This document shows positions 1 through 64,000 of a DNA stretch of 64,000 nucleotides, one piece after another; position 1 is the first letter of the stretch; every line of letters begins with the position of its first letter. The notes under the pieces were generated by a model. It saw only the letters and a program-made list of their open reading frames with translations. It was not told where the DNA came from and made no database searches. Both the position numbers and the translations under genes were made by a program. This stretch comes from Silicimonas sp. (GTDB lineage Bacteria; Pseudomonadota; Alphaproteobacteria; Rhodobacterales; Rhodobacteraceae), in NCBI GenBank assembly GCA_022819605.1, contig JAJEGW010000182.1:1-64000 (forward strand). The letters are read 5' to 3'.

Positions 1-89
1 ACGGAAGGCCGGTCTGCGCGCCGGCAACGCGCCCAATGAAAGTGTTCGAGACCCGCGTGGAAAACGGGATGGTTCAGGTCAGGGTCTGA
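1..89 (+). CDS. C-terminal fragment of a Rieske-type iron-sulfur protein (cut by window edge)
   Basis: Only the last 28 codons are present (in frame from base 3, TGA at 87-89). The tail ends VFETRVENGMVQVRV and is preceded by a Pro/Ala turn, which resembles the closing strand pair of Rieske ferredoxins and NirD-like small subunits. The cluster-binding Cys/His pairs would lie upstream of the window, so the family call rests on a short tail. The gene runs convergently towards ridA, and its stop codon directly touches the target-site duplication of the element at 98-374. Confidence 0.45.
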   Translation, partial: GRPVCAPATRPMKVFETRVENGMVQVRV

Positions 90-97
90 ATTCTATT
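90..97. repeat. Target-site duplication, left copy (ATTCTATT)
   Basis: Exact 8-bp copy of 375-382. It begins one base after the stop codon of the Rieske fragment. Confidence 0.85.
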
Positions 98-374
98 GGG
101 AATTATATACGAAAGTCACATCGTGGCTTCGCATTGATTTCACGGGTCATCGAAGTGGCCAACGCCAACGCTCCTCGCCGTGCAGATGCGCCAATCCCGG
201 ACGCCGCGTCATGTTTGCCCCTCCAGCGAGGCGGTTCAGCAGGGCCGTGGCCCTCAAACTCTGTTGCCGAGATCGGAAAGGCAATGCCTCGCCCTCATGC
301 ACGGTCTACTTGCCACGTTTCCAACGTGAGCGCAATGCCGGGATCGAACCATGTGACTTTCGTACATAATTCCC
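98..374. mobile_element. Non-autonomous MITE-like insertion with 24-bp inverted ends
   Basis: The ends 98-121 and 351-374 are inverted copies of each other, matching at 23 of 24 positions and starting GGGAATTAT. The element is bounded by the 8-bp direct repeat ATTCTATT at 90-97 and 375-382, a target-site duplication. The 277-bp interior holds no credible transposase, so it must have been mobilised in trans. Several IS families, including IS66, IS6 and IS1595, make 8-bp duplications. I do not recognise the end sequence well enough to choose one. The element sits exactly between two convergent genes and damages neither. Confidence 0.85.
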
Positions 375-382
375 ATTCTATT
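375..382. repeat. Target-site duplication, right copy (ATTCTATT)
   Basis: Exact 8-bp copy of 90-97. It contains the TAG stop codon of ridA (378-380 on the minus strand). Removing the element and one copy leaves the two convergent stop codons 3 bases apart. Confidence 0.85.
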
Positions 383-776
383 CGTCACTGATCACTGCCA
401 TGGCGTCGATCTCGACCAGCAACGCCGGGTCGGCAAGCGCAGTGACCACTACTCCGGTCGAGCAATGGTGCACGCCCTCGAACCAACGGTTGATCGCGTC
501 ATAGACTGCGGGGCGATAGCTGATGTCCGTAACATAGACGGTCAGCTTCACGACGTCCTCCAAGCTGCCGCCGGCCTCGATCATCCAGCGCTCGATGTTG
601 CGGCAGGCCTGGTCTGCCTGCGCACCCGGATCGCCTTCCCCCACTACGGTGCCGTCCAGAAGCGTGCCGACCTGACCCTGCATGACAACGAGGTCGCCTC
701 GATCCCGGATGGCCTTGGAATAGGTCGCTTTCGCATGATAGCGGGTCTCGTACTTATGGATGTGCGTTCGTGTCAT
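378..776 (-). CDS. ridA: RidA/YjgF-family enamine/imine deaminase
   Basis: The 132-residue product has the size and fold pattern of the RidA (YjgF/YER057c/UK114) family. The segments GQVGTLLDGTVVGEGDPGAQADQACRN and the later VVKLTVYVTDI match the family core, although the final signature is divergent. RidA proteins hydrolyse reactive enamines and imines released by amino-acid-metabolising enzymes. The gene is last in a minus-strand run after soxBDAG, 13 bases beyond soxG, with a GGAGG Shine-Dalgarno in front of ATG 776. A role in clearing reactive intermediates of amine oxidation is a sensible inference. The stop codon lies inside the target duplication of the neighbouring element. Confidence 0.85.
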   Translation of the reverse strand: MTRTHIHKYETRYHAKATYSKAIRDRGDLVVMQGQVGTLLDGTVVGEGDPGAQADQACRNIERWMIEAGGSLEDVVKLTVYVTDISYRPAVYDAINRWFEGVHHCSTGVVVTALADPALLVEIDAMAVISDE

Positions 777-789
777 TCGTGCCTCCGAA

Positions 790-1290
790 TCAACGCAGCG
801 CGCGCGTCAGATAGTCTTCCATCATGTCGCCGAAACTCTGCTCGACGGACACATCGAACCCGCCAACGCAACGGCGAACCAGCGCCTTCTGGCCAAAGAA
901 CTCGGTGAAGCTCACCGCATCATCCGGGAATGCGGCTTCGTGCAAGTCGAGCGGACAGCCGATTGCCAGTACATGCGCCACATCGGTTCCGGTGATGCGA
1001 AGAGTCGTCATGGTGTCCGAGATCCTGACGATGCTCACTTCCGGAGGGGCCTCATGCGGTCCCAGCGCCGCGTTCAATTCGTCCTCTCGGTCAATGTCCG
1101 CCTGCAAGAGCCAATGACGCGGTCCTACGCGGTCGAGCGAAACTCCATTCGCCTTGCTGCAGCGATTCGCTTCCGCGGGAAAATCCGGCAGGACCTCCGC
1201 GCCAATCCATTCAACCAAGGCACCTTCCGCCCCCTTCAGGTCGAAACAGGCGTTGACCGGAAGCCTCGCGAATGCCGCATCGTAGCTCAT
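790..1290 (-). CDS. soxG: Sarcosine oxidase gamma subunit
   Basis: The 166-residue protein matches heterotetrameric sarcosine oxidase gamma subunits in size and in the pattern VSLDRVGPRHWLL...ISDTMTTLRITG...FGQKALVRRC...FDVSVEQSF. The gamma subunit packs against the alpha subunit and is needed for the alpha-beta-gamma-delta enzyme that converts sarcosine, water, O2 and tetrahydrofolate to glycine, H2O2 and 5,10-methylene-THF. The ATG lies one base after the soxA stop codon, so translation is probably coupled. It is the fourth gene of the canonical order soxB-soxD-soxA-soxG. Confidence 0.93.
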   Translation of the reverse strand: MSYDAAFARLPVNACFDLKGAEGALVEWIGAEVLPDFPAEANRCSKANGVSLDRVGPRHWLLQADIDREDELNAALGPHEAPPEVSIVRISDTMTTLRITGTDVAHVLAIGCPLDLHEAAFPDDAVSFTEFFGQKALVRRCVGGFDVSVEQSFGDMMEDYLTRALR

Positions 1291-1291
1291 C

Positions 1292-4240
1292 TCAGGACCT
1301 CATCCTCAGGCCGGCAGGGTCGTGGAACACCGGCTCCATGACGTCAGCGGCGATCGTCGCGTTCTTCAGGCGGACATGGACGGTTTCACCGTGTCGCGAC
1401 TTTCCGTTCTCCAGAAGCGCCAAAGCGACCCACCGATCAAGGACGACGCTCCACACACACGCGGTGACCAGCCCCTCGGTCGGACGCCTCTCGCCGCCGG
1501 GAGTCAGCGGGGCACCCTCCGGAATCTGGTCATTCGGGTTTGCAGGCAGCAATCCCACCAGTTCACGTCGAATTGCGTTGCCCCGGCGTCGCAGTTCTAC
1601 CGAACGCTTGCCGACGAAGTCTCGCTTCTTCTTCGACATGATCCAGCTCATGCCGAGGTCATGGGCATCCACCGTTCCGTCCACTTCATGTCCCAGGGAG
1701 AGAAATCCCTTTTCAACCCGCAGCACGTGACTGGCTTCCGACCCCACAGGTTCGATCCCAAGGGGCCCGCCCGCTTCCATGGTCCGCTCCCAGAGATCGC
1801 GCATGTGCCGAGGCGCTACGTTTATCTCGAACGACAATTCGCCCGTGAAACTGACCCGCACGATACGCGCGGGCAGTCCGGCCACATGTCCGTCCGCGAA
1901 TTTCATGAACGGCAAACCCTTGGGCGAAATGTCGATGTCACTGCCCAGCGCGGCCATGACTTCGCGTGCCTTCGGGCCGCATACGGTTGCGTTGTTCCAC
2001 TGGCTGGTCACGGGTGTCAAATAGACGTTCCACTCAGGAAACTGCGTCTGGAGCAACTCCTCGATATGCCCGTGCACGGTGTCCGCGTGCGCGGTGGAGG
2101 TAGAGACCATCCAGCGGTGCTTTCCCAGTCGCATGGCGACGCCATCGTCAAGGATCAGGCCATCTTCCGTCAGCATGAGTCCGTAGCGGCATTGGCCGGG
2201 CTTCAGCGCGGACATCAGGTTCGTGTAGATGTGATCGAGAAAGCGACCGACATCGCGCCCCTTCAACTCGATTTTCCCAAGGGGTGATCCGTCGTAGACG
2301 CCGACACTCTCTCTTACAGCACGGCATTCGCGGTTGACGGTTTCTTGAAAGGTCTCGTCGTCGCGCGGAAAATATCCCGGTCGCCTCCACCGTGCACCGG
2401 CCTCATACATGAAGGCACCGCGATCGAGGTTCCAACGGGTAACTGGCGTGTGCCGGTAAGGCAGAACGACGCTTTCTTCCCGGATGCCGCCGATCGCTCC
2501 AAAGGATACTGGCGTGTAGGGCGGACGGAAGGTGGTTGTGCCGACATCCTGAAGCGGCACGCCTTTCTGCAGGGCAATTGTGCCGATGATGTTGATGTTG
2601 CCCGTCTTTCCCTGGTCGAACCCCATGCCGCCGGTCGTGTAGCGCTTGACATGCTCCACGCTGTCATAGCCCTCGAGAAGCGCGAGACGCACATCGTCGA
2701 CCGTGACATCGTTCTGAATGTCCAGAAATGCCTTGCCCTTGGCACCCCGTGCATCGACGCGCCAAAGCGGTGCGATCGAGTATTTTTCTTCCGTCACAGC
2801 GGGAAGATCCGGCATCTCCGTCCCCGTTGTCCTTGCTGCCGCCTCTGCGCCGGTTCGCAGCGCCGAAGCGAGCGAAAATTCTCCCGCTGCGCCTCCGATC
2901 GAAACGCAGGCCTGCGCCGCCTTGCCCGGCACAAAAGTCGCGAGAGTGTCATCGTAGCGGAGACTTCCGCGTGACTGGGAAAACAGGTGCACGGTCGGGT
3001 TCCATCCGCCAGAGTGGAGCAGCAGGTCACAGTCGACCTTCTCGGCCCCTCGCCCGTCTCGTTCGGCAACGGTCGCGCCCTTGACCGCCCGCTTCCCTCG
3101 GACACCGATGACGACGGAGCCGGTCTTGATCGGGATGTCTCCAGCCAAGTCTCTAGCATCCTCAGGAACGGCATCGCGGCTGTCCACGATTGCGGCAATG
3201 TCGATGCCGGACGCGTGAAGGTCAGCCGCGACGGCATACGCGCTGTCGTTGTTGGCAAAGACCACGGCTCTCTCGCCCGGCTTCACGGCAAACCGGTTGA
3301 CGTAAGCCTGCGCGGCCGAGGCCAGCATCACGCCCGGCCGGTCGTTGTCGGGAAAGACGAGGCCTCTTTCGATGGCACCCGTCGCAAGGATCACCTGTCT
3401 CGCCCGAACGCGCCAGTTCCTTTCAAGTACATTGGAATCGGCTGGCGACCTCTCGTTCACCATCAAGAGGTTGTGCTCCCGGTAGGCCCAAACGCTCGCG
3501 TCCTGCAGCAGATGGGTGACATTGGGCATCGATGTCAACTCGGCGACGGATTCGGCCACCCAATCCAATGCCGGCTTTCCTGCGATTTCCAAACGTCGAT
3601 CGAGCAAACTTCCACCCGCCTCTGTGCGTTCGTCAGCCAGGAAGACCCGGCACCCGGCGCGACCGGCGACAAGGGCGGCCATCAGCCCTGCCGGCCCGGC
3701 ACCAACGATCAGAACATCTGCATGCGCATGCACTGCCTCGAAGTGGCCGTCCAAAGGTGGCGCCGCCGGTGCGCCGGCAAGACCCGCGGCCTTGCGAATC
3801 GCTGGCTCATAGAGGTGCCAGCCTGGCCACTTGAATGTCTTGTAGTAAAAGCCCGCAGGGATGAGTCCCGCAAACAGCTGATTGACTGCGCCCATGTCTA
3901 GCCCCGGCGACGGCCAGCAATTCACCGACCGCGCCGCCATCCCTTCTTCCACTCGAACCGTTGTCGCCGCCTGGTTGGCAGATGCACGACGACCCTCCAG
4001 TTCCACCAGTGTCGCCGGTTCCTCAGGACCGGAGCCGACGATCCCTCGAGGCCGATGGTACTTGAAGCTCCGTGCGGTCAGACGAACATTGTTGGCGAGC
4101 AATGCAGACGCCAAGGTGTCGCCAGAAAACCCCTGGTACTCCTTCCCGTTGAACCGAAAGGCCAGCGACTGGCTCCGGTCAATCCTTCCGCCCGTTGGGA
4201 GACGCCTAACCCGCATCAGGCGGCCCCTCGACGATGTCAT
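1292..4240 (-). CDS. soxA: Sarcosine oxidase alpha subunit
   Basis: The 982-residue protein has the full three-part architecture. An N-terminal small domain (residues 1-110, with GDTLASALLANNVRL and the SFKYHRPRG segment) is followed by a pyridine-nucleotide-disulfide-type dinucleotide fold (VLIVGAGPAGLMAALVAGRAG near 175-195). A C-terminal GcvT-like aminomethyltransferase domain (about 600-980) binds tetrahydrofolate. The alpha subunit channels the imine made by the beta subunit to THF. It overlaps the soxD stop by 35 bases and is followed one base later by soxG. No truncation is seen. Confidence 0.96.
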   Translation of the reverse strand: MTSSRGRLMRVRRLPTGGRIDRSQSLAFRFNGKEYQGFSGDTLASALLANNVRLTARSFKYHRPRGIVGSGPEEPATLVELEGRRASANQAATTVRVEEGMAARSVNCWPSPGLDMGAVNQLFAGLIPAGFYYKTFKWPGWHLYEPAIRKAAGLAGAPAAPPLDGHFEAVHAHADVLIVGAGPAGLMAALVAGRAGCRVFLADERTEAGGSLLDRRLEIAGKPALDWVAESVAELTSMPNVTHLLQDASVWAYREHNLLMVNERSPADSNVLERNWRVRARQVILATGAIERGLVFPDNDRPGVMLASAAQAYVNRFAVKPGERAVVFANNDSAYAVAADLHASGIDIAAIVDSRDAVPEDARDLAGDIPIKTGSVVIGVRGKRAVKGATVAERDGRGAEKVDCDLLLHSGGWNPTVHLFSQSRGSLRYDDTLATFVPGKAAQACVSIGGAAGEFSLASALRTGAEAAARTTGTEMPDLPAVTEEKYSIAPLWRVDARGAKGKAFLDIQNDVTVDDVRLALLEGYDSVEHVKRYTTGGMGFDQGKTGNINIIGTIALQKGVPLQDVGTTTFRPPYTPVSFGAIGGIREESVVLPYRHTPVTRWNLDRGAFMYEAGARWRRPGYFPRDDETFQETVNRECRAVRESVGVYDGSPLGKIELKGRDVGRFLDHIYTNLMSALKPGQCRYGLMLTEDGLILDDGVAMRLGKHRWMVSTSTAHADTVHGHIEELLQTQFPEWNVYLTPVTSQWNNATVCGPKAREVMAALGSDIDISPKGLPFMKFADGHVAGLPARIVRVSFTGELSFEINVAPRHMRDLWERTMEAGGPLGIEPVGSEASHVLRVEKGFLSLGHEVDGTVDAHDLGMSWIMSKKKRDFVGKRSVELRRRGNAIRRELVGLLPANPNDQIPEGAPLTPGGERRPTEGLVTACVWSVVLDRWVALALLENGKSRHGETVHVRLKNATIAADVMEPVFHDPAGLRMRS

Positions 4241-4463
4241 GCGTTCGCGTGTCCCGCCAGATCGTCAGCCACGCGCCGCATCCCTTCACATGCCACCAGC
4301 GCTCATGAACCGGGCCTAGCGGATTCGGGACGGTCGTCAGGAATTCGACCCAGTCTTCATCGCCTGTCGCATGCGGGTCGGGCCGGTCCGGTTTCACGGG
4401 ACCGCCATATTCGAACTCGCTTTCGCTGCGATTGCCGCAGAACGGACAGGGGATGAGCATCAT
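4206..4463 (-). CDS. soxD: Sarcosine oxidase delta subunit (zinc-binding)
   Basis: Starting at ATG 4463, directly before LIPCPFCG, gives an 85-residue protein, the normal size of SoxD. C6 and C9 in CPFCG with H58 and C62 in WWHVKGCGAW form the expected zinc site of the delta subunit. The longer open frame up to 4628 lies inside soxB and was rejected. The gene begins 11 bases after soxB and its end overlaps soxA, which fits a single translationally coupled operon. Confidence 0.94.
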   Translation of the reverse strand: MMLIPCPFCGNRSESEFEYGGPVKPDRPDPHATGDEDWVEFLTTVPNPLGPVHERWWHVKGCGAWLTIWRDTRTHDIVEGPPDAG

Positions 4464-4474
4464 CGTCCCGCTCC

Positions 4475-5725
4475 CTATCTCGCCGTCGTCGTTCCGGATT
4501 CCATCACGTAATCCAGATGCTTGAACCGTTTCAAGGAGAAGGGCTCCATCAGAGGATGAAGCACTCCCTTTGCAATCAGATGCGCAAATGTCAGTCCGCC
4601 CGCCGGGATCGCCTTGTAGCCGCCCCACCAGCCTGCCGTCACGAAGAGTCCCGGAACATCCGTTTCATCCATGATGGGCGAGGCGTCCGGCGCGATGTCC
4701 AGGTGCCCGCCCCACTGGCGCAGGAGCTTCAGCTTCCTGAACGACGGGAACAGCGACAGCATGGCCGTCACGGTGTCTTCGAACACGTGCTGCTTGATGT
4801 CCCGGCGAAAGCTCTGTCCCATGTCGGGCGCGCCACCTATCACCATTTCCCCCTTGTCCGACTGGCTGAAATAGAAGCCGCTGTCCGGGCAGTTCACGAC
4901 CACGTCGACGAGCGGCTTGACCGGTTCGGAAACGAAAGCCGTCAGGTTCATCGTTCGCAACGGGAGCCTGAGTCCGACCGTTTCAGTCAGCGTCGTTGTA
5001 TGCCCGGATACCGCGACTGCGACCTTGGGTGCCCGCACCACGCCGCGCGGCGTTTCGACGCCCTTGATAGCGCCGTCACTGCCTCGCAGGAGGTTGGTAA
5101 CCGGCGTCTGCTGGTGCAGTTCAACGCCCCGCGCATCGGCTCCGCGTGCGTATCCCCAGGCGACTGCATCGTGCCTGTTCACTCCTGCATCGGTATGTAC
5201 CATCCCGCCGATCACGGGCAGTCGTGCGTCCGGACCGCCGCCGGTGAGTGCAGGAATGCGGCGGCGCACTTCTTCGGTGGAAATCTGCTCGTAGGTAGAT
5301 CCGTAAATGTCCATGGTCAGCTGGCGCCGTCGCAACTCGCGCATCTTCGGAAACGTCTGTACCACGTCGATCATGGTGCGCTTCGAGTGCATCATGTTGA
5401 AGTTCAACTCGTCAGCCAGGCCCTCGTACAACGCGACCGATTTCACGTAGAACGGGATTGACGCATCGCGCATGTAGTTTGACCGGACGGTCACGGTGTT
5501 TCGCGCAACGTTCCCGCCACCGAGCCAGCCCCGCTCCAAAACCGCGACATTCGCAACCCCGAACTCCTTGACAAGGTAGTATGCAGTTGCCAATCCATGG
5601 CCGCCGGCACCAATGACGACCACGTCGTAGCTTTCCTTCAAGGGCGGGCTGCGCCAGGCAGGCGCCCATGTCGTGTGACCGTTGAGCGCATGACGCACTA
5701 GAGCGAAGATCGAGTAATTTTGCAT
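4475..5725 (-). CDS. soxB: Sarcosine oxidase beta subunit
   Basis: The 416-residue product opens with MQNYSIFALVRHAL, the usual start of SoxB, and then has a DAO-type FAD fold with VVVIGAGGHGLATAYYL near residues 34-50. SoxB oxidises the N-methyl group of sarcosine and in the tetrameric enzyme carries noncovalent FAD and covalent FMN. First gene of the operon. The ATG at 5725 has no Shine-Dalgarno. An in-frame TTG at 5764 is possible but coincides with a TTGACA promoter box, so I keep 5725. Confidence 0.95.
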   Translation of the reverse strand: MQNYSIFALVRHALNGHTTWAPAWRSPPLKESYDVVVIGAGGHGLATAYYLVKEFGVANVAVLERGWLGGGNVARNTVTVRSNYMRDASIPFYVKSVALYEGLADELNFNMMHSKRTMIDVVQTFPKMRELRRRQLTMDIYGSTYEQISTEEVRRRIPALTGGGPDARLPVIGGMVHTDAGVNRHDAVAWGYARGADARGVELHQQTPVTNLLRGSDGAIKGVETPRGVVRAPKVAVAVSGHTTTLTETVGLRLPLRTMNLTAFVSEPVKPLVDVVVNCPDSGFYFSQSDKGEMVIGGAPDMGQSFRRDIKQHVFEDTVTAMLSLFPSFRKLKLLRQWGGHLDIAPDASPIMDETDVPGLFVTAGWWGGYKAIPAGGLTFAHLIAKGVLHPLMEPFSLKRFKHLDYVMESGTTTAR

Positions 5726-5726
5726 A

Positions 5727-5752
5727 TTGGTAACATTTTTTACTTTTGGTAA
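5727..5752. promoter_or_regulatory. Direct repeat TTGGTAA, candidate operator
   Basis: TTGGTAA occurs at 5727-5733 and 5746-5752, 19 bases apart start to start, roughly two helical turns. The pair overlaps the putative soxB promoter and start codon in the gap between soxB and the divergent XRE-cupin regulator. That is the place for a repressor site of the adjacent regulator; the assignment is inference. Confidence 0.4.
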
Positions 5753-5764
5753 TCTCGATGTCAA
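5735..5764 (-). promoter_or_regulatory. Candidate soxB promoter, near-leaderless
   Basis: On the minus strand TTGACA (5764-5759) is followed after 16 bases by TAAAAA (5742-5737), a fair sigma70-like pair. Transcription would be expected to start only a few bases before the soxB ATG at 5725, giving a very short or absent leader. This agrees with the missing ribosome-binding site. The -10 region lies between two TTGGTAA repeats. Confidence 0.4.
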
Positions 5765-5788
5765 GTGACCGGAGGGTCAGTGAACGCC

Positions 5789-6367
5789 ATGCCTGAAAGG
5801 GCGGAAATTGACATCGAGGTCGGACGGACGGTCAACCGGCTGCGCCGGGAGCGCGGCATGACGGTCACGCGTCTCGCAAAAAGTGCCGGAATATCGGCCG
5901 GCATGATCAGTCGCATCGAAAACGGGCAGGTTTCCCCATCCCTTGGGACGCTCGACGCAATCGCCGTGGCCCTGTCGGTTCCCGTCATGGCGCTGCTGGC
6001 CCACGGGAACGGAACAGCCGATGTCTATCACCTGAGAGCCGGTGGCGGAATCCCGTCACGGCGGATCACGCCAAACCATGCCCACGAGTACCTGCTGCTC
6101 GGCAAGCACAGCGGCCCGGGCGGGAATTTTGAGGCAGCCCGCGTCCGGATCAACCGGGACGAGGCAGGCAACTTGCCCCGGTACCAGCACGACGGTCATG
6201 TCTTTCTGGCGGTGACATCAGGAAAGTTGCGCTACTCCTGCGGCAATGCAGAGTTCGAACTCGCGCCCGGCGACACCTTGAGCTTCGATGCAAAGCTCGA
6301 GCACGGCGTCGTGGAGATCCAGAGCCCGGAGATCGAGTTCATCACGGTATCGTCCCGCCCCGACTGA
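5789..6367 (+). CDS. XRE-family regulator with C-terminal cupin domain
   Basis: The 192-residue protein has an N-terminal HTH_3 domain (about residues 8-65; TVNRLRRERGMTVTRLAKSAG with SRIENGQVSPSL as the recognition part) and a C-terminal cupin (about 105-190) that should sense a small ligand. Regulators of this build commonly control amine and amino-acid catabolism. It is divergent from soxBDAG and probably regulates it. The start is ambiguous: GGAGGG at 5771-5776 lies 12 bases from ATG 5789 and 3 bases from an in-frame GTG at 5780. A paralogue lies at 10852-11439. Confidence 0.88.
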   Translation: MPERAEIDIEVGRTVNRLRRERGMTVTRLAKSAGISAGMISRIENGQVSPSLGTLDAIAVALSVPVMALLAHGNGTADVYHLRAGGGIPSRRITPNHAHEYLLLGKHSGPGGNFEAARVRINRDEAGNLPRYQHDGHVFLAVTSGKLRYSCGNAEFELAPGDTLSFDAKLEHGVVEIQSPEIEFITVSSRPD

Positions 6368-6377
6368 CGGATTTCGC

Positions 6378-7241
6378 CTATGCCTGTCCTTCCCGCTTGC
6401 GCTCCAATCGCGAGAACAGCCTGCTCAATCCGAAGCAGACCAGGAAGTAGAACGCCGCTGTTGTAATCCATGCCTCAAATATCATCCGGGACGAGGCCAC
6501 CAGCTCAACCGTCTTGTATGTCAATTCCTGAACAGAGATGAGCGATATGATCGAGCTGTCCTTGATGAGCGAAATGAACTGATTGGCAAGCGGCGGAACG
6601 ACCCTCTTCATCGCCTGCGGCAGCACGATGTAGCGCAGTTCCTGGATTCGGCTCATTCCGATTGATCGGGCCGCTTCCCGCTGTCCCCTAGGTATGGATT
6701 GTATGCCCGCGCGAACGATTTCCCCGACAAACGCACTCTCAAAGAGCGCGAGAACGATCACGCCAGATATGATCGAGGGAAAGCGGCGCATGTCGCCAAA
6801 GAAGAGTTCCCAAAGCCAGATGTCCTCTTGCCGCGCGATATTGCGTGACCAGCGCGCGAGGTCGAGTGCATCAATCAATTGCTGCGACAGGAAGAAAAAG
6901 AAAATGAAGACGACGACGACAGGAGGGATATTCCGCAGCAGTTCCAGGTACGTCCGCGCCAACATCCGAATGGTCAGGTTCTGCGAGCACCGCGCGACGC
7001 CGAGGACCGTGCCGAATATCAGCGCAAGGATGCTCGCGTAGATGCTGATCCGAATCGTGGCGGCAAGGCCCTGCAGGAGAATATTGGCGAAATACGCCTC
7101 TCGGCCCGTGTGGTAGCCGATGATGTAGCCAGGAATGAGCTCCCAGCGCCACTTGTAATTGAGCGTGCCTTCGATGGTGAACCAGATATACCCGAAGAAC
7201 GCGACGAGCATCGCGACAATCAGGTAGTCAGGCCACCGCAT
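6378..7241 (-). CDS. Polar amino-acid ABC transporter permease (second permease)
   Basis: From ATG 7241 the product is 287 residues. It has an N-terminal helix, a long periplasmic loop, and a BPD_transp_1 core with the EAA-type motif GQREAARSIGMSRIQELRYIVLPQ near residues 195-218, typical of the HisM/GltK permeases of the polar amino-acid uptake family. It is the last gene of the minus-strand transporter operon ATPase-permease-binding protein-permease. The 79-base gap to the binding-protein gene contains a strong hairpin, which probably lowers expression of this gene relative to the binding protein. The open frame extends upstream into the binding-protein gene but has no family similarity there. 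Confidence 0.92.
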   Translation of the reverse strand: MRWPDYLIVAMLVAFFGYIWFTIEGTLNYKWRWELIPGYIIGYHTGREAYFANILLQGLAATIRISIYASILALIFGTVLGVARCSQNLTIRMLARTYLELLRNIPPVVVVFIFFFFLSQQLIDALDLARWSRNIARQEDIWLWELFFGDMRRFPSIISGVIVLALFESAFVGEIVRAGIQSIPRGQREAARSIGMSRIQELRYIVLPQAMKRVVPPLANQFISLIKDSSIISLISVQELTYKTVELVASSRMIFEAWITTAAFYFLVCFGLSRLFSRLERKREGQA

Positions 7242-7284
7242 CCTGTTGATGAACGAGCGCAATTTCCAGCGCCTGATTTTTCGT

Positions 7285-7310
7285 GGCCCGGAAGCCGTGG
7301 CTTCCGGGCC
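7285..7310 (-). terminator. Intercistronic hairpin between binding protein and permease
   Basis: GGCCCGGAAGCC and GGCTTCCGGGCC form a perfect 12-bp inverted repeat with a 2-base centre, starting 10 bases after the stop codon of the binding-protein gene. No U-run follows, so it is more likely an mRNA-stabilising or attenuating hairpin than a full terminator. Such elements often allow the binding protein to be made in excess of the membrane parts. Confidence 0.7.
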
Positions 7311-7320
7311 TGGTCTTGGT

Positions 7321-8154
7321 CTATTGGGCGACCTGGTCGGCCCATTCCTCGGTCGCGAACCAGTAGTTGTGGCGCGCTTCAAGCCAACCGCTGCGCCATT
7401 GCTGGGCGATCCAGTTGTTGAAGTAGTTAATTGCGTCCGGGTCTCCCTTTCGCAATGCAAAGCCTTCACCACGCGGGTCGAATAGTTCGCCTTCCACGAC
7501 GACAAGCGTTTCCGGGTGCCTGCCCGCTTCACGGTTCGGCGTCGGTTGAGAGGCCATGGTCGCGTGGGCATTGCCGTTCAGCACTTCCTGGGCAGACGCG
7601 CCGTCCTCATCGAAAAGAAGAAGCTGCGCCTCGGGAAAGTTGTCGGCAATCACGACAGCCGGGGTTGCGCCGCGACGGGCCGTGAAGATCACGTCAGGCG
7701 AATTCAGGTCCTCCAGCGACATGCCGGCTGTCATTTCCTTGTTTGCAAGGATTGCGAGACCCGAGAACGCATACGGATTGGTGAAGTTCACCGTCAGGTT
7801 CCTCTGGGCCGTAACCGACATGCCCGAAATGATGACATCGAAGTTGCCGGAAACGAGGGCCGGGATGATTCCGTCCCAAGACGTCGGAACGAACTCGACT
7901 TCAACGCCCATGTCCTCCGCAAGCTGGCGGCCGACATCGAGTTCGAACCCGATCAAGTCACCGTTCTTGTCGCGCATCGACCAAGGCACGAACAGCGACA
8001 AGCCGATCCGAATCACGCCGTCTTGCTTGATCTGTTCGATCACGCTTTCCGAGGTCAGCGCCTGCGTGGCCTGCTGCGCCGCCACGGGCAACGCAAGGCC
8101 CACGGTCGCGGTCGCCGCCAAGGCATATCCGAGCATTCTGCGATTGAGTTTCAT
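7321..8154 (-). CDS. Amino-acid ABC transporter substrate-binding protein
   Basis: The 277-residue precursor starts at ATG 8154 behind an AAGGAGG ribosome-binding site and has a Sec signal peptide (MKLNRRMLGYALAATATVGL, probable cleavage after PVAA). The mature part is a family 3 (SBP_bac_3) solute receptor: GVIRIGLSLFVPWSMRDKNGDLIGF...DVGRQLAEDMGVEVEFV...IIPALVSGNFDVIISGMSVT. This fold binds polar amino acids or related compounds; the substrate cannot be read from sequence. A 207-base gap separates it from the upstream permease, room for a separate promoter. Confidence 0.93.
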   Translation of the reverse strand: MKLNRRMLGYALAATATVGLALPVAAQQATQALTSESVIEQIKQDGVIRIGLSLFVPWSMRDKNGDLIGFELDVGRQLAEDMGVEVEFVPTSWDGIIPALVSGNFDVIISGMSVTAQRNLTVNFTNPYAFSGLAILANKEMTAGMSLEDLNSPDVIFTARRGATPAVVIADNFPEAQLLLFDEDGASAQEVLNGNAHATMASQPTPNREAGRHPETLVVVEGELFDPRGEGFALRKGDPDAINYFNNWIAQQWRSGWLEARHNYWFATEEWADQVAQ

Positions 8155-8361
8155 TTGGTATCCTCCTTGATTGAATGGTCTTCTCATTAGTTCATTTGCC
8201 GGTCAAGTCCGGGACTTTCCGGACGTTGATGGCATTCGGGCTTGGCCAGCCAGGAATCCATGGAAGCTGGCCAAAACCGATCCTTAGCCGGTACACGACA
8301 CCGGACATCGACCTGAAAGCGGCCTGACCGTCGAACGCGCTCGGGATGATTTTCAACCGCA

Positions 8362-9204
8362 TCATTGGTCAACCGTGTACTTTCGTTCGAGGAACGACAC
8401 GCCTATTGACAGGATCAGGGTCACCACCATGTAGACCGCTGCCACGGTGAACCAGATCTCGAAGCTCATGTACGTGTCGGAAATGATGTTGCGCCCGATT
8501 GTCGTAAGCTCGGCCACGGCGATGACGCTAACAATTGCCGACGACTTGATGAGATGCACCACTTCGCCCGTCATCGGCGGCAGCATGAATCGGACGGACT
8601 GCGGCAAAATGATGTAGCGGTAGGCCTGCGTCGTGGACATCCCGATTGACTTCGCGGCTTCCCACTGCCCGATGGCAACCGCATTGATGCCTGCCCGGAA
8701 GATTTCGGATATCAGTGCGGAATGGAAGACGGCAAGCGTCAGGATGCTGGCAACGTAGCGGTCGAGCCCAAAGATCGGTCCCAGCACGTAGTAGAAGAGG
8801 TAGAGCAGCACCAGGAGCGGGATGTTGCGGATCAATTCGAGGAACCCGACGGCGACGGCAGATCCGACGACGAGACCTGACAGCCGCAGGAGTGCCACGA
8901 CGAGTCCGAGAACCGTGGCAAGCGCGAACGACAGGATGGAGAGCTTGATGGTCGCCACCAGACCGATGGATATCTCGCCCCACTGAAATCCGTCGTCGGT
9001 AAAGCTGTACAGATACTGCGGGACACGGTACCACTGCCAGTTGTAGCCCATGTTCTGGGCCCCGACGAACGACCCATAAATGATCAGCCCGACAACGATG
9101 GCATAGATCGCGACGGCGACTGGAATGGAATTCAGCAGTTGCTGATGCACTGGCGGCTTTGGGATCGGAAGGCCGCGCAGGCTGGCTGTCCCGCTCGACG
9201 CCAT
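8362..9204 (-). CDS. Polar amino-acid ABC transporter permease (first permease)
   Basis: A 280-residue membrane protein starting at ATG 9204, immediately after the ATPase stop codon at 9206. It has the BPD_transp_1 domain with WEAAKSIGMSTTQAYRYIILPQ as the cytoplasmic coupling loop. It should form a heterodimeric channel with the permease at 6378-7241. The longer open frame to 9285 lies within the ATPase gene and was rejected. Confidence 0.92.
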   Translation of the reverse strand: MASSGTASLRGLPIPKPPVHQQLLNSIPVAVAIYAIVVGLIIYGSFVGAQNMGYNWQWYRVPQYLYSFTDDGFQWGEISIGLVATIKLSILSFALATVLGLVVALLRLSGLVVGSAVAVGFLELIRNIPLLVLLYLFYYVLGPIFGLDRYVASILTLAVFHSALISEIFRAGINAVAIGQWEAAKSIGMSTTQAYRYIILPQSVRFMLPPMTGEVVHLIKSSAIVSVIAVAELTTIGRNIISDTYMSFEIWFTVAAVYMVVTLILSIGVSFLERKYTVDQ

Positions 9205-9205
9205 C

Positions 9206-9949
9206 TCAATGCTCCAGGATCTGCGCCAGGAACATCCGGCAACGGTCGCTTGAAGGAGCCGTGAAAAACTGCTCGGGAGGCGCAACCTCGACGATCCGCC
9301 CCTCCTCCATGAACACCATCGTATCCGCCACCTTGCGTGCGAATCCCATCTCGTGCGTAACCACGACCATGGTCATGCCGGTTTCGGCAAGCTCGACCAT
9401 GACGTCGAGCACTTCATTGATCATCTCGGGATCCAGCGCCGATGTCGGCTCGTCGAACAGCATGATCCGGGTTTCCATGCAAAGCGACCTGGCAATTGCC
9501 ACGCGCTGCTGCTGGCCACCGGAAAGCTGGGCCGGGTACTTTTCCGCCTGCTCGGGAATGTGGACGCGATCCAGGTACTTGCGTGCAGTCTCTTCCGCCT
9601 GCCCCCGCGAGACCTTCCGGACCTTCATCGGTCCGATCATGAGGTTTTCGAGCACGGTGAGATGCGGAAAGAGGTTAAACTGCTGGAAGACCATGCCGAC
9701 TTCCTGCCGCAGCTTTCGAACGTCCTTCGATCCTTCGAAGACCTCAATGCCGTCGACCACAAGAGTGCCAGAACTATGGTTTTCCAGCGCATTGAAGCAG
9801 CGAATCAACGTGGACTTTCCAGACCCCGAAGGTCCGCACACCACCACACGTTCACCCTGGCGAACCGAGATGCTGACATCCTTCAGGGCATGAAACTTCC
9901 CGTAGAACTTGTCGACGTTGCGAGCCTCGATGATCGGTTGGCTACTCAT
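9206..9949 (-). CDS. Polar amino-acid ABC transporter ATP-binding protein
   Basis: From ATG 9949 the protein has 247 residues with Walker A GPSGSGKST, signature LSGGQQQR and Walker B IMLFDEPTSALD, plus the switch His in VVTHEMGFA. It is most like the GlnQ/HisP group that energises polar amino-acid uptake. First gene of the four-gene transporter operon, transcribed away from the AhpD-like gene. The start at 9949 was chosen because family members begin shortly before IIEARNVDKFYG; the frame is open further upstream to 10057. Confidence 0.93.
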   Translation of the reverse strand: MSSQPIIEARNVDKFYGKFHALKDVSISVRQGERVVVCGPSGSGKSTLIRCFNALENHSSGTLVVDGIEVFEGSKDVRKLRQEVGMVFQQFNLFPHLTVLENLMIGPMKVRKVSRGQAEETARKYLDRVHIPEQAEKYPAQLSGGQQQRVAIARSLCMETRIMLFDEPTSALDPEMINEVLDVMVELAETGMTMVVVTHEMGFARKVADTMVFMEEGRIVEVAPPEQFFTAPSSDRCRMFLAQILEH

Positions 9950-10159
9950 GCAATCCACCTGCCGCGACGGCTGACGCGCGTTCCATGGAACCATGGCAGC
10001 ATTCGAGGATGCCTGGCAACGACTTTCGTCTGTTGCCGCCTTGAGCAGCCTTTCCATTGCAGCTGCGCGTCAAGGATCGCATGGATCCGAGACGCATTTC
10101 GCGCGACGTTCGCTCTGACCGCTGGCGGCGACAACGCAAAATTCGGCATCCCCCAATTC

Positions 10160-10199
10160 TTGCATTTCACTCAATAACGTTGCATGACGGTTTATGCAA
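10160..10199. promoter_or_regulatory. TTGCAT repeats in divergent intergenic region, candidate operator
   Basis: TTGCAT occurs at 10160-10165 and 10180-10185 (20 bases apart), with the inverse ATGCAA at 10194-10199. They lie in the 314-base gap between the transporter operon (minus) and the AhpD-like/XRE-cupin/MATE genes (plus), about 65-100 bases before ATG 10264. Apart from these sites I see nothing else in this gap. A binding site for the XRE-cupin regulator at 10852 is the simplest reading, unproven. Confidence 0.35.
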
Positions 10200-10263
10200 G
10201 GAATAAGAAGAATCGTTCGAATGAAATTCGAATTCAGTCTGCCAGCCATCCAGAGGAGACACA

Positions 10264-10842
10264 ATGTCGGCATGGATCAAGATGATCTCCGACGAGGACG
10301 CAGATGAGGTGCTCTCGGAAGCCCTGGAGCAGGCGCGGACCCCGCACGGAACCGTAGACAACGTCATGCGCGTCCATTCGCTCCGGCCGAACACCATGCG
10401 TGGTCACGTCACGCTTTATCACGCCTGCCTTCATGACGACGGCAACAGCATTCCGCAGTGGTTCCAGGAAGTAATGGGCTCATACGTGTCCACGCTGAAC
10501 GATTGCGCCTACTCCTATGCAAATCACTGGACCAACGCGAAGCATCTCATCGGGGACGACGAGCGCGCCAACCGGATCGAACGGGCGCTCAAGGGCCGGC
10601 AACCCGAGATTCAGTTCAGCGGTCGTGAACTTGCGGCGCTCCGCTATGCCGAAATCCTGACCCTTCAACCCGGCGCAATCTCGGAAGACACCGTGCTCAC
10701 GCTACGCGAAACGGGCTGGGATGACGGCGAGATCCTGGAGATGAACCAGATCATCTGCTACTTCAACTATGCCAACCGGCTGCTTAACGGGCTTGGCGTG
10801 ACAACGGCCGGCGACGTGGTCGGCTATTACGCAGAAACGTAG
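10264..10842 (+). CDS. AhpD-like / carboxymuconolactone decarboxylase-family protein
   Basis: The 192-residue alpha-helical protein resembles the peroxidase-related group of the CMD/AhpD superfamily. It begins behind a GAGGAGA ribosome-binding site. The active-site motif is normally C-x2-C-x3-H; here it is C81-A-Y-S84-Y-A-N-H88, so the second Cys is a Ser and a classic dithiol peroxidase cycle is doubtful. It heads a plus-strand group with an XRE-cupin regulator and a MATE exporter, separated by about 10 bases each. Its substrate is unknown. Confidence 0.75.
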   Translation: MSAWIKMISDEDADEVLSEALEQARTPHGTVDNVMRVHSLRPNTMRGHVTLYHACLHDDGNSIPQWFQEVMGSYVSTLNDCAYSYANHWTNAKHLIGDDERANRIERALKGRQPEIQFSGRELAALRYAEILTLQPGAISEDTVLTLRETGWDDGEILEMNQIICYFNYANRLLNGLGVTTAGDVVGYYAET

Positions 10843-10851
10843 CGGCGCGAC

Positions 10852-11439
10852 ATGGCATCCGAGAAGGCCGGCAAGCACATCGATGAAGCGATCGGGCAGT
10901 CACTGAAAGAGCTTCGGCGCGAACGCGGCCATTCCGCCAGGGCGCTGGCCAAGCTTTCCGGCGTATCCGCGGCCATGGTGAGCCGCATCGAGAACGGGCT
11001 GGTAAGCCCAAGCATTTCCACGCTCGCGGCGCTCGCCGAGGCACTGAGCGTTCCAATCGTGTCGCTGTTTCGAGAGGCGCGCACCGACCATACGGACTTC
11101 ACCCTGGTGCACGCTGGCGAAGGCCTGAAATCCACCCGTCTCACCGAGGGGCATCGGCACGACTACGTGAATCTTGCCCTTCATGCGCGCAAGGATCTTC
11201 GCTTCCAGGCCCGCAGGGTGACGCTGACCCGGGATGGCGGCAAGCCACCGACCTATGTTGGCCATGGCGTCGTCTTCGTTCAAGTGCTTGCCGGCCGGGC
11301 AATCTACCGGTACGGCCAGCAGCACCTGACCCTGTCCGAAGGCGACAGCCTGAGCGTGGACGCCGAACTGAACCACGGATTCGTGGACGTCCTGACGCCG
11401 GAGTTCGTGTTTCTGACCGTCCAGGCGGAGCGCCCCTGA
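10852..11439 (+). CDS. XRE-family regulator with C-terminal cupin domain (paralogue)
   Basis: The 195-residue protein has an N-terminal HTH_3 domain (about residues 12-68, VSRIENGLVSPSISTL) and a C-terminal cupin. It aligns along its length with the regulator at 5789-6367, so the two are paralogues controlling neighbouring catabolic units. It begins 9 bases after the AhpD-like gene and is followed 10 bases later by the MATE gene, so it probably autoregulates its own operon. Confidence 0.88.
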   Translation: MASEKAGKHIDEAIGQSLKELRRERGHSARALAKLSGVSAAMVSRIENGLVSPSISTLAALAEALSVPIVSLFREARTDHTDFTLVHAGEGLKSTRLTEGHRHDYVNLALHARKDLRFQARRVTLTRDGGKPPTYVGHGVVFVQVLAGRAIYRYGQQHLTLSEGDSLSVDAELNHGFVDVLTPEFVFLTVQAERP

Positions 11440-11449
11440 ACGGCCATGC

Positions 11450-12838
11450 ATGGCACGTGAACTCACCAGCGACCTGACCGACGGTCCGATCAGCGGTCAC
11501 TTTCGGACGCTTGCCGTCCCTGCCGCGATAGGGATGCTGTTCAACACGCTCTACAACGTCGTGGACATGTTCTTCGCCGGCCTGTTGTCGACCAGTGCGC
11601 AAGCCGGCATCTCGCTGGGATATCAGGCCTTCTACATCGCGCTGTCCATCGGCTTCGGCCTCGGCGCCGCAATGGGTGCCATCGTCGGAAACGCTCTCGG
11701 GGCGAAGGACCGGCGCGCCGCCCGACGGCATTCGGCACAAGGCGTCACGTTCGGCGCCATCGCCGCCCTAGTCCTTGTGGTGATCGGATCATGGTACGGC
11801 CCGGCGCTCGTGCAGCTTGTGTCCGAGCCCGGGCCCTATCGCGACGCCGGGACGCGGTACTATTTGCTTCTTTCCCTGGCACTGCCCAGCTTCATGATCG
11901 CCTATGCCTGCAACGGGGCATTGCAGGCGCACGGCGACGGGCGGTCCATGCAGCATGCGCTGATGGCCGCGTTCTTTGCCAACATAGCCCTCAATCCGCT
12001 GCTGATATTCGGCCTTCCCGGCTTTTGGAGCGGAATAGGCTTCGACGGCCTCGCGGTGTCCACGGTCATCAGCCAAACCGGCGTAATGATCTATCTGCTG
12101 TGGAAGCTGCTGAGGCTTGCAACGCTGTCTCGGGTACGGTCCCGACATTTCTCGCCCCGAGTTCCCGAGCTTCGGGAAATCTTCCTACAGACATTCCCGA
12201 CCGCTTTCGCGCTCATGATCATGATGCTGTCGGGATTCGTGGTACAGTTCGTTCTAAAGGGCTTCGGAGAGCACGCGATTGCCGGCTTCGGCATTGCCAT
12301 CAGGCTCGAACAGATCCTGTTCCTCCCGGTTCTCGGAGTGACCGGGGCACTGCTCCCTATCGCGGCCCAGGCGTTCGGGGCCCGCGACCATGATCGTGTG
12401 CGAGCGGCCCTCTTCTATTGCTGGAAGGTCGGATTTATCATGACTGTCGGAGCGTTGCCGATCATCTGGATTCTGGGACGCCCTGTGCTCGAACGGTTCA
12501 CCCAGGATCCTGACGTGATCCGGGTCGGTCTCGCATACCTCCGGGTCGAAAGCCTGATCCTGCCGGCCTACATGATGCACTTCGCGATCAACTCTTTCCT
12601 GCAGGCACTCAAGCGCCCGATCTGGAGCGTCTGGATCAGCCTCTACAGGCAGGCCTTCGGCATTGCATTCTTTGTCTGGCTGTTTGTCGGCGTGTTTCGG
12701 TTCAGCGAAATAGGCGTCTGGTTCGGAGTCGCTGCCGCGGTCACGACCGGATTGATGATCTCGATGGTCATCGCGTCGCGGGTGGCATCGGAGAGCATTG
12801 GCGGCCTCTGGCGGGCATCGGCGCGTCGCGGCACCTGA
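11450..12838 (+). CDS. MATE-family multidrug/metabolite efflux transporter
   Basis: The 462-residue protein has about 12 hydrophobic segments in two MatE halves. Its start FRTLAVPAAIGMLFNTLYNVVDMFF and GALQAHGDGRSMQHALMAAFFANIALNPLLIF are characteristic of NorM/DinF-type exporters. These pump cationic or polar organic compounds out in exchange for Na+ or H+. It is last in the plus-strand group with the AhpD-like protein and the regulator, and its end meets the convergent decarboxylase subunit gene 2 bases later. Export of a toxic pathway intermediate is possible. Confidence 0.92.
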   Translation: MARELTSDLTDGPISGHFRTLAVPAAIGMLFNTLYNVVDMFFAGLLSTSAQAGISLGYQAFYIALSIGFGLGAAMGAIVGNALGAKDRRAARRHSAQGVTFGAIAALVLVVIGSWYGPALVQLVSEPGPYRDAGTRYYLLLSLALPSFMIAYACNGALQAHGDGRSMQHALMAAFFANIALNPLLIFGLPGFWSGIGFDGLAVSTVISQTGVMIYLLWKLLRLATLSRVRSRHFSPRVPELREIFLQTFPTAFALMIMMLSGFVVQFVLKGFGEHAIAGFGIAIRLEQILFLPVLGVTGALLPIAAQAFGARDHDRVRAALFYCWKVGFIMTVGALPIIWILGRPVLERFTQDPDVIRVGLAYLRVESLILPAYMMHFAINSFLQALKRPIWSVWISLYRQAFGIAFFVWLFVGVFRFSEIGVWFGVAAAVTTGLMISMVIASRVASESIGGLWRASARRGT

Positions 12839-12839
12839 C

Positions 12840-13415
12840 CTATTCCCTGCCGTTGAGCGCATCCTCGAACGTCTTTCGTGCCTCGGCACTGTGGATGTAG
12901 GCGTAGTTCCTCGGGTACGGCTCGCCGGGCCTTGTCTCGAGGCTGACCATTTGCGGACCGGCATGTTCAAGAATGCGAGGCACCGCGCTGGCAAACTCCT
13001 CAAGTTCGTCAAACGAATGCGACATGGCGTATCCCGCGGCCGCGGCAAATCCGGCGAAATCGACGTTCTCGGCGTTCGGGATCGGCTGGTCGCCATTCAC
13101 TTCGTAGACGCGGTTCGCAAACACGAAATGGTAGAAATTGGTGACGCCGGCACCGGCGACAGTGACGAGCGCTCCCAGATTCATGAGCAGCGAGCCATCA
13201 CCGTCAAACACGAACACCCGTCGCTCCGGGTTGACCAGCGCGAGGCCCAATCCGTGCGACGCCGCCTGCCCCATTGCTCCGACGGCCACGTAGTTCAGCG
13301 CCCTGGGATTGATCTCCAACCAGTCGAAATTCGTTTGGTACACGGCAACAACGATGTCGTCATCGCGCACGAGCGGCACGAGAGTACGAAGCGCTTCATC
13401 ACGCCTGATGGTCAC
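12840..13415 (-). CDS. ThDP-dependent decarboxylase, catalytic (PP-domain) subunit
   Basis: The 191-residue protein is a stand-alone thiamine-diphosphate-binding PP domain of the sulfopyruvate/phosphonopyruvate decarboxylase type (ComE-like). The motif GDGSLLMNLGALVTVAGAG...FANRVYEVNG is the GDG-N signature that holds Mg-diphosphate. It starts at GTG 13415, overlapping the stop of the partner subunit by 4 bases (GTGA). It would decarboxylate a 2-oxo acid together with that partner. The aminotransferase upstream could supply the oxo acid. Confidence 0.82.
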   Translation of the reverse strand: MTIRRDEALRTLVPLVRDDDIVVAVYQTNFDWLEINPRALNYVAVGAMGQAASHGLGLALVNPERRVFVFDGDGSLLMNLGALVTVAGAGVTNFYHFVFANRVYEVNGDQPIPNAENVDFAGFAAAAGYAMSHSFDELEEFASAVPRILEHAGPQMVSLETRPGEPYPRNYAYIHSAEARKTFEDALNGRE

Positions 13416-13960
13416 GGCGCCACCGGTGCGCGGCCAATCAGGAATACATGCGGCCGCGAATTCGCATATGCTTCGTCAATCAAGTGAACGATGCTCTCTA
13501 CGTCCCCGGGCTCTTCGATCGGAGAATGCGAAATCCCCATCGCGCGGAGCACCGGCTCGACAATCCTCACACCGTAGGCCGCGGACTTGCTTGCAGGCAG
13601 ATGAGGCTCCTTCTCCAAGAGACCGACCAGCATGACGACCGGCCTTTGGTAGTCGATGCCGATCGCACGGATGGCGTTGAGGGAGTCCATGAGTCCGGTC
13701 TGCTGCATCAACAGTACCGCTCGTGTTCCGTTGCAGGACATCGCGGCACAAATCGAGACGCCCTCGTCCTCCTTGCACACCCGTGTGAGGCGAATGGCCG
13801 GGTCGCGCGATATCGGCCAAAGCAGCCCGTCGCTCGTGACAATGTCGGGCAGTGCAACGACCTCTCCAACCCCGCTCTCCTTGAGGAGTTCAATGATGCG
13901 AGCGCCCGAGGGGTGAGCTGTCTGGCCTAGCGTCCTTGCCGGAGTGGCCTCGGTCATCAT
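13412..13960 (-). CDS. ThDP-dependent decarboxylase, PYR-domain subunit
   Basis: From ATG 13960, behind AAGGAGGTAAC, the product has 182 residues and matches the PYR domain of ComD-like sulfopyruvate/phosphonopyruvate decarboxylase alpha subunits. The Glu in RVCKEDEGVSICAAMSCNG is the activating glutamate, and VLLMQQTGLMDSLNAI is also typical. With the downstream subunit it forms an alpha-beta enzyme. Its ATG overlaps the aminotransferase stop (ATGA). A longer open frame to 14488 lies inside the aminotransferase gene and was rejected. Confidence 0.82.
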   Translation of the reverse strand: MMTEATPARTLGQTAHPSGARIIELLKESGVGEVVALPDIVTSDGLLWPISRDPAIRLTRVCKEDEGVSICAAMSCNGTRAVLLMQQTGLMDSLNAIRAIGIDYQRPVVMLVGLLEKEPHLPASKSAAYGVRIVEPVLRAMGISHSPIEEPGDVESIVHLIDEAYANSRPHVFLIGRAPVAP

Positions 13961-15051
13961 GTTACCTCCTTCAGGTGGCTTTCGAGCGCCCGAGACGTTG
14001 CATCCAGTTCGTGCCGCAAGCCAATCGAGACCCTGAAGCAATCGGCATATGCAGGTGCATTCATTCGCCGGACCCGTATCCCCTTCTCGCCCAGAGCCAG
14101 AACCGCAGCTTCCGACTGAACCGCCCCAGGCATCCTGACGAGGACGAAATTGGTCTGCGACGGAACGTAGTCCACTCCAAGGCTGACCAACCGGTCGCAG
14201 AATCCCTCCAACAGAGCACGGTTCTCCTGACGGACAAACGCGACATGCGCCTGATCTTCTAGCGCCGCCATTGCCGCCGCAACGGAGGGCTTTGCCATGG
14301 GGAAGGTCAAGGCAATCCGCCGCACGGCGTCGATCACGTCCCTGGGACCATGGGCCCAACCCACGCGTGCTCCGGCAAGTCCGTAGATCTTGGAAAACGT
14401 TCGACAGACAACCACGTTCGCCGATCGCGTGACAAGGTCGTGTCCGGGATCGTAATCGCCGGCCCAGGCATATTCGGCGTACGCGCAATCCAGTAGCAGG
14501 AGAACGTCGTCGGGGATTGCGGCGTGCAGGCGCTCGACCTCTGCTTTCGGAAGATAGGTGCCGGCAGGATTTTCCGGATTGGCGACGTAAACCACCCGTG
14601 TTCGCTCGGTGAGAGCGGCGATCATGCCGTCGACGGACGGCGTCAGCTCGTCATCTTCGACCGAAACAACCTCGCCTCCGTTTGCATGTGCATAGTTTGG
14701 GACCTTCAGATATCCGTTCGCGGACCGGACAAGTTGATCCCCCTGCCCGAGATACGCACGGAACAGTCGCGCAAGGAGGTCGTCCGCCCCCTGCCCGACG
14801 ACTATCCTGTCCGAATCAAGCCCATGAAATCCGGCAATTTCGCGGACCAGCGCGACATCGACTCCTTCCGGGTATCGCTCGATCCCAGACACGGATGCGC
14901 GAGCGGCGTCCCTGGCATGCCGACTCGGACCAAAGACGCTCTCATTGGAGTTCAGCAAGGCCCAGGCGGGCGGCAGTTCGTCTGCAGCCGACCCCAGCAT
15001 ATGCGGCTTGATCCGATCAATCCCCGGCTTTGCCTTCGGTCCCGCTATCAT
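13957..15051 (-). CDS. HisC-like class I/II aminotransferase
   Basis: The 364-residue PLP enzyme resembles histidinol-phosphate aminotransferases: LLNSNESVFGPS at the N-terminus, NPENPAGTYLP, DCAYAEYAW, and RTFSKIYGLAGARVGWA with the PLP-binding Lys. Such proteins outside his operons often act on other amino acids. The tight link to a two-subunit 2-oxo-acid decarboxylase suggests transamination followed by decarboxylation to an aldehyde. The start at 15051 matches family members; the Shine-Dalgarno-like GGGAGG is closer than usual. Confidence 0.85.
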   Translation of the reverse strand: MIAGPKAKPGIDRIKPHMLGSAADELPPAWALLNSNESVFGPSRHARDAARASVSGIERYPEGVDVALVREIAGFHGLDSDRIVVGQGADDLLARLFRAYLGQGDQLVRSANGYLKVPNYAHANGGEVVSVEDDELTPSVDGMIAALTERTRVVYVANPENPAGTYLPKAEVERLHAAIPDDVLLLLDCAYAEYAWAGDYDPGHDLVTRSANVVVCRTFSKIYGLAGARVGWAHGPRDVIDAVRRIALTFPMAKPSVAAAMAALEDQAHVAFVRQENRALLEGFCDRLVSLGVDYVPSQTNFVLVRMPGAVQSEAAVLALGEKGIRVRRMNAPAYADCFRVSIGLRHELDATSRALESHLKEVT

Positions 15052-15159
15052 CACCTCCCGATTCGATGTCTCCAGCCACATGCCTGGACAGGTATGGTCA
15101 TTACCCTCATCACATTTTAGGATAAACGACAAAGCAACTACTCGGCGAAAGGAACCGTT

Positions 15160-16152
15160 TTGGCAGCCACCAGGGTTTCGACGTCCGTCGACCTCGACAA
15201 GCCTGGTCGCCACGTCGGCGAAATTCGTCTTCGCTGGTCCGACAATTCCAACCCGCTGGGACATCATCCGATCCCGGTCATTTCGCTAAGGAACGGCTCT
15301 GGCCCTGTCGCCTTGCTCATTGGCGGCACCCATGGCGACGAATTCGAGGGACCGGCCGCCCTCATGCGCCTGGCACAGGGTCTCGATCCGGCGGTCCTCG
15401 CTGGACAGGTCATTCTGGTTCCCGCCTTGAACGCTCCGGCGTTCGCCGAGGCCTCCCGCGTCAGTCCGCTTGACGGCGCGAATCTCAACCGGGCGTTTCC
15501 TGGCGATCCAAACGGCGGTCCGACGGCCATGATCGCCGACTTCGTGGAAACCGAATTGCTTCCCCGCGCCGACGCCGTTGTCGACTTGCACTCGGGCGGC
15601 AAGGCATCCTTCTTCCAACCCTGCACGCTGGTCACGCACTGCGCCGACAGCGCGCTATACGAGGCGAATCTAGCCTTGGCCCGCGCGTTCGGCCTTCCGC
15701 TGATCTGGCGACTGGGCGACCAGAATGACGACCGGTCCCTCAACGCTGCCGCGGAACGTCAGAACGTTACCATGATTGCCACGGAACTTGGAGGCGGCGG
15801 CGGCACGGATCCCGAAATCACGGGGCATGCGGAAACCGGCCTCCTTCGCATGCTCCGGAACATGGGGATCATCGCTGGAGAGGCAGAGCCGAGACACGCC
15901 AGAATCGTTGAAACTGCGTCACCTGCCTCATCGCTCTACGCTACAAGCGATGGCGTATTCGACAGGGCCGCGGCTGCGGGGCAAGAAGCGAAATCCGGTG
16001 CTCTGGCTGGCAGGCTTCACCACGTATTCGAGCCAGAAAGGCCTTCAAGAGACATGAAGTTCCGGTCTGACGGATTCATCCTGGCGCATACCTGCCGTGG
16101 CCTTGTAAGGCGGGGGGAATTGCTGCATCTCGTTGCACAGGACGTGACTTGA
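15160..16152 (+). CDS. Zinc-dependent deacylase of the succinylglutamate desuccinylase/aspartoacylase family
   Basis: The 330-residue protein carries the M14-like AstE/AspA zinc site H58-x2-E61 (GGTHGDEFEG) and H144 (DLHSGG), with NRAFPGDPNG in between. ATELGGGGG is reminiscent of DoeB-type N-alpha-acetyl-diaminobutyrate deacetylases, though the substrate is not certain. The start is TTG 15160, preceded by GAAAGGAAC. The gene is divergent from the aminotransferase with a 108-base shared promoter region, and precedes the Rieske operon by 76 bases. It may release a free amine or amino acid for the neighbouring enzymes. Confidence 0.85.
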   Translation: MAATRVSTSVDLDKPGRHVGEIRLRWSDNSNPLGHHPIPVISLRNGSGPVALLIGGTHGDEFEGPAALMRLAQGLDPAVLAGQVILVPALNAPAFAEASRVSPLDGANLNRAFPGDPNGGPTAMIADFVETELLPRADAVVDLHSGGKASFFQPCTLVTHCADSALYEANLALARAFGLPLIWRLGDQNDDRSLNAAAERQNVTMIATELGGGGGTDPEITGHAETGLLRMLRNMGIIAGEAEPRHARIVETASPASSLYATSDGVFDRAAAAGQEAKSGALAGRLHHVFEPERPSRDMKFRSDGFILAHTCRGLVRRGELLHLVAQDVT

Positions 16153-16228
16153 AGATGCAGCCGTTTGCCATGCCACCTATTCTCAATTATCGGCTCGGAT
16201 ATCTCCATCCGACTGGCTTGCAGTTCAA

Positions 16229-17587
16229 ATGACAGATCTCTTTGCAGCACCGAAAGGCAACTTTCGCGGACACGCCCAGCAGTCCGTCTGGGCGGAGACG
16301 CCTGATCCGGAATTGACGGAAGTTGGCCCGGGAACACCCTGCGGCGAATACCTTCGTCGCTACTGGCTGCCCGTTGCGATGACGGATCAGGTTGGGGACC
16401 TTCCCTGCCGAATCAGGATCATGGGCGAGGACCTGGTGCTGTTTCGAGAGAAGGGCGAAGGCAGGCTCGGCCTCACGCACCTGCATTGCTGCCACCGGAA
16501 CATGAGCCTTGAATTCGGGATCGTCGAAGAGGGCGGCATTCGCTGTTCCTATCATGGCTGGAAGTACGGACTCGATGGAACAATCCTTGAGACACCCTGC
16601 GAACCTCCTGCCAGCCAGGTCAGGACGCGCGCTTGTCTGGGTGCATACCCGGTCATTGAGTCCAAAGGGCTCGCATTCGCCTACATGGGGCCACCGGAGG
16701 AACAGCCCCCGTTTCCCGTAATGGACACGTTCGACGAGGCAGGCGACGAAATGCTGCCTTACCTCATCGAGTCACCGTGCAACTGGCTTCAGGTGATGGA
16801 AAATGCGTGGGACCCGTTCCACGTCGTGTATCTTCACACGCTCGCGGTGCGGAGCCAGTTCATCGACGCTTTCGCAGAAATGCCAATGATCGAGTTCCAC
16901 GAAAGCCGGACCGGCGATTTCTACACCAACGTCCGGCGCGTGGACGACATTGTCTGGATCCGGTGCCATGATCACATGCTGCCAAGCTTCACGCAAAACG
17001 GCGGGCACTTTCCGGTGCCGGACAAGCCCCGATATTTCGGACGCTGTGGACTCAGCCGCTGGATAACCCCTGTGGACGACACGCACACGCTGGTGATCGC
17101 CTGGCGCCACTTCCGCGACGGCGATGACCCCCGGGGCTTGACCGACAAGTCAAAGGTCGGGTTTGGGACGACCGACTTCTATGGCCAGGGGCCGGACCGC
17201 TCCTACGAACAGCGCCAGCGCGACCCTGGCGACTATGACGCGTGGGTCAGCCAAGGGCCGAAGAACATTCACGCGCGGGAGAACATGGGCTTCACGGACA
17301 GGGGCGTGGCAAAGGCCCGACGCCTTCTGCGGAACACCATCCGTTCCGTTGCCGCCGGGAACCCTGCACCGCAACCAACAGACGGTCTCAACGGCGCAAT
17401 CCCGACCTATGGAGGCGACACGATGCTCAGAATCCCCGTACAAGAAGGTCGCGATGACGGCGCGGTTCTCAAGGAAATCTCGATCGACGTGGCGGAAATC
17501 TACAAGTCCGGGGACCACCTGCAGGGGGACGCGAGAAACGAGTTCATCCGGTCGCGTCTCAAGGAATACGAGGCAAGCTGGCAATGA
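16229..17587 (+). CDS. Rieske non-heme iron oxygenase, alpha-type subunit
   Basis: The 452-residue protein has a Rieske 2Fe-2S domain (C87-C-H89 and C106-S-Y-H109 as cluster ligands) and a catalytic domain with the mononuclear iron motif NWLQVMENAWDPFHVVYLH, where H198 and H203 are the expected ligands and D195 the electron bridge. This is the phthalate-dioxygenase-like group of ring-hydroxylating or demethylating oxygenases. No dedicated reductase or classical beta subunit is adjacent. Its stop overlaps the next start (ATGA), so it is tied to the two unknown proteins and the DUF1116 gene. Confidence 0.93.
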   Translation: MTDLFAAPKGNFRGHAQQSVWAETPDPELTEVGPGTPCGEYLRRYWLPVAMTDQVGDLPCRIRIMGEDLVLFREKGEGRLGLTHLHCCHRNMSLEFGIVEEGGIRCSYHGWKYGLDGTILETPCEPPASQVRTRACLGAYPVIESKGLAFAYMGPPEEQPPFPVMDTFDEAGDEMLPYLIESPCNWLQVMENAWDPFHVVYLHTLAVRSQFIDAFAEMPMIEFHESRTGDFYTNVRRVDDIVWIRCHDHMLPSFTQNGGHFPVPDKPRYFGRCGLSRWITPVDDTHTLVIAWRHFRDGDDPRGLTDKSKVGFGTTDFYGQGPDRSYEQRQRDPGDYDAWVSQGPKNIHARENMGFTDRGVAKARRLLRNTIRSVAAGNPAPQPTDGLNGAIPTYGGDTMLRIPVQEGRDDGAVLKEISIDVAEIYKSGDHLQGDARNEFIRSRLKEYEASWQ

Positions 17588-18213
17588 CGCGCGTTTCCAT
17601 CAATCCTGGCCGCGTCGACTGGTCTGGCGAGAATCCGGGAATTTACCTGAAGTCCGACCCCTCCGCCGAAACGTATGATGTCCTGTCCCTGTTCTTTCGC
17701 GTTGTCCTGTCCCCCTTCGGTCGCGGACATGCAGGGCTGGTCCTTGGCCAGCCTGACCGTGATGCCGGCTGGCCCGATGCACCCAATTTCATCATGACCG
17801 ACAATCAGCACATGATGCGCTGGATCGTGGATGGCTGGGTGTCGAAGATGCCAACCTTCGTCGGCAAGTCCGGGCTGCAGTCCATGACCTGGCTTGATTG
17901 CGACAGCGTCGAAAGGCGTCCGGGCGACCTGCAGACCAGTTACTCGGAAACCGTTCGCGGATCCGGTGTCACGCTTGAAATGATCTGGCGCGACATGGGT
18001 CCGCCTCTGCCCGTCGAGGTCACGAAGGACAATTCGGCCACCAAGGTCCACGAGATGTATTCCGTGTTTCTCGAAGCGAGATCTGCGGAGGTGCGCGTAA
18101 ACGGGACATCGCTCCCCGGCCAGGTTGCCGAGCGGCAGTTCTTTGGCCGCGCGATGTCGACCGCCTTCCTCGCGTTTTCCGAAACCTGGGTAACGCCAAC
18201 GGAGGAGACCTGA
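17584..18213 (+). CDS. Protein of unknown function, copy A of a tandem paralogous pair
   Basis: The 209-residue soluble protein has no recognised family. It is clearly paralogous to the next gene: both begin with a V/I-x-PG-x-VDW-S/T-GENPGI motif, contain SLFFRV/ALFFRV near residue 35, NGTSLPGQ/NGHPLPGQ near 175, and end with AFLAFSETWV/AFLYFSETWV. No signal peptide or membrane segment is present. It is not like the SnoaL-fold beta subunits of ring-hydroxylating dioxygenases. It overlaps the Rieske gene by ATGA and the next gene by TGATG. A partner or substrate-binding role for the oxygenase is speculation. Confidence 0.8.
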   Translation: MTRVSINPGRVDWSGENPGIYLKSDPSAETYDVLSLFFRVVLSPFGRGHAGLVLGQPDRDAGWPDAPNFIMTDNQHMMRWIVDGWVSKMPTFVGKSGLQSMTWLDCDSVERRPGDLQTSYSETVRGSGVTLEMIWRDMGPPLPVEVTKDNSATKVHEMYSVFLEARSAEVRVNGTSLPGQVAERQFFGRAMSTAFLAFSETWVTPTEET

Positions 18214-18839
18214 TGCCGCTAAGCATGCCGATCACGCCTGGAACGGTCGACTGGACCGGCGAGAACCCCGGCATTCTCCTGAAGGATGCCAGCGGGGCAT
18301 TCACCGCCATGGCGCTCTTTTTTCGGGTGGCCTGGTCTCCGGCTGGACAGGGCCAGGTTCTCTGGCTTTATGGCTCTCCCGGATCAAGGGCTGGCACGCC
18401 CGCGGCCCCGAATGTCGTTTTGGCCGACAACATCGAACTCGCCACCTACCTTAAGTCTAACTTTGTCGGCCGTCTCGGCGCCTTCCGCGACGTGCCGGCA
18501 TTCGAGGGCATGGCACCACGACTTGCTCAGGTCGTGCGGAGTTCCGGTGACCCGATGAGCCACCGATATGCAGAGACAATTGTCGGCGAGGGACTGTCCA
18601 TCGAACTGGTTTGGGAGGACCTGGAACCGCCAAGGGCGCTGGAACTCACGCCAGACCAGGTCGGCACCGGCGCTCACACCATGTTCACGCTTCTCGTTCC
18701 CGCAAGAAGCGCGCAGATCATCGTCAATGGCCACCCCCTGCCGGGCCAGCTAGGCACGCGCGTTCAGGCCGGTTTCGAGACGACGACCGCGTTTCTCTAT
18801 TTCAGCGAGACGTGGGTGATCCCGCCGGGCGCCGAATGA
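18213..18839 (+). CDS. Protein of unknown function, copy B of a tandem paralogous pair
   Basis: The 208-residue protein shares the N-terminal VDWTGENPGILLK motif, the NGHPLPGQLG segment and the C-terminal FYFSETWV-type ending with copy A, but has diverged strongly between. The start ATG 18213 overlaps the previous stop (TGATG) and has GGAGGAG just upstream. The stop overlaps the DUF1116 gene (ATGA). Conservation of both copies with diverged middles suggests they form a heteromer rather than being a recent duplication. No function is known to me. Confidence 0.8.
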   Translation: MPLSMPITPGTVDWTGENPGILLKDASGAFTAMALFFRVAWSPAGQGQVLWLYGSPGSRAGTPAAPNVVLADNIELATYLKSNFVGRLGAFRDVPAFEGMAPRLAQVVRSSGDPMSHRYAETIVGEGLSIELVWEDLEPPRALELTPDQVGTGAHTMFTLLVPARSAQIIVNGHPLPGQLGTRVQAGFETTTAFLYFSETWVIPPGAE

Positions 18840-20020
18840 CGCATCAACAAGCCGACAGGCTGGCGTTCGACCGGGCCATGGTCACGCAACCGGTCTGGAA
18901 CAGGTTCGATCTGGCACGAGATGTGACCGACATCGCGGACAACGTCCTGCTCCACGCGGGGCCCCCCTTCCCAGGCCCGGGCGCGATCACCCGGCCCATT
19001 CTGAATTCAGCATGCGTCGCAGCCGTTTACGAAGGGCTCGCGCCTAGCCTTGACGCGGCTGAGGACATGATTTCGTCTGAAGAGATTCTCCTGAAACCGG
19101 CGCAGGACGCAAACGTCGTTACGCCGCTTGCTGCCGTGGTCAGTGGCTCAATGCCGCTGCATTCCGTCTACGACGCGTGGCGAGGGCAGCACCGCACGTT
19201 TGCTCCGATCAACGGCGGGAGTCGGCCCTCCCTTCGCCTTGGCCTGAAATCGCGAGCCGTGCTAGATCACGTCAAGTGGCTCAACACCCGCTGCCTCGAC
19301 GTGCTTCAAGGAGGCCTGGCAGAAGGGATCGCCCTCGTGCCACTGGCCGTCGAAGGGCTCAAGGGCGGCGATGACTGCCACGGCAGGACACCTGTCGCGG
19401 GCGCTGCAGTTGTCCAGGAATTGATCGACCGTTCGCCGAACGGCATCGGCGATGACGAGGTCCTGGATTTTCTCAAGGGCTCGCCCAGCATCTTCCTCAA
19501 CCTCTGGATGGCGGCTACCAAACTGATGATGATCCGGGCGGAGGGCGTCCAAGGGTCCGGTTTTGTCACCGCGGCCGGCGGCAACGGACGCGATGTCGGC
19601 ATACAGGTCTCCGCAGTCCCCGGGCGCTGGTACACCTTCCCTGCCACGCCGCCTGAGGGCGCGTTCGACGTTGACCTGCCGCCGTCCCGTGCGTTGGGTG
19701 CCATCGGCGACAGCGCCGTCGTCGATGCATTCGGCCTGGGCGCGATGGCGAAGATGGGCAATGAGCCGCCGACCTCGCACGGATCAGTTCACGGAATGTC
19801 GGTCGGAGAGCACCCCTATTTCAAGGCCACAGGCCTGAAACTGGGCATTTCTGCGTTGGCCGTCTCCGAATGTGGACGGGCGCCGCAGGTCAGCCTTGGA
19901 ATCCTTGATCGTGAAGGGGAACTGGGACGCCTTGGCGGTGGACTATATCAAATGCCGAATTTGCCATTCGAACAAGCCGCAGAGGATGTGCTTGCGAGTC
20001 AGCAATCATCTTCTTGCTGA
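18836..20020 (+). CDS. DUF1116 protein (AllG/YlbE-like)
   Basis: From ATG 18836 the product has 394 residues and matches DUF1116. NGGSRPSLRLGLKSRAVLDHVKWLN, GIALVPLAVEGLKGGDDCHGRT and AAGGNGRDVGIQVS are characteristic. The E. coli member YlbE acts with FdrA and YlbF and has been linked to oxamate carbamoyltransferase (AllFGH). Here no FdrA or DUF2877 partner is present; instead it terminates an operon with a Rieske oxygenase and two unknown paralogues, so its reaction is probably different. An inverted repeat follows the stop. The open frame continues upstream of 18836 inside copy B and was trimmed. Confidence 0.85.
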   Translation: MTHQQADRLAFDRAMVTQPVWNRFDLARDVTDIADNVLLHAGPPFPGPGAITRPILNSACVAAVYEGLAPSLDAAEDMISSEEILLKPAQDANVVTPLAAVVSGSMPLHSVYDAWRGQHRTFAPINGGSRPSLRLGLKSRAVLDHVKWLNTRCLDVLQGGLAEGIALVPLAVEGLKGGDDCHGRTPVAGAAVVQELIDRSPNGIGDDEVLDFLKGSPSIFLNLWMAATKLMMIRAEGVQGSGFVTAAGGNGRDVGIQVSAVPGRWYTFPATPPEGAFDVDLPPSRALGAIGDSAVVDAFGLGAMAKMGNEPPTSHGSVHGMSVGEHPYFKATGLKLGISALAVSECGRAPQVSLGILDREGELGRLGGGLYQMPNLPFEQAAEDVLASQQSSSC

Positions 20021-20022
20021 CG

Positions 20023-20052
20023 AGTTGAGCACAAGCGACGCGCGGCTCAACT
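20023..20052 (+). terminator. Inverted repeat downstream of the DUF1116 operon
   Basis: AGTTGAGC (20023-20030) and GCTCAACT (20045-20052) are perfect 8-bp arms around a 14-base loop, 3 bases after the stop codon. There is no U-run, so termination strength is uncertain. It separates this operon from the convergent hipA. Confidence 0.45.
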
Positions 20053-20209
20053 GCCTATGCAGTCGGCGCTGCGAAGGGACCGTGTCCTCTGCCGCAAGAG
20101 CCGATGTGATTTCGATAATTCTCAAGCGGGCCAGGCTGGGTTCGGTGTCCACGAAAATACTGGCTGCGAGGCGAACGTGACTTGGCGAGAGTAACGTCCC
20201 CGAACGTGC

Positions 20210-21499
20210 TCAAGCCTGTGTTGCTTGCTCCGGAGCGAGCCGAAATCCCGGGTAGGCGAAGGCACCATTGATGGTCTCGCAATCGGCTTCCGTGACGCCA
20301 GCGCGACGGGCGATTGCATACCAGCTGGCCTTGACCTGGCTTTCCATCGCATCGATGACTGCGGCGGCTTCCTCCGTCTCGAGATGGAAGCGGGCACATT
20401 GCGAGAGCATGTTCTGCGCATTGGCGTAGCGGCCCATGTCACCACAGGTCATGGCGAGGTCACGGCGCTCAAGGCTCACCGGCATCGAAGGCGTCAGGTC
20501 GTAGGCCGGGGAGAGCTTCCAGTCGGCGTCTCTCGCAACTGCAGCATTGTTGCGCGGGTGATCGTCGGTGTTCGAGATTAGCGCGTTGAAGACCATGCGT
20601 CGGAATAGCTCGGCCGCATCGTCCTTGGGTTGCGCCGAGATGCGGCGCATCTCTTCGACCAGCATCAGGTAAGACCAGCGGTCCCTGTGCTGGTGGATGT
20701 CCTCGGTCCGCAGCATCGTGAGCCCGCTCATCATCCGGGCGCGCAGATAGCCGTGACTTGTACTTTCCCGGTCAAACCGCTTCACGAGCAGCACGTCGCG
20801 GCCTGCGACATTTTCGATTCGGCTTTGCGCGGTGTGTACGTCGCAGGCGCTGGCAAGCTGAAGCATCGCGTGCTCAACCCGCGCGTGGTTCCACTTGTCA
20901 TCTTCGCGATTGAACTTTGCGAGCCAAAGCCCGTCCGAATCCTCGACAATGGCCTTCGGACGCGCACCTCCCATCGAGGTGCCGATCAACACGAGATCTG
21001 CGACCTGTCCGGCCTCTGGGCCGTCCGGGACGTCTTCTCCGGATATGATGGCATCGGCAAGCGTGATCAGCCTCGCAAGATCGAGCGTCTGGTTGAATTT
21101 TTTTAGCGGTGCCGGTGGATTCGGACCAATGCCAAACCCAAGCGCACCGGCGCGGTCATCGGGCCCGTAGAGCAGATAGTCGATCTCGCCGAGTTGCGGC
21201 ATTCCAGCATGTTTTTCGATGACGCGGCGGCCCCAATGGTCAGGACCGGCGTCGCGCAGTGCGCCGAACATGCCTTTGAGCGCCGTCGTGCGGTATGTCG
21301 TGTCGGTCAGCTTGAGATCAATCGGGTCGATCGGGACCGCATCTGCATTGGCAAGGTAGTTCCGGCCGTAGACAAAGCGACCGATCGGAACGCCTCCACG
21401 GTCCGGTTCGAGCACGAAACGACCCGCGGTCACGAATGTGCTCGTGCCGGGCAGCGTGACATAGACAAAACACTCTGTGGCACCAGGATCAGAAGTCAT
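20210..21499 (-). CDS. hipA: HipA-family serine/threonine kinase toxin
   Basis: The 429-residue protein contains the HipA fold: N-terminal subdomain with GRFVYGRNYLANADAVPIDP, the Gly-rich loop GTSMGGARPKA, the catalytic NTDDHPRN segment and the metal-binding YDLTPS. HipA kinases phosphorylate glutamyl-tRNA synthetase or related targets and cause growth arrest. The start is ATG 21499, overlapping the end of hipB by 11 bases, the classic hipBA arrangement. The product appears full length with all catalytic motifs. It is convergent with the DUF1116 operon. Confidence 0.92.
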   Translation of the reverse strand: MTSDPGATECFVYVTLPGTSTFVTAGRFVLEPDRGGVPIGRFVYGRNYLANADAVPIDPIDLKLTDTTYRTTALKGMFGALRDAGPDHWGRRVIEKHAGMPQLGEIDYLLYGPDDRAGALGFGIGPNPPAPLKKFNQTLDLARLITLADAIISGEDVPDGPEAGQVADLVLIGTSMGGARPKAIVEDSDGLWLAKFNREDDKWNHARVEHAMLQLASACDVHTAQSRIENVAGRDVLLVKRFDRESTSHGYLRARMMSGLTMLRTEDIHQHRDRWSYLMLVEEMRRISAQPKDDAAELFRRMVFNALISNTDDHPRNNAAVARDADWKLSPAYDLTPSMPVSLERRDLAMTCGDMGRYANAQNMLSQCARFHLETEEAAAVIDAMESQVKASWYAIARRAGVTEADCETINGAFAYPGFRLAPEQATQA

Positions 21500-21830
21500 T
21501 GTCGAGACCCTTGCCGCTGCGCGCGCGCTCCCTGCCGGAAAGTTGATCAAAGGCAAGACCCTCTCTGTCAGTCAGCGGGTCGGCAAGCGCGCCGAACGGG
21601 TGCAGCAGATCGTAGGTCCAAAGCAGCGCGGCGTATGCCGCGATGCCGGTGCTAAGCTTGCCCTTTTCCGCGTCCATGACAGCACGCGGGCCAGTGCCGA
21701 TCTTGGCCGCAACCTCATTGATCGTCAGGTTACGGCGCAGGCGCGCGGTGCGCAGGTTCCGGCCCAGACGTGTGATCGCCTGTTCGACCTCGTAGGGCGG
21801 CGCAGTTGTGAGAAGGTTTTTTGCCGTCAT
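21489..21830 (-). CDS. hipB: HipB-like XRE antitoxin
   Basis: The 113-residue protein has a helix-turn-helix domain (LGRNLRTARLRRNLTINEVAAKIGTGPRAVMDAEKGK) of the HipB type, with a C-terminal extension. It should neutralise HipA and autorepress the operon. First gene of the pair. Four TGCTCTTAAG-like sites lie directly upstream of its ATG. Confidence 0.88.
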   Translation of the reverse strand: MTAKNLLTTAPPYEVEQAITRLGRNLRTARLRRNLTINEVAAKIGTGPRAVMDAEKGKLSTGIAAYAALLWTYDLLHPFGALADPLTDREGLAFDQLSGRERARSGKGLDNDF

Positions 21831-21831
21831 G

Positions 21832-21951
21832 TGCCCTTAAGATTTTCTTAACGTGCTTATTGTGCTCTTAAGAGCATGACAGAAATATTCTCATTGTCAA
21901 GCTTGATGCTCTTAAGGACACCGTAGATCCTATAAGATGCTCTAAATAGCA
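21832..21951. promoter_or_regulatory. hipBA operator array (four TGCTCTTAAG-type sites)
   Basis: The palindrome TGCTCTTAAGAGCA is perfect at 21863-21876. Related 14-mers are TGCTCTTAAGGACA at 21907-21920 and TGCTCTAAATAGCA at 21938-21951, and TGCCCTTAAG begins at 21832. Start-to-start distances are 31, 44 and 31 bases, near whole helical turns. The array fills the region upstream of hipB, which fits cooperative HipB autorepression. Confidence 0.75.
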
Positions 21952-22374
21952 AAAGAAGGGCAACATTCGTCGTCCAAACCCTGAATGCATATAGAGTGCC
22001 CGCCCTCTTCGAACGGCTCGGAATGCCCCTTGAAGCAAGTGGCATTGACTTGAAGAATTGACGCTGTTGCATTGATAAGGCGCGGAAATTCTCGGACCAA
22101 AGGGTTAATTTTGGGGCTGTACGGCGCTGTTTCAACTTGCTGCGGCGACGCTTCCCTTTCGCGACCAATTGATGATTGCCTGCCCATGGCCGCTGTCTGG
22201 CCTATTTCTCTGCCAGCAGGCAGCGCCGCCGCCCGCCGTATGCGATGCGGTTTTGAAGATGACAGGCGTCGCAGGGTGTTCTGGAGATTGAATGTCGGAA
22301 CCCAGAGTTGTGGCTGGCGGGCGAGGATCCCTGCAAATTGCCGCTAGCGGATTTTGGTGCCATGAATGCAAGAC
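21952..22374. other. Intergenic stretch without a supported gene
   Basis: Upstream of the hipBA operators and before the small membrane protein. Open frames here on both strands (for example 21857-22168 minus) have no family resemblance and weak codon character. I see no RNA gene. Confidence 0.5.
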
Positions 22375-22391
22375 GGCGGCATCTTGCCGCC
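22369..22391 (+). promoter_or_regulatory. Two mutually exclusive hairpins upstream of the small membrane protein
   Basis: GCAAGA (22369-22374) can pair with TCTTGC (22382-22387), or GGCGGCA (22375-22381) with TGCCGCC (22385-22391). The second stem is perfect, 7 bp with a 3-base loop. They cannot form together. They sit 30 bases before ATG 22421 and could act as a small attenuator; no ligand or leader peptide is evident. Confidence 0.3.
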
Positions 22392-22420
22392 ATGGTCATC
22401 GAGCGAGGGGCTAGATTTGC

Positions 22421-22588
22421 ATGGTTGTCGCAATTTTCCTGATCCTTGGCGTGGCACTGGGTCTTCGTGCCGCACGCAAGCGACGTGGCGCTTTGATCGA
22501 CATGCTCAGGTATGCAGTTGTCCATGGCATCGCGTTCACCCTGCTCGGCGTGTTCCTGTCCCTTGGCATCGGCAGTGTCTGGCAATGA
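22421..22588 (+). CDS. Small two-helix membrane protein
   Basis: This 55-residue frame starts MVVAIFLILGVALGLRAARKR and ends GVFLSLGIGSVWQ. It has two hydrophobic segments (residues 2-17 and 36-52) joined by a basic loop, a positive-inside hairpin. GAGGGG lies about 12 bases upstream. It precedes the M48 protease gene by 114 bases on the same strand. No family is recognised. Confidence 0.55.
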   Translation: MVVAIFLILGVALGLRAARKRRGALIDMLRYAVVHGIAFTLLGVFLSLGIGSVWQ

Positions 22589-22702
22589 CGCATCCGAGAG
22601 CCGATGACAGCTCGGGCGGGACCCTGATACACCGCCATGAAGTCCCGGAATCTGCACAGGAGGTCACGCCAGCCCGGTGAGTCAGTTCTTGGAACACGCT
22701 CC

Positions 22703-23419
22703 ATGGCATCCCATATTCCTGTCATGCTTAAATTTGCGCCCATAGCTCTCGCGATTCTCTACGCGCTGATCATGTACAAGTTCTCGGCCTGGAAAACCTC
22801 GGCCGAACTGAATGCGAATTCGTCTGAACTGGTCGACCCCGAACTCAAGAGGCTTACTGATCGCATGGCGAAAGCTCTGGAGCTGCCTCGTATCCGGGTG
22901 CATCTCTATGAAGTCGAGCCGGTGAACGGGCTTGCAGCTCCGGACGGGCGCATCTTCCTGACCCGCGGATTCTACCAGAAGTACCGCAGCGGAGAGATTG
23001 CCACGGAGGAACTGGCATCGGTCATTGCTCACGAACTCGGTCATGTGGCGCTTGGCCACGCGCGCAGAAGAATGATCGATTTCTCAGGTCAAAACGCGCT
23101 TCGCACGGCGCTCATGATGGTTCTTGGCCGCTTCCTGCCAGGATTCGGCGTGATGATTGCCAATGTCCTCACCACTGTGCTTGCTGCACGGCTTTCGCGT
23201 TCGGACGAATACGAGGCAGACGCCTACGCTTCGGCCTTGCTGATAAAGGCAGGGATCGGAACTGAACCGCAAAAGTCACTGTTCAAGAAGCTCGAAAAGC
23301 TGACCGGCGCGCGAGGCGCTGCGGTGCCTGCATGGCTGCTCAGCCACCCCAAGACGGACGACCGGATCGCGGCCATCGAAAAGCTTGAAGCCGGCTGGAC
23401 GGATGCTTCCCGTCAGTGA
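22703..23419 (+). CDS. M48-family zinc metalloprotease
   Basis: From ATG 22703 the protein has 238 residues: an N-terminal membrane anchor (residues 8-24), then a peptidase M48 domain with HELGH as the zinc motif and DEYEADAYA providing the third ligand. A further hydrophobic stretch (LMMVLGRFLPGFGVMIANVLTTVLAARL) follows the active site as in HtpX/Oma1-like enzymes. These are membrane-bound proteases of envelope quality control. An in-frame ATG exists upstream at 22637; 22703 is chosen because GGAAC precedes it and the extra residues have no family match. Confidence 0.85.
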   Translation: MASHIPVMLKFAPIALAILYALIMYKFSAWKTSAELNANSSELVDPELKRLTDRMAKALELPRIRVHLYEVEPVNGLAAPDGRIFLTRGFYQKYRSGEIATEELASVIAHELGHVALGHARRRMIDFSGQNALRTALMMVLGRFLPGFGVMIANVLTTVLAARLSRSDEYEADAYASALLIKAGIGTEPQKSLFKKLEKLTGARGAAVPAWLLSHPKTDDRIAAIEKLEAGWTDASRQ

Positions 23420-23491
23420 GCCGATGTGCATATCGGCATGGTCAGGCCACAAGCACGCACGCAACTGAACTACGACTGCGGTCCGGTCGAT

Positions 23492-23599
23492 TCAGCGCCG
23501 GGCGAGACGGGCAAAGAAGGACTTCACAACATCCGCGCGAAGCTTGCGGGCCTTGAGTTCGATTCTCTGAATTTCGTCGGATGAGTTCATGGTGATCAT
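23492..23599 (-). CDS. Small basic protein of unknown function
   Basis: A 35-residue frame from ATG 23599, with GGAG six bases upstream: MITMNSSDEIQRIELKARKL, then a basic tail ending FFARLARR. It is amphipathic and resembles in style the very short helical proteins common in Rhodobacterales. ATG at 23611 (39 residues) is an alternative. Coding status is plausible but unproven. Confidence 0.4.
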   Translation of the reverse strand: MITMNSSDEIQRIELKARKLRADVVKSFFARLARR

Positions 23600-23921
23600 T
23601 TGGCACTCCATTGTCTGTCGTGCCTCACATAGGCGACAACGACACATCTTGAAGCTTGGCCTGCTGCATGCCAGTCATGCGGAAACTGCATTCCTCGCGC
23701 CGGAGCATCTGAGCATTGAAGTTATTGTCATCAACCTTTGCACCCAGTCCTGATCGATCTCAGCATGACAGCGTCGCTGAGGGCTGTTGGAACCAGTCCC
23801 TTGCTTGGAGACCGAGGCTGTTCGGATACGTCCCTTCGCGAGTCCTCGATTCCTTGAGGCTCCCACTAGCGTCGATCTGGAAGGTGCGCGCGAATGCGTG
23901 CATTGGTTGCGGGCGCGCGCA

Positions 23922-24563
23922 ATGAACCTGCAGGAAGGCTGCCGCGAGACGTCCAGGATTTGCCAGCTTGCACCCGTCATTTCGGTCTTGACCGTCCACG
24001 ACGCCGGAAAGGCCAACCCGCTGGCCAAGGCTCTGGTCAATGGCGGACTGCCCGTACTGGAAGTGACCCTCAGGACGCCGGCCGCCCTTGACGCAATTCG
24101 TGCCATGACCAAGGTCAAGGGAAGCGTCGTCGGAGCCGGGACGGTGCTCACGCCTGTGGACATTCGCGAAGCGAAAGCCGCAGGGGCGACATTTGGTGTT
24201 TCGCCAGGAGCGACGGAACGGCTTCTAGGTGCCGCCGAAATTGAAGGATTTCCAATCATTCCGGGGTCTGCCACGGCCACCGAGGCAATGCGTTTGCTGG
24301 AAAGGGGCTACACGGTCCAGAAGTTCTTCCCGGCGGAGGCATCGGGCGGAGCGTCGGCGCTGAAGTCGCTTGCCGCCCCTCTGCCCCAGGTCAAGTTCTG
24401 CCCGACAGGCGGCATCAACATGGACAATGTCGGAAACTACCTCGCACTTGAGAACACGATCTGTGTCGGCGGATCCTGGGTGGCGCCAGACGACTTTGTG
24501 TCCAGCGGCCGATGGAAAGAAATCGAGGCCTTGGCCCGGAAGGCCGCCAGTCTTGGCGGTTGA
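23922..24563 (+). CDS. eda: 2-dehydro-3-deoxy-phosphogluconate aldolase
   Basis: From ATG 23922 the 213-residue class I aldolase shows the catalytic pair E47 (LEVTLRTP) and Schiff-base K134 (KFFPAEA), with FGVSPG and CPTGGIN for phosphate binding. It cleaves KDPG to pyruvate and glyceraldehyde-3-phosphate in the Entner-Doudoroff pathway. It stands alone without edd or zwf nearby. Upstream in-frame residues to 23787 do not match the family and were removed. Confidence 0.93.
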   Translation: MNLQEGCRETSRICQLAPVISVLTVHDAGKANPLAKALVNGGLPVLEVTLRTPAALDAIRAMTKVKGSVVGAGTVLTPVDIREAKAAGATFGVSPGATERLLGAAEIEGFPIIPGSATATEAMRLLERGYTVQKFFPAEASGGASALKSLAAPLPQVKFCPTGGINMDNVGNYLALENTICVGGSWVAPDDFVSSGRWKEIEALARKAASLGG

Positions 24564-24641
24564 TCGATGGGAAATGGAACAGGAATTCATCCTGTCCGGA
24601 CGCCGAATGATGTCCGTCACGATCCGAAACCAGAAAGGACG

Positions 24642-25400
24642 ATGATGTCTGCCACCCAAGAGAAGACGACCAGGAGTTCGAGCCCGACCGACGATGCGAC
24701 TGCCAAAGCCGTCTTCTCGAATGAGAGAACGGTGCAGGTGCCCAAGATCACATTGCCTGTGTCCCTCAGACCCAACACCCGCTTGAAGATGGACGGTTTG
24801 GAATTCCTGTCGCTGCTCCCAGAGAGCGCCATTCCCGTCGCCTTCCTTGATCCGCAGTACCGAGGCGTTCTGGACAAGCTCGCCTATGGCAACGAGGGGA
24901 AGTCGCGCGGAATGCGACGCAGTGCCATGGCACAAATGTCTGATGCGCTGATTGGCGATTTTGTGCGAGGCATTGACCGCGTGCTGGTTCCGTCCGGACA
25001 TCTGTTTCTTTGGGTGGACAAGTTTCACCTGTGCCAAGGCGTGCGTCCTTGGCTGGAAGGCACGAGCCTTGAAATCGTCGACCTGATGACATGGGACAAG
25101 GGAACCTTCGGCATGGGGTACCGCACCAGACGTCGTGCGGAACATTGCATCGTCCTGCAAAGGCGGCCCGTCAGGGCAAAGGGCGTGTGGAAAGTCCACA
25201 ACATTACGGACGTCGTTCTGGAAAAGGTGTCGAAACGCGAGCATCCGCATGCCAAGCCGGTCGAACTGCAGGGGCGCTTGATTTCTGCGGTGAGCAGCGA
25301 GGGGGACTTTGTCATTGATCCCGCAGCCGGATCATTTTCCGTTCTTGACGCAGCACTGCAACACAACCGCAATTTCCTGGGCTGCGACTTGAACGGTTGA
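24642..25400 (+). CDS. Orphan DNA methyltransferase (N6-adenine/N4-cytosine type)
   Basis: The 252-residue protein starts at tandem ATGs 24642/24645 behind AGAAAGGAC. Motif IV comes first (FLDPQYRG, residues 68-75, in place of the usual DPPY) and motif I last (VIDPAAGSFSVLDAA, from about residue 224), the beta-class order. HPHAKPVELQGRLI is the conserved segment before motif I. No restriction endonuclease is adjacent, so it is probably an orphan regulatory or phage-derived enzyme. The DPQY variant still keeps the Asp-Pro and Tyr expected for base binding. Confidence 0.82.
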   Translation: MMSATQEKTTRSSSPTDDATAKAVFSNERTVQVPKITLPVSLRPNTRLKMDGLEFLSLLPESAIPVAFLDPQYRGVLDKLAYGNEGKSRGMRRSAMAQMSDALIGDFVRGIDRVLVPSGHLFLWVDKFHLCQGVRPWLEGTSLEIVDLMTWDKGTFGMGYRTRRRAEHCIVLQRRPVRAKGVWKVHNITDVVLEKVSKREHPHAKPVELQGRLISAVSSEGDFVIDPAAGSFSVLDAALQHNRNFLGCDLNG

Positions 25401-25957
25401 CGGCATGACGGGCATGCCGAATCCGAGACAGTAGCTGACCCGAAGACCAAGGCACCCTTCCAAGTTGGTCTTCCGCTTCACCAGTCGCTGGGGCAAAGTC
25501 CTTTCAAGAGCGTTTCGGCAAGCGCCTTATTGCAAGTTCTGTTGCTGCCGACCTATGGCGGGGTCTGGGCATCAAGCTTTCGGCATTTGAAGCACACAGT
25601 ATCGAATTTTGACATGCATGGAGAGATCGATAGCCGCGCTCGACATCAACCATCGCTCGGCAACCTAATTTTCCCGTCGGTCGTCACTCGGATGGAGCGC
25701 AACATCGTGATCAACGCAACAAAAACTGACTTCCGCATGATCAAGGTCGGCTTCGAAACGCCGATCTGCTGTGACGAGAGGCTATGTGGTCTGCGTCCAG
25801 ACCCATGACAAAGATTCCATGCGGCACATGTCAGTGATTCACTGGCGAGTTCCGAGTGTTCATGCCACTCCTGCGAGGCATCATGTGCTTTTGTTCGATA
25901 GATGCGGCCATAGAATTCAATCACGAAATGTGACTAAGCGATACGGCATCTTAATGG
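25401..25957. other. Long intergenic stretch without a supported gene
   Basis: 557 bases between the methyltransferase stop and the end of the phosphatase gene. A short inverted repeat (CGGCATG 25401-25407 with CATGCCG 25413-25419) directly follows the methyltransferase stop and could help termination. The remaining open frames have no resemblance to known proteins. Confidence 0.4.
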
Positions 25958-27073
25958 CTAATGGATGCCGTCTTCAAGAACGCCGTCCGCTGACATCTGC
26001 GCGTACAGCAGACCTTCGCGCAATCCACGGTCCGCAACGGTCAGACGGTCGGTTGGCCATATCCGGAGCAAGGCCTGCAGGATGGCAGCGCCAGACATGA
26101 TCAATGCATGTCGGTCGTGCCCGATGCGTGGATCCGCGCGACGACCTTGTGGCCCCAGTTCAAGATACTTGTTGATAACTTTGTCGATCTGATCGGAAGT
26201 CATTCTGAGGCCATCCACCTTCGTTCGGTCATACCTGGCAAGTCCAAGGTGACTCGCGGCCACTGTGGTCACCGTCCCGGATGTGCCGACGATCTGGAAA
26301 CCCTCGCGCGTCTGTTCCGCCTCATATGGCGAAAATTCCGCGAGGCATTCTTCAAAGCAACAGCTCATCAAGGCAAATCGAGCTGCATCGTCGTCAACGT
26401 CGACAAACTGGTCGCGAAGCGTCGAAACACCCAGCGGCACGGATATCCAGTCGACCACATGGGCCGTCGGAAATGGAGACGATGAGTCTGGCGGAAATCC
26501 TGTCTTGAGGCGCATGATTGATCGAGGCCTCTCGATCTTATGTACGCGGCTGAGGTCAATCCAGACCAGTTCGGTTGAGCCGCCGCCGATATCGACAACC
26601 AGCAGTTGCTCGGTTTTGGACGAAACAAGGGGCGCGCAGGAAATCACTGCCAAGCGCGCTTCCTCTTCGGGAGCAATCACTTCCAGTTCAAAGCCGGTCT
26701 CGCGGGCTACTGTCTTGAGAAAAGACTTTCCGTTCCTTGCCCGACGACAGGCTTCGGTAGCAACCAGCCGCATGCGCTTGACGCCGTGCCTGTCGAGCTT
26801 CGCGCGGCAGACCTTCAGCGCATTCAACGTTCTACGCATTGCTTGGCGAGAAAGAAAGCCACTGGCTTCAAGGCCCTGCCCCAATTGAACGCTCTTGGAA
26901 AAGCTGTCGACGACATGAAACTGACTGCCCTTCGGCTGAGCAATCAGCATGCGACACGAATTGGTGCCGAGATCCAGTGCCATGTACAAATCGGCCGGAT
27001 CCGGCAGCTCCGGCATGGCACCATCAACCTCGATCGGGAACGGCGCAACACCGGCACGACTCTTGGGCGGCAT
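25958..27073 (-). CDS. Exopolyphosphatase/GppA-family phosphatase
   Basis: From ATG 27073, with GGAGG five bases upstream, the protein has 371 residues. ALDLGTNSCRMLI near the N-terminus and VVDIGGGSTELVW are the phosphate-1 and phosphate-2 motifs of the ASKHA-fold Ppx/GppA family, and GTSGTVTTVAA is the third nucleotide-binding element. It hydrolyses polyphosphate and/or pppGpp; sequence alone does not separate these roles. In many alphaproteobacteria this gene lies beside rlmE, which is not seen here. Confidence 0.9.
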   Translation of the reverse strand: MPPKSRAGVAPFPIEVDGAMPELPDPADLYMALDLGTNSCRMLIAQPKGSQFHVVDSFSKSVQLGQGLEASGFLSRQAMRRTLNALKVCRAKLDRHGVKRMRLVATEACRRARNGKSFLKTVARETGFELEVIAPEEEARLAVISCAPLVSSKTEQLLVVDIGGGSTELVWIDLSRVHKIERPRSIMRLKTGFPPDSSSPFPTAHVVDWISVPLGVSTLRDQFVDVDDDAARFALMSCCFEECLAEFSPYEAEQTREGFQIVGTSGTVTTVAASHLGLARYDRTKVDGLRMTSDQIDKVINKYLELGPQGRRADPRIGHDRHALIMSGAAILQALLRIWPTDRLTVADRGLREGLLYAQMSADGVLEDGIH

Positions 27074-27526
27074 CTCGCCCTCCAAACTCTGGTTGTGGCA
27101 AGCTTAAGGGATTGAGTGCCGCCCACACAAGCAATCTGTCGAACCTGTGCGCAACGTGGTCGTCACGGTACAGGTGGTTTGGCGACTTCCCAGAGTTCCG
27201 AACCACCTTCGCGGCCTACGCTTGCCCTGCAATCCGTGCCAATGATCACTCGTTGGGTGCAACTGACGATTGTGACTGATGCAATGCACTTGGCATTCAA
27301 TCCTTACGTTGAACAAGTGTCTCCACTACGCCTGCTTGTTTGCGAACCGCTTTCAGATGCAACTTCATGAACGAAACGCGAGACAACGGTCAGAATCGAC
27401 ATTCACGTCGGTATCGGCGGCAATCCAATGATGAAGGCGCGCTGCAGACCTCTTGAAGAATTGACGTTGCATGAAGCACGACTCCCGGAAACTGGGAATT
27501 GCGGAGCCCTCCAACCATCTCCCGGA
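27074..27526. other. Intergenic stretch without a supported gene
   Basis: 453 bases between two minus-strand genes. A hairpin-forming repeat AGGTGGTT (27172-27179) and AACCACCT (27201-27208) is the only structure noted. No protein or known RNA is recognised. Confidence 0.4.
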
Positions 27527-28372
27527 TCAGCCTCCAGGTGAGAATTCGAACGCGATCCGGCAATGGTCGCTCGGACCCCACTCCCCCGGCTCGTTGAGGG
27601 CCCGCACCGTCAGCGCATCGGCAAGTTCCGCAGAGGCGAAGACGTAGTCAAGCTGGCGCGTTGCCGTCTCAGGTGACCGACCGGGGGAATAATGTGTGGG
27701 AACATTCCTGCTGTCGCGCGGCAACTCGTCCGGCCAGGGATCGGCCTGCCTGCCGTTCGGGTATTCCGGCCCGACGCAGGGCAGGCCCAAGGCATCCATC
27801 CTGTCGAACACGGTCTTGTGGCGCATGGCCCAGTATTCGTCGCCACATTCTCCATAGCCCCGCAGGATGTTCATGTCGCCAGCCGCCAGGATGCGATGCC
27901 CTGCCCGCTTCGCGATGAAGGTGGACAGGTCGGAAACGACATGGTGAGCCGAAACGTCCGCGAAGATGCGCTTGTCTGCCGAGGCATGCGTGCTCACCCA
28001 TGGGGCATACATCGAGATGGCGATCAGGGGATCGCCTGAGGACGGCGTGACGACCGCCGCGGCGAGCGTTCCAGGCCAGCTGGCCACCAGTTCCCTGCTT
28101 TCTGCCACTTCGAGCCGCTTCGCTTCGATCCGATCGAGCTCAATGCGGTTGGACAACTTGACGATCGCGGTCCTGTACCGAGTCCTTGCACCAACAATCA
28201 TGGTCTCCCATGGCGCGCCATCGACCTCGATCGCGGGATCGGCTTGAATCCTTTCCGCGACATCCGCAGGGGGCTCGCTCGCTTCCTGCAACAGCGCCAA
28301 GTCGATATCCATGTCAAGCAGGCGTCGCCAGGGTTGGGGCCGGCGACCAATATTCCAGGAGATGACTTTCAT
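27527..28372 (-). CDS. Endonuclease/exonuclease/phosphatase-family protein
   Basis: From ATG 28372 the 281-residue protein begins MKVISWNIGRRPQPWRRL, the usual start of the EEP fold. LLQEASEP supplies the metal-binding Glu, AGDMNILRGYGE the Asp/Asn pair and GPSDHCRI the catalytic SDH motif. It is a Mg-dependent phosphodiesterase-type enzyme of unknown substrate. There is no signal peptide, so it is probably cytoplasmic. The 25 extra in-frame residues upstream to 28447 do not match the family. Confidence 0.85.
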   Translation of the reverse strand: MKVISWNIGRRPQPWRRLLDMDIDLALLQEASEPPADVAERIQADPAIEVDGAPWETMIVGARTRYRTAIVKLSNRIELDRIEAKRLEVAESRELVASWPGTLAAAVVTPSSGDPLIAISMYAPWVSTHASADKRIFADVSAHHVVSDLSTFIAKRAGHRILAAGDMNILRGYGECGDEYWAMRHKTVFDRMDALGLPCVGPEYPNGRQADPWPDELPRDSRNVPTHYSPGRSPETATRQLDYVFASAELADALTVRALNEPGEWGPSDHCRIAFEFSPGG

Positions 28373-28564
28373 GGTAATTCGCACCTCACGATAACCGTGC
28401 ACTGTCAGGACCGTCCTTAGCGGCTTCCAAGGCTCTTGCCACCGCACTCACTACAAGGTTTCAGGCCAGCAGAGGACGCGTGTTTACCTGGCTACCTGCG
28501 CTAACCCGAAATTTCGGACCCAGCGGACTACCGAGCGGACAGGCGGAGATCGCGGCGTCTACGG

Positions 28565-28789
28565 TTAGTCCTGAATGGGCGGATGTGGCACTCCTGCATC
28601 CGCAAGGCACCTTGCCAGCTTCTTGAATAAGTGGGGGTGACCGCGAATGCTGTCCACAGTTGAATTTACCGTTGTGGGCTTCCTCCCCGGCAGCCTCATG
28701 TGGATGCGATTGTCATCTTCATTCCACCACACGCTCACATGATCGAGATATGCAGTCTTGCCGCCTTGCTTGGCTTTCCTGATCGGCAC
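28565..28789 (-). CDS. Small conserved-looking protein of unknown function
   Basis: GTG 28789 preceded by GGAGAGGGGAAG gives a 74-residue protein (PIRKAKQGGKTAYLDHVSVW... ending AGVPHPPIQD). The composition is protein-like, with a compact YLDHVSVWWNEDDNRIHMRLPG segment suggesting beta strands. The open frame extends to ATG 28876, but those residues are Cys-rich and lack a ribosome-binding site. A palindrome CCGAAATTTCGG at 28506-28517 lies downstream. Function unknown. Confidence 0.5.
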   Translation of the reverse strand: MPIRKAKQGGKTAYLDHVSVWWNEDDNRIHMRLPGRKPTTVNSTVDSIRGHPHLFKKLARCLADAGVPHPPIQD

Positions 28790-29227
28790 GTTGCTTCCCC
28801 TCTCCTGTGACCGCTTCATTGGTGAATCGCCGCATTGACACGGACATTTGCCACACCATGCATCGGCATTGTTCACGTCATGTCAATTTCCGCAGTTTCC
28901 GCACTGCACTGCCCAAATGTACACAGTGGGAAAATGGTCAGGGTGCGGATGGTACTGACCGGACAGGCACATAGTCTTGGGAACCGGCTTCTGGTGGTTT
29001 TGTTTGAATTGCCGTCCTGCATGGCGGGCGAACAGTGCTGCGCACATCCGGCCACATCAACTGGCTCGTTGTTCAATTTGGGCAATCAATCGAAGCATTG
29101 CGCAAATTCGGGTCGCACCGATCCCAAGTTCCGGCAGTTCCGGGCCTCAGACAGAGACAGCATCTCGGAGTCGACAATAAATCTGCCTGCGTGTAGAGCG
29201 CTGGAACTCAAGCGCAGGAGACGACCG
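28790..29227. other. Upstream region of serS, no gene supported
   Basis: This 438-base region should carry the serS promoter, divergent from the small minus-strand gene. In-frame extension of serS upstream to 28835 is open but unlike seryl-tRNA synthetase. No clear sigma70 pair or T-box-like structure was found. Confidence 0.4.
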
Positions 29228-30517
29228 ATGCACGACATTCGCGCGATTCGCGAAGACCCCGCCGCGTTCGATGCCGCAATGGCTCGCCGGGGAATGCTGC
29301 GTCCATCGTCGGAAATCCTCGCAATCGACAAGGTGCGACGTTCCAAGATTGCGGCCGCAGAGGCCGCCCAGGCTGACCGAAACACGGCATCGAAGGAAGT
29401 TGGCGCAGCATTGGCCAAGGGCGACGATGCAAAATTCGAACGCCTGCGCGCCCTCGTTGCGGAAAAGAAGGACGAGATCGCGCGACTCGAAGGCGAGGCC
29501 GCCGCGGAAGATGCACGACTGCGGGACTTCCTGCTGGAACTGCCGAACGTCCCGCATGACGACGTGCCGCATGGCACCGACGAGAGCGAAAACCTGGAGA
29601 TGCATCGCTGGGGCGAACCGCCGGTCTTCGACTTCGACCCGGTCGAGCACTTCGACATCGCGGGTGTCATGCCGGGCATGGACTTCGAGACTGCCGCCAA
29701 GCTTTCCGGAAGCCGGTTCGTTGTTCTCCGCGGGGCGGTGGCCCGGGTGCACAGGGCATTGGCCCAGATGATGCTCGACATTCACACGTCCGAAAACGGC
29801 CTCACCGAGACCATGACGCCGGTGCTCGTGCGCGATGAACCCATGGTCGGGACGAACCAGTTGCCCAAGTTCGCTGAGGACAGCTACGCCACCCGCGAAG
29901 GGCTGTGGTTGATCCCCACTTCCGAAGTGACGCTGACAAACACGGTACGGGACAGCATACTTGACGCCGATTCCCTCCCGATTCGATTGACGGCACATAC
30001 CCAGTGTTTCCGGTCCGAGGCCGGGGCCGCCGGCAAGGACACCGCGGGCATGCTCCGTCAGCACCAGTTCGAAAAGGTCGAAATGGTGTCGATCGTGCAT
30101 CCGGACGCGTCGGAGGAAGAGCAAAAGCGAATGCTCCGCTGTGCTGAAGGGATTCTCGAACGTCTTGGCCTTGCCTACCGCACGGTTTCGCTTTGCACTG
30201 GCGATCTCGGATTCGGCGCCCGGCGAACCTATGACGTCGAAGTCTGGCTGCCCGGACAGAACAGGTATAGAGAGATCTCCTCGGTCTCGACCTGCGGCGA
30301 TTTCCAGTCGCGAAGAATGAACGCGCGGTTTCGCGAAGGGGACGGCAAGCCGGAATTCGTGCACACGTTGAACGGCTCGGGCCTTGCGGTCGGACGGACG
30401 TTGATTGCCGTGCTCGAGCATGGCCAAACGGCCGACGGCGGCGTTGAGCTGCCCGAAGAGCTGCTGCCCTGGCTGGGCGGAGCCAAGGCAATCACGCCTG
30501 AAGGATTGCTCATGTGA
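29228..30517 (+). CDS. serS: Seryl-tRNA synthetase
   Basis: From ATG 29228, behind AGGAG, the 429-residue class II synthetase begins [22 protein letters not shown]. An antiparallel coiled-coil arm (about 30-100) is followed by the catalytic domain with motif 2 ([26 protein letters not shown]) and motif 3 ([17 protein letters not shown]). It charges tRNA-Ser (and tRNA-Sec where present). Length is normal. It is convergent with der, with 175 bases between. Confidence 0.97.
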
Positions 30518-30692
30518 CTGCGTCAACGAGCGACCTTCTCGCCGGCCGCTTCAGTAGTTCGCGAATTCGGCACCGGGACTGATCACGCTGGAAACCTTCC
30601 GTGCGCATTCTGAAGCGATCGAAGGCGCTCGCTGCCTCAACGCTGGTTCCTGGACGAACCGTGGCTGATCGGGCCTGGAAAAATTGGCCGGG

Positions 30693-32150
30693 TCAATTGC
30701 CTCCCGGCTTGATCGAGCCGAGATGCTTGCGAAGCCGCGAAGGACCTGGCTTCTTCCTGTCGCGGTAGGGATTCTTGTGGCCTTGGCCGCGAAAGGTCAG
30801 CCGAACAGGCGTGCCCGGCATGTCGAAATCCTCGCGCATTGCATTGGTCAGGTACCGTCTGTAGCTCTCGTTCAGCTTTTGCGGATACGAGCACATGACG
30901 ACAAAGCCCGGCGGTCGGGTTCTGACTTGGGTGATGTACCGCAGCCTTATGCGACGCCCGCCGGGGGCGGGCGGAGGATGCGCCGCGATGACCTCCACGA
31001 GCCAGCGGTTCAGTTCGGCCGTGCCAACGCGGCGATTCCAGACCTGGTACGCACGGATTACCGCTTTACGCAGGCGGTCCATTCCGGTGCCTGTGCTGGC
31101 CGAAACCGCGATGAGCGGAGCGCCGCGAAGCTGGGGGAGCAACCGCTCGAACTTTTCGGACAGGTCGCGAAACGCTGCCTGCCTTTGCCTGACCTTGTCC
31201 CACTTGTTGACCGCAACCACGACCGCGCGTCCCTCGCGCTCGGCCAGATCAGCAATGCGGAGATCCTGCTGTTCAAAGGGGATTGCTGCGTCGAGAAGGA
31301 CGATCACGACCTCGGCGAACTTGACGGCACGGAGCCCGTCTCCGACCGATAGCCGTTCGAGCTTGTCCTGCACGCGAGCCTTCTTCCGCATTCCGGCCGT
31401 GTCGAAGACACGAACCGGCAAGCCGTTCCAGTCAAGAAAGACCGAAATCGCGTCGCGCGTTATTCCTGCCTCCGGCCCGGCCAGCAGGCGGTCTTCGCCC
31501 AGCAACTGGTTCACGAGCGTTGACTTGCCTGCGTTTGGCCGGCCAACCACTGCAACCTTGAGGGGAAATTCAGGAGAGAGAACGCGTTCTCCGTCATTGC
31601 CTTCGCCGGTATCGGCCTCCGCTTCGGTTTCGCGCGCCTCGGCGTCCTGTTCCGCATTGCGAACCAACGGCTCCAGAAGCGCATGAAGCTCGTGCATGCC
31701 TTCGCCGTGTTCGGCCGATAGCGGCAAAGGGTCGCCGAATCCAAGAGAAAATGCTTCAAGAAGCCCGGCGTCCCCGGCCCGCCCTTCAGCCTTGTTTGCC
31801 ACGAGAATCACTGTAGCGGACTTGCGTCGCAGAATGTTCGCAAGGGTCATGTCGTCCGGCAGAACGCCCGCACGTGCATCAAACATGAAGAGACATGCAT
31901 CAGCCGAGTCGATCGCGCGCTCGGTCAGTCGCCACATGCGAGCCTGCAGGCTCTCGTCGCTTGCCTCTTCCAGCCCGGCCGTATCCATGACCGTGCAATG
32001 CGTTTCGGCAATGCGCGCATCGCCCTCACGCAGGTCCCGCGTCACCCCAGGCTGGTCGTTGACAAGCGCGAGACGCTTCCCCACGAGGCGATTGAACAGC
32101 GTCGACTTGCCCACGTTGGGACGTCCGACAATGGCCAGCCTGAAGGTCAT
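30693..32150 (-). CDS. der: Ribosome-associated GTPase Der (EngA)
   Basis: The 485-residue protein has two tandem GTPase domains, each with a P-loop (GRPNVGKST at residues 8-16 and GRPNAGKST near 205), DTAG switches and NKxE/NKWD base-recognition motifs, then the C-terminal KH-like domain ([20 protein letters not shown]). An acidic linker between the G domains is typical. Der is essential for 50S assembly. It follows bamB by 20 bases on the minus strand, an arrangement conserved in many proteobacteria. Confidence 0.96.
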
Positions 32151-32170
32151 GGGTCATGCGCCTGCACGAA

Positions 32171-33505
32171 TCAACGAAAGGCGTGAAGCTGGCCGTCTTC
32201 CGTCACGACATACAGAGTCTCGCCAGCAATTACGGGGTTGCGGGCTGCTCCGGAGGACAGGTCCAGTGTACCAGCCAGTTCGCCCGACACGGGATCGAAC
32301 CGGCGCAGCAGGCCGTCACTCGAGGCAAGAAGCAGGTGTCCTCCTGCAAGGACCGGACCGTAATGTGCAAAAATCGCCTTGCGGCGCGCGATGCGTTCGC
32401 GCGTGAAATATGGCAGTTCCTGCGCCCAGATCGCCCTTCCGGTTGCCGCGTCAAGTCGCATCAGGCGGTTTTCTTCGGACACCAGGAAGACCGAACCCCC
32501 AGCTACCCAGACGGGACTGAGGCCGCCTGCGTCAACGTCCCAGACAGACACACCGGTGCCTGCATCGAATGCCGAGGCACGACCAGAGTGATTGCCAGCA
32601 TAGACGACGCCATTGGACACGACCGGTGCTGCCGTCAATTCGGAAAATCGACTGAACGCGCGCCTGTGAGTCTCGCTTGTAACGCTTGCCACCCATGTCT
32701 GCGCGCCGGACCCGATGGTTGCTGCAACCAGCTGGCCGGACGGCAGCGGGAATACGACTTGTGACCCGGCAACCACGGGTGCCGAACCGCCAGAAATTCC
32801 GTTTTCGCTGGTGGCGCCGATGGCCTGCCAGAGAATCCGCCCGTTCCTGGCGTCAATGGCCCATCCCACGGAGTTTCGCGTGACCAGGTAGACAATGCCT
32901 TCGTATACAGTGGGAGCGCCGGAAACCGCGGATTCAAGGTTCTGCACCCAGCGCACGTCGCCCGTCGCGGCTTCCAGTGCGGTCAAGGTGCCGAAGCCCG
33001 AACTCGCGAAGACTGCACCGCGTGCAACGGCCAGGCCACCGCCCGATCCCTCGTCCGCATTCTCGGAGGCTGGTGTCAGGTCCTGAGCCCACAACAGCTC
33101 TCCTGCCGTCGTGTGTGCCGAAACCCGTGCCCGGCTGTCGAGTGTGAAGACCCGCCCGTCCGCGACGACCGGATCGGCCGTGATCCGGTGCCTTCGATCG
33201 TTGCCCTGCCCGATTGACACGCTCCACGCCAGCGAAAGATTTCGGGAGAGAGCGAGATGCGTCAGGTGATGATGCACGTTGCCGTTGACATGCGTCCATC
33301 CCGCGTTCGCGCGAGCGGGTGGAAGGTTCAGCGGCGCGGCGCGGTTCTCTATGACATGCATGGGCGAGCCGGCTATGTCCAGCCGCTCACCTTCCAGCAA
33401 CTCTTCCCCTTCGCCGCACGCAGCAAGCGCCATTGCGACCAAGACCAGAATGCCAAGCCTATTCACGACTCGCACGTCGCTGACTGAACGTTTCAGCCTA
33501 TGCAT
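32171..33505 (-). CDS. bamB: BamB-like outer-membrane assembly lipoprotein (PQQ-type beta-propeller)
   Basis: The 444-residue precursor has a lipoprotein signal ending LAAC (Cys about residue 30), then repeated PQQ/YWTD-like blades such as VFTLDSRARVSAHTTAGELLW, FGTLTALEAATGDVRW and AIDARNGRILW, predicting an eight-bladed propeller. BamB helps BamA fold outer-membrane proteins. It overlaps the end of the upstream YfgM-like gene by 8 bases and precedes der, the usual yfgM-bamB-der order. Confidence 0.9.
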   Translation of the reverse strand: MHRLKRSVSDVRVVNRLGILVLVAMALAACGEGEELLEGERLDIAGSPMHVIENRAAPLNLPPARANAGWTHVNGNVHHHLTHLALSRNLSLAWSVSIGQGNDRRHRITADPVVADGRVFTLDSRARVSAHTTAGELLWAQDLTPASENADEGSGGGLAVARGAVFASSGFGTLTALEAATGDVRWVQNLESAVSGAPTVYEGIVYLVTRNSVGWAIDARNGRILWQAIGATSENGISGGSAPVVAGSQVVFPLPSGQLVAATIGSGAQTWVASVTSETHRRAFSRFSELTAAPVVSNGVVYAGNHSGRASAFDAGTGVSVWDVDAGGLSPVWVAGGSVFLVSEENRLMRLDAATGRAIWAQELPYFTRERIARRKAIFAHYGPVLAGGHLLLASSDGLLRRFDPVSGELAGTLDLSSGAARNPVIAGETLYVVTEDGQLHAFR

Positions 33506-34148
33506 CCTCGGGCGTTCCTCCTAGAGCCACAATCAGCCACGAGGCGCGCCTGCGCAAACTCTCTGTCATTTCGGCATCGGCAAGAATTCCGTTCAAGGTC
33601 TCGATGGCGGTCTCTGTTCGGCCAAGCTCAATTTCGGCAAGGGCACGCTGCTCGACGGCCAGAAGGCGGAACAGGTTGCCGGGTTTCGTGAGCGGTTCAA
33701 GACGAGCCATGCGCTCTTCCGGTGCCGCATCCGAGATCATCACGGATTTCAGGACCGCAAGGTCGCGATACACGGAGGGAACCTCGGTGTCGTCCGAAAT
33801 TGCCTCCAAGGTCGCCAAAGCGCGCCCTTCTTCGCCAGCCTCGATCTCCGCAGCCGCCTGAAACAGTCGGACGATCGCGTTCCGACCCGCTGAGCCGCTG
33901 TCAAGGGCGGCGAGAATCTCTGCCCGGGCCGCCGGCGCATCTTCCGACTGGGCATTCAACAATGCGTCGCCGGCGGCTTCGGCTTCTGCCCGGGCCCGGG
34001 CCTTTTGCCACTCGAAGGCGGCGGCTCCGCCTACGACCAGCACGACGAAGGCGACGGCGACCCAGCCGTATCGGCGCATGAGCCGGAAGAGCCTGTCGCG
34101 ACGGACTTCCTCGGTAACTTCACTGATGAACGAATCCTGGCTGGACAC
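33498..34148 (-). CDS. YfgM-like single-pass membrane protein with TPR-type repeats
   Basis: The 216-residue protein has a cytoplasmic N-terminus, one transmembrane helix (about residues 26-46, WVAVAFVVLVVGGAAAF) and a periplasmic helical repeat region. This is the build of YfgM, an ancillary component of the Sec translocon and periplasmic chaperone network. The start is GTG 34148. Its position directly before bamB and der supports the assignment more than sequence identity does. Confidence 0.8.
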   Translation of the reverse strand: MSSQDSFISEVTEEVRRDRLFRLMRRYGWVAVAFVVLVVGGAAAFEWQKARARAEAEAAGDALLNAQSEDAPAARAEILAALDSGSAGRNAIVRLFQAAAEIEAGEEGRALATLEAISDDTEVPSVYRDLAVLKSVMISDAAPEERMARLEPLTKPGNLFRLLAVEQRALAEIELGRTETAIETLNGILADAEMTESLRRRASWLIVALGGTPEDA

Positions 34149-34344
34149 TGCAAATTTCCATCCATTGCTGCGGTCTGCGCCCTCTTATCGCCTGCATGCG
34201 GAAATGCAAAGAACACAATGAGCTCAAATGGTTGAAATCTTGCCGTGAACTGCCCAATTATGCAAGTCACGGCAATATGATTGCCTTGTTGCACAGAGTG
34301 GTACGCTTGGCCTGTTAGCCAGTGGCCGCGAGGACAAGAAAGCC

Positions 34345-35544
34345 ATGCGCTTGCTTCCCGTTCTGACAGCGACCCTGGTGGTCGTGGCGCTGTACTTCCT
34401 CGTGCTCGAGCGTGATGCAGTCCTGAAGTTTGCGGCAGGCAACAGCGCGCAGGTCGTGGCGACGGACGAGTCCGCTGATGCAGCCACTGCAGGCATCCCG
34501 CATTCTGGCACAGGCGATGCCATTTCCGTCGTTGCGTTGCGTTCGGTCGCGCAAACCGTCGACGGGGCCGTGATCCTGCGGGGCCGAACCGAAGCCGCAC
34601 GACAGGTTGACGTGCGTGCCGAAACGTCCGGCAGGGTCGTCAGTGAGCCGGCGAGGCGCGGCGCTACGGTGATCGATGGCGATCTGCTGTGCGTGCTGGA
34701 CCCGGGTACGCGGCAGGTTGCCCTGAACGAGGCCGAGGCCCGATTGCGGGAGGCAGAGCTGCGCTTGCCGGAAGCTGAGGCGCGGCTCGTTGAAGCCGAA
34801 ATCAACGGCCGAGCCGCAGCACGCCTGAACCAAGGCGGGTTCGCCTCCGAAACACGAGTTGCGCAGACAGCGGCGGCAGTGGAGGCCGCGCGCGCCGGCG
34901 TCGAAAGCGCCAAGTCTGGAATACAGGCGGCGGAAGCAGCCGTGGCCGCGGCACGGAACGAGCTTGGCAAGCTTGAGATTCGCGCGCCGTTCTCCGGACT
35001 CCTCGAGAGCGATGCAGCGGAGCTTGGCTCCCTTCTTCAACCCGGTTCGCTCTGCGCCACCGTGATTCAGCTCGACACGATCAAGCTTGTCGGCTTCGTG
35101 CCCGAAATTCACTTGGAACGCGTTTCGGTAGGGGCAGCCGCCCATGCCCGGCTGACATCGGGGAGAACGGTTGCCGGCCGCGTCACCTTCCTTTCGCGAT
35201 CAGCCGACCCGGGCACGCGAACGTTCAGGGTGGAGGTGGAAGTCGCAAATGACGATCTCACAATCGGCGACGGCCAGACCGCGGAAATTGCCATTCAGTC
35301 CGCCGGCCGGGATGCGCATCTTCTGCCGCAATCGTCCCTGACCCTCAATGATGACGGTCAACTCGGCGTTCGGATCATAAGGGACATGAAGGCCGCATTC
35401 GCCGAGGTCAGCGTGGTTCGGGATTCAGCCGAAGGCATCTGGGTTACAGGCCTGGAGCCAGAGGCCGACGTGATTGTGATCGGTCAGGAATACGTCACCG
35501 ACGGCGCGCCGGTCGCTGCCCGGTTCCGGGAGCGGGGCAAATGA
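34345..35544 (+). CDS. RND efflux periplasmic adaptor (MFP/HlyD family)
   Basis: The 399-residue protein has an N-terminal anchor (residues 1-21), a split lipoyl domain (VDVRAETSGRVVSEPARRGATV and later KLEIRAPFSGLLESDAAELGSLLQPG), a long alpha-hairpin between them (about 125-205), then a beta-barrel and membrane-proximal domain. It links an RND pump to an outer-membrane channel. Its stop overlaps the pump start (ATGA). No outer-membrane factor is adjacent. Confidence 0.92.
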   Translation: MRLLPVLTATLVVVALYFLVLERDAVLKFAAGNSAQVVATDESADAATAGIPHSGTGDAISVVALRSVAQTVDGAVILRGRTEAARQVDVRAETSGRVVSEPARRGATVIDGDLLCVLDPGTRQVALNEAEARLREAELRLPEAEARLVEAEINGRAAARLNQGGFASETRVAQTAAAVEAARAGVESAKSGIQAAEAAVAAARNELGKLEIRAPFSGLLESDAAELGSLLQPGSLCATVIQLDTIKLVGFVPEIHLERVSVGAAAHARLTSGRTVAGRVTFLSRSADPGTRTFRVEVEVANDDLTIGDGQTAEIAIQSAGRDAHLLPQSSLTLNDDGQLGVRIIRDMKAAFAEVSVVRDSAEGIWVTGLEPEADVIVIGQEYVTDGAPVAARFRERGK

Positions 35545-38500
35545 CCGGCATCATCGACTGGGCCGCGTCGAGAGCCCGCATGGTGCTGTCATTCATCGCG
35601 CTTTCGTTGCTCGCGGGCACCTTTGCATATACCCAGCTTCCCAAGGAGGGCGCGCCTGACATAGAGATTCCGGCGATCTTCGTGAGCGTGCCCTTTGCCG
35701 GGATAAGTGCCGAAGACAGCGAAGCGCTCCTGGTCAAGCCGATGGAAACCGAGCTTGCCGACATCGACGGACTGAAGTCGATGCAGGCGACGGCGGCCGA
35801 AGGCTACGCCATCGTCGTCATGGAATTCGAATTCGGATGGGACAAGACGCAGGTCTTGGCTGACGTGCGGGACGCCATGAACAAGGCCGAGGCGCAGTTT
35901 CCGACCGGAGCTGATCAATACACCATCGACGAACTGAACTTCTCGGAATTTCCGATCATAATCGTCAACCTGACAGGCGCCGTGCCCGAGCGAACCTTGC
36001 TGCGTGTGGCAAAGTCCCTTCAAGACCGGCTGGAAGAGCTTGAGCCCGTGCTTGAAGCCGCGCTTGAGGCCATCGCGAGGAAATGGTCGAGATCGTGGTC
36101 GATCCACTGCGCTTCGAGGCCATTGATGTCACTGTGGGCGAACTCGTTGGAATGCTCACCAACAACAACCAGCTGATTGCTGCAGGCGACGTAGAGTCAG
36201 AATCCGGCTCCTTTGCCATCAAGATTCCCTCTTCTTTCGATGAGCAGCAGGACATTCTCAGGCTGCCGGTAAAGGCCGTCGGCGACCGAATCATCACGGT
36301 GGGCGACATTGCCGACATCCGCCTGACCTTCGAAGATCGGACGGGCACGGCACGCTTCAACGGCGTGAACACGGTCGCCCTTCAGATCGTGAAGCGGAAA
36401 GGGTTCCACACCATCGCCACTAGCGAACTCGTCCGAGAAGAAATAGAGGCGGAAAGAGCGACGTGGCCACCCGATCTGCAGGCGGCAATCACCGTGGGCA
36501 CATCCAACGACCAGTCGTCGCAGGTAGAGTCGATGGTGACACAGCTTGAGGGATCGGTCCTGACCGCCATTGCCCTCGTCATGATCGTCGTCCTGGCATC
36601 GCTGGGCACCCGCTCGGCGCTGCTTGTCGGATTCGCCATTCCGACTTCGTTCCTTCTGTGCTTCGCCTTCTTGGCAGTCATGGGGATTGCCATTTCAAAC
36701 ATCGTCATGTTCGGCCTGATTCTGTCCGTGGGCATGCTGGTCGACGGTGCCGTCATCGTGGTGGAATATGCCGATAAGCGAATCAGGGCCGGCACCGGTC
36801 CGATGCACGCGTTCGTCGAGGCCGCAAAGCGCATGTTCTGGCCGGTCGTGTCGTCAACGGCAACGACCCTCTGTGCCTTCCTGCCCATGCTGTTCTGGCC
36901 GGGCGTGGCTGGCGAGCTCATGGGCACGTTGCCGATCACGCTCATCTTCGTTCTTTCGGCGTCCCTGATTGTCGCCCTGGTCTACCTGCCCGTCGTTGGC
37001 GGAATTTCGGGTCGGCTGAGCCGCATCCTTGAACAACTTTCAGCGGCGCTTGTGCGCTCCTTTCCCTGGCCCGTCAGGGCAGCCTTCGTCCCCCTCGTGT
37101 TCTGCCTCATGTTCCTTGCCGCCTTGCAGGTCCTCAACCCGTCCATTCTTGGAGGGCCTGACGCCGGAATCCTTGGATCCGTGTTCGGCGCGATCCTCTT
37201 CGTGGCCTCTGCAGCGCTTTCGTCCGTTGCGCTCGGCGCCGTCAGGTTCGAGCGCAGAAGGCGCCGGATCGAAGTCGGAAGAAAACGTACGCCGTTCGGG
37301 CACCTGATCGCTTTCATTGCAGGCAATCCCGTGATGCCGGTCGTAACAGTTGGCACAGTCATTTTCTTCGTGATATCGGCTTTCACCTACTTCGGCGCGA
37401 ACAACCGGGGCGTCGAGTTTTTCGTGGACACCGAGGCCGAGCAGGCCATCATTTACGTGCGTGCGCGCGGCAACCTCAGCCTTGCCGAAAAGGACGTGCT
37501 TGTCCGAGAGGTCGAGGCAATCACCCTTGCCACACCTGGTGTGCAGAACGCCTTTGCCTTCGCAGGCGCTGGCGGGCTGAACGCGAACACCGGCGGCGCG
37601 CAAGGTCCGATCGACACGATCGGCCAGATCCAGATCGAAATCGTGGCCTGGGAAGACCGACTGGCCTACGCCGAGGCGCACGGCATTGAGATTGGTGAAC
37701 TCAACGGCAACAGCGTTCTGGAAAGCCTACAGGCACAACTCAGCGAAATACCCGGCATCAAGGTCGAGGTCCTAACTCTGGAGCGTGGTCCCGAGTCTGC
37801 AAAGCCCGTGCACCTGCGCCTGAAGACAAATGACTGGGATAAGCTGACCGAAGCGACACTGACTGCACGCGACCGGTTCGATGCAACCCCTGGCCTCGTC
37901 GATGTAGAAGACAACCTCCCTTTGCCGGGAATCGACTGGCAGATCGATGTGGATGTCGAAAGAGCGGGAAAATACGGCACCGACGTCGCGACGATAGGCG
38001 GCACGATCCAGCTCGTTACGCGCGGCGTCCTTCTGGACACGATGCGGGTGGACTCCTCGGACGAGGAAGTCGACATCCGTGTCCGCCTGCCCGAGGACGA
38101 ACGGTTTCTGGCAACGCTTGATTCTCTCAAGATCCGGACACGCGAAGGTCTCGTGCCGCTTTCGAACCTGATTTCCCGAAAGCCAGTTTCGCAACTCGCC
38201 CAGATCACCCGGGCCGACCAGACCCGTTTCTTCGATGTAAAGGCCGACGTGGAAAGCGATCTGGTGAAACTGGTCGATTCCGAAGGTGCGGCCGTAGAAA
38301 TAGTCAGAGCTGCGGATGCACAGAACGGCGCCTTGGCAAGCCGCATCGCCGAAGAAGGCTTGGACTCCGTTGCAGTCACCCCAACTGAACGGATCGAAGC
38401 CTTGACCAGGTGGATCGAGGAAGAAAGACCGTTCCCCGACGGCGTCGAATGGGAATGGACCGGCGACGCCTTAGACCAGGCGGAGTCCCAAGCCTTCCTG

Positions 38501-39199
38501 CAGACCGGATTCATGGCCGCCCTCGGCCTCATGTTCATCATTCTGCTTGCGCAGTTCAATTCATTCTACAACGCGATACTGGTGCTTCTTGCAGTGGTCC
38601 TGTCCACCACCGGTGTCGTGATCGGCATGCTTGTGATGCAGCAGCCGTTTTCGATCATCATGACGGGAACAGGCATTGTCGCGCTTGCGGGAATCGTCGT
38701 GAACAACAACATTGTTCTGATCGACACGTATCAGGAGTATTCCCGGTACATGCCGCGGGTCGAGGCCATCATTCGCACAGCCGAAGCCCGCCTGCGCCCG
38801 GTCCTGTTGACAACCATAACGACGATGGCAGGCCTGACGCCGATGATGCTGGGGCTTTCGCTCGACTTTTTCGGCGGGGGATACTCTCTCAACGCGCCAA
38901 CGGCACTCTGGTGGAAGCCTCTCGCGACCGCCGTCGTCTTTGGCCTCGGCACCGCCACGATTCTGACGCTTGTGCTGACGCCGTCAATGCTGGCCTTGCG
39001 TGTCTGGTCCTGGATCATCCTCGCCAACGCCCTTAGCGCCCTTAGCGCACTGAGCCGTGGCGCGAGAAGCCGCAGCGCCAGGGACTGGGCGCTGAAACGC
39101 GCAGCCCGAAAGATAAAGGGCACAGACCTTGTTTGGGACACAGGCGTCAGCCCTGCCGAACCTGTGCAGCCACTGCGCGAATTGAAGGCGGCCGAGTGA
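35541..39199 (+). pseudogene. RND efflux pump (AcrB-type) split by a one-base frameshift
   Basis: The gene reads in one frame from ATG 35541 through about base 36068 (MTGIIDWAASRARMVLSFIA...RLEELEPVLEAALE) and resumes in the -1 frame with GHREEMVEIVVDP, continuing to 39199. Restoring one G in the GAGGCC at 36066-36071 gives a continuous 1219-residue pump with porter domains and about 12 transmembrane helices, including the NNNIVLIDTY segment in the second half. Nothing else is decayed, so this is a recent mutation or a sequencing error. No slippery heptamer is present, arguing against programmed frameshifting. Confidence 0.85.
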
Positions 39200-39256
39200 G
39201 GCTGGATTCCGCTCGCACTTGAGTCCGGCTTCTGTGCCCGCACGCAGCTTGAGTCC

Positions 39257-39281
39257 GCGGCTCCCTGCTAGCAGGGGCCGC
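39257..39281. terminator. Bidirectional terminator-like hairpin between convergent genes
   Basis: GCGGCTCCCTGC and GCAGGGGCCGC pair with a single bulged A around TA, between the pump gene end and the end of the Atm1-like gene. Confidence 0.55.
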
Positions 39282-39295
39282 CCAGGGAACGGGTC

Positions 39296-41107
39296 TCATG
39301 CAGCGTAGTCTTCGGCAGCCTGCCGATGCCAGAGGGAGGCGTAGCGTCCGTTTCGGGCAAGGAGCGCGTCGTGATCGCCCTCTTCGACGATGTGCCCGTC
39401 TTCGAGCACCACGATCCGGTCGGCGTGTGCGATCGTGGACAGCCGGTGCGCGATGGTAATCACCGTACGACCCTCACCCATTGCCTGAAGCTCGTGCTGA
39501 ATCTCGGATTCGGTCTCGGTGTCGAGAGCGCTCGTAGCTTCGTCCAGCAGCAGGATCGGCGGATTCTTCAGGATGGTTCGCGCGATGCCGACACGCTGCT
39601 TTTCCCCGCCCGAGAGCTTGAGTCCGCGCTCGCCAACGGTCGTGTCGTATCCGTCCGGCAGGCCCGAGATGAAATCGTGAATCTTGGCCGCCCGCGCTGC
39701 CTCGACAATCTCTGCACGTGACGCCTCTGGACGGCCATATGCAATGTTGTAGTAGACGGTGTCGTTGAAGAGGACCGTATCCTGCGGCACAACACCGATC
39801 GCGGCATGCAGGCTCTTCTGGGTCACATTGCGAATGTCCTGTCCGTCAATTAGGAGTGCTCCGTCGCTCGTGTCGTAGAAGCGAAAGAGAAGCCGCCCGA
39901 TCGTGGACTTTCCGGAACCCGAAGGACCCACGATCGCAACCGTGCGGCCACCGGGCACTTCAAGCGTCACCCCCTTCAAAATCGGATGATCGTCCTGATA
40001 ACCGAAACGGACGTCTTGGAACGTGATCCGGCCGCCGGAGATTGCGAGGTCGGGTGCATCCGTCCGGTCCTGAACTTCAGCGGGCTGAGCCAGCAGATCG
40101 AACATCTCTCCCATGTCCACCAGGCTTTGCCGAATTTCGCGGTAGACCGTGCCGAGGAAGTTCAGGGGCAGTGTGATCTGGATCATGTAGGCATTCACGA
40201 GCACGAAATCGCCGACGGTCAGAGTGCCGTCGGCAACCCCGACCGCGGCCATGATCATGACGGCGACGAGACCGCCGGAAATCAGGAACGACTGCCCGAA
40301 ATTCAGGAATGCCAGAGAATAGGAAGTCTTGAGAGCCGCAAAGACATAGCGTTCCATCGCGCCGTCATACCGGTTCGCTTCACGTTCCTCGGCGCCGAAG
40401 TATTTCACTGTTTCGAAATTGAGAAGGCTGTCTATCGCCTTCTGGTTGGCGTCGGTATCCTGCTCGTTCATTTCCCGGCGAATCTTCACTCGCCATTCGG
40501 TCACCCTGAACGTGAACCAGACATACAGGAAAATGGTAACGGCCACGGTGACCAGGTACCAAATGTCAAACACGACTGCCAGGACGACGGCGATCATCAC
40601 CAGCTCCGCGACGAGCGGCGCGATGGAGAACAGAAGGAATCTCAGCAGGAACTCGACGCCCTTTACACCGCGCTCGATGATCCGGCTGAGGCCGCCGGTC
40701 TTTCGCGTGATGTGATAGCGAAGCGAAAGCGCATGAACATGGTTGAAGGTCTCCAGCGCGATCTGCCTCAGGGCACGCTGCCCAACGGCGGCAAAGAGGA
40801 CATCCCGCAGTTGCTGGAACCCGATCGTCAGCAGTCGCGCCATGCCATAGGCAACCGTGATCCCGACGGCACCGATGCCGAGGGCCCAGACGGGGTCCAC
40901 ATCCTCGCCGGCCAGCACGTCAACCGCTGCCTTGTAGAGAAAGGGCGTGCCAACCGCGACAACCTTGGAGAGCAGCAAGGCCAACATTGCCAGCACGACA
41001 CGCCGCCGGACCCATTGCTTGTCCGACGGCCAGAGGAACGGTGCAAGCTTCCTTATGATTCCCAGGCCGCTATCGCGTTCCCTGGCTGGAGAATGGATGT
41101 CGGTCAT
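39296..41107 (-). CDS. Atm1-type ABC exporter (fused membrane and ATPase domains)
   Basis: From ATG 41107 the half-transporter has 603 residues: a six-helix ABC membrane domain (about 30-320) with YHITRKTGGLSRIIERG and DSLLNFETVKYFG, hallmarks of the Atm1/HMT1 group, and a C-terminal ATPase with Walker A GPSGSGKST, signature LSGGEKQR and Walker B ILLLDEATSALD. Homologues export glutathione- or metal-conjugates across the inner membrane. It functions as a homodimer. An upstream extension to 41197 is possible but unlike the family. Confidence 0.93.
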   Translation of the reverse strand: MTDIHSPARERDSGLGIIRKLAPFLWPSDKQWVRRRVVLAMLALLLSKVVAVGTPFLYKAAVDVLAGEDVDPVWALGIGAVGITVAYGMARLLTIGFQQLRDVLFAAVGQRALRQIALETFNHVHALSLRYHITRKTGGLSRIIERGVKGVEFLLRFLLFSIAPLVAELVMIAVVLAVVFDIWYLVTVAVTIFLYVWFTFRVTEWRVKIRREMNEQDTDANQKAIDSLLNFETVKYFGAEEREANRYDGAMERYVFAALKTSYSLAFLNFGQSFLISGGLVAVMIMAAVGVADGTLTVGDFVLVNAYMIQITLPLNFLGTVYREIRQSLVDMGEMFDLLAQPAEVQDRTDAPDLAISGGRITFQDVRFGYQDDHPILKGVTLEVPGGRTVAIVGPSGSGKSTIGRLLFRFYDTSDGALLIDGQDIRNVTQKSLHAAIGVVPQDTVLFNDTVYYNIAYGRPEASRAEIVEAARAAKIHDFISGLPDGYDTTVGERGLKLSGGEKQRVGIARTILKNPPILLLDEATSALDTETESEIQHELQAMGEGRTVITIAHRLSTIAHADRIVVLEDGHIVEEGDHDALLARNGRYASLWHRQAAEDYAA

Positions 41108-41443
41108 CCTGCCTCGTTCCTCAACTCCGCATTCACCACTTCGCCTTCGCGCAGCCCCGCCGACGGCGAGGCGTGCGCACCCTGTTGCCGGACCCATTCC
41201 AGCCGGAGTCTCGTGGCGTCGGCGTCTCCTCCAACACGATGCTTCCGAATCGCTTGTCTTTACGAAGGTTCGCCGACGACTTCAAAGGGCCAGACAACAT
41301 GTCGCGATTCCAGCCTCAATTGTGCCTTGGAAAGTCATTGCATGTCTTGGGCACGCGGCATCATCGCAGCGGAGCTGAAAACGGCGTGACGCAACTTGTG
41401 TGCCGCAGGCCAGCGGCAAGAACGTCTCTCGTCCCCTTTTGAA
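41108..41443. other. Intergenic stretch without a supported gene
   Basis: 336 bases between the LysM gene end and the Atm1-like start, both on the minus strand. It should hold the exporter promoter. No gene or clear structure seen. Confidence 0.4.
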
Positions 41444-44400
41444 TCAATCTGGCACTGCGAAGATCTGACCGGGGAAGATCAGGTCGGGATCGCGAATCCG
41501 GTCCGTATTGGCTTCATAGACGCGCACATAGAGAATGCCTCTGCCATATTTCTTTCGCGCAAGGCCCCAAAGCGTGTTGCCAGGCTGGATCGTGACGAGC
41601 GAAACAGGTGCGAGCATGGTGACCGGACTCTTGTCCAGCGCCTGAATGTCTTCGACAGCTTCACGGAGAAACGGAGTCTCCACACGCGAAATCACCCTGC
41701 CTTCCGCATTTAGCTCATCGACTCGAAGCGTGTAGGTGCCAGTATCGACATCCGGCAACGGCGTGCGCCACTGACCGCCCGCGCCCACATCGGCATCGAC
41801 GAGGTCCTTGTTGTCCAGGTAGATTCGAACCGATTCCGTACCAGTCGCACGTCCACCGACGGTGACTTCACCCTTCTCGTCATAGGCGATTGTGTCCACG
41901 GAGACGTTCTCCGGAACTTCAGGGTCGTCTCCGGAATCCTGAACAACCTGGACGCCGCTCTCGTCGGAGAGAAGAACGGTCGGCCTGCCTTGCCGTCCAT
42001 CCGACTGTTCTGCCGGACCGCTTGAGGCGGCAGCCGATGCCGTCTGTTCGACTTCGGGCTGTGCCGCCTGCTCGGTTGCAACGGCGGCCGACGCGATTTG
42101 CTCGACGTCGGACTGTTCTGCCTGATCGGTCGAAGCGACGGCCAGTGCAGTCTGATCGGCGTCGGGCTCCGACGCCTGCTTGGTTGAAATGGCAGCCGAT
42201 GCGGTCTGCTCGGCATCGGGCTGCGCTGCCTGGTCAGTTGAGGCGATCGCGTTGATCTCTGAAGATTCGTCGCTGGCTGCATCAGCGTCAATTGCAATCC
42301 TCACCGGCGCAACGGGTCCCAGAATCAGGGACGATGCGCCTTCGAGGATTGTGCCGTCCAGGCGGGTCTCGGTCAGCGTCATTTCACGAGGCTGATCAGA
42401 CACGCCGACTTCGGCGAAAATCACGAAATTGCCAGATCGATCCGCGATGGCTTCCCCGACCGGTTCCCCATTCAGGTACAACGAGACCGTCGCTCCCCCT
42501 TCGACGCCACGCCCTGCAATGACCGCACTGCCGCCGGGCTCGATACGGACAATGTCAAACGTTGCGATGCTCTCCGTGATCGACGCGGTCAATTCAGTTG
42601 CTGCGCCATCAACTGGTGCCACCTCATCAGACGAGTCCGCGGCCGCAACGCTCTCCGGTGCCGTCGTATCTGGAGCGTCCGCCGTTTCCGCCGTTTCCGC
42701 CGTCACTTGACCTTCGACAGTCGGGCCGTCATCCGTCGAAGGCACCAACGGTTCCGCAGGGTCCGTGGCTGCAACGCTCTCCGGTGCCGTCGTTTCCGCA
42801 ACGTCTTCCGATTCCGCCGTCACTTGACCTTCGACAGTCGGGCCGTCATCCGCCGAAGGCACCAACGGTTCCGCAGGATCCCTGGCTGCAACGCTCTCCG
42901 GTGCCGTCGTTTCCGCAACGTCCTCCGACTCCGCCGTCACCTTGCTCTCGACGGTCGGGCCGTCGTCCGTCGCAGGCACCACCGGTTCCGCAGGGTCCGT
43001 GGATGCAACGCTCTCCGGTGCCGTCGTTTCCGTGACGTCTTCCGATTCTGCAGTTTCCGCAGTCGCTTCGTCTTCTGCGATCAGGCCGTCGCCTTTCGCC
43101 GGCATCTCCGGTTTCGCAGTCTCCGTGGGTGCAATGCAATCCTGATCCGGCGCGTCCGTCGATTCCGCCATCACCTCGCACTCGGCGGTCCGGTCGCCGT
43201 CCGCCACAGGTGCCGTCGGTTCCACGGGCTCTGCGGCTGCAACGCTTTCCGATTCCGTCGTATCTGGTACGTCCACCGTTTCCGCCGTCACTTCGCCCTC
43301 GGCGGTCAGACCGTCATCCGCCACAGGTGTCGTCGGTTCCACCGGGTCCCTGGCTGCAACGCTTTCCGATTCCGTCGTTTCCGTAACGTCTTCCGATTCT
43401 GCAGTTTCCGCAGTCGCTTCGTCTTCTGCAATCAGGCCGTCGCCCTTCGTCGGCATCTCCGGTTTCGCAGTCTCCGTGGGTGCAATGCATTCCTGATCCG
43501 GCGCGTCCGTCGATTCCGCCATCACCTCGCACTCGGCGGTCCGGTCGCCGTCCGCCACAGGTGCCGTCAGTTCCACGGGCTCTGCGGCTGCAACGCTTTC
43601 CGATTCCGTCGTATCTGGTACGTCCACCGTTTCCGCCGTCACTTCGCCCTCGGCGGTCAGACCGTCATCCGCCACAGGTGCCGTCGGTGCCACCGGGTCC
43701 CTGGCTGCAACGCTTTCCGATTCCGTCGTATCTTGTACCTCCGCCGTTTCCGCCGTCACTTCGCCCTCGACGGTCGGGCCGTCTTCCGCCACAGGTGCCG
43801 TCGGTTCCACCGGGTCCCTGGCTGCAACGCTCTCCGGTGCCGTCGTTTCCGCAACGTCCACCGTTTCCGCCGTCACCTCGCCCTCGACGGTCGGGCCGTC
43901 TTCCGTCGCAGGTGCAACCGGTTCCGCAGGGCCCGTGGCTGCAACGCTCTCCGGTGCCGTCGTTTCCGCAACGTCCACCGTTTCCGACGTCACCTCGCCC
44001 TCGACGGTCGGGCTGTCTTCCGTCGCAGGCGCCACCGGTTCCGCAGGGCCCGTGGCTGCAACGCTCTCCGGTGCCGTTGTTTCCGCAACGTCCTCCGATT
44101 CCGCCGTCACCTCGCCCTCGACGGTCGGGCCGTCGTCCGTCGCAGGTGCCACCGGTTCCGCGGGTCCCGTGGCTGCAACGCTCTCCGGTGCCGTCGTTTC
44201 CGCAACGTCTTCCGATTCCGCCGTCGCTTCGCCCTCGACGATTGGGCCATCATCTGCTGCAGGTGCCACCGGTTCCGCGGGGTCCGCAGTTGCAACGCTG
44301 TCCACGTCCGGTACATCCGCCGAATCCAAGTCGTCGGCAGACTCCGTCGTGACGGAAGAATCAGTTCCGTCTCCAGTGATCGGACTCTCAGGCAGCAGCA

Positions 44401-44470
44401 CTATCCAAAGAATGGCCAGCAAGAGGGCAATGGTGGCGGCAGCAATGGCGCCTTTCCAAATTGGCTTCAC
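41444..44470 (-). CDS. Large acidic repeat protein with C-terminal LysM domain
   Basis: The 1008-residue protein starts at GTG 44470 (GGGAGAAAG upstream). It has one membrane anchor (residues 7-26), then a highly acidic, Thr/Pro/Glu/Ala-rich region of fourteen 39-residue repeats (53-601), an Ig-like module (about 633-721), a block of 18-residue Gln/Ala/Asp-rich repeats (743-826), a second Ig-like module (about 845-935) and a C-terminal LysM (956-1006, IQPGNTLWGLARKKYGRG). The anchor plus LysM suggests a tether from inner membrane to peptidoglycan, with the repeats as a disordered spacer. Length probably varies between strains. Confidence 0.88.
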   Translation of the reverse strand: MKPIWKGAIAAATIALLLAILWIVLLPESPITGDGTDSSVTTESADDLDSADVPDVDSVATADPAEPVAPAADDGPIVEGEATAESEDVAETTAPESVAATGPAEPVAPATDDGPTVEGEVTAESEDVAETTAPESVAATGPAEPVAPATEDSPTVEGEVTSETVDVAETTAPESVAATGPAEPVAPATEDGPTVEGEVTAETVDVAETTAPESVAARDPVEPTAPVAEDGPTVEGEVTAETAEVQDTTESESVAARDPVAPTAPVADDGLTAEGEVTAETVDVPDTTESESVAAAEPVELTAPVADGDRTAECEVMAESTDAPDQECIAPTETAKPEMPTKGDGLIAEDEATAETAESEDVTETTESESVAARDPVEPTTPVADDGLTAEGEVTAETVDVPDTTESESVAAAEPVEPTAPVADGDRTAECEVMAESTDAPDQDCIAPTETAKPEMPAKGDGLIAEDEATAETAESEDVTETTAPESVASTDPAEPVVPATDDGPTVESKVTAESEDVAETTAPESVAARDPAEPLVPSADDGPTVEGQVTAESEDVAETTAPESVAATDPAEPLVPSTDDGPTVEGQVTAETAETADAPDTTAPESVAAADSSDEVAPVDGAATELTASITESIATFDIVRIEPGGSAVIAGRGVEGGATVSLYLNGEPVGEAIADRSGNFVIFAEVGVSDQPREMTLTETRLDGTILEGASSLILGPVAPVRIAIDADAASDESSEINAIASTDQAAQPDAEQTASAAISTKQASEPDADQTALAVASTDQAEQSDVEQIASAAVATEQAAQPEVEQTASAAASSGPAEQSDGRQGRPTVLLSDESGVQVVQDSGDDPEVPENVSVDTIAYDEKGEVTVGGRATGTESVRIYLDNKDLVDADVGAGGQWRTPLPDVDTGTYTLRVDELNAEGRVISRVETPFLREAVEDIQALDKSPVTMLAPVSLVTIQPGNTLWGLARKKYGRGILYVRVYEANTDRIRDPDLIFPGQIFAVPD
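41993..42244 (-). repeat. Second coding repeat, 54-bp units
   Basis: About four and a half copies of an 18-residue unit like ASTDQAAQPDAEQTASAA encode residues 743-826 of the LysM protein, distinct from the 39-residue repeats. Confidence 0.8.
42668..44314 (-). repeat. Tandem 117-bp coding repeat, 14 units with a nested 351-bp duplication
   Basis: Fourteen units of 39 codons, each like TTAPESVAAT-x-PAEP..., encode residues 53-601 (the last unit has 42). Units 6-8 (43379-43729) and 9-11 (43028-43378) are near-identical three-unit blocks, including the odd QECIAP/QDCIAP unit. This shows a recent 351-bp segmental duplication on top of older single-unit expansion. Confidence 0.9.
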
Positions 44471-44492
44471 GACTTGCTTTCTCCCTCAGGGT

Positions 44493-44506
44493 CTGGTTCG
44501 AACCAG
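44493..44506. promoter_or_regulatory. 14-bp palindrome upstream of the LysM gene
   Basis: CTGGTTCGAACCAG is a perfect palindrome 22 bases before the GTG start at 44470, in the gap to the divergent LOG gene. It could be an operator. It superficially resembles a tRNA T-loop but no tRNA surrounds it. Confidence 0.3.
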
Positions 44507-44598
44507 TGTCTCGCAGCAATTTGCCACTAGGCGCTTGAGCGACAATATCAACGCCGCTAACAGGGGTCAAAACACCTTTTGCGACCAATGGCACCTGC

Positions 44599-45174
44599 AT
44601 GACCCGAACGGCCCCCTTTTCGCTCTGCGTCTATTGCGGCGCTCGTGACGGACGAAACCCGAATTACATGCAGTCAGCCCGTGACCTCGGACGGGCCATT
44701 GGCGAAAACGGATGGCGTCTTGTCTATGGCGCCGGCGACGTCGGAATCATGGGAGCCGTGGCCGATGCGGCGACAGCCGCCGGTGCCGCCGCAATCGGCG
44801 TGATTCCGACCCACCTGCTGGCAACCGAAGCTCCCGACAGGTGCATCGGCGAACGGATCATCACCGAAACCATGCATGAGCGAAAGAAGATCATGCTGAT
44901 GAACGCGGACGCGGTGGCCGTCCTGCCCGGTGGTGCGGGCTCGCTGGACGAATTCTTCGAGGTCCTGACCTGGGCGCAGCTCGGGCTGCATGAAAAACCG
45001 GTCTATCTGGTCGACATTGAGGGATACTGGCAACCACTCCTCGCGCTCATCGGCCACGTGATTGCCGAGGGATTCGCGGACCCAAGCCTGGGCGACCTGG
45101 TTAAGGCGATGCCGGACGTGGATGAACTGGTAGCCGAATTGAGACGGTCGGTGCGGGAATCCCACCAAGGATAG
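44599..45174 (+). CDS. LOG-family protein (TIGR00730; nucleotide 5'-monophosphate phosphoribohydrolase)
   Basis: The 191-residue protein has the Rossmann-like LOG fold: CVYCGARDG at the N-terminus, GWRLVYGAGDVGIMG, and the signature PGGAGSLDEFFE (PGGxGTxxE variant with Ser). Family members remove ribose-5-phosphate from cytokinin nucleotides or from AMP/purine monophosphates. It is divergent from the LysM gene, an association seen in Rhodobacterales. Confidence 0.92.
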   Translation: MTRTAPFSLCVYCGARDGRNPNYMQSARDLGRAIGENGWRLVYGAGDVGIMGAVADAATAAGAAAIGVIPTHLLATEAPDRCIGERIITETMHERKKIMLMNADAVAVLPGGAGSLDEFFEVLTWAQLGLHEKPVYLVDIEGYWQPLLALIGHVIAEGFADPSLGDLVKAMPDVDELVAELRRSVRESHQG

Positions 45175-45260
45175 AGTTCCGCGCTCCCGAATCTGAGGCA
45201 AATCTCTCCGCGAACTTGACTCCGTTCATTGCGGCAGCGAACGCAGCGGACTGAACACGC

Positions 45261-45288
45261 GCCCGTCGGCAAAAACGTACCGACGGGC
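45261..45288. terminator. Terminator hairpin between LOG gene and sodB
   Basis: GCCCGTCGG (45261-45269) and CCGACGGGC (45280-45288) form a perfect 9-bp stem around a 10-base A-rich loop between two convergent genes. Confidence 0.65.
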
Positions 45289-45309
45289 CGAAGCAGCGGT
45301 CGTGGAGGA

Positions 45310-45909
45310 TCACATGCGGCTTGCCACGTTTTCCCAGTTCACGAGGTTGTTCAGGAAGTTGTCCAGGTAGACCGGGCGCTTGTTCCGGAAGTCGATGTAG
45401 TAGGAATGCTCCCAAACGTCGCACCCGAGCAGCGCGACCTGTCCGAAGCAAAGCGGGTTCACGCCGTTCTCAGTCTTGGTCACGGCAAGGGAGCCATCCG
45501 AACTCTTGACAAGCCATGCCCAACCCGAGCCGAACTGTCCGGCACCGGCGGCGGCAAACTGGGACTTGAACTCATCTACCGATCCGAAGCTGTCAACGAG
45601 CGCTCTTTCAAGTTCGCCCGGCATGCCATTGTCGCCCGGCCCCATCATTTCCCAGAACTGGTTGTGGTTCCAAAGCTGGCTGATGTTGTTGAATATGCCA
45701 TTCTGCGCAACGGCATTCGCGTCATACGTCCCCGTGATTATCTCCTCAAGTGACTTGCCGTCCCATTCGGTGCCGGCGATCAGCTTGTTGCCGTTGTCGA
45801 CATAGGCCTTGTGATGGAGGTCGTGATGAAACTCGAGCGTCTCGGCGCTCATCCCATTCGAGGCCAGAGCATCGTGCGCGTACGGAAGATCGGGAAGATC
45901 GAATGCCAT
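45310..45909 (-). CDS. sodB: Superoxide dismutase, Fe-type
   Basis: The 199-residue enzyme has all four metal ligands: H28 (TLEFHHDLHH), H82 (WNHNQFW), D164 and H168 (CDVWEHSYY). NNISQLWNH, with Gln78 in the position typical of iron enzymes, favours the Fe (or cambialistic) class. It converts superoxide to O2 and H2O2 in the cytoplasm. AAGGGAAC precedes ATG 45909. Confidence 0.96.
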   Translation of the reverse strand: MAFDLPDLPYAHDALASNGMSAETLEFHHDLHHKAYVDNGNKLIAGTEWDGKSLEEIITGTYDANAVAQNGIFNNISQLWNHNQFWEMMGPGDNGMPGELERALVDSFGSVDEFKSQFAAAGAGQFGSGWAWLVKSSDGSLAVTKTENGVNPLCFGQVALLGCDVWEHSYYIDFRNKRPVYLDNFLNNLVNWENVASRM

Positions 45910-46075
45910 TGTTGGGTTCCCTTCTGTTGACTTGATTTACACTACCTGCGCAGGGTTGCCGGTCGGGTCAAGGCAGAGCCAAGAAATTTCTGGAAAATCC
46001 CGGAGTTTTGTAGAATGCTCCCGGCGCGCCGGAGCGGACCAGTGACGGCGCCGAAACGAGGGGGCAAGGGAGGCC

Positions 46076-46780
46076 ATGCCAAATGCCGCAATCATCGGCG
46101 GCACGGGCGGGATTGGAGCCGGTATCGCGCGAGTTCTTGCCCACAAGGGCTGGGAGGTGACCGTCACTGGTGCCACAGCGGGCGAGGTCGAAAGGTACCT
46201 CGAAGCTGCGCCGGGTGCCTCGGCGGTCGCCCTGGACATCACCGACGACGATGCGGTCGAAGCCTTCTTCGAGGGCCTCACATCCTTGGACGGCCTTGTG
46301 AACTGCGCCGGCATCATCAGGAAGCTCGGCGAATTCGATCTGGACACCTTCCGGAAAGTAATCGACGTCAACCTCACCGGAACGATGCGATGCTGCCTTG
46401 CTGCGCACCCGCTGCTCGCCGCTGGCGGCGGCGCGATCGTGAACACCGGGTCGATGTACACGTACTTTGGCGGACCGCACGCGCCAGCCTACACTGCGTC
46501 AAAGGGTGCCGTGGCCCAGCTGACCAAGGCACTCGCAGGCAAGTGGGCGTCCGACGGCATTCGCGTGAACGCCATTGCACCCGGATGGATCGAAACACCG
46601 ATGACCGAAGCCATTCGCGGTGACGATTCGCGCGAACCCATCATCATGAACCGAACCCCTCTCGCTCGTTGGGGCCAACCCGCCGAGGTCGGTGCCCTTG
46701 CAGCCTGGCTGCTTTCGGAGGAAGCTTCATTCGTGACCGGCGCAACCTATCCTGTGGACGGCGGATATTCCGCGATGTGA
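46076..46780 (+). CDS. Short-chain dehydrogenase/reductase
   Basis: The 234-residue classical SDR has the cofactor loop IGGTGGIGAGIARVL (residues 7-21), NCAG, a catalytic Ser in GSMYTYFGG and YTASKGAVAQ with the Tyr-Lys pair, then the NAIAPGWIETPM segment. It is followed 5 bases later by a cupin dioxygenase gene, so the two likely form an operon. The substrate is unknown. Confidence 0.93.
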   Translation: MPNAAIIGGTGGIGAGIARVLAHKGWEVTVTGATAGEVERYLEAAPGASAVALDITDDDAVEAFFEGLTSLDGLVNCAGIIRKLGEFDLDTFRKVIDVNLTGTMRCCLAAHPLLAAGGGAIVNTGSMYTYFGGPHAPAYTASKGAVAQLTKALAGKWASDGIRVNAIAPGWIETPMTEAIRGDDSREPIIMNRTPLARWGQPAEVGALAAWLLSEEASFVTGATYPVDGGYSAM

Positions 46781-46785
46781 ACGAC

Positions 46786-47313
46786 ATGCCCATTGAATCC
46801 GAAGACCAGAATCCGATGACACCATATCAACTGCCCTTCCCGAAGGATGCGCTGGATGAAATCGTCATAGCGGATGCCATTCCGGTGGATGAGCGCCTAT
46901 GGGTGCCACAAACCGACACAGTGTCCTTCCGGCCGCTGTGCCTGAACCGAAGCCATGGATACTGGATGAACCTGCTGCGAGTTCGCCAGTCCGGATTCCT
47001 GTCGCGCCACCGGCATCCGCAGCCGGTGCACGGGTTCGTCCTGAAAGGAAGCTGGCACTACCTCGAACATGACTGGGTGGCACGCGAGGGCTCATACGTG
47101 TTCGAAGCCCCGGGCGAGACGCATACATTGGTCGTACCCGAGGATGTGGACGAGATGATTACCTATTTCCAGGTAAACGGCGTGATGATCTACGTGGACC
47201 CGTATGGAAAGGTCCAAGGCTATGAAGACGTCTTCACGAAGATCGACATGTGCCGAAAGCACTTCGCGGATGTCGGATTGGGCGAAGACTATGTCGATCA
47301 GTTCATTCGTTGA
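46786..47313 (+). CDS. Cupin dioxygenase, 2,4'-dihydroxyacetophenone dioxygenase-like
   Basis: From ATG 46786 the 175-residue protein is a single-domain cupin. GFLSRHRHPQPVHGFVLKGSWHYLEHDW contains the His-rich metal motif, and SYVFEAPGETHTLVVPED is the second cupin motif. It resembles bacterial 2,4'-dihydroxyacetophenone dioxygenase-family proteins, which cleave C-C bonds next to a carbonyl using non-heme iron. Pairing with the SDR suggests oxidation of an alcohol before ring- or chain-cleavage; this is inference. ATG 46816 is an alternative start. Confidence 0.8.
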   Translation: MPIESEDQNPMTPYQLPFPKDALDEIVIADAIPVDERLWVPQTDTVSFRPLCLNRSHGYWMNLLRVRQSGFLSRHRHPQPVHGFVLKGSWHYLEHDWVAREGSYVFEAPGETHTLVVPEDVDEMITYFQVNGVMIYVDPYGKVQGYEDVFTKIDMCRKHFADVGLGEDYVDQFIR

Positions 47314-47523
47314 GGCAGGCGCGGACCAATCTTCGAGGCAAGCGCATTGAAGTGAGCACAGTCGAAGCGCAGTCGGTGAACAGGTCAAGATGCTGCTCTG
47401 AGATCCGGTTCTACATGTCGCCGCGCGCGCAACCGGGACTTTCATGGAGTGCCGGCCACCGATCCCGCCAATTTAGCAGTGTGGTCAATTGACACTGTCC
47501 ACTGACTGCACGATACGAAAAAC

Positions 47524-49854
47524 GTGACCATGGAGACCTTCATTTCACTCGCAATGAGCCGGAGGTGGCTCACGGTGCTGGTTTCGGTGCTTGCAATTTT
47601 CTTAATTTCTGCGGGCACCGTGCGGCTGGTCGAGGTCGACGTAGATTTCCGAAACCACTTCAGCAAGGACGACCCGCGTGTCGTCGCACTAGACCAGCTG
47701 GAAGAAACCTACGCGCTGTCCGATTCCCTCCTTGTTGCCCTGGCGCCAAAGGATGGCACCATTTTCACGCGCGAAGCGCTCATGGCCGTCGAGGAGATGA
47801 CTGAGCAGCTCTGGTATACCCCATACGTTACACGCGTCGACTCGATCACCAACTACTCACACAGTTGGGCGGTCGGAGACGAGCTTATCGTCGAGTCACT
47901 GGTCGAAAACGCCGCCGAGTTGACTGAAAGTGACCTGGAGCGGATCAAGGAAATCGCGCTTGGAACGGAAGAGATAGCTGGTCGCTTCGTCGCCCGGGAC
48001 GGGCGCGTCGCTGGGCTGACGGTCAATGTCGTGCTCCCAGAAGGCAGCCGACAGCAGGCCAAAGTGGACGTGGTCGACTTTCTTCGCGGCACCGCCGCCG
48101 AAGCAAGTGCCAGCCATCCAAGCATCGAATACCACCTCACCGGCGAACTCTTTCTCAACCGGTCCGTTCGCGATGCGCTAAACGAAGAAATGGCGAAGCT
48201 CGGGCCGATCGCGTTTCTGACAATGCTGGTCGTAGCTTTCGCATTGCTTCGATCGATATCTGCGGTGGGTGCAATCGTCATCATGCTGGTTGCGGTCATC
48301 ATGTCAGGACTTGGATTCGCCGGCTGGGCCGGCCTAAAGCTGTACGGCGAAAGCGGTGCAGCGCTGTTCGTCTTGATGGCAGTTGCCGTCGCACACTCCA
48401 TGCATGTCATAGAGGGAATGCTTGCTCAGATGCGTCAGGGCATGGATCGGAGGCAAGCGGTCGTACATTCCGTTCGATCAAACATGTGGCCGGTATTCCT
48501 CACGTCACTCACGACCGCGATCGGTTTCCTGAGCTTGAACTTCTCGGAGATGCCACCGTTTCGTATCATGGGCAATATCGTCGCGTTCGGCGCGATGTGC
48601 GCATTTGTTTATTCAGTCACGCTGTTGCCTGCATTGCTTTCGATCCTTCCTGTGAGCGCCCGACCTCTGCGCGAAGGCAAACGCACCTTCTTCGATCTGT
48701 TCGGACGATTTGTCGTCTCTCACCACATTGCATTGTTGTTTTCTTTCGGGGCAGTTATCGTCGTGCTGATAGCCGGCGTTTCACGGATCGAACTGAACGA
48801 AAATCCTCTCGAAATTCTCGACAGCAGCTACGAATACCGTCGATCCACGGACTTCATCAGCGAGAACTTTGTCGGACTGGAACCGTTCGAGTACTCACTC
48901 AACTCCGGCAAGGAGGCAGGCATCACGGATGTCGACTATCTGCGTGATGTCGATGCCTTCGCCTCATGGTACAAAACACAGCCGGAAGTCGCCCACGTCT
49001 TTGCCATTTCCGATATTCTCAAGCGCTTGAACAAGAACTTGAATGGCGACAACCCAGACTACTACGTAGTGCCCGACGAGTCCGACCTCGCCGCGCAATA
49101 CCTGTTGCTGTACGAATTTTCCCTGCCGATGGGGCTTGACCTCAACAATCTAATTGATGTCGAACGGTCTGCCACACGCATGACGGTCGTGCTGAAGAGA
49201 TTGTCCGCACAGGAGAAGATCGATCTTGACAACCGTGCGCAGGATTGGCTGCGGCAGAACGCACCGAACCTGGAAACCGGAGCCACCGGAGTAACGCTTG
49301 TCGGGGCATATTCGATCAAGAGAAACATCGAAAAAATGCTCATCGGCACCTTTGTGGCCATGACGGTTGTCTCCTTGCTGCTTGTCTTCATCTTCAAGAG
49401 CCTCCGGTACGGCCTGATCAGCCTGATACCCAATTTCATTCCCGCCGCCATGGCGATCGGCGCTTGGGGTTATGCAGTGGGGGAGATCGGTGTTGCGGCT
49501 TCGGTCGTGACCGCCCTAGCCTTCGGTATTATTGTCGATGACACAATTCACTTCTTGACCAGGTATCTGCGAGCCCGCAATCAGGGACTTCTGCCGTCAG
49601 AGTCCGTTCAGTCAGCACTCCACTCGGTGGGCAAGGCGCTGTTTGCGACGACTGTCGTGTTTGCTCTCGGATTCCTCGTGTTCGGTGCATCGGGGATGGC
49701 GAGCAACCAATCGCTTGGCCTGTTGATGGGGACAACGGTTGTCATTGCCCTGCTGGCAGATTTTCTTTTCCTGCCACCTCTTCTGATGGCGCTTGACGGG
49801 GCCAAGGAGTCGACCAAGCAGATCAGGGACCGCCTGCGACAGGATGTTCTTTAG
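47524..49854 (+). CDS. MMPL-type RND transporter
   Basis: The 776-residue protein has two MMPL halves, each with a periplasmic domain after the first helix (after residue 32 and after about 415) followed by five or six helices. GIIVDDTIHFLTRYLRAR in helix 10 is the conserved RND proton-relay region. It belongs to the HpnN/SSD-like family that moves lipids, hopanoids or other hydrophobic compounds. The start is GTG 47524 or ATG 47530. A partial inverted repeat around TCAATTGA at 47485-47492 lies close upstream. No adaptor protein is adjacent. Confidence 0.88.
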   Translation: MTMETFISLAMSRRWLTVLVSVLAIFLISAGTVRLVEVDVDFRNHFSKDDPRVVALDQLEETYALSDSLLVALAPKDGTIFTREALMAVEEMTEQLWYTPYVTRVDSITNYSHSWAVGDELIVESLVENAAELTESDLERIKEIALGTEEIAGRFVARDGRVAGLTVNVVLPEGSRQQAKVDVVDFLRGTAAEASASHPSIEYHLTGELFLNRSVRDALNEEMAKLGPIAFLTMLVVAFALLRSISAVGAIVIMLVAVIMSGLGFAGWAGLKLYGESGAALFVLMAVAVAHSMHVIEGMLAQMRQGMDRRQAVVHSVRSNMWPVFLTSLTTAIGFLSLNFSEMPPFRIMGNIVAFGAMCAFVYSVTLLPALLSILPVSARPLREGKRTFFDLFGRFVVSHHIALLFSFGAVIVVLIAGVSRIELNENPLEILDSSYEYRRSTDFISENFVGLEPFEYSLNSGKEAGITDVDYLRDVDAFASWYKTQPEVAHVFAISDILKRLNKNLNGDNPDYYVVPDESDLAAQYLLLYEFSLPMGLDLNNLIDVERSATRMTVVLKRLSAQEKIDLDNRAQDWLRQNAPNLETGATGVTLVGAYSIKRNIEKMLIGTFVAMTVVSLLLVFIFKSLRYGLISLIPNFIPAAMAIGAWGYAVGEIGVAASVVTALAFGIIVDDTIHFLTRYLRARNQGLLPSESVQSALHSVGKALFATTVVFALGFLVFGASGMASNQSLGLLMGTTVVIALLADFLFLPPLLMALDGAKESTKQIRDRLRQDVL

Positions 49855-49949
49855 CCCTGCCGTTTTGCCTCGTCCGAAGCCATGCTCGAAACGGGTAATT
49901 TCGGCCAGCCCTTCCTTCCTGGTGAGGATGGTGCGGGATCTGGACTAAG

Positions 49950-50312
49950 GATCGGAACTGGACCGCCTGTCCCACTCCGTTGCGGATGCGCGCGCCATCG
50001 CCGGGGAGTTGAAGCGAAAGGGCCTGAAGCGCGCTCGGCGCGACCGTCTCTGACCCTTCCGAACCGAAGGGGAAAGTGCTCTTCAACATCGCCGCCACCT
50101 TCGCCGAATTCGAGGCCGACCTCATCAGGATGTGCACCAGTGAAGGCGTGGCGATCGCGAAGGCCAAGGGATAGCCGAAACTTTCAGAAAGGCAACGGAA
50201 AGAACTCTGGCGAATGCATGACAAGGGAGAATACTTGATCAACGATCTCGCCGAGGTCTTCTTCGTGTCGTAACCGTCCGTCCACCGTACGTTGCGCCGG
50301 AGGGAGGCCCCT
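49950..50312 (+). pseudogene. Decayed serine recombinase (resolvase/invertase)
   Basis: Translating in shifting frames gives TELDRLSHSVADARAIAGEL, then FNIAATFAEFEADLIRMCTS followed by EGVAIAKAKG, a stop, PKLSERQRKELWRMHDKGEY then INDLAEVFFVS, a stop, and PSVHRTLRR. This is the C-terminal two-thirds of a Tn3-resolvase/Pin-type recombinase including the long E-helix and the DNA-binding helix-turn-helix. At least two in-frame stops and one frameshift disable it, and the N-terminal catalytic Ser region is missing. Confidence 0.75.
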
Positions 50313-50639
50313 TGGCGTACGACTTCGCCCCCTTCTGGAATCGACCCGAGATGCTAGTGCATGGTGCATGTGCATGATGGCGTATCCCTTGTTCGGCAAA
50401 GTCGCTGATGCAATCGGGCGATTGCTTCAGCTTCAGGGAACAGCTGGCGCGACGCAAGTGCAGCGACCGCACTGCGAGAAATTGGGAAAACGCGACAAGG
50501 TGGCCCTTGCAATACGGCGCACGCCTCGGCGATTCATCGACTGGCGCGCAGCTTTTGAAACGGAAGAAACGGGTCTCGATTGCTTTGCTCGCAGGCGGGT
50601 GGTCAGTGACCGGCCGCGTGCGAGCAAGATGCCGGGCGC
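50313..50639. other. Relic DNA without a supported gene
   Basis: 327 bases between two transposon relics. No intact frame or recognisable domain. Confidence 0.4.
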
Positions 50640-50742
50640 AATCCTGACGGGCTGCCAGTCCACGGCTTCACGACGCTGCTCGCCGACCTGATCGCGCTAA
50701 CGCTGAACGAGGTGACGTTGCCGGGCAATCCGGAACACGCCA
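50640..50742 (+). pseudogene. IS1634-family transposase fragment
   Basis: The frame reads NPDGLPVHGFTTLLADLIAL then TLNEVTLPGNPEHA, matching a near-C-terminal segment of IS1634-type transposases. The related transposase remnant at 51963-52595 has exactly this segment deleted after KRTPDGLP, so two different copies of the IS are represented. Confidence 0.6.
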
Positions 50743-50836
50743 ATGCGCAGCGCGCTGTTCAGTCATGCGCCCCCCGGCAAGTCATTCCCATTGGCTGTCA
50801 TGCCTTCTCCCGCGAATTCCGCATTGTACGTCATTC

Positions 50837-51535
50837 TCAGATCTGCTCCGCGCCGCCGCACAGTTTGGCAGGCCTGTCCACGCGTCTTGTCACCGAACAG
50901 TATCGAAGTTCGCCCAAGCACTGGAACCGCGTGCCATCTAAGACGGCACCCGCCGAGCGGTGCCAGTGGCCGAAGATCCAGAGATCCGGCCGATGGAGAT
51001 CAAGCATCGCGTTCAGCGCCTGCATGGTCCGTGACATGGGCTGGTGAACCTGGTCGCCCGGAAACAGTGCCCGGATGGCGTCTGCCGGCGCATCGTGCGT
51101 CACCATGATGCGGGGTTGCACTGCGGCGTAGTGGTCGACAATCGCGTTGAACTCCACGATCGAGCACTCCTCGTCATCCCACCAGTCCAGCCCCTGGGTG
51201 CGCAGATGTCGGTCGACCGAGAACGCGCCGCCAACGAACATGATGCCCCAGTTCGGATCGTAGTGCCCGTCCGGGATCCACCCGGGCATGGCCCGGCAGA
51301 TTTCCGGGTCGTCGTGGTTGCCGCGGATGAAGCCGCAGGTGCCAGCTTGCTCCCGGAAGAAATTCCCGACACGCTCCGCCGTGCGGTGATCGAGAAATCC
51401 GTAGCCGAAATCACCGATCTGCACGACGGCCACCCCCCTACCCTGCACGCGCCGGGCGAACGCGTGGAACGGTGGAAACATCCCATGGACGTCGCCCACG
51501 AGAAACACTTTCCCAATGTCGGCGAAATCGATCAT
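50837..51535 (-). CDS. Calcineurin-like metallophosphoesterase
   Basis: The 232-residue protein carries the complete dimetal motif set in order: GDVHG, GDFGYG, GNHDD, THDAP and GHWHRSA. It is related to small cytosolic PPP-like phosphoesterases of unknown substrate often carried on mobile DNA. It is intact although flanked on both sides by transposon relics. Confidence 0.88.
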   Translation of the reverse strand: MIDFADIGKVFLVGDVHGMFPPFHAFARRVQGRGVAVVQIGDFGYGFLDHRTAERVGNFFREQAGTCGFIRGNHDDPEICRAMPGWIPDGHYDPNWGIMFVGGAFSVDRHLRTQGLDWWDDEECSIVEFNAIVDHYAAVQPRIMVTHDAPADAIRALFPGDQVHQPMSRTMQALNAMLDLHRPDLWIFGHWHRSAGAVLDGTRFQCLGELRYCSVTRRVDRPAKLCGGAEQI

Positions 51536-51962
51536 CCGCGCGTCACTGAATGATCATCTGCTGGGTGTCAGCAAGGCCAGCAACCCGATGCCGCGCAAGC
51601 AAAAGATGCAGAGGGCGTAGCGCTGGCTGTTCCACAAGCCGGGAAGTATGGTGTCGAAATGGTACCGGCAAATTGTCAGCGCCCGCGACGGGCGTTCTCG
51701 GGATCGGGGCAAGGCGCGGCAGGCTATGCCGGCCTGCATGGCCGCAACGCCGCATGCGAAGATCGGCGGAGTAGGCACTGGGCATTTCGGAGGTCTCTTG
51801 GTTGAGATGAGCGCATCGAATCAGATTTCCGCAAGAAAGGGAGTCCCCAATGATTCCAACTAGGTTGGACACGCTCTTGCCGGATCTTCATTCAGGGTTC
51901 AAACAGCAATCCTTCGCAAACAAAGGGGCCAAGGGCGGAATCCGGGGGTTTCGACCTGTCAC
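51536..51962. other. IS flank without a supported gene
   Basis: 427 bases between the phosphoesterase start and the transposase remnant. The part next to 51963 is probably the 3-prime end of the IS. No other gene recognised. Confidence 0.4.
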
Positions 51963-52595
51963 TTACATGGCATCCTTGGCAGGGTCGATGTCCAGCAATT
52001 CGAACGCGCGGCCTTGCCGTTCCGTCGGCTTCGCCATCAGCGGGAAGGCGTGGTCCGGACTGCCCGGCAGCCCGTCAGGGGTGCGTTTAGTGTCGGTCTT
52101 GGCCTTCGCGCACTCCGAGACCTCGGCCTTTTCCACAGGCGAACTCCGCTGCGCCCGGGCGCCCTCCCGGTCGTCGTCCTCGAACAACAGCGGCGCCAGG
52201 CGCCGGCGCATGTGCCATTTCACGTGGCATGCAAGCACGCACAGGAACACTTGGGCGCGGACATGCTCCTCCGAGCAGGCGTGGACCGGCCGGATCCGCA
52301 GCCGCGAGGCCTTCATCGCGAGGAACGCACGCTCCACGCTCGCGAGCGACATGTACGCCTCCACCGCGGCTTCCGCGCCAAGCGACGAGGCGTCCAGGCT
52401 GGTGCGGATCACGTAGATCCCGTCGAGCCGCGCCTCCTCGGCGATCCTCTCCTCCCGCCGGCTCCAGGAGACGCCGTCGTCCGTGACCGCGATCTCGAAG
52501 TGCTTCTCCACCTTGCGCCGGTTGGCCTCCCTCCCGATGGCCTTGATGGCCTGGTCGCCGTTCGCCGGCCTCGGCTTCCGGCTGTAGGGTCTCAC
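51963..52595 (-). pseudogene. IS1634-family transposase, C-terminal part with internal deletion
   Basis: The 210-residue open frame contains the hallmark stretch GIYVIRTSLDASSLGAEAAV then EAYMSLASVERAFLAMK (the DDE Glu region) and VRAQVFLCVLACHVKWHMRR. It starts abruptly in the middle of the catalytic domain and lacks about 20 residues after KRTPDGLP. The missing upstream portion appears at 53523-53672 in the same orientation, beyond an inserted GC-rich segment, so the transposase gene was probably split by that insertion. Confidence 0.8.
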
Positions 52596-52636
52596 ATTAA
52601 TCGAGCATGAGCGTGCGGTTTTTTCCCACGCAGTAA

Positions 52637-53464
52637 GTGAGCGGTTTTCCCAGGGGATCAGTGACAGTCCGGGACGGCTTTCTTTCCCAGGCAGCCCTTT
52701 TCCGGCAGCGCGCCCGGTCCGTGCGGGATGCCGTCCTCCGGGCTTTCGGCCCGGATCGTCGGCTTTCGCTTGCCTTTCGTTCCTTTCGGCCGAAAGTGGC
52801 CCGCCGACGATTTGAGACAGGAAAGGTCGGCCCGCGCGACTCGCCCTCGCCGGGCCGCGGACGACCAGTTCAACTGAGATTTGAGACAGATCTGACCGCC
52901 GAGGACTACGTTAGCCGCCGGGAGTGGAGGAACGCAAGCCGTCCGCCCTGCCTGAAGTCCGGTTCCGGGCGCGCCTGCGGGATGGCCCGGCACGGGACCT
53001 ACGAGCGGAAGACGCCGGTCGTGATGCCCGTCGCCCGGTTTTACTGCGGCGGCTGCCGGACGACGTTCAGCCTTCTTCCGGACTTCGCCGCGGCCCGCCG
53101 TCCGGGCTCGCTGCAGGAAATCGAGGACGGTATGGCCGTCCTCGCCGGATCCCGGGGTCCGTGGGCGGCGGCCCGGCAGCTGTTCCCCGAGCGCGGCGAG
53201 ATGTCGAACGCGATCCGCGGGCTGCGCCGCGCGTTCGCGGCGGTGTCGGCCTTCCTGGCGATCGTGGCCACGATGCGTCCCGACCTGTTCCGGGGATGCC
53301 CGTCGGAGCTGGGGGCGATGCGCGCCGCGCTGGGGACGGAGACGCTGCTCGTCGACCTGCGCCGGGAGATGACGGCGCACCTGGCGTTCCTGCCGCCTCC
53401 GGTCGGATTCAAGCCGCCGTGGACGGGCGGGAATCTCCCGACGGGGCCGCCCAACAGGGAGTGA
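52637..53464 (+). CDS. DUF6431-like zinc-binding protein of a mobile element
   Basis: The real start is uncertain and may be downstream of 52890. The recognisable part (about residues 85-260) has RHGTYERKTP, ARFYCGGCRTTFSLLPDFAA and a helical tail, the pattern of DUF6431-type proteins found in transposons. The first zinc knuckle reads CLKSG where CPxCG is expected, so it may be decaying. GC content is clearly higher than in the neighbours. The direct repeat GATTTGAGACAG at 52809-52820 and 52878-52889 upstream may be transposase-binding end repeats. An inverted repeat (AACAGGG 53453-53459, CCCTGTT 53466-53472) spans the stop. Confidence 0.5.
   Translation: MSGFPRGSVTVRDGFLSQAALFRQRARSVRDAVLRAFGPDRRLSLAFRSFRPKVARRRFETGKVGPRDSPSPGRGRPVQLRFETDLTAEDYVSRREWRNASRPPCLKSGSGRACGMARHGTYERKTPVVMPVARFYCGGCRTTFSLLPDFAAARRPGSLQEIEDGMAVLAGSRGPWAAARQLFPERGEMSNAIRGLRRAFAAVSAFLAIVATMRPDLFRGCPSELGAMRAALGTETLLVDLRREMTAHLAFLPPPVGFKPPWTGGNLPTGPPNRE
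52809..52889. repeat. Direct repeat GATTTGAGACAG, two copies
   Basis: Exact 12-bp copies at 52809-52820 and 52878-52889, 69 bases apart, in front of the DUF6431-like frame. They are compatible with tandem transposase sites at a transposon end. Confidence 0.45.
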
Positions 53465-53522
53465 ACCCTGTTGCGGGCGCGCCGGCGGCGGCAGACCGGG
53501 CCGGCGGGCGCAGCAGCCTGCA

Positions 53523-53672
53523 GATGTCCGCGGTCCTCAGGGCCGAGATCCAGTCGAGCCCCGCCGGCGCGAGGTCCCTGCGGATCCGCACCGTCGTCAA
53601 CATCCCCCGGTCGTCCGCCAGCGCCACGCGCGCGATGCCGGCGGGCAGATTTTCAGCCGAAAGTTCCGTTTA
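53523..53672 (-). pseudogene. IS1634-family transposase, internal fragment
   Basis: The minus-strand frame reads AGIARVALADDRGMLTTVRI then RRDLAPAGLDWISALRTADI, which is the DDE-proximal core normally found upstream of the segment at 51963-52595. It loses similarity at about 53520, where the GC-rich DUF6431-like insert begins. Confidence 0.65.
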
Positions 53673-53764
53673 GCTTGCGGAGCAAACGGCCGCATTGGCG
53701 TAGCTGCGACGCAACGTCGGACCGCTATGTCAAAATCCGCAAGGGGTCGCTCGCGACATCACCT

Positions 53765-54682
53765 TTAGGGCGCGGTGATAGGCGGGGGCTTTCGGCGCTT
53801 TCCTGACAGCGCATTCCCGGCGATCGCCGCGAGCAGCAATGCACCGCCGATCAGAGTATTGAGGCTCGCCGTTTCGCCAAGGAAGAACCAGACCCAAAAC
53901 GGGGCAAGCAGGACCTCGGCCAGGGACAGCAAGGCCAGCTCTGCAGCCGGTAGACTACGCGAACCCAGCGTGTAGAAGATCAGGCCTGCCCCTACCTGAA
54001 AGACCCCCATGCCCATCGCAACACCACCATCATGCAGGCCGAGTGCGACAGACAGCCCCAAGAATTGGCATATTCCAAACGTAATGATGATGGCGAAGAG
54101 GCCCGAAAGGAACACTGCCGGAAGCATTTCTCCAGTCCGCCCCCAACGCAACGCCACGGTGAAAACGGCAAAGCCAAACGCCGATCCAAGAGCGGCAAGG
54201 CTGCCTTTCAGGGCAACTCCGCCGGATTTGTCGGCAACCATGATGGAGATGCCGCCAATAGCGACCACAATCGCAATCCAGGTCGCGACGCGCACAGATT
54301 CGCGCAGTGCAATCCACCCAAGGACCGCGGCCATGAAAGGGGCCGTCGCAAAAAGCAGCATTGCATTCGCCACGGAGGTCGTCTGGATCGAATAGATTCC
54401 GCCGGAATAGGCGGCCACCAGCGACAACCCGGCGATGACGGAGGGAAAGCCGATACGCCTGATTTGGGCAAACGGGCTTTCGCCTGACCGTACGCGAATG
54501 ACGATGTAGAGAAACAGCGACAGGCTGATCGACCTGTAGAGCAGGATTTGCCAGACCATGGCCTCTTCGATCAGCCGAATGCCAAGCCCAACGGTTGACC
54601 AGAGGACCCCGGCTGCGAAGACAAAGAGCACACCGTACTTGTGGCTCTCCGCCGTGGAATAGGGAGGGTATGTACCAGGCAT
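53765..54682 (-). CDS. DMT-superfamily (EamA) transporter
   Basis: The 305-residue protein has ten hydrophobic segments in two EamA halves. ANAMLLFATAPFMAAVLGWIALRE and ELALLSLAEVLLAPFWVWFFLGE are the paired EamA signatures. These export or import amino acids and other metabolites. It is intact within the relic region and oriented towards the transposase fragments. Confidence 0.9.
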   Translation of the reverse strand: MPGTYPPYSTAESHKYGVLFVFAAGVLWSTVGLGIRLIEEAMVWQILLYRSISLSLFLYIVIRVRSGESPFAQIRRIGFPSVIAGLSLVAAYSGGIYSIQTTSVANAMLLFATAPFMAAVLGWIALRESVRVATWIAIVVAIGGISIMVADKSGGVALKGSLAALGSAFGFAVFTVALRWGRTGEMLPAVFLSGLFAIIITFGICQFLGLSVALGLHDGGVAMGMGVFQVGAGLIFYTLGSRSLPAAELALLSLAEVLLAPFWVWFFLGETASLNTLIGGALLLAAIAGNALSGKRRKPPPITAP

Positions 54683-54904
54683 TCGGGGTCAATCCAAAAG
54701 CTACGCAGTGTAGAATGACCTAGCCGAGGTCACTCCTCTCCCACATTTGCGACATTCGTGCAGTCTCATAGCGCTTGTGTTTCAATTGCTTGAGTTGAGA
54801 TTGCGCTCACATTGCATACCAAGCTGTGCCTTCCGTGGAGGAGCTGCGCGGCTCCGCGGAGCGTCAGGCGACCCGTCGAGGTCTTCCGGTGGCGGCTGCG
54901 GCCG

Positions 54905-55175
54905 CAATCCGGCATGCGATTTCGTCTCGTTCATCGCCTACTGCCTGCTGGTGACCCTGAAAAACACCACCCGCCGACGCGTCGGCGGGCTGACCCCGCG
55001 CGCCATCATCGAGGCCTTCGGCACGATCCAGATGGTGGACGTGCACCTGCCCACGACCGATGGCCGACACCTTGTTCTGTCGCGCTACACCAAGCCAAGG
55101 AAGGAGCAAGAGCTTCTGCTGCACCAGCTCGGCATGCCCCTGCCCACCCAGAGCGCGCCGCGAATCTCATCGTGA
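54905..55175 (+). pseudogene. IS1634/IS4-superfamily transposase, C-terminal remnant
   Basis: The frame ends FIAYCLLVTLK...LTPRAIIEAFGTIQMVDVHL then PTTDGRHLVLSRYT and LLLHQLGMPLP, the C-terminus of a second type of IS4-superfamily transposase. The region after the stop (to about 55290) looks like the terminal part of the same IS. Only the last third of the gene survives. Confidence 0.65.
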
Positions 55176-55836
55176 CGGCATTGCGCCCGCGATCCGGCGG
55201 GCGTCGTGTAGTGCCGACCTTTTGGGGTCGGATTCAGGAATATCAATGGGTTACGGACCTCAAGACCCGCGAGTTGCGGAAGTCGGGCAAAGCGGGCAAC
55301 TCGCGTCCAATCTCGACGATCGTCGACGGCAGCGATTTGCTAGGGGGCTTCGACGGAGTGAAGCTGAACTCAAGCTGAAAATTGGCCGGGAAGACCTAAA
55401 GGCTAAAATGGCAGGTAATCATCATCAGGTTGATTGCAAGCTGCAATTCCACCCGGCCGCAGCCGAGGCAAAAATGGGCGCATAGTCGGTGAAAAGGTGC
55501 TCGTTGCGAGACGGCAAATTCCGGCCGATGTCGAACCTGAGCGGACTCGGGAAGAGGTCACTCAAGCAGTAGGTGGCCGCATTTTCATACGTCGTCAAGA
55601 ATGTTCGGCGACTTCAGCGTTCACGTTGGGACATGGAATCTTGCATGCCAACTACTTGCTTGGATTGCCGAGAAAATTCCACCTGAACAATTTGCACGGC
55701 TGGCCTGTTAAATTAGAAACCAATAACGACCTGCCGACGCTAGGACGTCTGAAATTGACCTTGTGACAAATCCTCTTACGTCTATGATTGTGTTCAAGTG
55801 CCTCGCAATCATGCGTGAGGGAGGAATATTAGTTCA
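55176..55836. other. Boundary region between IS remnant and sterol cluster
   Basis: 661 bases. The first 120 continue the IS end; the rest, with lower GC, shows no gene I can support. It must carry the promoter for the P450 gene. Confidence 0.4.
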
Positions 55837-57873
55837 TTGGTGACTCACGAAACAGCAGCTGAGACGGGCCAGAAGGCGGCCGAGTTGACTTTGCCCGAAG
55901 AACTGTTGCTCGCGCTGCTGGACGAAGAGCGGGGTTATTTTCGTCAGGTGCCCGGTTGGAACCTGAACTGCGCAATGGTCGGCGCAGCTCTGGGTGAATT
56001 GTCGCTGCTCGGTCGCATCGACACCGATCTGGAGTCGCTGACTCTGTTGGATGCGACCGATACCGGTCGTCCGCTGCTCGACCCAATCTTGCGGGAGATC
56101 GCTACCGAAACCGAACCACACGATGCCCGCTACTGGATAGAGCGGCTTGCTCCACAGTCCGAGGCGGTGATCTCTCAAGCGCTGGACGAACTCGTTCGGC
56201 GAAAGATCCTCAACGCCCACTCGGGCGGTTTCTATACGTTCGCCAGGCGCCAGCGATCGGGCGAAACACCGCCAGGAGAAGACCACGTGGCGGGCGAAAT
56301 CGTAAAGGCCCAGTTGACCAGGATCATCTTCACGGACGAGATTCCTGGTCCGCGCGACGTGATCATCACCGGCCTCGTCAATGCCTGCCGCGTTTTCCAT
56401 CTGATGTTTCAGATCGACGAGGAGGTGGAAGAACGGATTCAGTTCGTCAGCCACATGGACCTGATTGGCCACGCGATTGCGGCGGCGGTGAGCCAAAGCA
56501 TCCTCGCGCCCTCGCTTCGCCGGCCCTCGCTGACCAAGCCAATTCCAACCGTGTCTCTGCGTGATCTCGTATTCAACCGCGAACTGCGGGAGGGCAGGCT
56601 GCCGGCGGGGTTCGCCAATTTGGCAGACAAGTACGGTCCGGTGTTCGAGCTTCGGCTCCCGTTCCGCCAGAACGTGATTTTCCTGGCAGGGTTGAAGGCG
56701 AATGAATGGGCCCATCGCATGGGGCGGCTGTTCTTGCGGTCGAAGGAGTATTTCGAGGGGGTCGACAAGGCGTATGGCGTGTCGCGCTCAATGCACTCGA
56801 TTGACGGCGCCGATCACTTTCGCTTTCGCAAGTCGTTGCATACCGCCTACTCCAGCAGGACCTTGACCAAGCGTCTGGATGAAGTCTATGATCTCGCCCG
56901 CGCGCACATGGCGAGTTGGGACGTCGGCACCACGATGCCGGTGCAAGTGATGCTGCGACCGTTTGTGAACGCTCAGACATCGCCGCTCCTAGCCAACATT
57001 GACACCCAAGCCGAGATTGTCGAAGCGCTCGAATTCAAGGTCCGGGTCCTCAATGTAGGCATCATCAAGATGATGCCGCGTTTCATGCTCAAGACCCCAT
57101 CGATGCGCCGCCGGGAGAAGGCCATGCAACAGATCCTGGATCGCATGCAAAGGACGCACACGGCCGCGCAGCGGGTTGGAATGCATGAAGACGTGGTAGA
57201 CGCGTATCTGGCCCTGCACTCGTCTGATCCCCAGTTTCTCCCCGAATCGGACCTGTCGCTGCCGCTAGGGGCGATCTTGATGACCGCGATGTACATGGGC
57301 GATCAGCTCGGTTTCACCCTTTATTGGCTACTGCAGAATCCCGAGTTGTACGAGCGAGTCACGGCTGAAGCGGACGCGTTGTGGGCCGAGGGGGATCCCA
57401 GCGAGGATGATTTCAGTCGAGACCGGATCGACGTGACCCACCGAGTGCTGATGGAGACTCTGCGGATGTCGCCGATCGTGCCCATGTCGATGCGCACGGT
57501 GATGAATACCTGCGTGGTGGAAGGTTACGAATTGCCTGTCGGGTCGCAACTCGTGATTGCACAGACGGCAACACACTACTCAGAAGAGGCATTTCCCGAT
57601 CCGTGGAAATTCGACATTGACCGCTACCTTCCTCCCCGAAACGAGCACAAGGGCAGAGGCTACGCACCTTACGGGCTGGGCACGCACTCATGTCTCGGGA
57701 GCCGCTGGGCCGACTTGCACATAGTGATCAACCTGCTGATGCTCACGCATTACTTCAAGATCGAGCTGGCCCGCCCCTACAAGCGGTTGCCGATGGATCC
57801 GTTGCCCTCACAGTCGCCCAGCAACAAGCTCAAGATCAGGCTCGCTGAGCAGCGGCACGAAATTCGAACCTGA
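55837..57873 (+). CDS. GPP34 domain-cytochrome P450 fusion protein
   Basis: The 678-residue protein starts at TTG 55837 or GTG 55840. Residues about 15-222 are a GPP34 (GOLPH3/Vps74-like) domain: LTLPEELLLALLDEERGYF, NLNCAMVGAALGELSLLGRI, LLDATDTGRPLLD. Residues about 235-675 are a P450 with the ExxR motif E540-T-L-R543 and a haem loop YGLGTHSCLG, ligand Cys619. The I-helix reads MYMGDQLGFTL where A/G-G-x-D/E-T is expected, so the usual acid-alcohol pair for O2 activation is absent. GPP34 domains bind membrane phosphoinositides in eukaryotes; here it could place the P450 at the membrane. It heads the plus-strand sterol genes. Confidence 0.88.
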   Translation: MVTHETAAETGQKAAELTLPEELLLALLDEERGYFRQVPGWNLNCAMVGAALGELSLLGRIDTDLESLTLLDATDTGRPLLDPILREIATETEPHDARYWIERLAPQSEAVISQALDELVRRKILNAHSGGFYTFARRQRSGETPPGEDHVAGEIVKAQLTRIIFTDEIPGPRDVIITGLVNACRVFHLMFQIDEEVEERIQFVSHMDLIGHAIAAAVSQSILAPSLRRPSLTKPIPTVSLRDLVFNRELREGRLPAGFANLADKYGPVFELRLPFRQNVIFLAGLKANEWAHRMGRLFLRSKEYFEGVDKAYGVSRSMHSIDGADHFRFRKSLHTAYSSRTLTKRLDEVYDLARAHMASWDVGTTMPVQVMLRPFVNAQTSPLLANIDTQAEIVEALEFKVRVLNVGIIKMMPRFMLKTPSMRRREKAMQQILDRMQRTHTAAQRVGMHEDVVDAYLALHSSDPQFLPESDLSLPLGAILMTAMYMGDQLGFTLYWLLQNPELYERVTAEADALWAEGDPSEDDFSRDRIDVTHRVLMETLRMSPIVPMSMRTVMNTCVVEGYELPVGSQLVIAQTATHYSEEAFPDPWKFDIDRYLPPRNEHKGRGYAPYGLGTHSCLGSRWADLHIVINLLMLTHYFKIELARPYKRLPMDPLPSQSPSNKLKIRLAEQRHEIRT

Positions 57874-57937
57874 GTTCGTTGCGCCCGCTCCTCCAGCGCC
57901 CGGTCTGGCCTGCGGTTCGGGAATTGAGGATTTCGCA

Positions 57938-58966
57938 ATGACATCATCTGGCGGCGGACGACCTCGCACCGTGCGGGTGATCACGGGAGCAAGTGGGCAC
58001 ATCGGCGGGGTCCTCGCGCGGGCCCTGGCTGAACGGCACGGGCCTCGTCAGGTCCGCGCGATCTACCGGAAGCGTCGAGGCACGGCAGCGGACCTGGATA
58101 TCGCATGGGTCAATGGTGACATCCTGAACAGGGAATCGCTGATCGCCGCTTTCAAGGGCGCAGAGATCGTGTTTCACTTGGCCGCGCTGGTCTCGATCGA
58201 TGCCGTCAGGGCGCAGGAACTCCATCGCACGAATGTCATGGGCACACGCAACGTCGTGGAGGCGGCGCTTGAATGTGGTGTACGGCGCTTGGTTCACGTT
58301 TCCTCGATCCACGCCTACGACCAACACCCGCTGGACGAAGTTCTCGATGAGAGCCGCGGTCCTGCGGATGGACCCCACCACGGTCCGTACGACCGTTCGA
58401 AAGCCGCCGGCGAAGTGGAGGTCCGTCGCGGCCTCGACCGCGGCCTCGACGCCGTGATCGTGAATCCAACCAGCGTAATCGGGCCCTACGACGGCAGGCC
58501 CTCACTTATGGGGCAGGTCTTTCTCGATCTCTACCGCAGGCGAATTCCCGCGCTGATCGCGGGCGGTTACGACTGGGTCGACGTGCGCGACGTCGTATCT
58601 GCCGTGATGGCCGCCGAGACACGGGCGAGATGTGGCGAGAACTACCTCGTCTCAGGTCACTGGAACACGATGCGCAAATTTGCCCAGCTCTCCCAGCAGG
58701 CGACCGGTGTAGCCGTACCCCGTCTCCAGTTCCCGATGTCTGTCGCCCGGTTATGGGCGCCCTGCCAGGTTTTCCTCGATCGATCTCGCGGCCGCCGGCC
58801 GCTCTACACGCCGACGGCCGTTCGCGTCATGGCCGAAGGCAATCGGCAGATATCCAGCGCCAAGGCGCAGGCGGAACTCGGGTTCCTCCCGCGCCCTCTC
58901 GCGGAGTCGGTCAACGACACGTATCGCTGGTTCGACGAACACGGCATGCTGTGTGCAAGGGCATGA
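57938..58966 (+). CDS. NAD(P)-dependent 3beta-HSD/SdmB-like dehydrogenase (extended SDR)
   Basis: The 342-residue extended SDR has TGASGHIGG (16-24), HLAALVS, VSS, and Y151-D-R-S-K155 as the catalytic pair. Its overall build matches NAD-dependent epimerase/3beta-hydroxysteroid dehydrogenase proteins such as NSDHL and the bacterial C4-demethylation enzyme SdmB. It lies 64 bases after the P450 and 1 base before the 5-alpha-reductase gene, so all three should be one operon. In this setting oxidation of the sterol 3-hydroxyl, perhaps with C4 decarboxylation, is the natural guess. Confidence 0.85.
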   Translation: MTSSGGGRPRTVRVITGASGHIGGVLARALAERHGPRQVRAIYRKRRGTAADLDIAWVNGDILNRESLIAAFKGAEIVFHLAALVSIDAVRAQELHRTNVMGTRNVVEAALECGVRRLVHVSSIHAYDQHPLDEVLDESRGPADGPHHGPYDRSKAAGEVEVRRGLDRGLDAVIVNPTSVIGPYDGRPSLMGQVFLDLYRRRIPALIAGGYDWVDVRDVVSAVMAAETRARCGENYLVSGHWNTMRKFAQLSQQATGVAVPRLQFPMSVARLWAPCQVFLDRSRGRRPLYTPTAVRVMAEGNRQISSAKAQAELGFLPRPLAESVNDTYRWFDEHGMLCARA

Positions 58967-58967
58967 G

Positions 58968-59729
58968 ATGACCGAGGAACGACTGCACGAGATGCTGGTA
59001 TGGGCTGTCCTCGTGACGGCAGTCCTGACGTTCCCGTACCTGCTCCGCAGAACCGCGCCCTATGGGCGTCACTATGCAGGCGCGGGCTGGGGACCCCACC
59101 TTTCCGCCAGGCTCGCCTGGATCATCATGGAACTGCCGGCGCCCTTGCTCTTCCTCGTGGTCTTCCTTAACGGCAAGCACGCGTTCCAGGTCGTGCCGTT
59201 GGCGTTTCTGGTCATGTGGCAGGGCCATTATCTGAACCGTACGTTCGTCTATCCGTTTCGCGTCAAGGGACGCGGTCGGGAGACGCCCCTCCTGCTGGTC
59301 GCGTCCGGCTTTTTCTTCAATGCGATCAACGCGTATATCAATGCCCGCTTCATCTCGGAATTCGGCGAGTACGCCATTGAATGGCTTGCCGAACCCCGCT
59401 TCCTGATCGGCGTCGGGATTTTTCTCGCAGGGCTCGCGCTCAATCTCCACTCCGACAACACCCTCATGTCCCTGCGCCGGCCCGGCGAGACAGGATATGC
59501 TATACCGCAAGGCGGCGGGTTCCGGTTCGTCTCGTGCCCGAACTACCTCGGGGAAATCCTCGAATGGCTGGGCTGGGCGGTCGCGACCTGGTCGTCGTGC
59601 GGCCTTGCGTTCATGCTGTTCACCGTCGCCAATCTCGCTCCGAGAGCGCGGAGCAACCATCGGTGGTATCTGGACAAGTTCAGCGATTATCCGGAGAACC
59701 GCCGAGCCCTGATACCAGGCATCTACTGA
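58968..59729 (+). CDS. Steroid 5-alpha-reductase (SRD5A-like)
   Basis: From ATG 58968 the 253-residue membrane protein is strikingly like animal SRD5A1/2: NLHSDNTLMSLRRPGETGY, IPQGGGFRFVSCPNYLGEIL followed by EWLGWAVATW, and a C-terminus with HRWYLDKFSDYPENRRALIP. E55 (MELPAP) and Y88 (GHYLNRTFVY) align with the human SRD5A2 residues E57 and Y91 that hold the steroid 3-keto group. About seven transmembrane helices. It should reduce a delta-4-3-keto steroid with NADPH. The ATG follows the dehydrogenase stop by one base. Confidence 0.9.
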   Translation: MTEERLHEMLVWAVLVTAVLTFPYLLRRTAPYGRHYAGAGWGPHLSARLAWIIMELPAPLLFLVVFLNGKHAFQVVPLAFLVMWQGHYLNRTFVYPFRVKGRGRETPLLLVASGFFFNAINAYINARFISEFGEYAIEWLAEPRFLIGVGIFLAGLALNLHSDNTLMSLRRPGETGYAIPQGGGFRFVSCPNYLGEILEWLGWAVATWSSCGLAFMLFTVANLAPRARSNHRWYLDKFSDYPENRRALIPGIY

Positions 59730-60274
59730 CTCTCGCGCGATCGTGCATTCGCACGGGCCGTAGCAGACACACGGGATTCTTCAACGCGTCCGGATTCTGC
59801 GTTGGTCAAGCCTGGAAGTTGGCACCGTCCTGACGGTCCGGACTAGGCAGAAGAGCCTGCCGGCCACACCGACGTGCGATTTCGCGCGGGCAGCGGCTGG
59901 TCATCGCGTCGGACCCAGGCGCTGGTGCCTCAGTTGTCCCTTGCGAGGTTACATGATTGCGGGAAGTCGCACTTCTTCGACCACGAATGGCCCGGGCCCG
60001 ACGCACTGAGCCTCCCCGACCTGACCTTGCGCTTCGCACGCTCGAAATTCAATCTGATCAGGGCGCTGACTCAACGTCGAGCAACCCCAAGACCCAGGAC
60101 TCCAGCTCCGACATTGGCGACCTCAAATGATCGACTTCCATCAGATGCCGTATCCGCCGGTCCGAATGCAAGCCGGACAGGTGGCCCAAGTGGATTGGGT
60201 GCGGATCACTCGCTAGCTGCATGTGCGTTTGACGGATGGGCATGAAGCCGACCGGCAGGAATCGACGGGCGCAC
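59730..60274. other. Intergenic stretch without a supported gene
   Basis: 545 bases between the convergent reductase and EBP-like genes. Short open frames on both strands have no recognised similarity and no Shine-Dalgarno. Possibly a decayed gene. Confidence 0.4.
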
Positions 60275-61009
60275 TCATTGGCCAAGAACGCTGTAGTTGC
60301 CATCCGCGATCAGGCGGATTGAAACATAGAGGCCAAGAAGTGGGAAAAGAACCCATGGCGAATTCAAAGCAAAAACGTAAACGTACAGATCCCGCCGCTT
60401 AATCCTTGCATGCCGCCCGGCCATGAAGAAACTGATCCAGTAAACAGATGTGGCATGCACCAGCTGCCAGAAGAGCATCGCTCCGATAATTCCCGCAACA
60501 AGTGCCGGCATCAAGCCAAACGTGTAGGCGGCGAAAAGAACAAGTGTCGGGACAGGCGTTATCAGCCCGTTTCCAAGATCCACATTGTAGCCATACGTGG
60601 TCCGGTCGGCATACGAGCCGTCGACATGCGAATATGCAGCCCAAACGTCAGCCCATAACGTTGGCGACGCGAATCCTGACAGCGGCACCTTTCCGGCAAG
60701 GAATTCAACAGGAGGAGATCGCCTGGTCTCTCGCCAGTGCCTTTGCCAGTATTCGGCGCGCTCTTCGATGTAATCGCGCCTGACGAGCAGGCACAATTCC
60801 CAGTAACAAATTACGAGATTGGCCGAAAAAAACAGAATCATCGCGGCGTGAACCAGATCGAAGTCCCCAAGAACCACGGCGCGCGCGCCTATTCCGACCA
60901 AAGTCAAAATTGAGATGGCCAGAATTGCAATCAACAACACTGGCACTGCAATAAGTGGCTGATCCGAGCGGGGATCGGATTGCACTTGAGCAGTTTGGTT
61001 CTCAGGCAT
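60275..61009 (-). CDS. Five-helix membrane protein, candidate EBP/EXPERA-like sterol isomerase
   Basis: The 244-residue protein has five hydrophobic segments (about 18-48, 51-76, 148-165, 167-196, 208-234), as in emopamil-binding protein (sterol delta8-delta7 isomerase). Segments that align by eye with EBP are the second helix with E71, the loop WAAYSHVDGSY (EBP W-x2-Y-x3-D-x-RY) and the last helix with N216 and W219 (FALNSPWVLFP). The His four residues before the helix-2 Glu of EBP is not conserved, so activity is uncertain. Location among sterol genes supports the call. It overlaps the preceding frame by one base (TAATG). Confidence 0.45.
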   Translation of the reverse strand: MPENQTAQVQSDPRSDQPLIAVPVLLIAILAISILTLVGIGARAVVLGDFDLVHAAMILFFSANLVICYWELCLLVRRDYIEERAEYWQRHWRETRRSPPVEFLAGKVPLSGFASPTLWADVWAAYSHVDGSYADRTTYGYNVDLGNGLITPVPTLVLFAAYTFGLMPALVAGIIGAMLFWQLVHATSVYWISFFMAGRHARIKRRDLYVYVFALNSPWVLFPLLGLYVSIRLIADGNYSVLGQ

Positions 61010-61284
61010 TAATTCGTATCCTCAATGTAGGGCCCGACTGTTCGGCTCTGCATGTTGCATCGCCAGATGCAGTCAGAACGGACTTCTTTCCCATCGGACG
61101 TTTGCGGCAAGTCTCGCGACATGTGCATCAGCGCAATTTCCATGCTCATCCCTGCAGGTGAATTGCCAAGCAACTCCGCCGCTTGGCGCCATCCTGACGC
61201 GGCAGCCAAAGTCACATGGCGCTTCGACCCACGCAGGACCGCAATGGCCAGGCACACGGCCAGCAAGCCTTGTGTACTTGGCAT
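61009..61284 (-). CDS. Possible small protein coupled to the EBP-like gene
   Basis: A 91-residue frame from ATG 61284 ends with TAA that shares its last A with the start of the next gene (TAATG), the main argument for coding. The N-terminus is mildly hydrophobic (LLAVCLAIAVLRG). No family is recognised and no good ribosome-binding site precedes it. It could instead be an untranslated leader. Confidence 0.3.
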   Translation of the reverse strand: MPSTQGLLAVCLAIAVLRGSKRHVTLAAASGWRQAAELLGNSPAGMSMEIALMHMSRDLPQTSDGKEVRSDCIWRCNMQSRTVGPYIEDTN

Positions 61285-61622
61285 TCAATTATATTTGCAT
61301 GGGCTCCCCTGCAAGGCTCACCCGCGCACGGTTCCGTGGCGGCCACTCTTCTTGATTGAGACATCTCCCAAATTTTGCCGCAGAACCGCACTGACCCGGG
61401 AAATTGCTTCCCGATCAGCCAATTCTACACTTGCCAAGATCGGTCGCATCATGAGCCTGTAGTCTCCAAAAGGCCGTCGCTTCGGTGCGGGGCCGCAATG
61501 AAGATCACGCAGTCTCAAGCATCAACCTGAAGCTCTTGGGTTGCAGATAGCCCTGTAGCCGGCTAACTCCGCAAGACGATTTCGCGCTTGCGGGCGTCAC
61601 CCACCTTTGACACGGTCTGTCC
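61285..61622. other. Divergent intergenic region, no gene supported
   Basis: 338 bases between the minus-strand EBP-like unit and the plus-strand sterol methyltransferase; it should contain both promoters. A 66-residue minus-strand frame (61318-61518) has no recognised similarity. Confidence 0.4.
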
Positions 61623-62654
61623 ATGTTTCGTTCTTCTTCCAGTAAAGAGGGCACCCGCTCGCTCGGAAACCTCACCCCATCTGAAGTGAGGTCTGTGGTG
61701 GATGACTACAAGACGATCTATGGTGCGGGCGAGGACGGAAGGAAGGAACAGTACAGTTCGTTCGTGAATCACTATTACGATTTGGTGACCGACTTTTACG
61801 AATTCGGGTGGGGGCAATCCTTTCACTTTGCTCCCCGCCGCCGAGGCGAGAGCTTCGAGGATTCCCTGCTCAGGCACCAACATTTCATTGCCGACAAGGC
61901 GGCGCTCAAACCAGGAATGCAGGTTCTTGACCTGGGTTGCGGTGTCGGTGGACCGATGCTCAATATCGCGCGCCACTCGGGGGCCAATATAGTAGGCATC
62001 AACAACAACGCTTATCAAATCGAGCGCGCGAAAGTGCATACCAAAGACATCCGTTCCCTCTGCCGCTTCATCAAGGCTGATTTCATGCATATTCCCGAGA
62101 AAGACGATCACTATGATGCCGTTTACGCCATCGAAGCCACGCCCCACGCACCGGACAAGACGGAACTGTACAGGGAGATTTTTCGCGTCCTGCGCCCCGG
62201 AGCATGTTTTGCCAGCTACGATTGGTGCCTGACGGATGGTTTCGACTTCGGCAACGCCGAGCATCAGCGGATCAAGAACGCCATCATGATCGGGAACAGC
62301 CTGCCAAATATTCTGACCACGCCTGAAGTAGACTCCGCTTTGCAATCGGTCGGATTCGACCTTCTGGATGCCCATGACCGGTCATGCGATTCGGACCGGG
62401 AAACTCCGTGGTACCGTGCTTTGCAGGGACGCGACTTCACTCTTTCGAGCATTCCGCGAATACCGTGGGGCCGCGCGCTGGTCAATCTCACCCTGCGGGC
62501 TGGGGAAGCCACACGGGTGTTTCCCAAGGGCTCCCGAGCGGTCAGCACGCTGCTGAACAGGGCGGCCGACGCGCTGGTCGAAGGCGGCAAGTCAGGAATC
62601 TTTACGCCGATGTACTTCGTACTTGCCCGCAAACCTCCACGTTCAACTGACTAG
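61623..62654 (+). CDS. Sterol C24-methyltransferase (SMT/Erg6 family)
   Basis: The 343-residue protein follows plant and fungal sterol methyltransferases almost throughout. YEFGWGQSFHF (59-69) is the sterol-binding region I, LDLGCGVGGP (102-111) binds SAM, IEATPHAP (170-177) is region III with Pro for the usual Cys, and GIFTPMYFVLARKP (325-338) closes the Sterol_MT_C domain. It should add a methyl from SAM to the delta24 side-chain double bond. Its 3-prime end overlaps the convergent cyclase gene by 53 bases. SMT-type enzymes are characteristic of eukaryotes and rare in bacteria. Confidence 0.92.
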   Translation: MFRSSSSKEGTRSLGNLTPSEVRSVVDDYKTIYGAGEDGRKEQYSSFVNHYYDLVTDFYEFGWGQSFHFAPRRRGESFEDSLLRHQHFIADKAALKPGMQVLDLGCGVGGPMLNIARHSGANIVGINNNAYQIERAKVHTKDIRSLCRFIKADFMHIPEKDDHYDAVYAIEATPHAPDKTELYREIFRVLRPGACFASYDWCLTDGFDFGNAEHQRIKNAIMIGNSLPNILTTPEVDSALQSVGFDLLDAHDRSCDSDRETPWYRALQGRDFTLSSIPRIPWGRALVNLTLRAGEATRVFPKGSRAVSTLLNRAADALVEGGKSGIFTPMYFVLARKPPRSTD

Positions 62655-64000
62655 CCGGGTCCGCTTCGGCTCCTTCGCGAGCAGGCGAAGCAAAATTCAG
62701 TCGGTGGCGGCGCCGCTGCTCGTAGAGACCGAGCGCGTGCAGGGGAAAATATCGGCGGTAATGCGCGTAATCCAGCAGCGCTGTTCGGAAGAACACGCCA
62801 GCCATGTCCTGCTTGGGCCATGTCCCGTCCGGTTCCTGTGCGTCGATCAGGAAGCGGGCACCTCGCGAAATTGCGGCCCAGTCGGTTTCGCCTGCTTCAA
62901 GTAGCGCGATCAGCGCCCACGAGGTCTGTATGACTTGACTCTTCTCGTGTGGAACATAGCGACCGGTCAGGCAACCACTATGGTGCTCGCCCCATCCCCC
63001 GTCTTCCTGCTGGCGCTCCAGCAGCCAGCAGCAAGCTGCGCGCAGTGCCGGATCGCTCGGCCTGGTTCCATTCGCGACAAGGCCCCTGATGCCGAACAGG
63101 GTGCCGTAAATGTACTGTACCCCCCATACGCCGCGCCAACTGCCGTCGGCCTCCTGGTTCCGGCGCAGCCACAAGCCGCCCCTGGCGACGGCATCGCTGA
63201 CTGCAGACCCGCCACGGATTTCGGGAAATCGTTTCCCGCAGACCGCCAGCGCCGAGATGCAAGACGCGGTACACTCGACAAACGAATGCTCGGTCATCGA
63301 GTCACCGAACATCTCTGCAGGATTCAACCACTCCAGACCAATGGCCGAGCGAGTGGCCTCATAGCTGCCGAAGCCGCCATCGGGGTTCTGGCTTCGCAAC
63401 AGGAAGCCAGCCGCATCGCCAAGCACAGACGGGTCCACGTTGTCCCCGCGGGCAGCAACGAGCCCTAACACCGCCTCCGCCGAGCAGTCGCTCACTGGCC
63501 AGCCGTGCCACTCGCCGGCGAAGCACCAACCACCTTTGGGATCAGCGCGGTAGGCTTCGCGATATCCCTCGAAGCTGGCCTTGATCTGCTCGCCGAGCAA
63601 GAAATCAGCGCCGCGCTGGACTGCATCCGCAACACTGACTTGCTCAGGCACTGCAGCCAAAGCCTGCAGCGCAAACCCTGTATCCCACGTGGCGCTTCTT
63701 GCACCGGTGACCCGTGCGCCATCGTCTTCGTCTTCCCAGATCCAACCATTCATCTTCGACAGCGCCCGTCGGCAATCGACATCGTCCGGGTCGCGCAGCC
63801 ACAGCGAGAGAATGTTGAGAATGCCGCTGACCGGGGAGATGCTCGTATGGCTGGTGGTCTGCAGTTCCCATTTGATTTGCCGGACAATTTCATCCGTGCA
63901 TCGGGAGCGCAGACGCTTGCTGTGGAGACGCTCAAACAGCCGTGCAATGCTGTAGCCGGTCTTGAGCCAAATGCTTGGCTTCGCATAGAGGTCGGCGTCT
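62602..64000 (-). CDS. Oxidosqualene cyclase (lanosterol/cycloartenol synthase type), N-terminus beyond window
   Basis: The frame is open from the window edge (DADLYAKPSIWLKTGYSIAR) to TAA at 62602, giving the last 465 residues. The catalytic motif GEWHGWPVSDCSAEA (Asp codon 63487-63489) is the VSDCTAE of oxidosqualene cyclases; squalene-hopene cyclases have DxDD. QW repeats (QNPDGGF, QEADGSW, QQEDGGW, QEPDGTW) and MFGDSMTEHSFVECT are also OSC-like. In the position of Arabidopsis CAS1 Ile481 it has Val, as in lanosterol synthases, but keeps the CAS-like His477. The last 30 or so residues are extra and overlap the methyltransferase gene. Confidence 0.93.
   Translation of the reverse strand, partial: DADLYAKPSIWLKTGYSIARLFERLHSKRLRSRCTDEIVRQIKWELQTTSHTSISPVSGILNILSLWLRDPDDVDCRRALSKMNGWIWEDEDDGARVTGARSATWDTGFALQALAAVPEQVSVADAVQRGADFLLGEQIKASFEGYREAYRADPKGGWCFAGEWHGWPVSDCSAEAVLGLVAARGDNVDPSVLGDAAGFLLRSQNPDGGFGSYEATRSAIGLEWLNPAEMFGDSMTEHSFVECTASCISALAVCGKRFPEIRGGSAVSDAVARGGLWLRRNQEADGSWRGVWGVQYIYGTLFGIRGLVANGTRPSDPALRAACCWLLERQQEDGGWGEHHSGCLTGRYVPHEKSQVIQTSWALIALLEAGETDWAAISRGARFLIDAQEPDGTWPKQDMAGVFFRTALLDYAHYRRYFPLHALGLYEQRRRHRLNFASPAREGAEADPASQLNVEVCGQVRSTSA

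Follow-up and report, generated by a model that had tools for sequence, protein, structure and literature searches.

Sterol gene clusters of sponge bacteria

Sterol gene clusters of the kind treated here have been described from sponge bacteria since 2020. The Melophlus-derived sterol biosynthesis cluster (msbABCDEF) belongs to a gammaproteobacterial sponge symbiont and codes for an NAD(P) oxidoreductase (msbA), a Rieske oxygenase (msbB), a C14-reductase (msbC), a C14-demethylase (msbD), a squalene epoxidase/sterol cyclase that is bifunctional and has the lanosterol-type valine (msbE), and a sterol methyltransferase (msbF) (PMC7074536). Clusters of steroid genes (CSGs) have been identified in 115 of 537 Ircinia MAGs and, in the sections considered, are reported from ten phyla with evidence of transfer (PMC9531527). 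A third study, of which likewise a part is used here, showed functional bacterial sterol methyltransferases (SMTs) clustered with sdmA/sdmB and other sterol genes (PMC10070321).

The locus described in this work resembles all three. The six functions of msb are those encoded between 61623 and 70780 of the contig, a likeness of described functions and not of DNA; the genes flanking the ends of msb are unlike sterol genes in the sections consulted (PMC7074536), whereas here genes for an EBP-fold protein, an SRD5A-like reductase, a short-chain dehydrogenase (SDR) and a GPP34-P450 protein adjoin. The layout is that given for the CSGs in the same sections of that paper, with ERG24-CYP51-LSS on one strand, preceded by DFR and a hypothetical gene and followed, on the opposite strand, by SMT or FDFT1 (PMC9531527). 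There the cyclase gene is named LSS and the words "fused" and "epoxidase" are absent from the main text, although its LSS alignment of 3765 positions would fit the length of a fused squalene epoxidase-oxidosqualene cyclase (SQE-OSC); in the portions of its text considered, SdmA and SdmB carry no annotation and GPP34-P450 is not mentioned (PMC9531527). The SMT and accessory genes are likened to those of the third study by description, SMTs being what was tested in the part of it used (PMC10070321). The first-pass annotation of this DNA had read C24 alkylation plus 5-alpha-reduction in one bacterial cluster as a sign of a eukaryote-like, possibly novel sterol or stanol product; bacterial sterol clusters with an SMT are no novelty, being already in these papers (PMC7074536, PMC9531527, PMC10070321). 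The fusion has precedents too, in msbE (PMC7074536) and in a "fused SMO/OSC" named in the methods of PMC10070321, and was discarded as a novelty. Very probably this is a bacterial cluster of the msb/CSG type. Its likely products from squalene are sterols demethylated at C14 and C4 and methylated at C24, and the first two predicted steps would be performed by one SQE-OSC protein.

Organization and conservation of the locus

The window analysed comprises the first 64,000 nucleotides of a 168,660-bp contig. Six neighbouring sterol-type genes had been proposed between 55837 and 64000, and all six reading frames are present there, five with Pfam families at scores far beyond chance and the EBP-like one assigned by fold. 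The cluster continues past the window to 70780 with CYP51, ERG24, SdmA-like and SdmB-like genes, thus spanning about 55.8 kb to 70.8 kb of the contig. Its minus-strand block runs from 70780 to 62602 and contains SdmB/DFR, SdmA and then the adjacent ERG24-CYP51-cyclase genes. Extension past 64 kb had been proposed to look for squalene epoxidase, CYP51 and SdmA, and it revealed CYP51, an SdmA-like gene and an epoxidase that is fused to the cyclase; a separate epoxidase gene past the window was therefore rejected and need not be sought elsewhere.

Conservation was followed in 82 loci (80 loci, the best among 224 confirmed relatives, plus the two copies of the source genome), a set skewed to close relatives because only the best 80 were retained, and in which the numbers of genes per locus are minima because several contigs end near the fusion gene. 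All five core genes are present in 57 of the 82, and 56 of these 57 complete loci show the order SdmB-SdmA-ERG24-CYP51-SQE.OSC on one strand.

The CYP51 is closest to that of M. capsulatus (342 bits). SdmA is the best NCBIfam model for the SdmA-like gene (394 bits) and SdmB for the SdmB-like gene (69656-70780, minus strand; 296 bits), both under the equivalog cut-off of 600, so that the two proteins are relatives of SdmA and SdmB with presumably similar functions. The SMT gene (61623-62654, plus strand, 343 aa, equivalent to msbF) adjoins the cyclase gene, which lies on the minus strand; its product matches Sterol_MT_C (1.6e-20; 73 bits, cut-off 21.7), the sole match to this family in the source genome, and has YEFGWG at residue 59, an instance of YEXGWG, the motif of sterol C24-methyltransferases. 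An SMT gene is found near the fusion, on either strand, in at least 40 of the 82 loci.

Proposed pathway

In the proposed route, squalene would be supplied by HpnC and HpnD, encoded elsewhere in the genome; judged on partial translations, HpnC passes its cut-off (256 vs 250 bits) and HpnD just misses it (265 vs 279 bits). The FAD domain of the fusion would epoxidise squalene and its cyclase domain, with Val at position 453, would close the epoxide to a lanosterol-type sterol. CYP51 would then take off the C14 methyl, the ERG24-like enzyme would reduce the resulting double bond and the SdmA/SdmB-like enzymes would strip the C4 methyl group or groups. The EBP-fold protein might shift the ring double bond, the SMT would alkylate C24 and the GPP34-P450 protein would likely oxidise the sterol. 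The SDR and the SRD5A-like protein could adjust ring A (a 3-ketone, followed by double-bond reduction), perhaps on host-derived sterols, and the RND protein could move sterols. Neither a C24-reductase nor a C5-desaturase was pinned down, which counts against this reading, and three FA_hydroxylase matches exist. The analysis itself establishes which genes are present, how they are ordered, the fusion, the kept residues, the fold predictions and how far the locus is conserved; each reaction, the final product and a sponge host are inferred.

These genes could instead serve mainly to salvage or remodel sterols of the sponge host, with de novo synthesis minor or absent. Enzymes of the SRD5A and 3-ketosteroid type suit delta-5 or delta-4-3-keto sterols, compounds absent from the de novo route as interpreted here, and in three genomes (G342, G343 and G345) GPP34-P450 is encoded with an SMT nearby and without a fusion match at E 1e-60. 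Salvage, however, requires none of the set found here in a single strand-ordered block (a full epoxidase, a cyclase with its key residues, CYP51, ERG24 and SdmAB), and this makes it an unlikely account of the locus.

The squalene epoxidase-oxidosqualene cyclase fusion

The fusion (62602-66045 on the contig, minus strand, 1147 aa, equivalent to msbE) runs beyond the end of the window, which holds its C-terminal 465 residues (62602-64000; SQHop_cyclase_C, 1.8e-54). It is composed of FAD_binding_3 (residues 9-308, 6.2e-19), SE (155-380, 8.3e-24) and cyclase (480-1109) domains, and both enzymes lie in one open frame in 82 of the 82 loci. The catalytic residues D455, C456, C533 and H232 of human lanosterol synthase (1w6k) correspond to D853, C854, C925 and H633 of the fusion; the first three are each kept in 81 of the 82 loci and the histidine in all. 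Also kept in 81 of the 82 is V453, the valine that marks lanosterol-type cyclases (PMC10152446).

It could be argued that the cyclase forms a non-sterol triterpenoid, hopene-like or arborane-like, which the other genes would tailor. The protein misses the cut-off of the OSC model TIGR03463 (726 vs 851 bits), T381 and C449 of lanosterol synthase are replaced by Ala and His, and some loci (L011, L019 and L028) carry the fusion and GPP34-P450 with no CYP51 in the available flanks. On the other hand, it scores 726 bits with the OSC model vs 278 with that of hopene cyclase (whose cut-off, 431, is also missed), a comparison on which identity as a squalene-hopene cyclase was rejected, and it satisfies the wider squalene/OSC model TIGR01787 (517 bits, cut-off 323). 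Together with the conservation of V453 and of D455/C456/C533, and with CYP51, ERG24, SdmAB-like and SMT genes as neighbours, this renders a non-sterol product quite improbable and upholds the earlier view of a bacterial sterol cluster with an SMT and an oxidosqualene-type cyclase.

The source genome has two copies of the fusion. Among the best 80 of 224 relatives, the nearest named one is 95% identical and comes from a Silicimonas sp. MAG, and bacterial MAGs that carry the fusion belong to nine named phyla, in agreement with the bacterial, probably alphaproteobacterial, host suggested at first. A quick tree (LG+G4) was built of the fusion family alone and is not used as proof of transfer. The notion that the contig is a chimera or contaminated with eukaryotic (sponge) DNA, to which the eukaryote-like character of the enzymes and a genome contamination estimate of 6.15% might lend colour, was rejected and has a negligible probability, because the spread of the fusion over these nine bacterial phyla speaks strongly against it, every cluster gene is a single intron-free frame, both flanks are bacterial (sarcosine-oxidase type by Pfam; MutL, YebC, Tgt, Der and SerRS types by eye) and GC in 4-kb steps stays at 57.9-63.3% throughout.

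The bacterium is likely to dwell in a sponge. The jk18x names of the Ircinia study are borne by 22 of the 80 related loci, including L018, the nearest relative of the second fusion copy; "p16x" naming is absent from the main text of that study (PMC9531527).

The ring-A pair and the EBP-fold protein

The SDR (57938-58966, plus strand, 342 aa) is of the 3beta-HSD/SdmB/HpnA type (Epimerase 5.7e-34, 3Beta_HSD 3.4e-20). Its first reading as a 3beta-HSD/SdmB-like dehydrogenase holds as to type; it scores 214 bits with HpnA vs 212 with SdmB, both under their cut-offs, and the gene at 69656-70780, outside the window, is the better SdmB candidate. At the score threshold chosen it is found in two of the 82 loci, this one and L009. 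The overlapping gene (58953-59729, plus strand) encodes the 258-aa SRD5A-like reductase, placed in its family by Steroid_dh (1.5e-52) and by PDB matches to 7c83 (269 bits) and 7bw1 (163 bits). It differs from PbSRD5A (7c83) in that the QEY motif reads M-E-Y, with Met at the position of Q56 and the Glu and Tyr kept. In human SRD5A2, the Q56A and Q56L variants are inactive, and of the eight NADPH-contact residues given there seven are kept here by eye, H231 being replaced by Asn (PMC7815742). The M-E-Y reading is shared by L009. The de novo sterol pathway already yields 5-alpha-H sterols, and a 5-alpha-reductase would therefore be needed only for ketosteroids derived from delta-5 or delta-4 sterols. 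The steroid reductase family proposed at first thus stands, and 5-alpha-reduction itself is a weak reading, because of the Met at Q56 and of the 5-alpha-H already provided de novo.

The 244-aa membrane protein encoded at 60275-61009 (minus strand) has the EBP fold in its predicted structure and is a candidate sterol delta8-delta7 isomerase. The initial guess of an EBP-like isomerase is borne out by the fold, with no Pfam family at E 0.01; single-sequence and profile searches of the PDB gave nothing for it, and its identity to human EBP (8w0r, 6oht) is only 10-11%. E71, N216 and W219 are invariant in 25 sequences, with no His among the invariant columns; the catalytic set of EBP is made up of His and Glu. 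This unannotated protein occurs in at least 27 of the 82 loci.

The GPP34-P450 protein

The first gene of the cluster (55837-57873, plus strand, 678 aa) codes for a fusion of a GOLPH3-like domain (about residues 19-219; GPP34, 2.1e-27) and a cytochrome P450 (about 230-656; p450, 9.2e-34), modelled by AF2 with a pLDDT of 86. The nearest known proteins are GOLPH3/Vps74 (3kn1, 2zii) and CYP51/CYP46A1; in a fold search the leading P450 rows (CYP46A1, CYP51 and BM3) lie within about 1.5 Z of each other and no row was obtained for the GPP34 part. In the literature, P450 paired with GPP34 or Golgi phosphoprotein 3 led to some papers on insects and, among the papers listed, to nothing relevant.

Canonical P450 monooxygenases have a heme Cys, an ExxR motif and an acid-Thr pair in the I-helix. 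In an alignment of 40 GPP34-P450 sequences the heme Cys and the ExxR Glu are each kept in 39 and the ExxR Arg in 40, and the I-helix Thr is replaced by A, Q, M or G in at least 37, with the neighbouring Asp kept in 36, so that the canonical set is incomplete. As for the GPP34 domain, W81, R90, R171 and R174 form the PI4P-binding set of GOLPH3-type proteins; the Trp is kept in 40 of 40 and the three Arg are not, according to a weak profile alignment (27 bits).

Matches to GPP34-P450 at E 1e-40 are present in 46 of 50 fusion-bearing genomes hand-picked from 80 (L009-L040 and 18 others chosen for spread), 44 of them, as judged from the match rows, across both domains and two in the GPP34 part only; four have none. 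In the window's order, the fusion and GPP34-P450 are each found in one of 292 genomes, the same one, the 291 others all having ratings of 90% or more for completeness and 5% or less for contamination, a set that may include few sponge symbionts. In another order (11 genomes), GPP34-P450 is present in three of four genomes with the fusion and three of seven without it, and for this last reason a strict coupling of the two is weakened. The two protein match listings hold 120 of 1712 and 120 of 1325 matches.

Around GPP34-P450, SMT (8/20 loci), KshA-type Rieske (13/20) and RND (15/20) genes recur, each with 0/20 in controls, and any of seven sterol-type genes is found in 17 of 20 loci vs two of 20 control windows (one SdmA-type and one ERG24-type match). 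Both sets were hand-picked (control set 338 kb vs 345 kb, four windows per set under 16 kb), and the p-values are too good because the families counted had been picked out in these very loci. No enrichment is seen for CYP51, SdmA, ERG24 or OSC (1-2/20 vs 0-1/20 in controls), the fusion is nearby in only one of the 20 loci, and the KshA-type Rieske gene on contig C75 has no obvious steroid context nearby by eye.

GPP34-P450 is likely to tailor or oxidise a sterol. More tentatively, it might be a sterol oxygenase so far unrecognised, associated with membranes, atypical in its oxygen chemistry and present in most sponge symbionts with sterol clusters across many phyla. In this bacterium it could then join the SDR and the SRD5A-like protein in remodelling the bacterium's own or the sponge's sterols into oxidised 5-alpha-stanols or stanones; bacteria would then write part of the unusual sterol profile of sponges.

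An RND/MMPL-family gene (47524-49854, plus strand, 776 aa; MMPL, 3.7e-39) sits to the left of the start given to the cluster at first, and genes of its type recur beside GPP34-P450 elsewhere. Its product scores 117 bits with HpnN, under the cut-off, and is 69% identical to the RND protein encoded beside GPP34-P450 in L130. It is a candidate sterol transporter and, since 6 kb separate its gene from the left end of the cluster, only a presumptive member of it.

Significance

The interpretation of the oldest biomarkers claimed for animals (24-isopropylcholestane) depends on who makes the sterols of sponges (PMC10070321). With the core cluster, the bacteria that could in principle produce C24-alkylated sterols grow in number by one, and its natural SQE-cyclase fusion offers a ready test case for the coupling of two steps. 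The accessory genes provide new handles: the GPP34-P450 family with its SMT, KshA-type Rieske and RND neighbours, the unannotated EBP-fold protein and, in this lineage, the ring-A pair of SDR and SRD5A-like reductase.

Gene Content of the Sterol Cluster

The window covers positions 1-64000 of a 168,660-bp contig (C98), one of 220 in a 4.45-Mb draft assembly rated 97.05% complete and 6.15% contaminated, and the sterol cluster continues past the window's end. All six reading frames reported by the first-pass annotation are present, and family assignment is clear for five of them. One had been read as an oxidosqualene cyclase, and a cyclase it is, although not as the whole gene: the stop-free frame extends to position 66045 with epoxidase domains, making up a squalene epoxidase-oxidosqualene cyclase (SQE-OSC) fusion of 1147 residues, with FAD_binding_3 and squalene epoxidase domains at residues 9-380, followed by the two cyclase domains (N- and C-terminal) over 480-1109. 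Of the genes to be sought past 64 kb, the epoxidase is fused to the cyclase, and a CYP51 and an SdmA-like gene lie farther along. Four further core genes precede the fusion on its strand, in this order going upstream: a CYP51, whose top PDB hit is the M. capsulatus enzyme (342 bits); an ERG4/ERG24 reductase (1.9e-70); a Rieske protein whose best NCBIfam model is the 4beta-methylsterol monooxygenase SdmA (394 bits, below the cut-off of 600); and an SdmB-like SDR (296 bits, below the cut-off of 600). Beyond the SdmB-like gene there are a sarcosine-oxidase-type gene and then genes of housekeeping appearance, judged by eye. HpnC- and HpnD-type genes (squalene supply) are sited on another contig, C206.

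The SQE-OSC Fusion

The cyclase part of the fusion (residues 488-1113) matches lanosterol synthase 1w6k (466 bits) and the epoxidase part (residues 9-304) matches squalene monooxygenase 6c6n (96 bits), both human proteins. In the alignment to 1w6k, residues D455, C456, C533 and H232 correspond to D853, C854, C925 and H633 of the fusion, V453 to V851, C449 to H847 and T381 to A782. Among the best 80 of 224 relatives plus the two copies of this genome, V453 and the D455/C456/C533 set are conserved in 81/82 fusions and H232 in all 82. Valine at position 453 is taken as a sign of lanosterol formation (PMC10152446).

At E 1e-30, a protein search with the fusion retrieves 1712 sequences, and each of the 120 listed has the length of a fusion (1098-1184 aa) and contains both domain sets. 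A scan based on a 16-row alignment confirmed 224 loci in named genomes; the best 80, leaning to close relatives, were retained. Together with the two own copies, epoxidase and cyclase share a single frame in 82/82 loci. Nine phyla are represented in the titles of these loci (Pseudomonadota, Actinomycetota, Chloroflexota, Nitrospirota, Acidobacteriota, Binatota, Gemmatimonadota, Rhodothermota and Bacteroidota), and six loci, including both own copies, have no phylum in the title. The full five-gene core occurs in 57 of these 82 loci, 56 of which share order and strand. The sterol C24-methyltransferase (SMT) is within reach of the fusion in at least 40/82, the EBP-like gene accompanies it in at least 27, GPP34-P450 in at least 15, and the SRD5A-like gene and its SDR in at least 2. 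In the order of the window, only its own genome (1/292) has a fusion match at E 1e-60; the nearest locus (95%) belongs to a MAG titled Silicimonas sp.

The window's genome carries a second fusion on a contig of 5174 bp (C197, 1431-4844, minus strand), 73% identical over residues 35-1134, which groups with a Rhodobacter MAG copy and not with the window's copy, and whose opening codons, where the FAD GxGxxG motif lies, cannot be read in that frame. Candidate explanations are a paralogue, a contaminating contig in the bin or damage to the gene. Three loci (L011, L019 and L028) contain the fusion and GPP34-P450, with no CYP51 or other core genes in the flanks examined (3.5 kb on one side in L028), and possibly represent a minimal two-gene triterpenoid module. 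In Acidimicrobiia (L049, L054, L055, L060, L065, L069, L070 and L075), the fusion occurs with no CYP51, ERG24 or SdmAB in the examined flanks, some of them short on one side.

The Proposed Ring-A Pair

Sterols of the SQE/OSC/CYP51 route are already 5-alpha-H, and therefore the ring-A pair, composed of an SDR (57938-58966, plus strand) and an SRD5A-like protein (58953-59729, plus strand), is chemically reasonable for ketosteroids derived from delta-5 sterols. We infer that the pair would act on such compounds, possibly those of a host. The proposed SRD5A-like identity holds as to kinship (PbSRD5A 7c83, 269 bits; SRD5A2 7bw1, 163 bits), although the catalytic motif is M-E-Y where SRD5As read Q-E-Y. 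Activity is lost in the Q56A/L variants of human SRD5A2 (PMC7815742).

The GPP34-P450

This gene (55837-57873, plus strand) encodes a GOLPH3-like domain fused to a P450. Fold searches are led by CYP46A1 and CYP51, with BM3 close behind. Among 40 sequences, the heme cysteine is kept in 39 and the ExxR motif in 39-40, and the I-helix threonine is substituted in at least 37; some P450s with this threonine replaced draw the proton relay from the substrate. W81 is the only one kept, in a weak alignment, of four GOLPH3 residues that contact PI4P. Two GPP34-type matches lacking the P450 part occur in the same genome, at C157:10396-11031 (38% to the window's domain, with one in-frame TAG) and C151:61461-62069 (29%).

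There are 1325 relatives at E 1e-20, and the 120 listed are all two-domain. Matches at E 1e-40 occur in 46 of 50 fusion-bearing genomes (chosen from the 80), 44 of them over both domains. Of 292 genomes searched in the window's order, only its own (1/292) has the gene. One order of 11 genomes speaks against strict coupling to the fusion: GPP34-P450 is present there in 3/4 with the fusion and 3/7 without it. An SMT is nearby in each of the latter three, in keeping with a role in sterol metabolism for bacteria that make no sterols themselves.

In 20 hand-chosen GPP34-P450 loci from 20 genomes, compared with 20 hand-chosen control windows for neighbour families found in those same loci, SMT is nearby in 8/20, a KshA-type Rieske protein in 13/20 and an RND protein in 15/20, versus 0/20 each in controls. 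At least one gene of seven sterol types (SMT, OSC, EBP-like, CYP51, SdmA, ERG24 and KshA-type) is nearby in 17/20 loci versus 2/20 control windows (one SdmA-type and one ERG24-type match), and the OSC fusion itself in 1/20. The window has an RND gene of the same type (47524-49854, 69% identical), and its genome a KshA-type Rieske gene on contig C75. In the same 20 loci, an amine-oxidase-like FAD protein appears in 8 and a LolA-like protein in 4, and one RND type gives weak matches to Pfam Sterol-sensing and NCBIfam BstA.

Around the window's RND gene, SDR and ChrR-cupin-like genes stand immediately ahead (46076-47313, plus strand), and an IS1634-family transposase fragment (51963-52595, minus strand; 92 bits versus a cut-off of 100) lies between it and the sterol cluster. 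A 1008-aa protein (41444-44470, minus strand) contains many similar Thr/Glu/Val-rich repeats, and its C-terminal end is LysM-like by eye.

Relation to Known Clusters

Neither the core cluster nor the fusion nor the link to an SMT is new, since the Melophlus, Ircinia and SMT studies describe them. The msb cluster of a sponge gammaproteobacterium (msbA-F) covers the same six functions as here, and its msbE is a bifunctional squalene epoxidase/sterol cyclase, like the present fusion (PMC7074536); CSGs occur in 115/537 MAGs from Ircinia and in ten phyla, and are absent from that study's Tara set (PMC9531527); bacterial SMTs are active in vitro, and fused SMO/OSC homologs are mentioned alongside them (PMC10070321). 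PMC10202945 treats how Enhygromyxa makes cholesterol and the chemistry of SdmABC, and further background is found in PMC13277303, PMC10152446, PMC4919349, PMC10942540 and PMC7815742. The sterol cluster is real, largely explained and of the msb/CSG kind, and what chiefly invites testing is its set of accessory genes, GPP34-P450 foremost.
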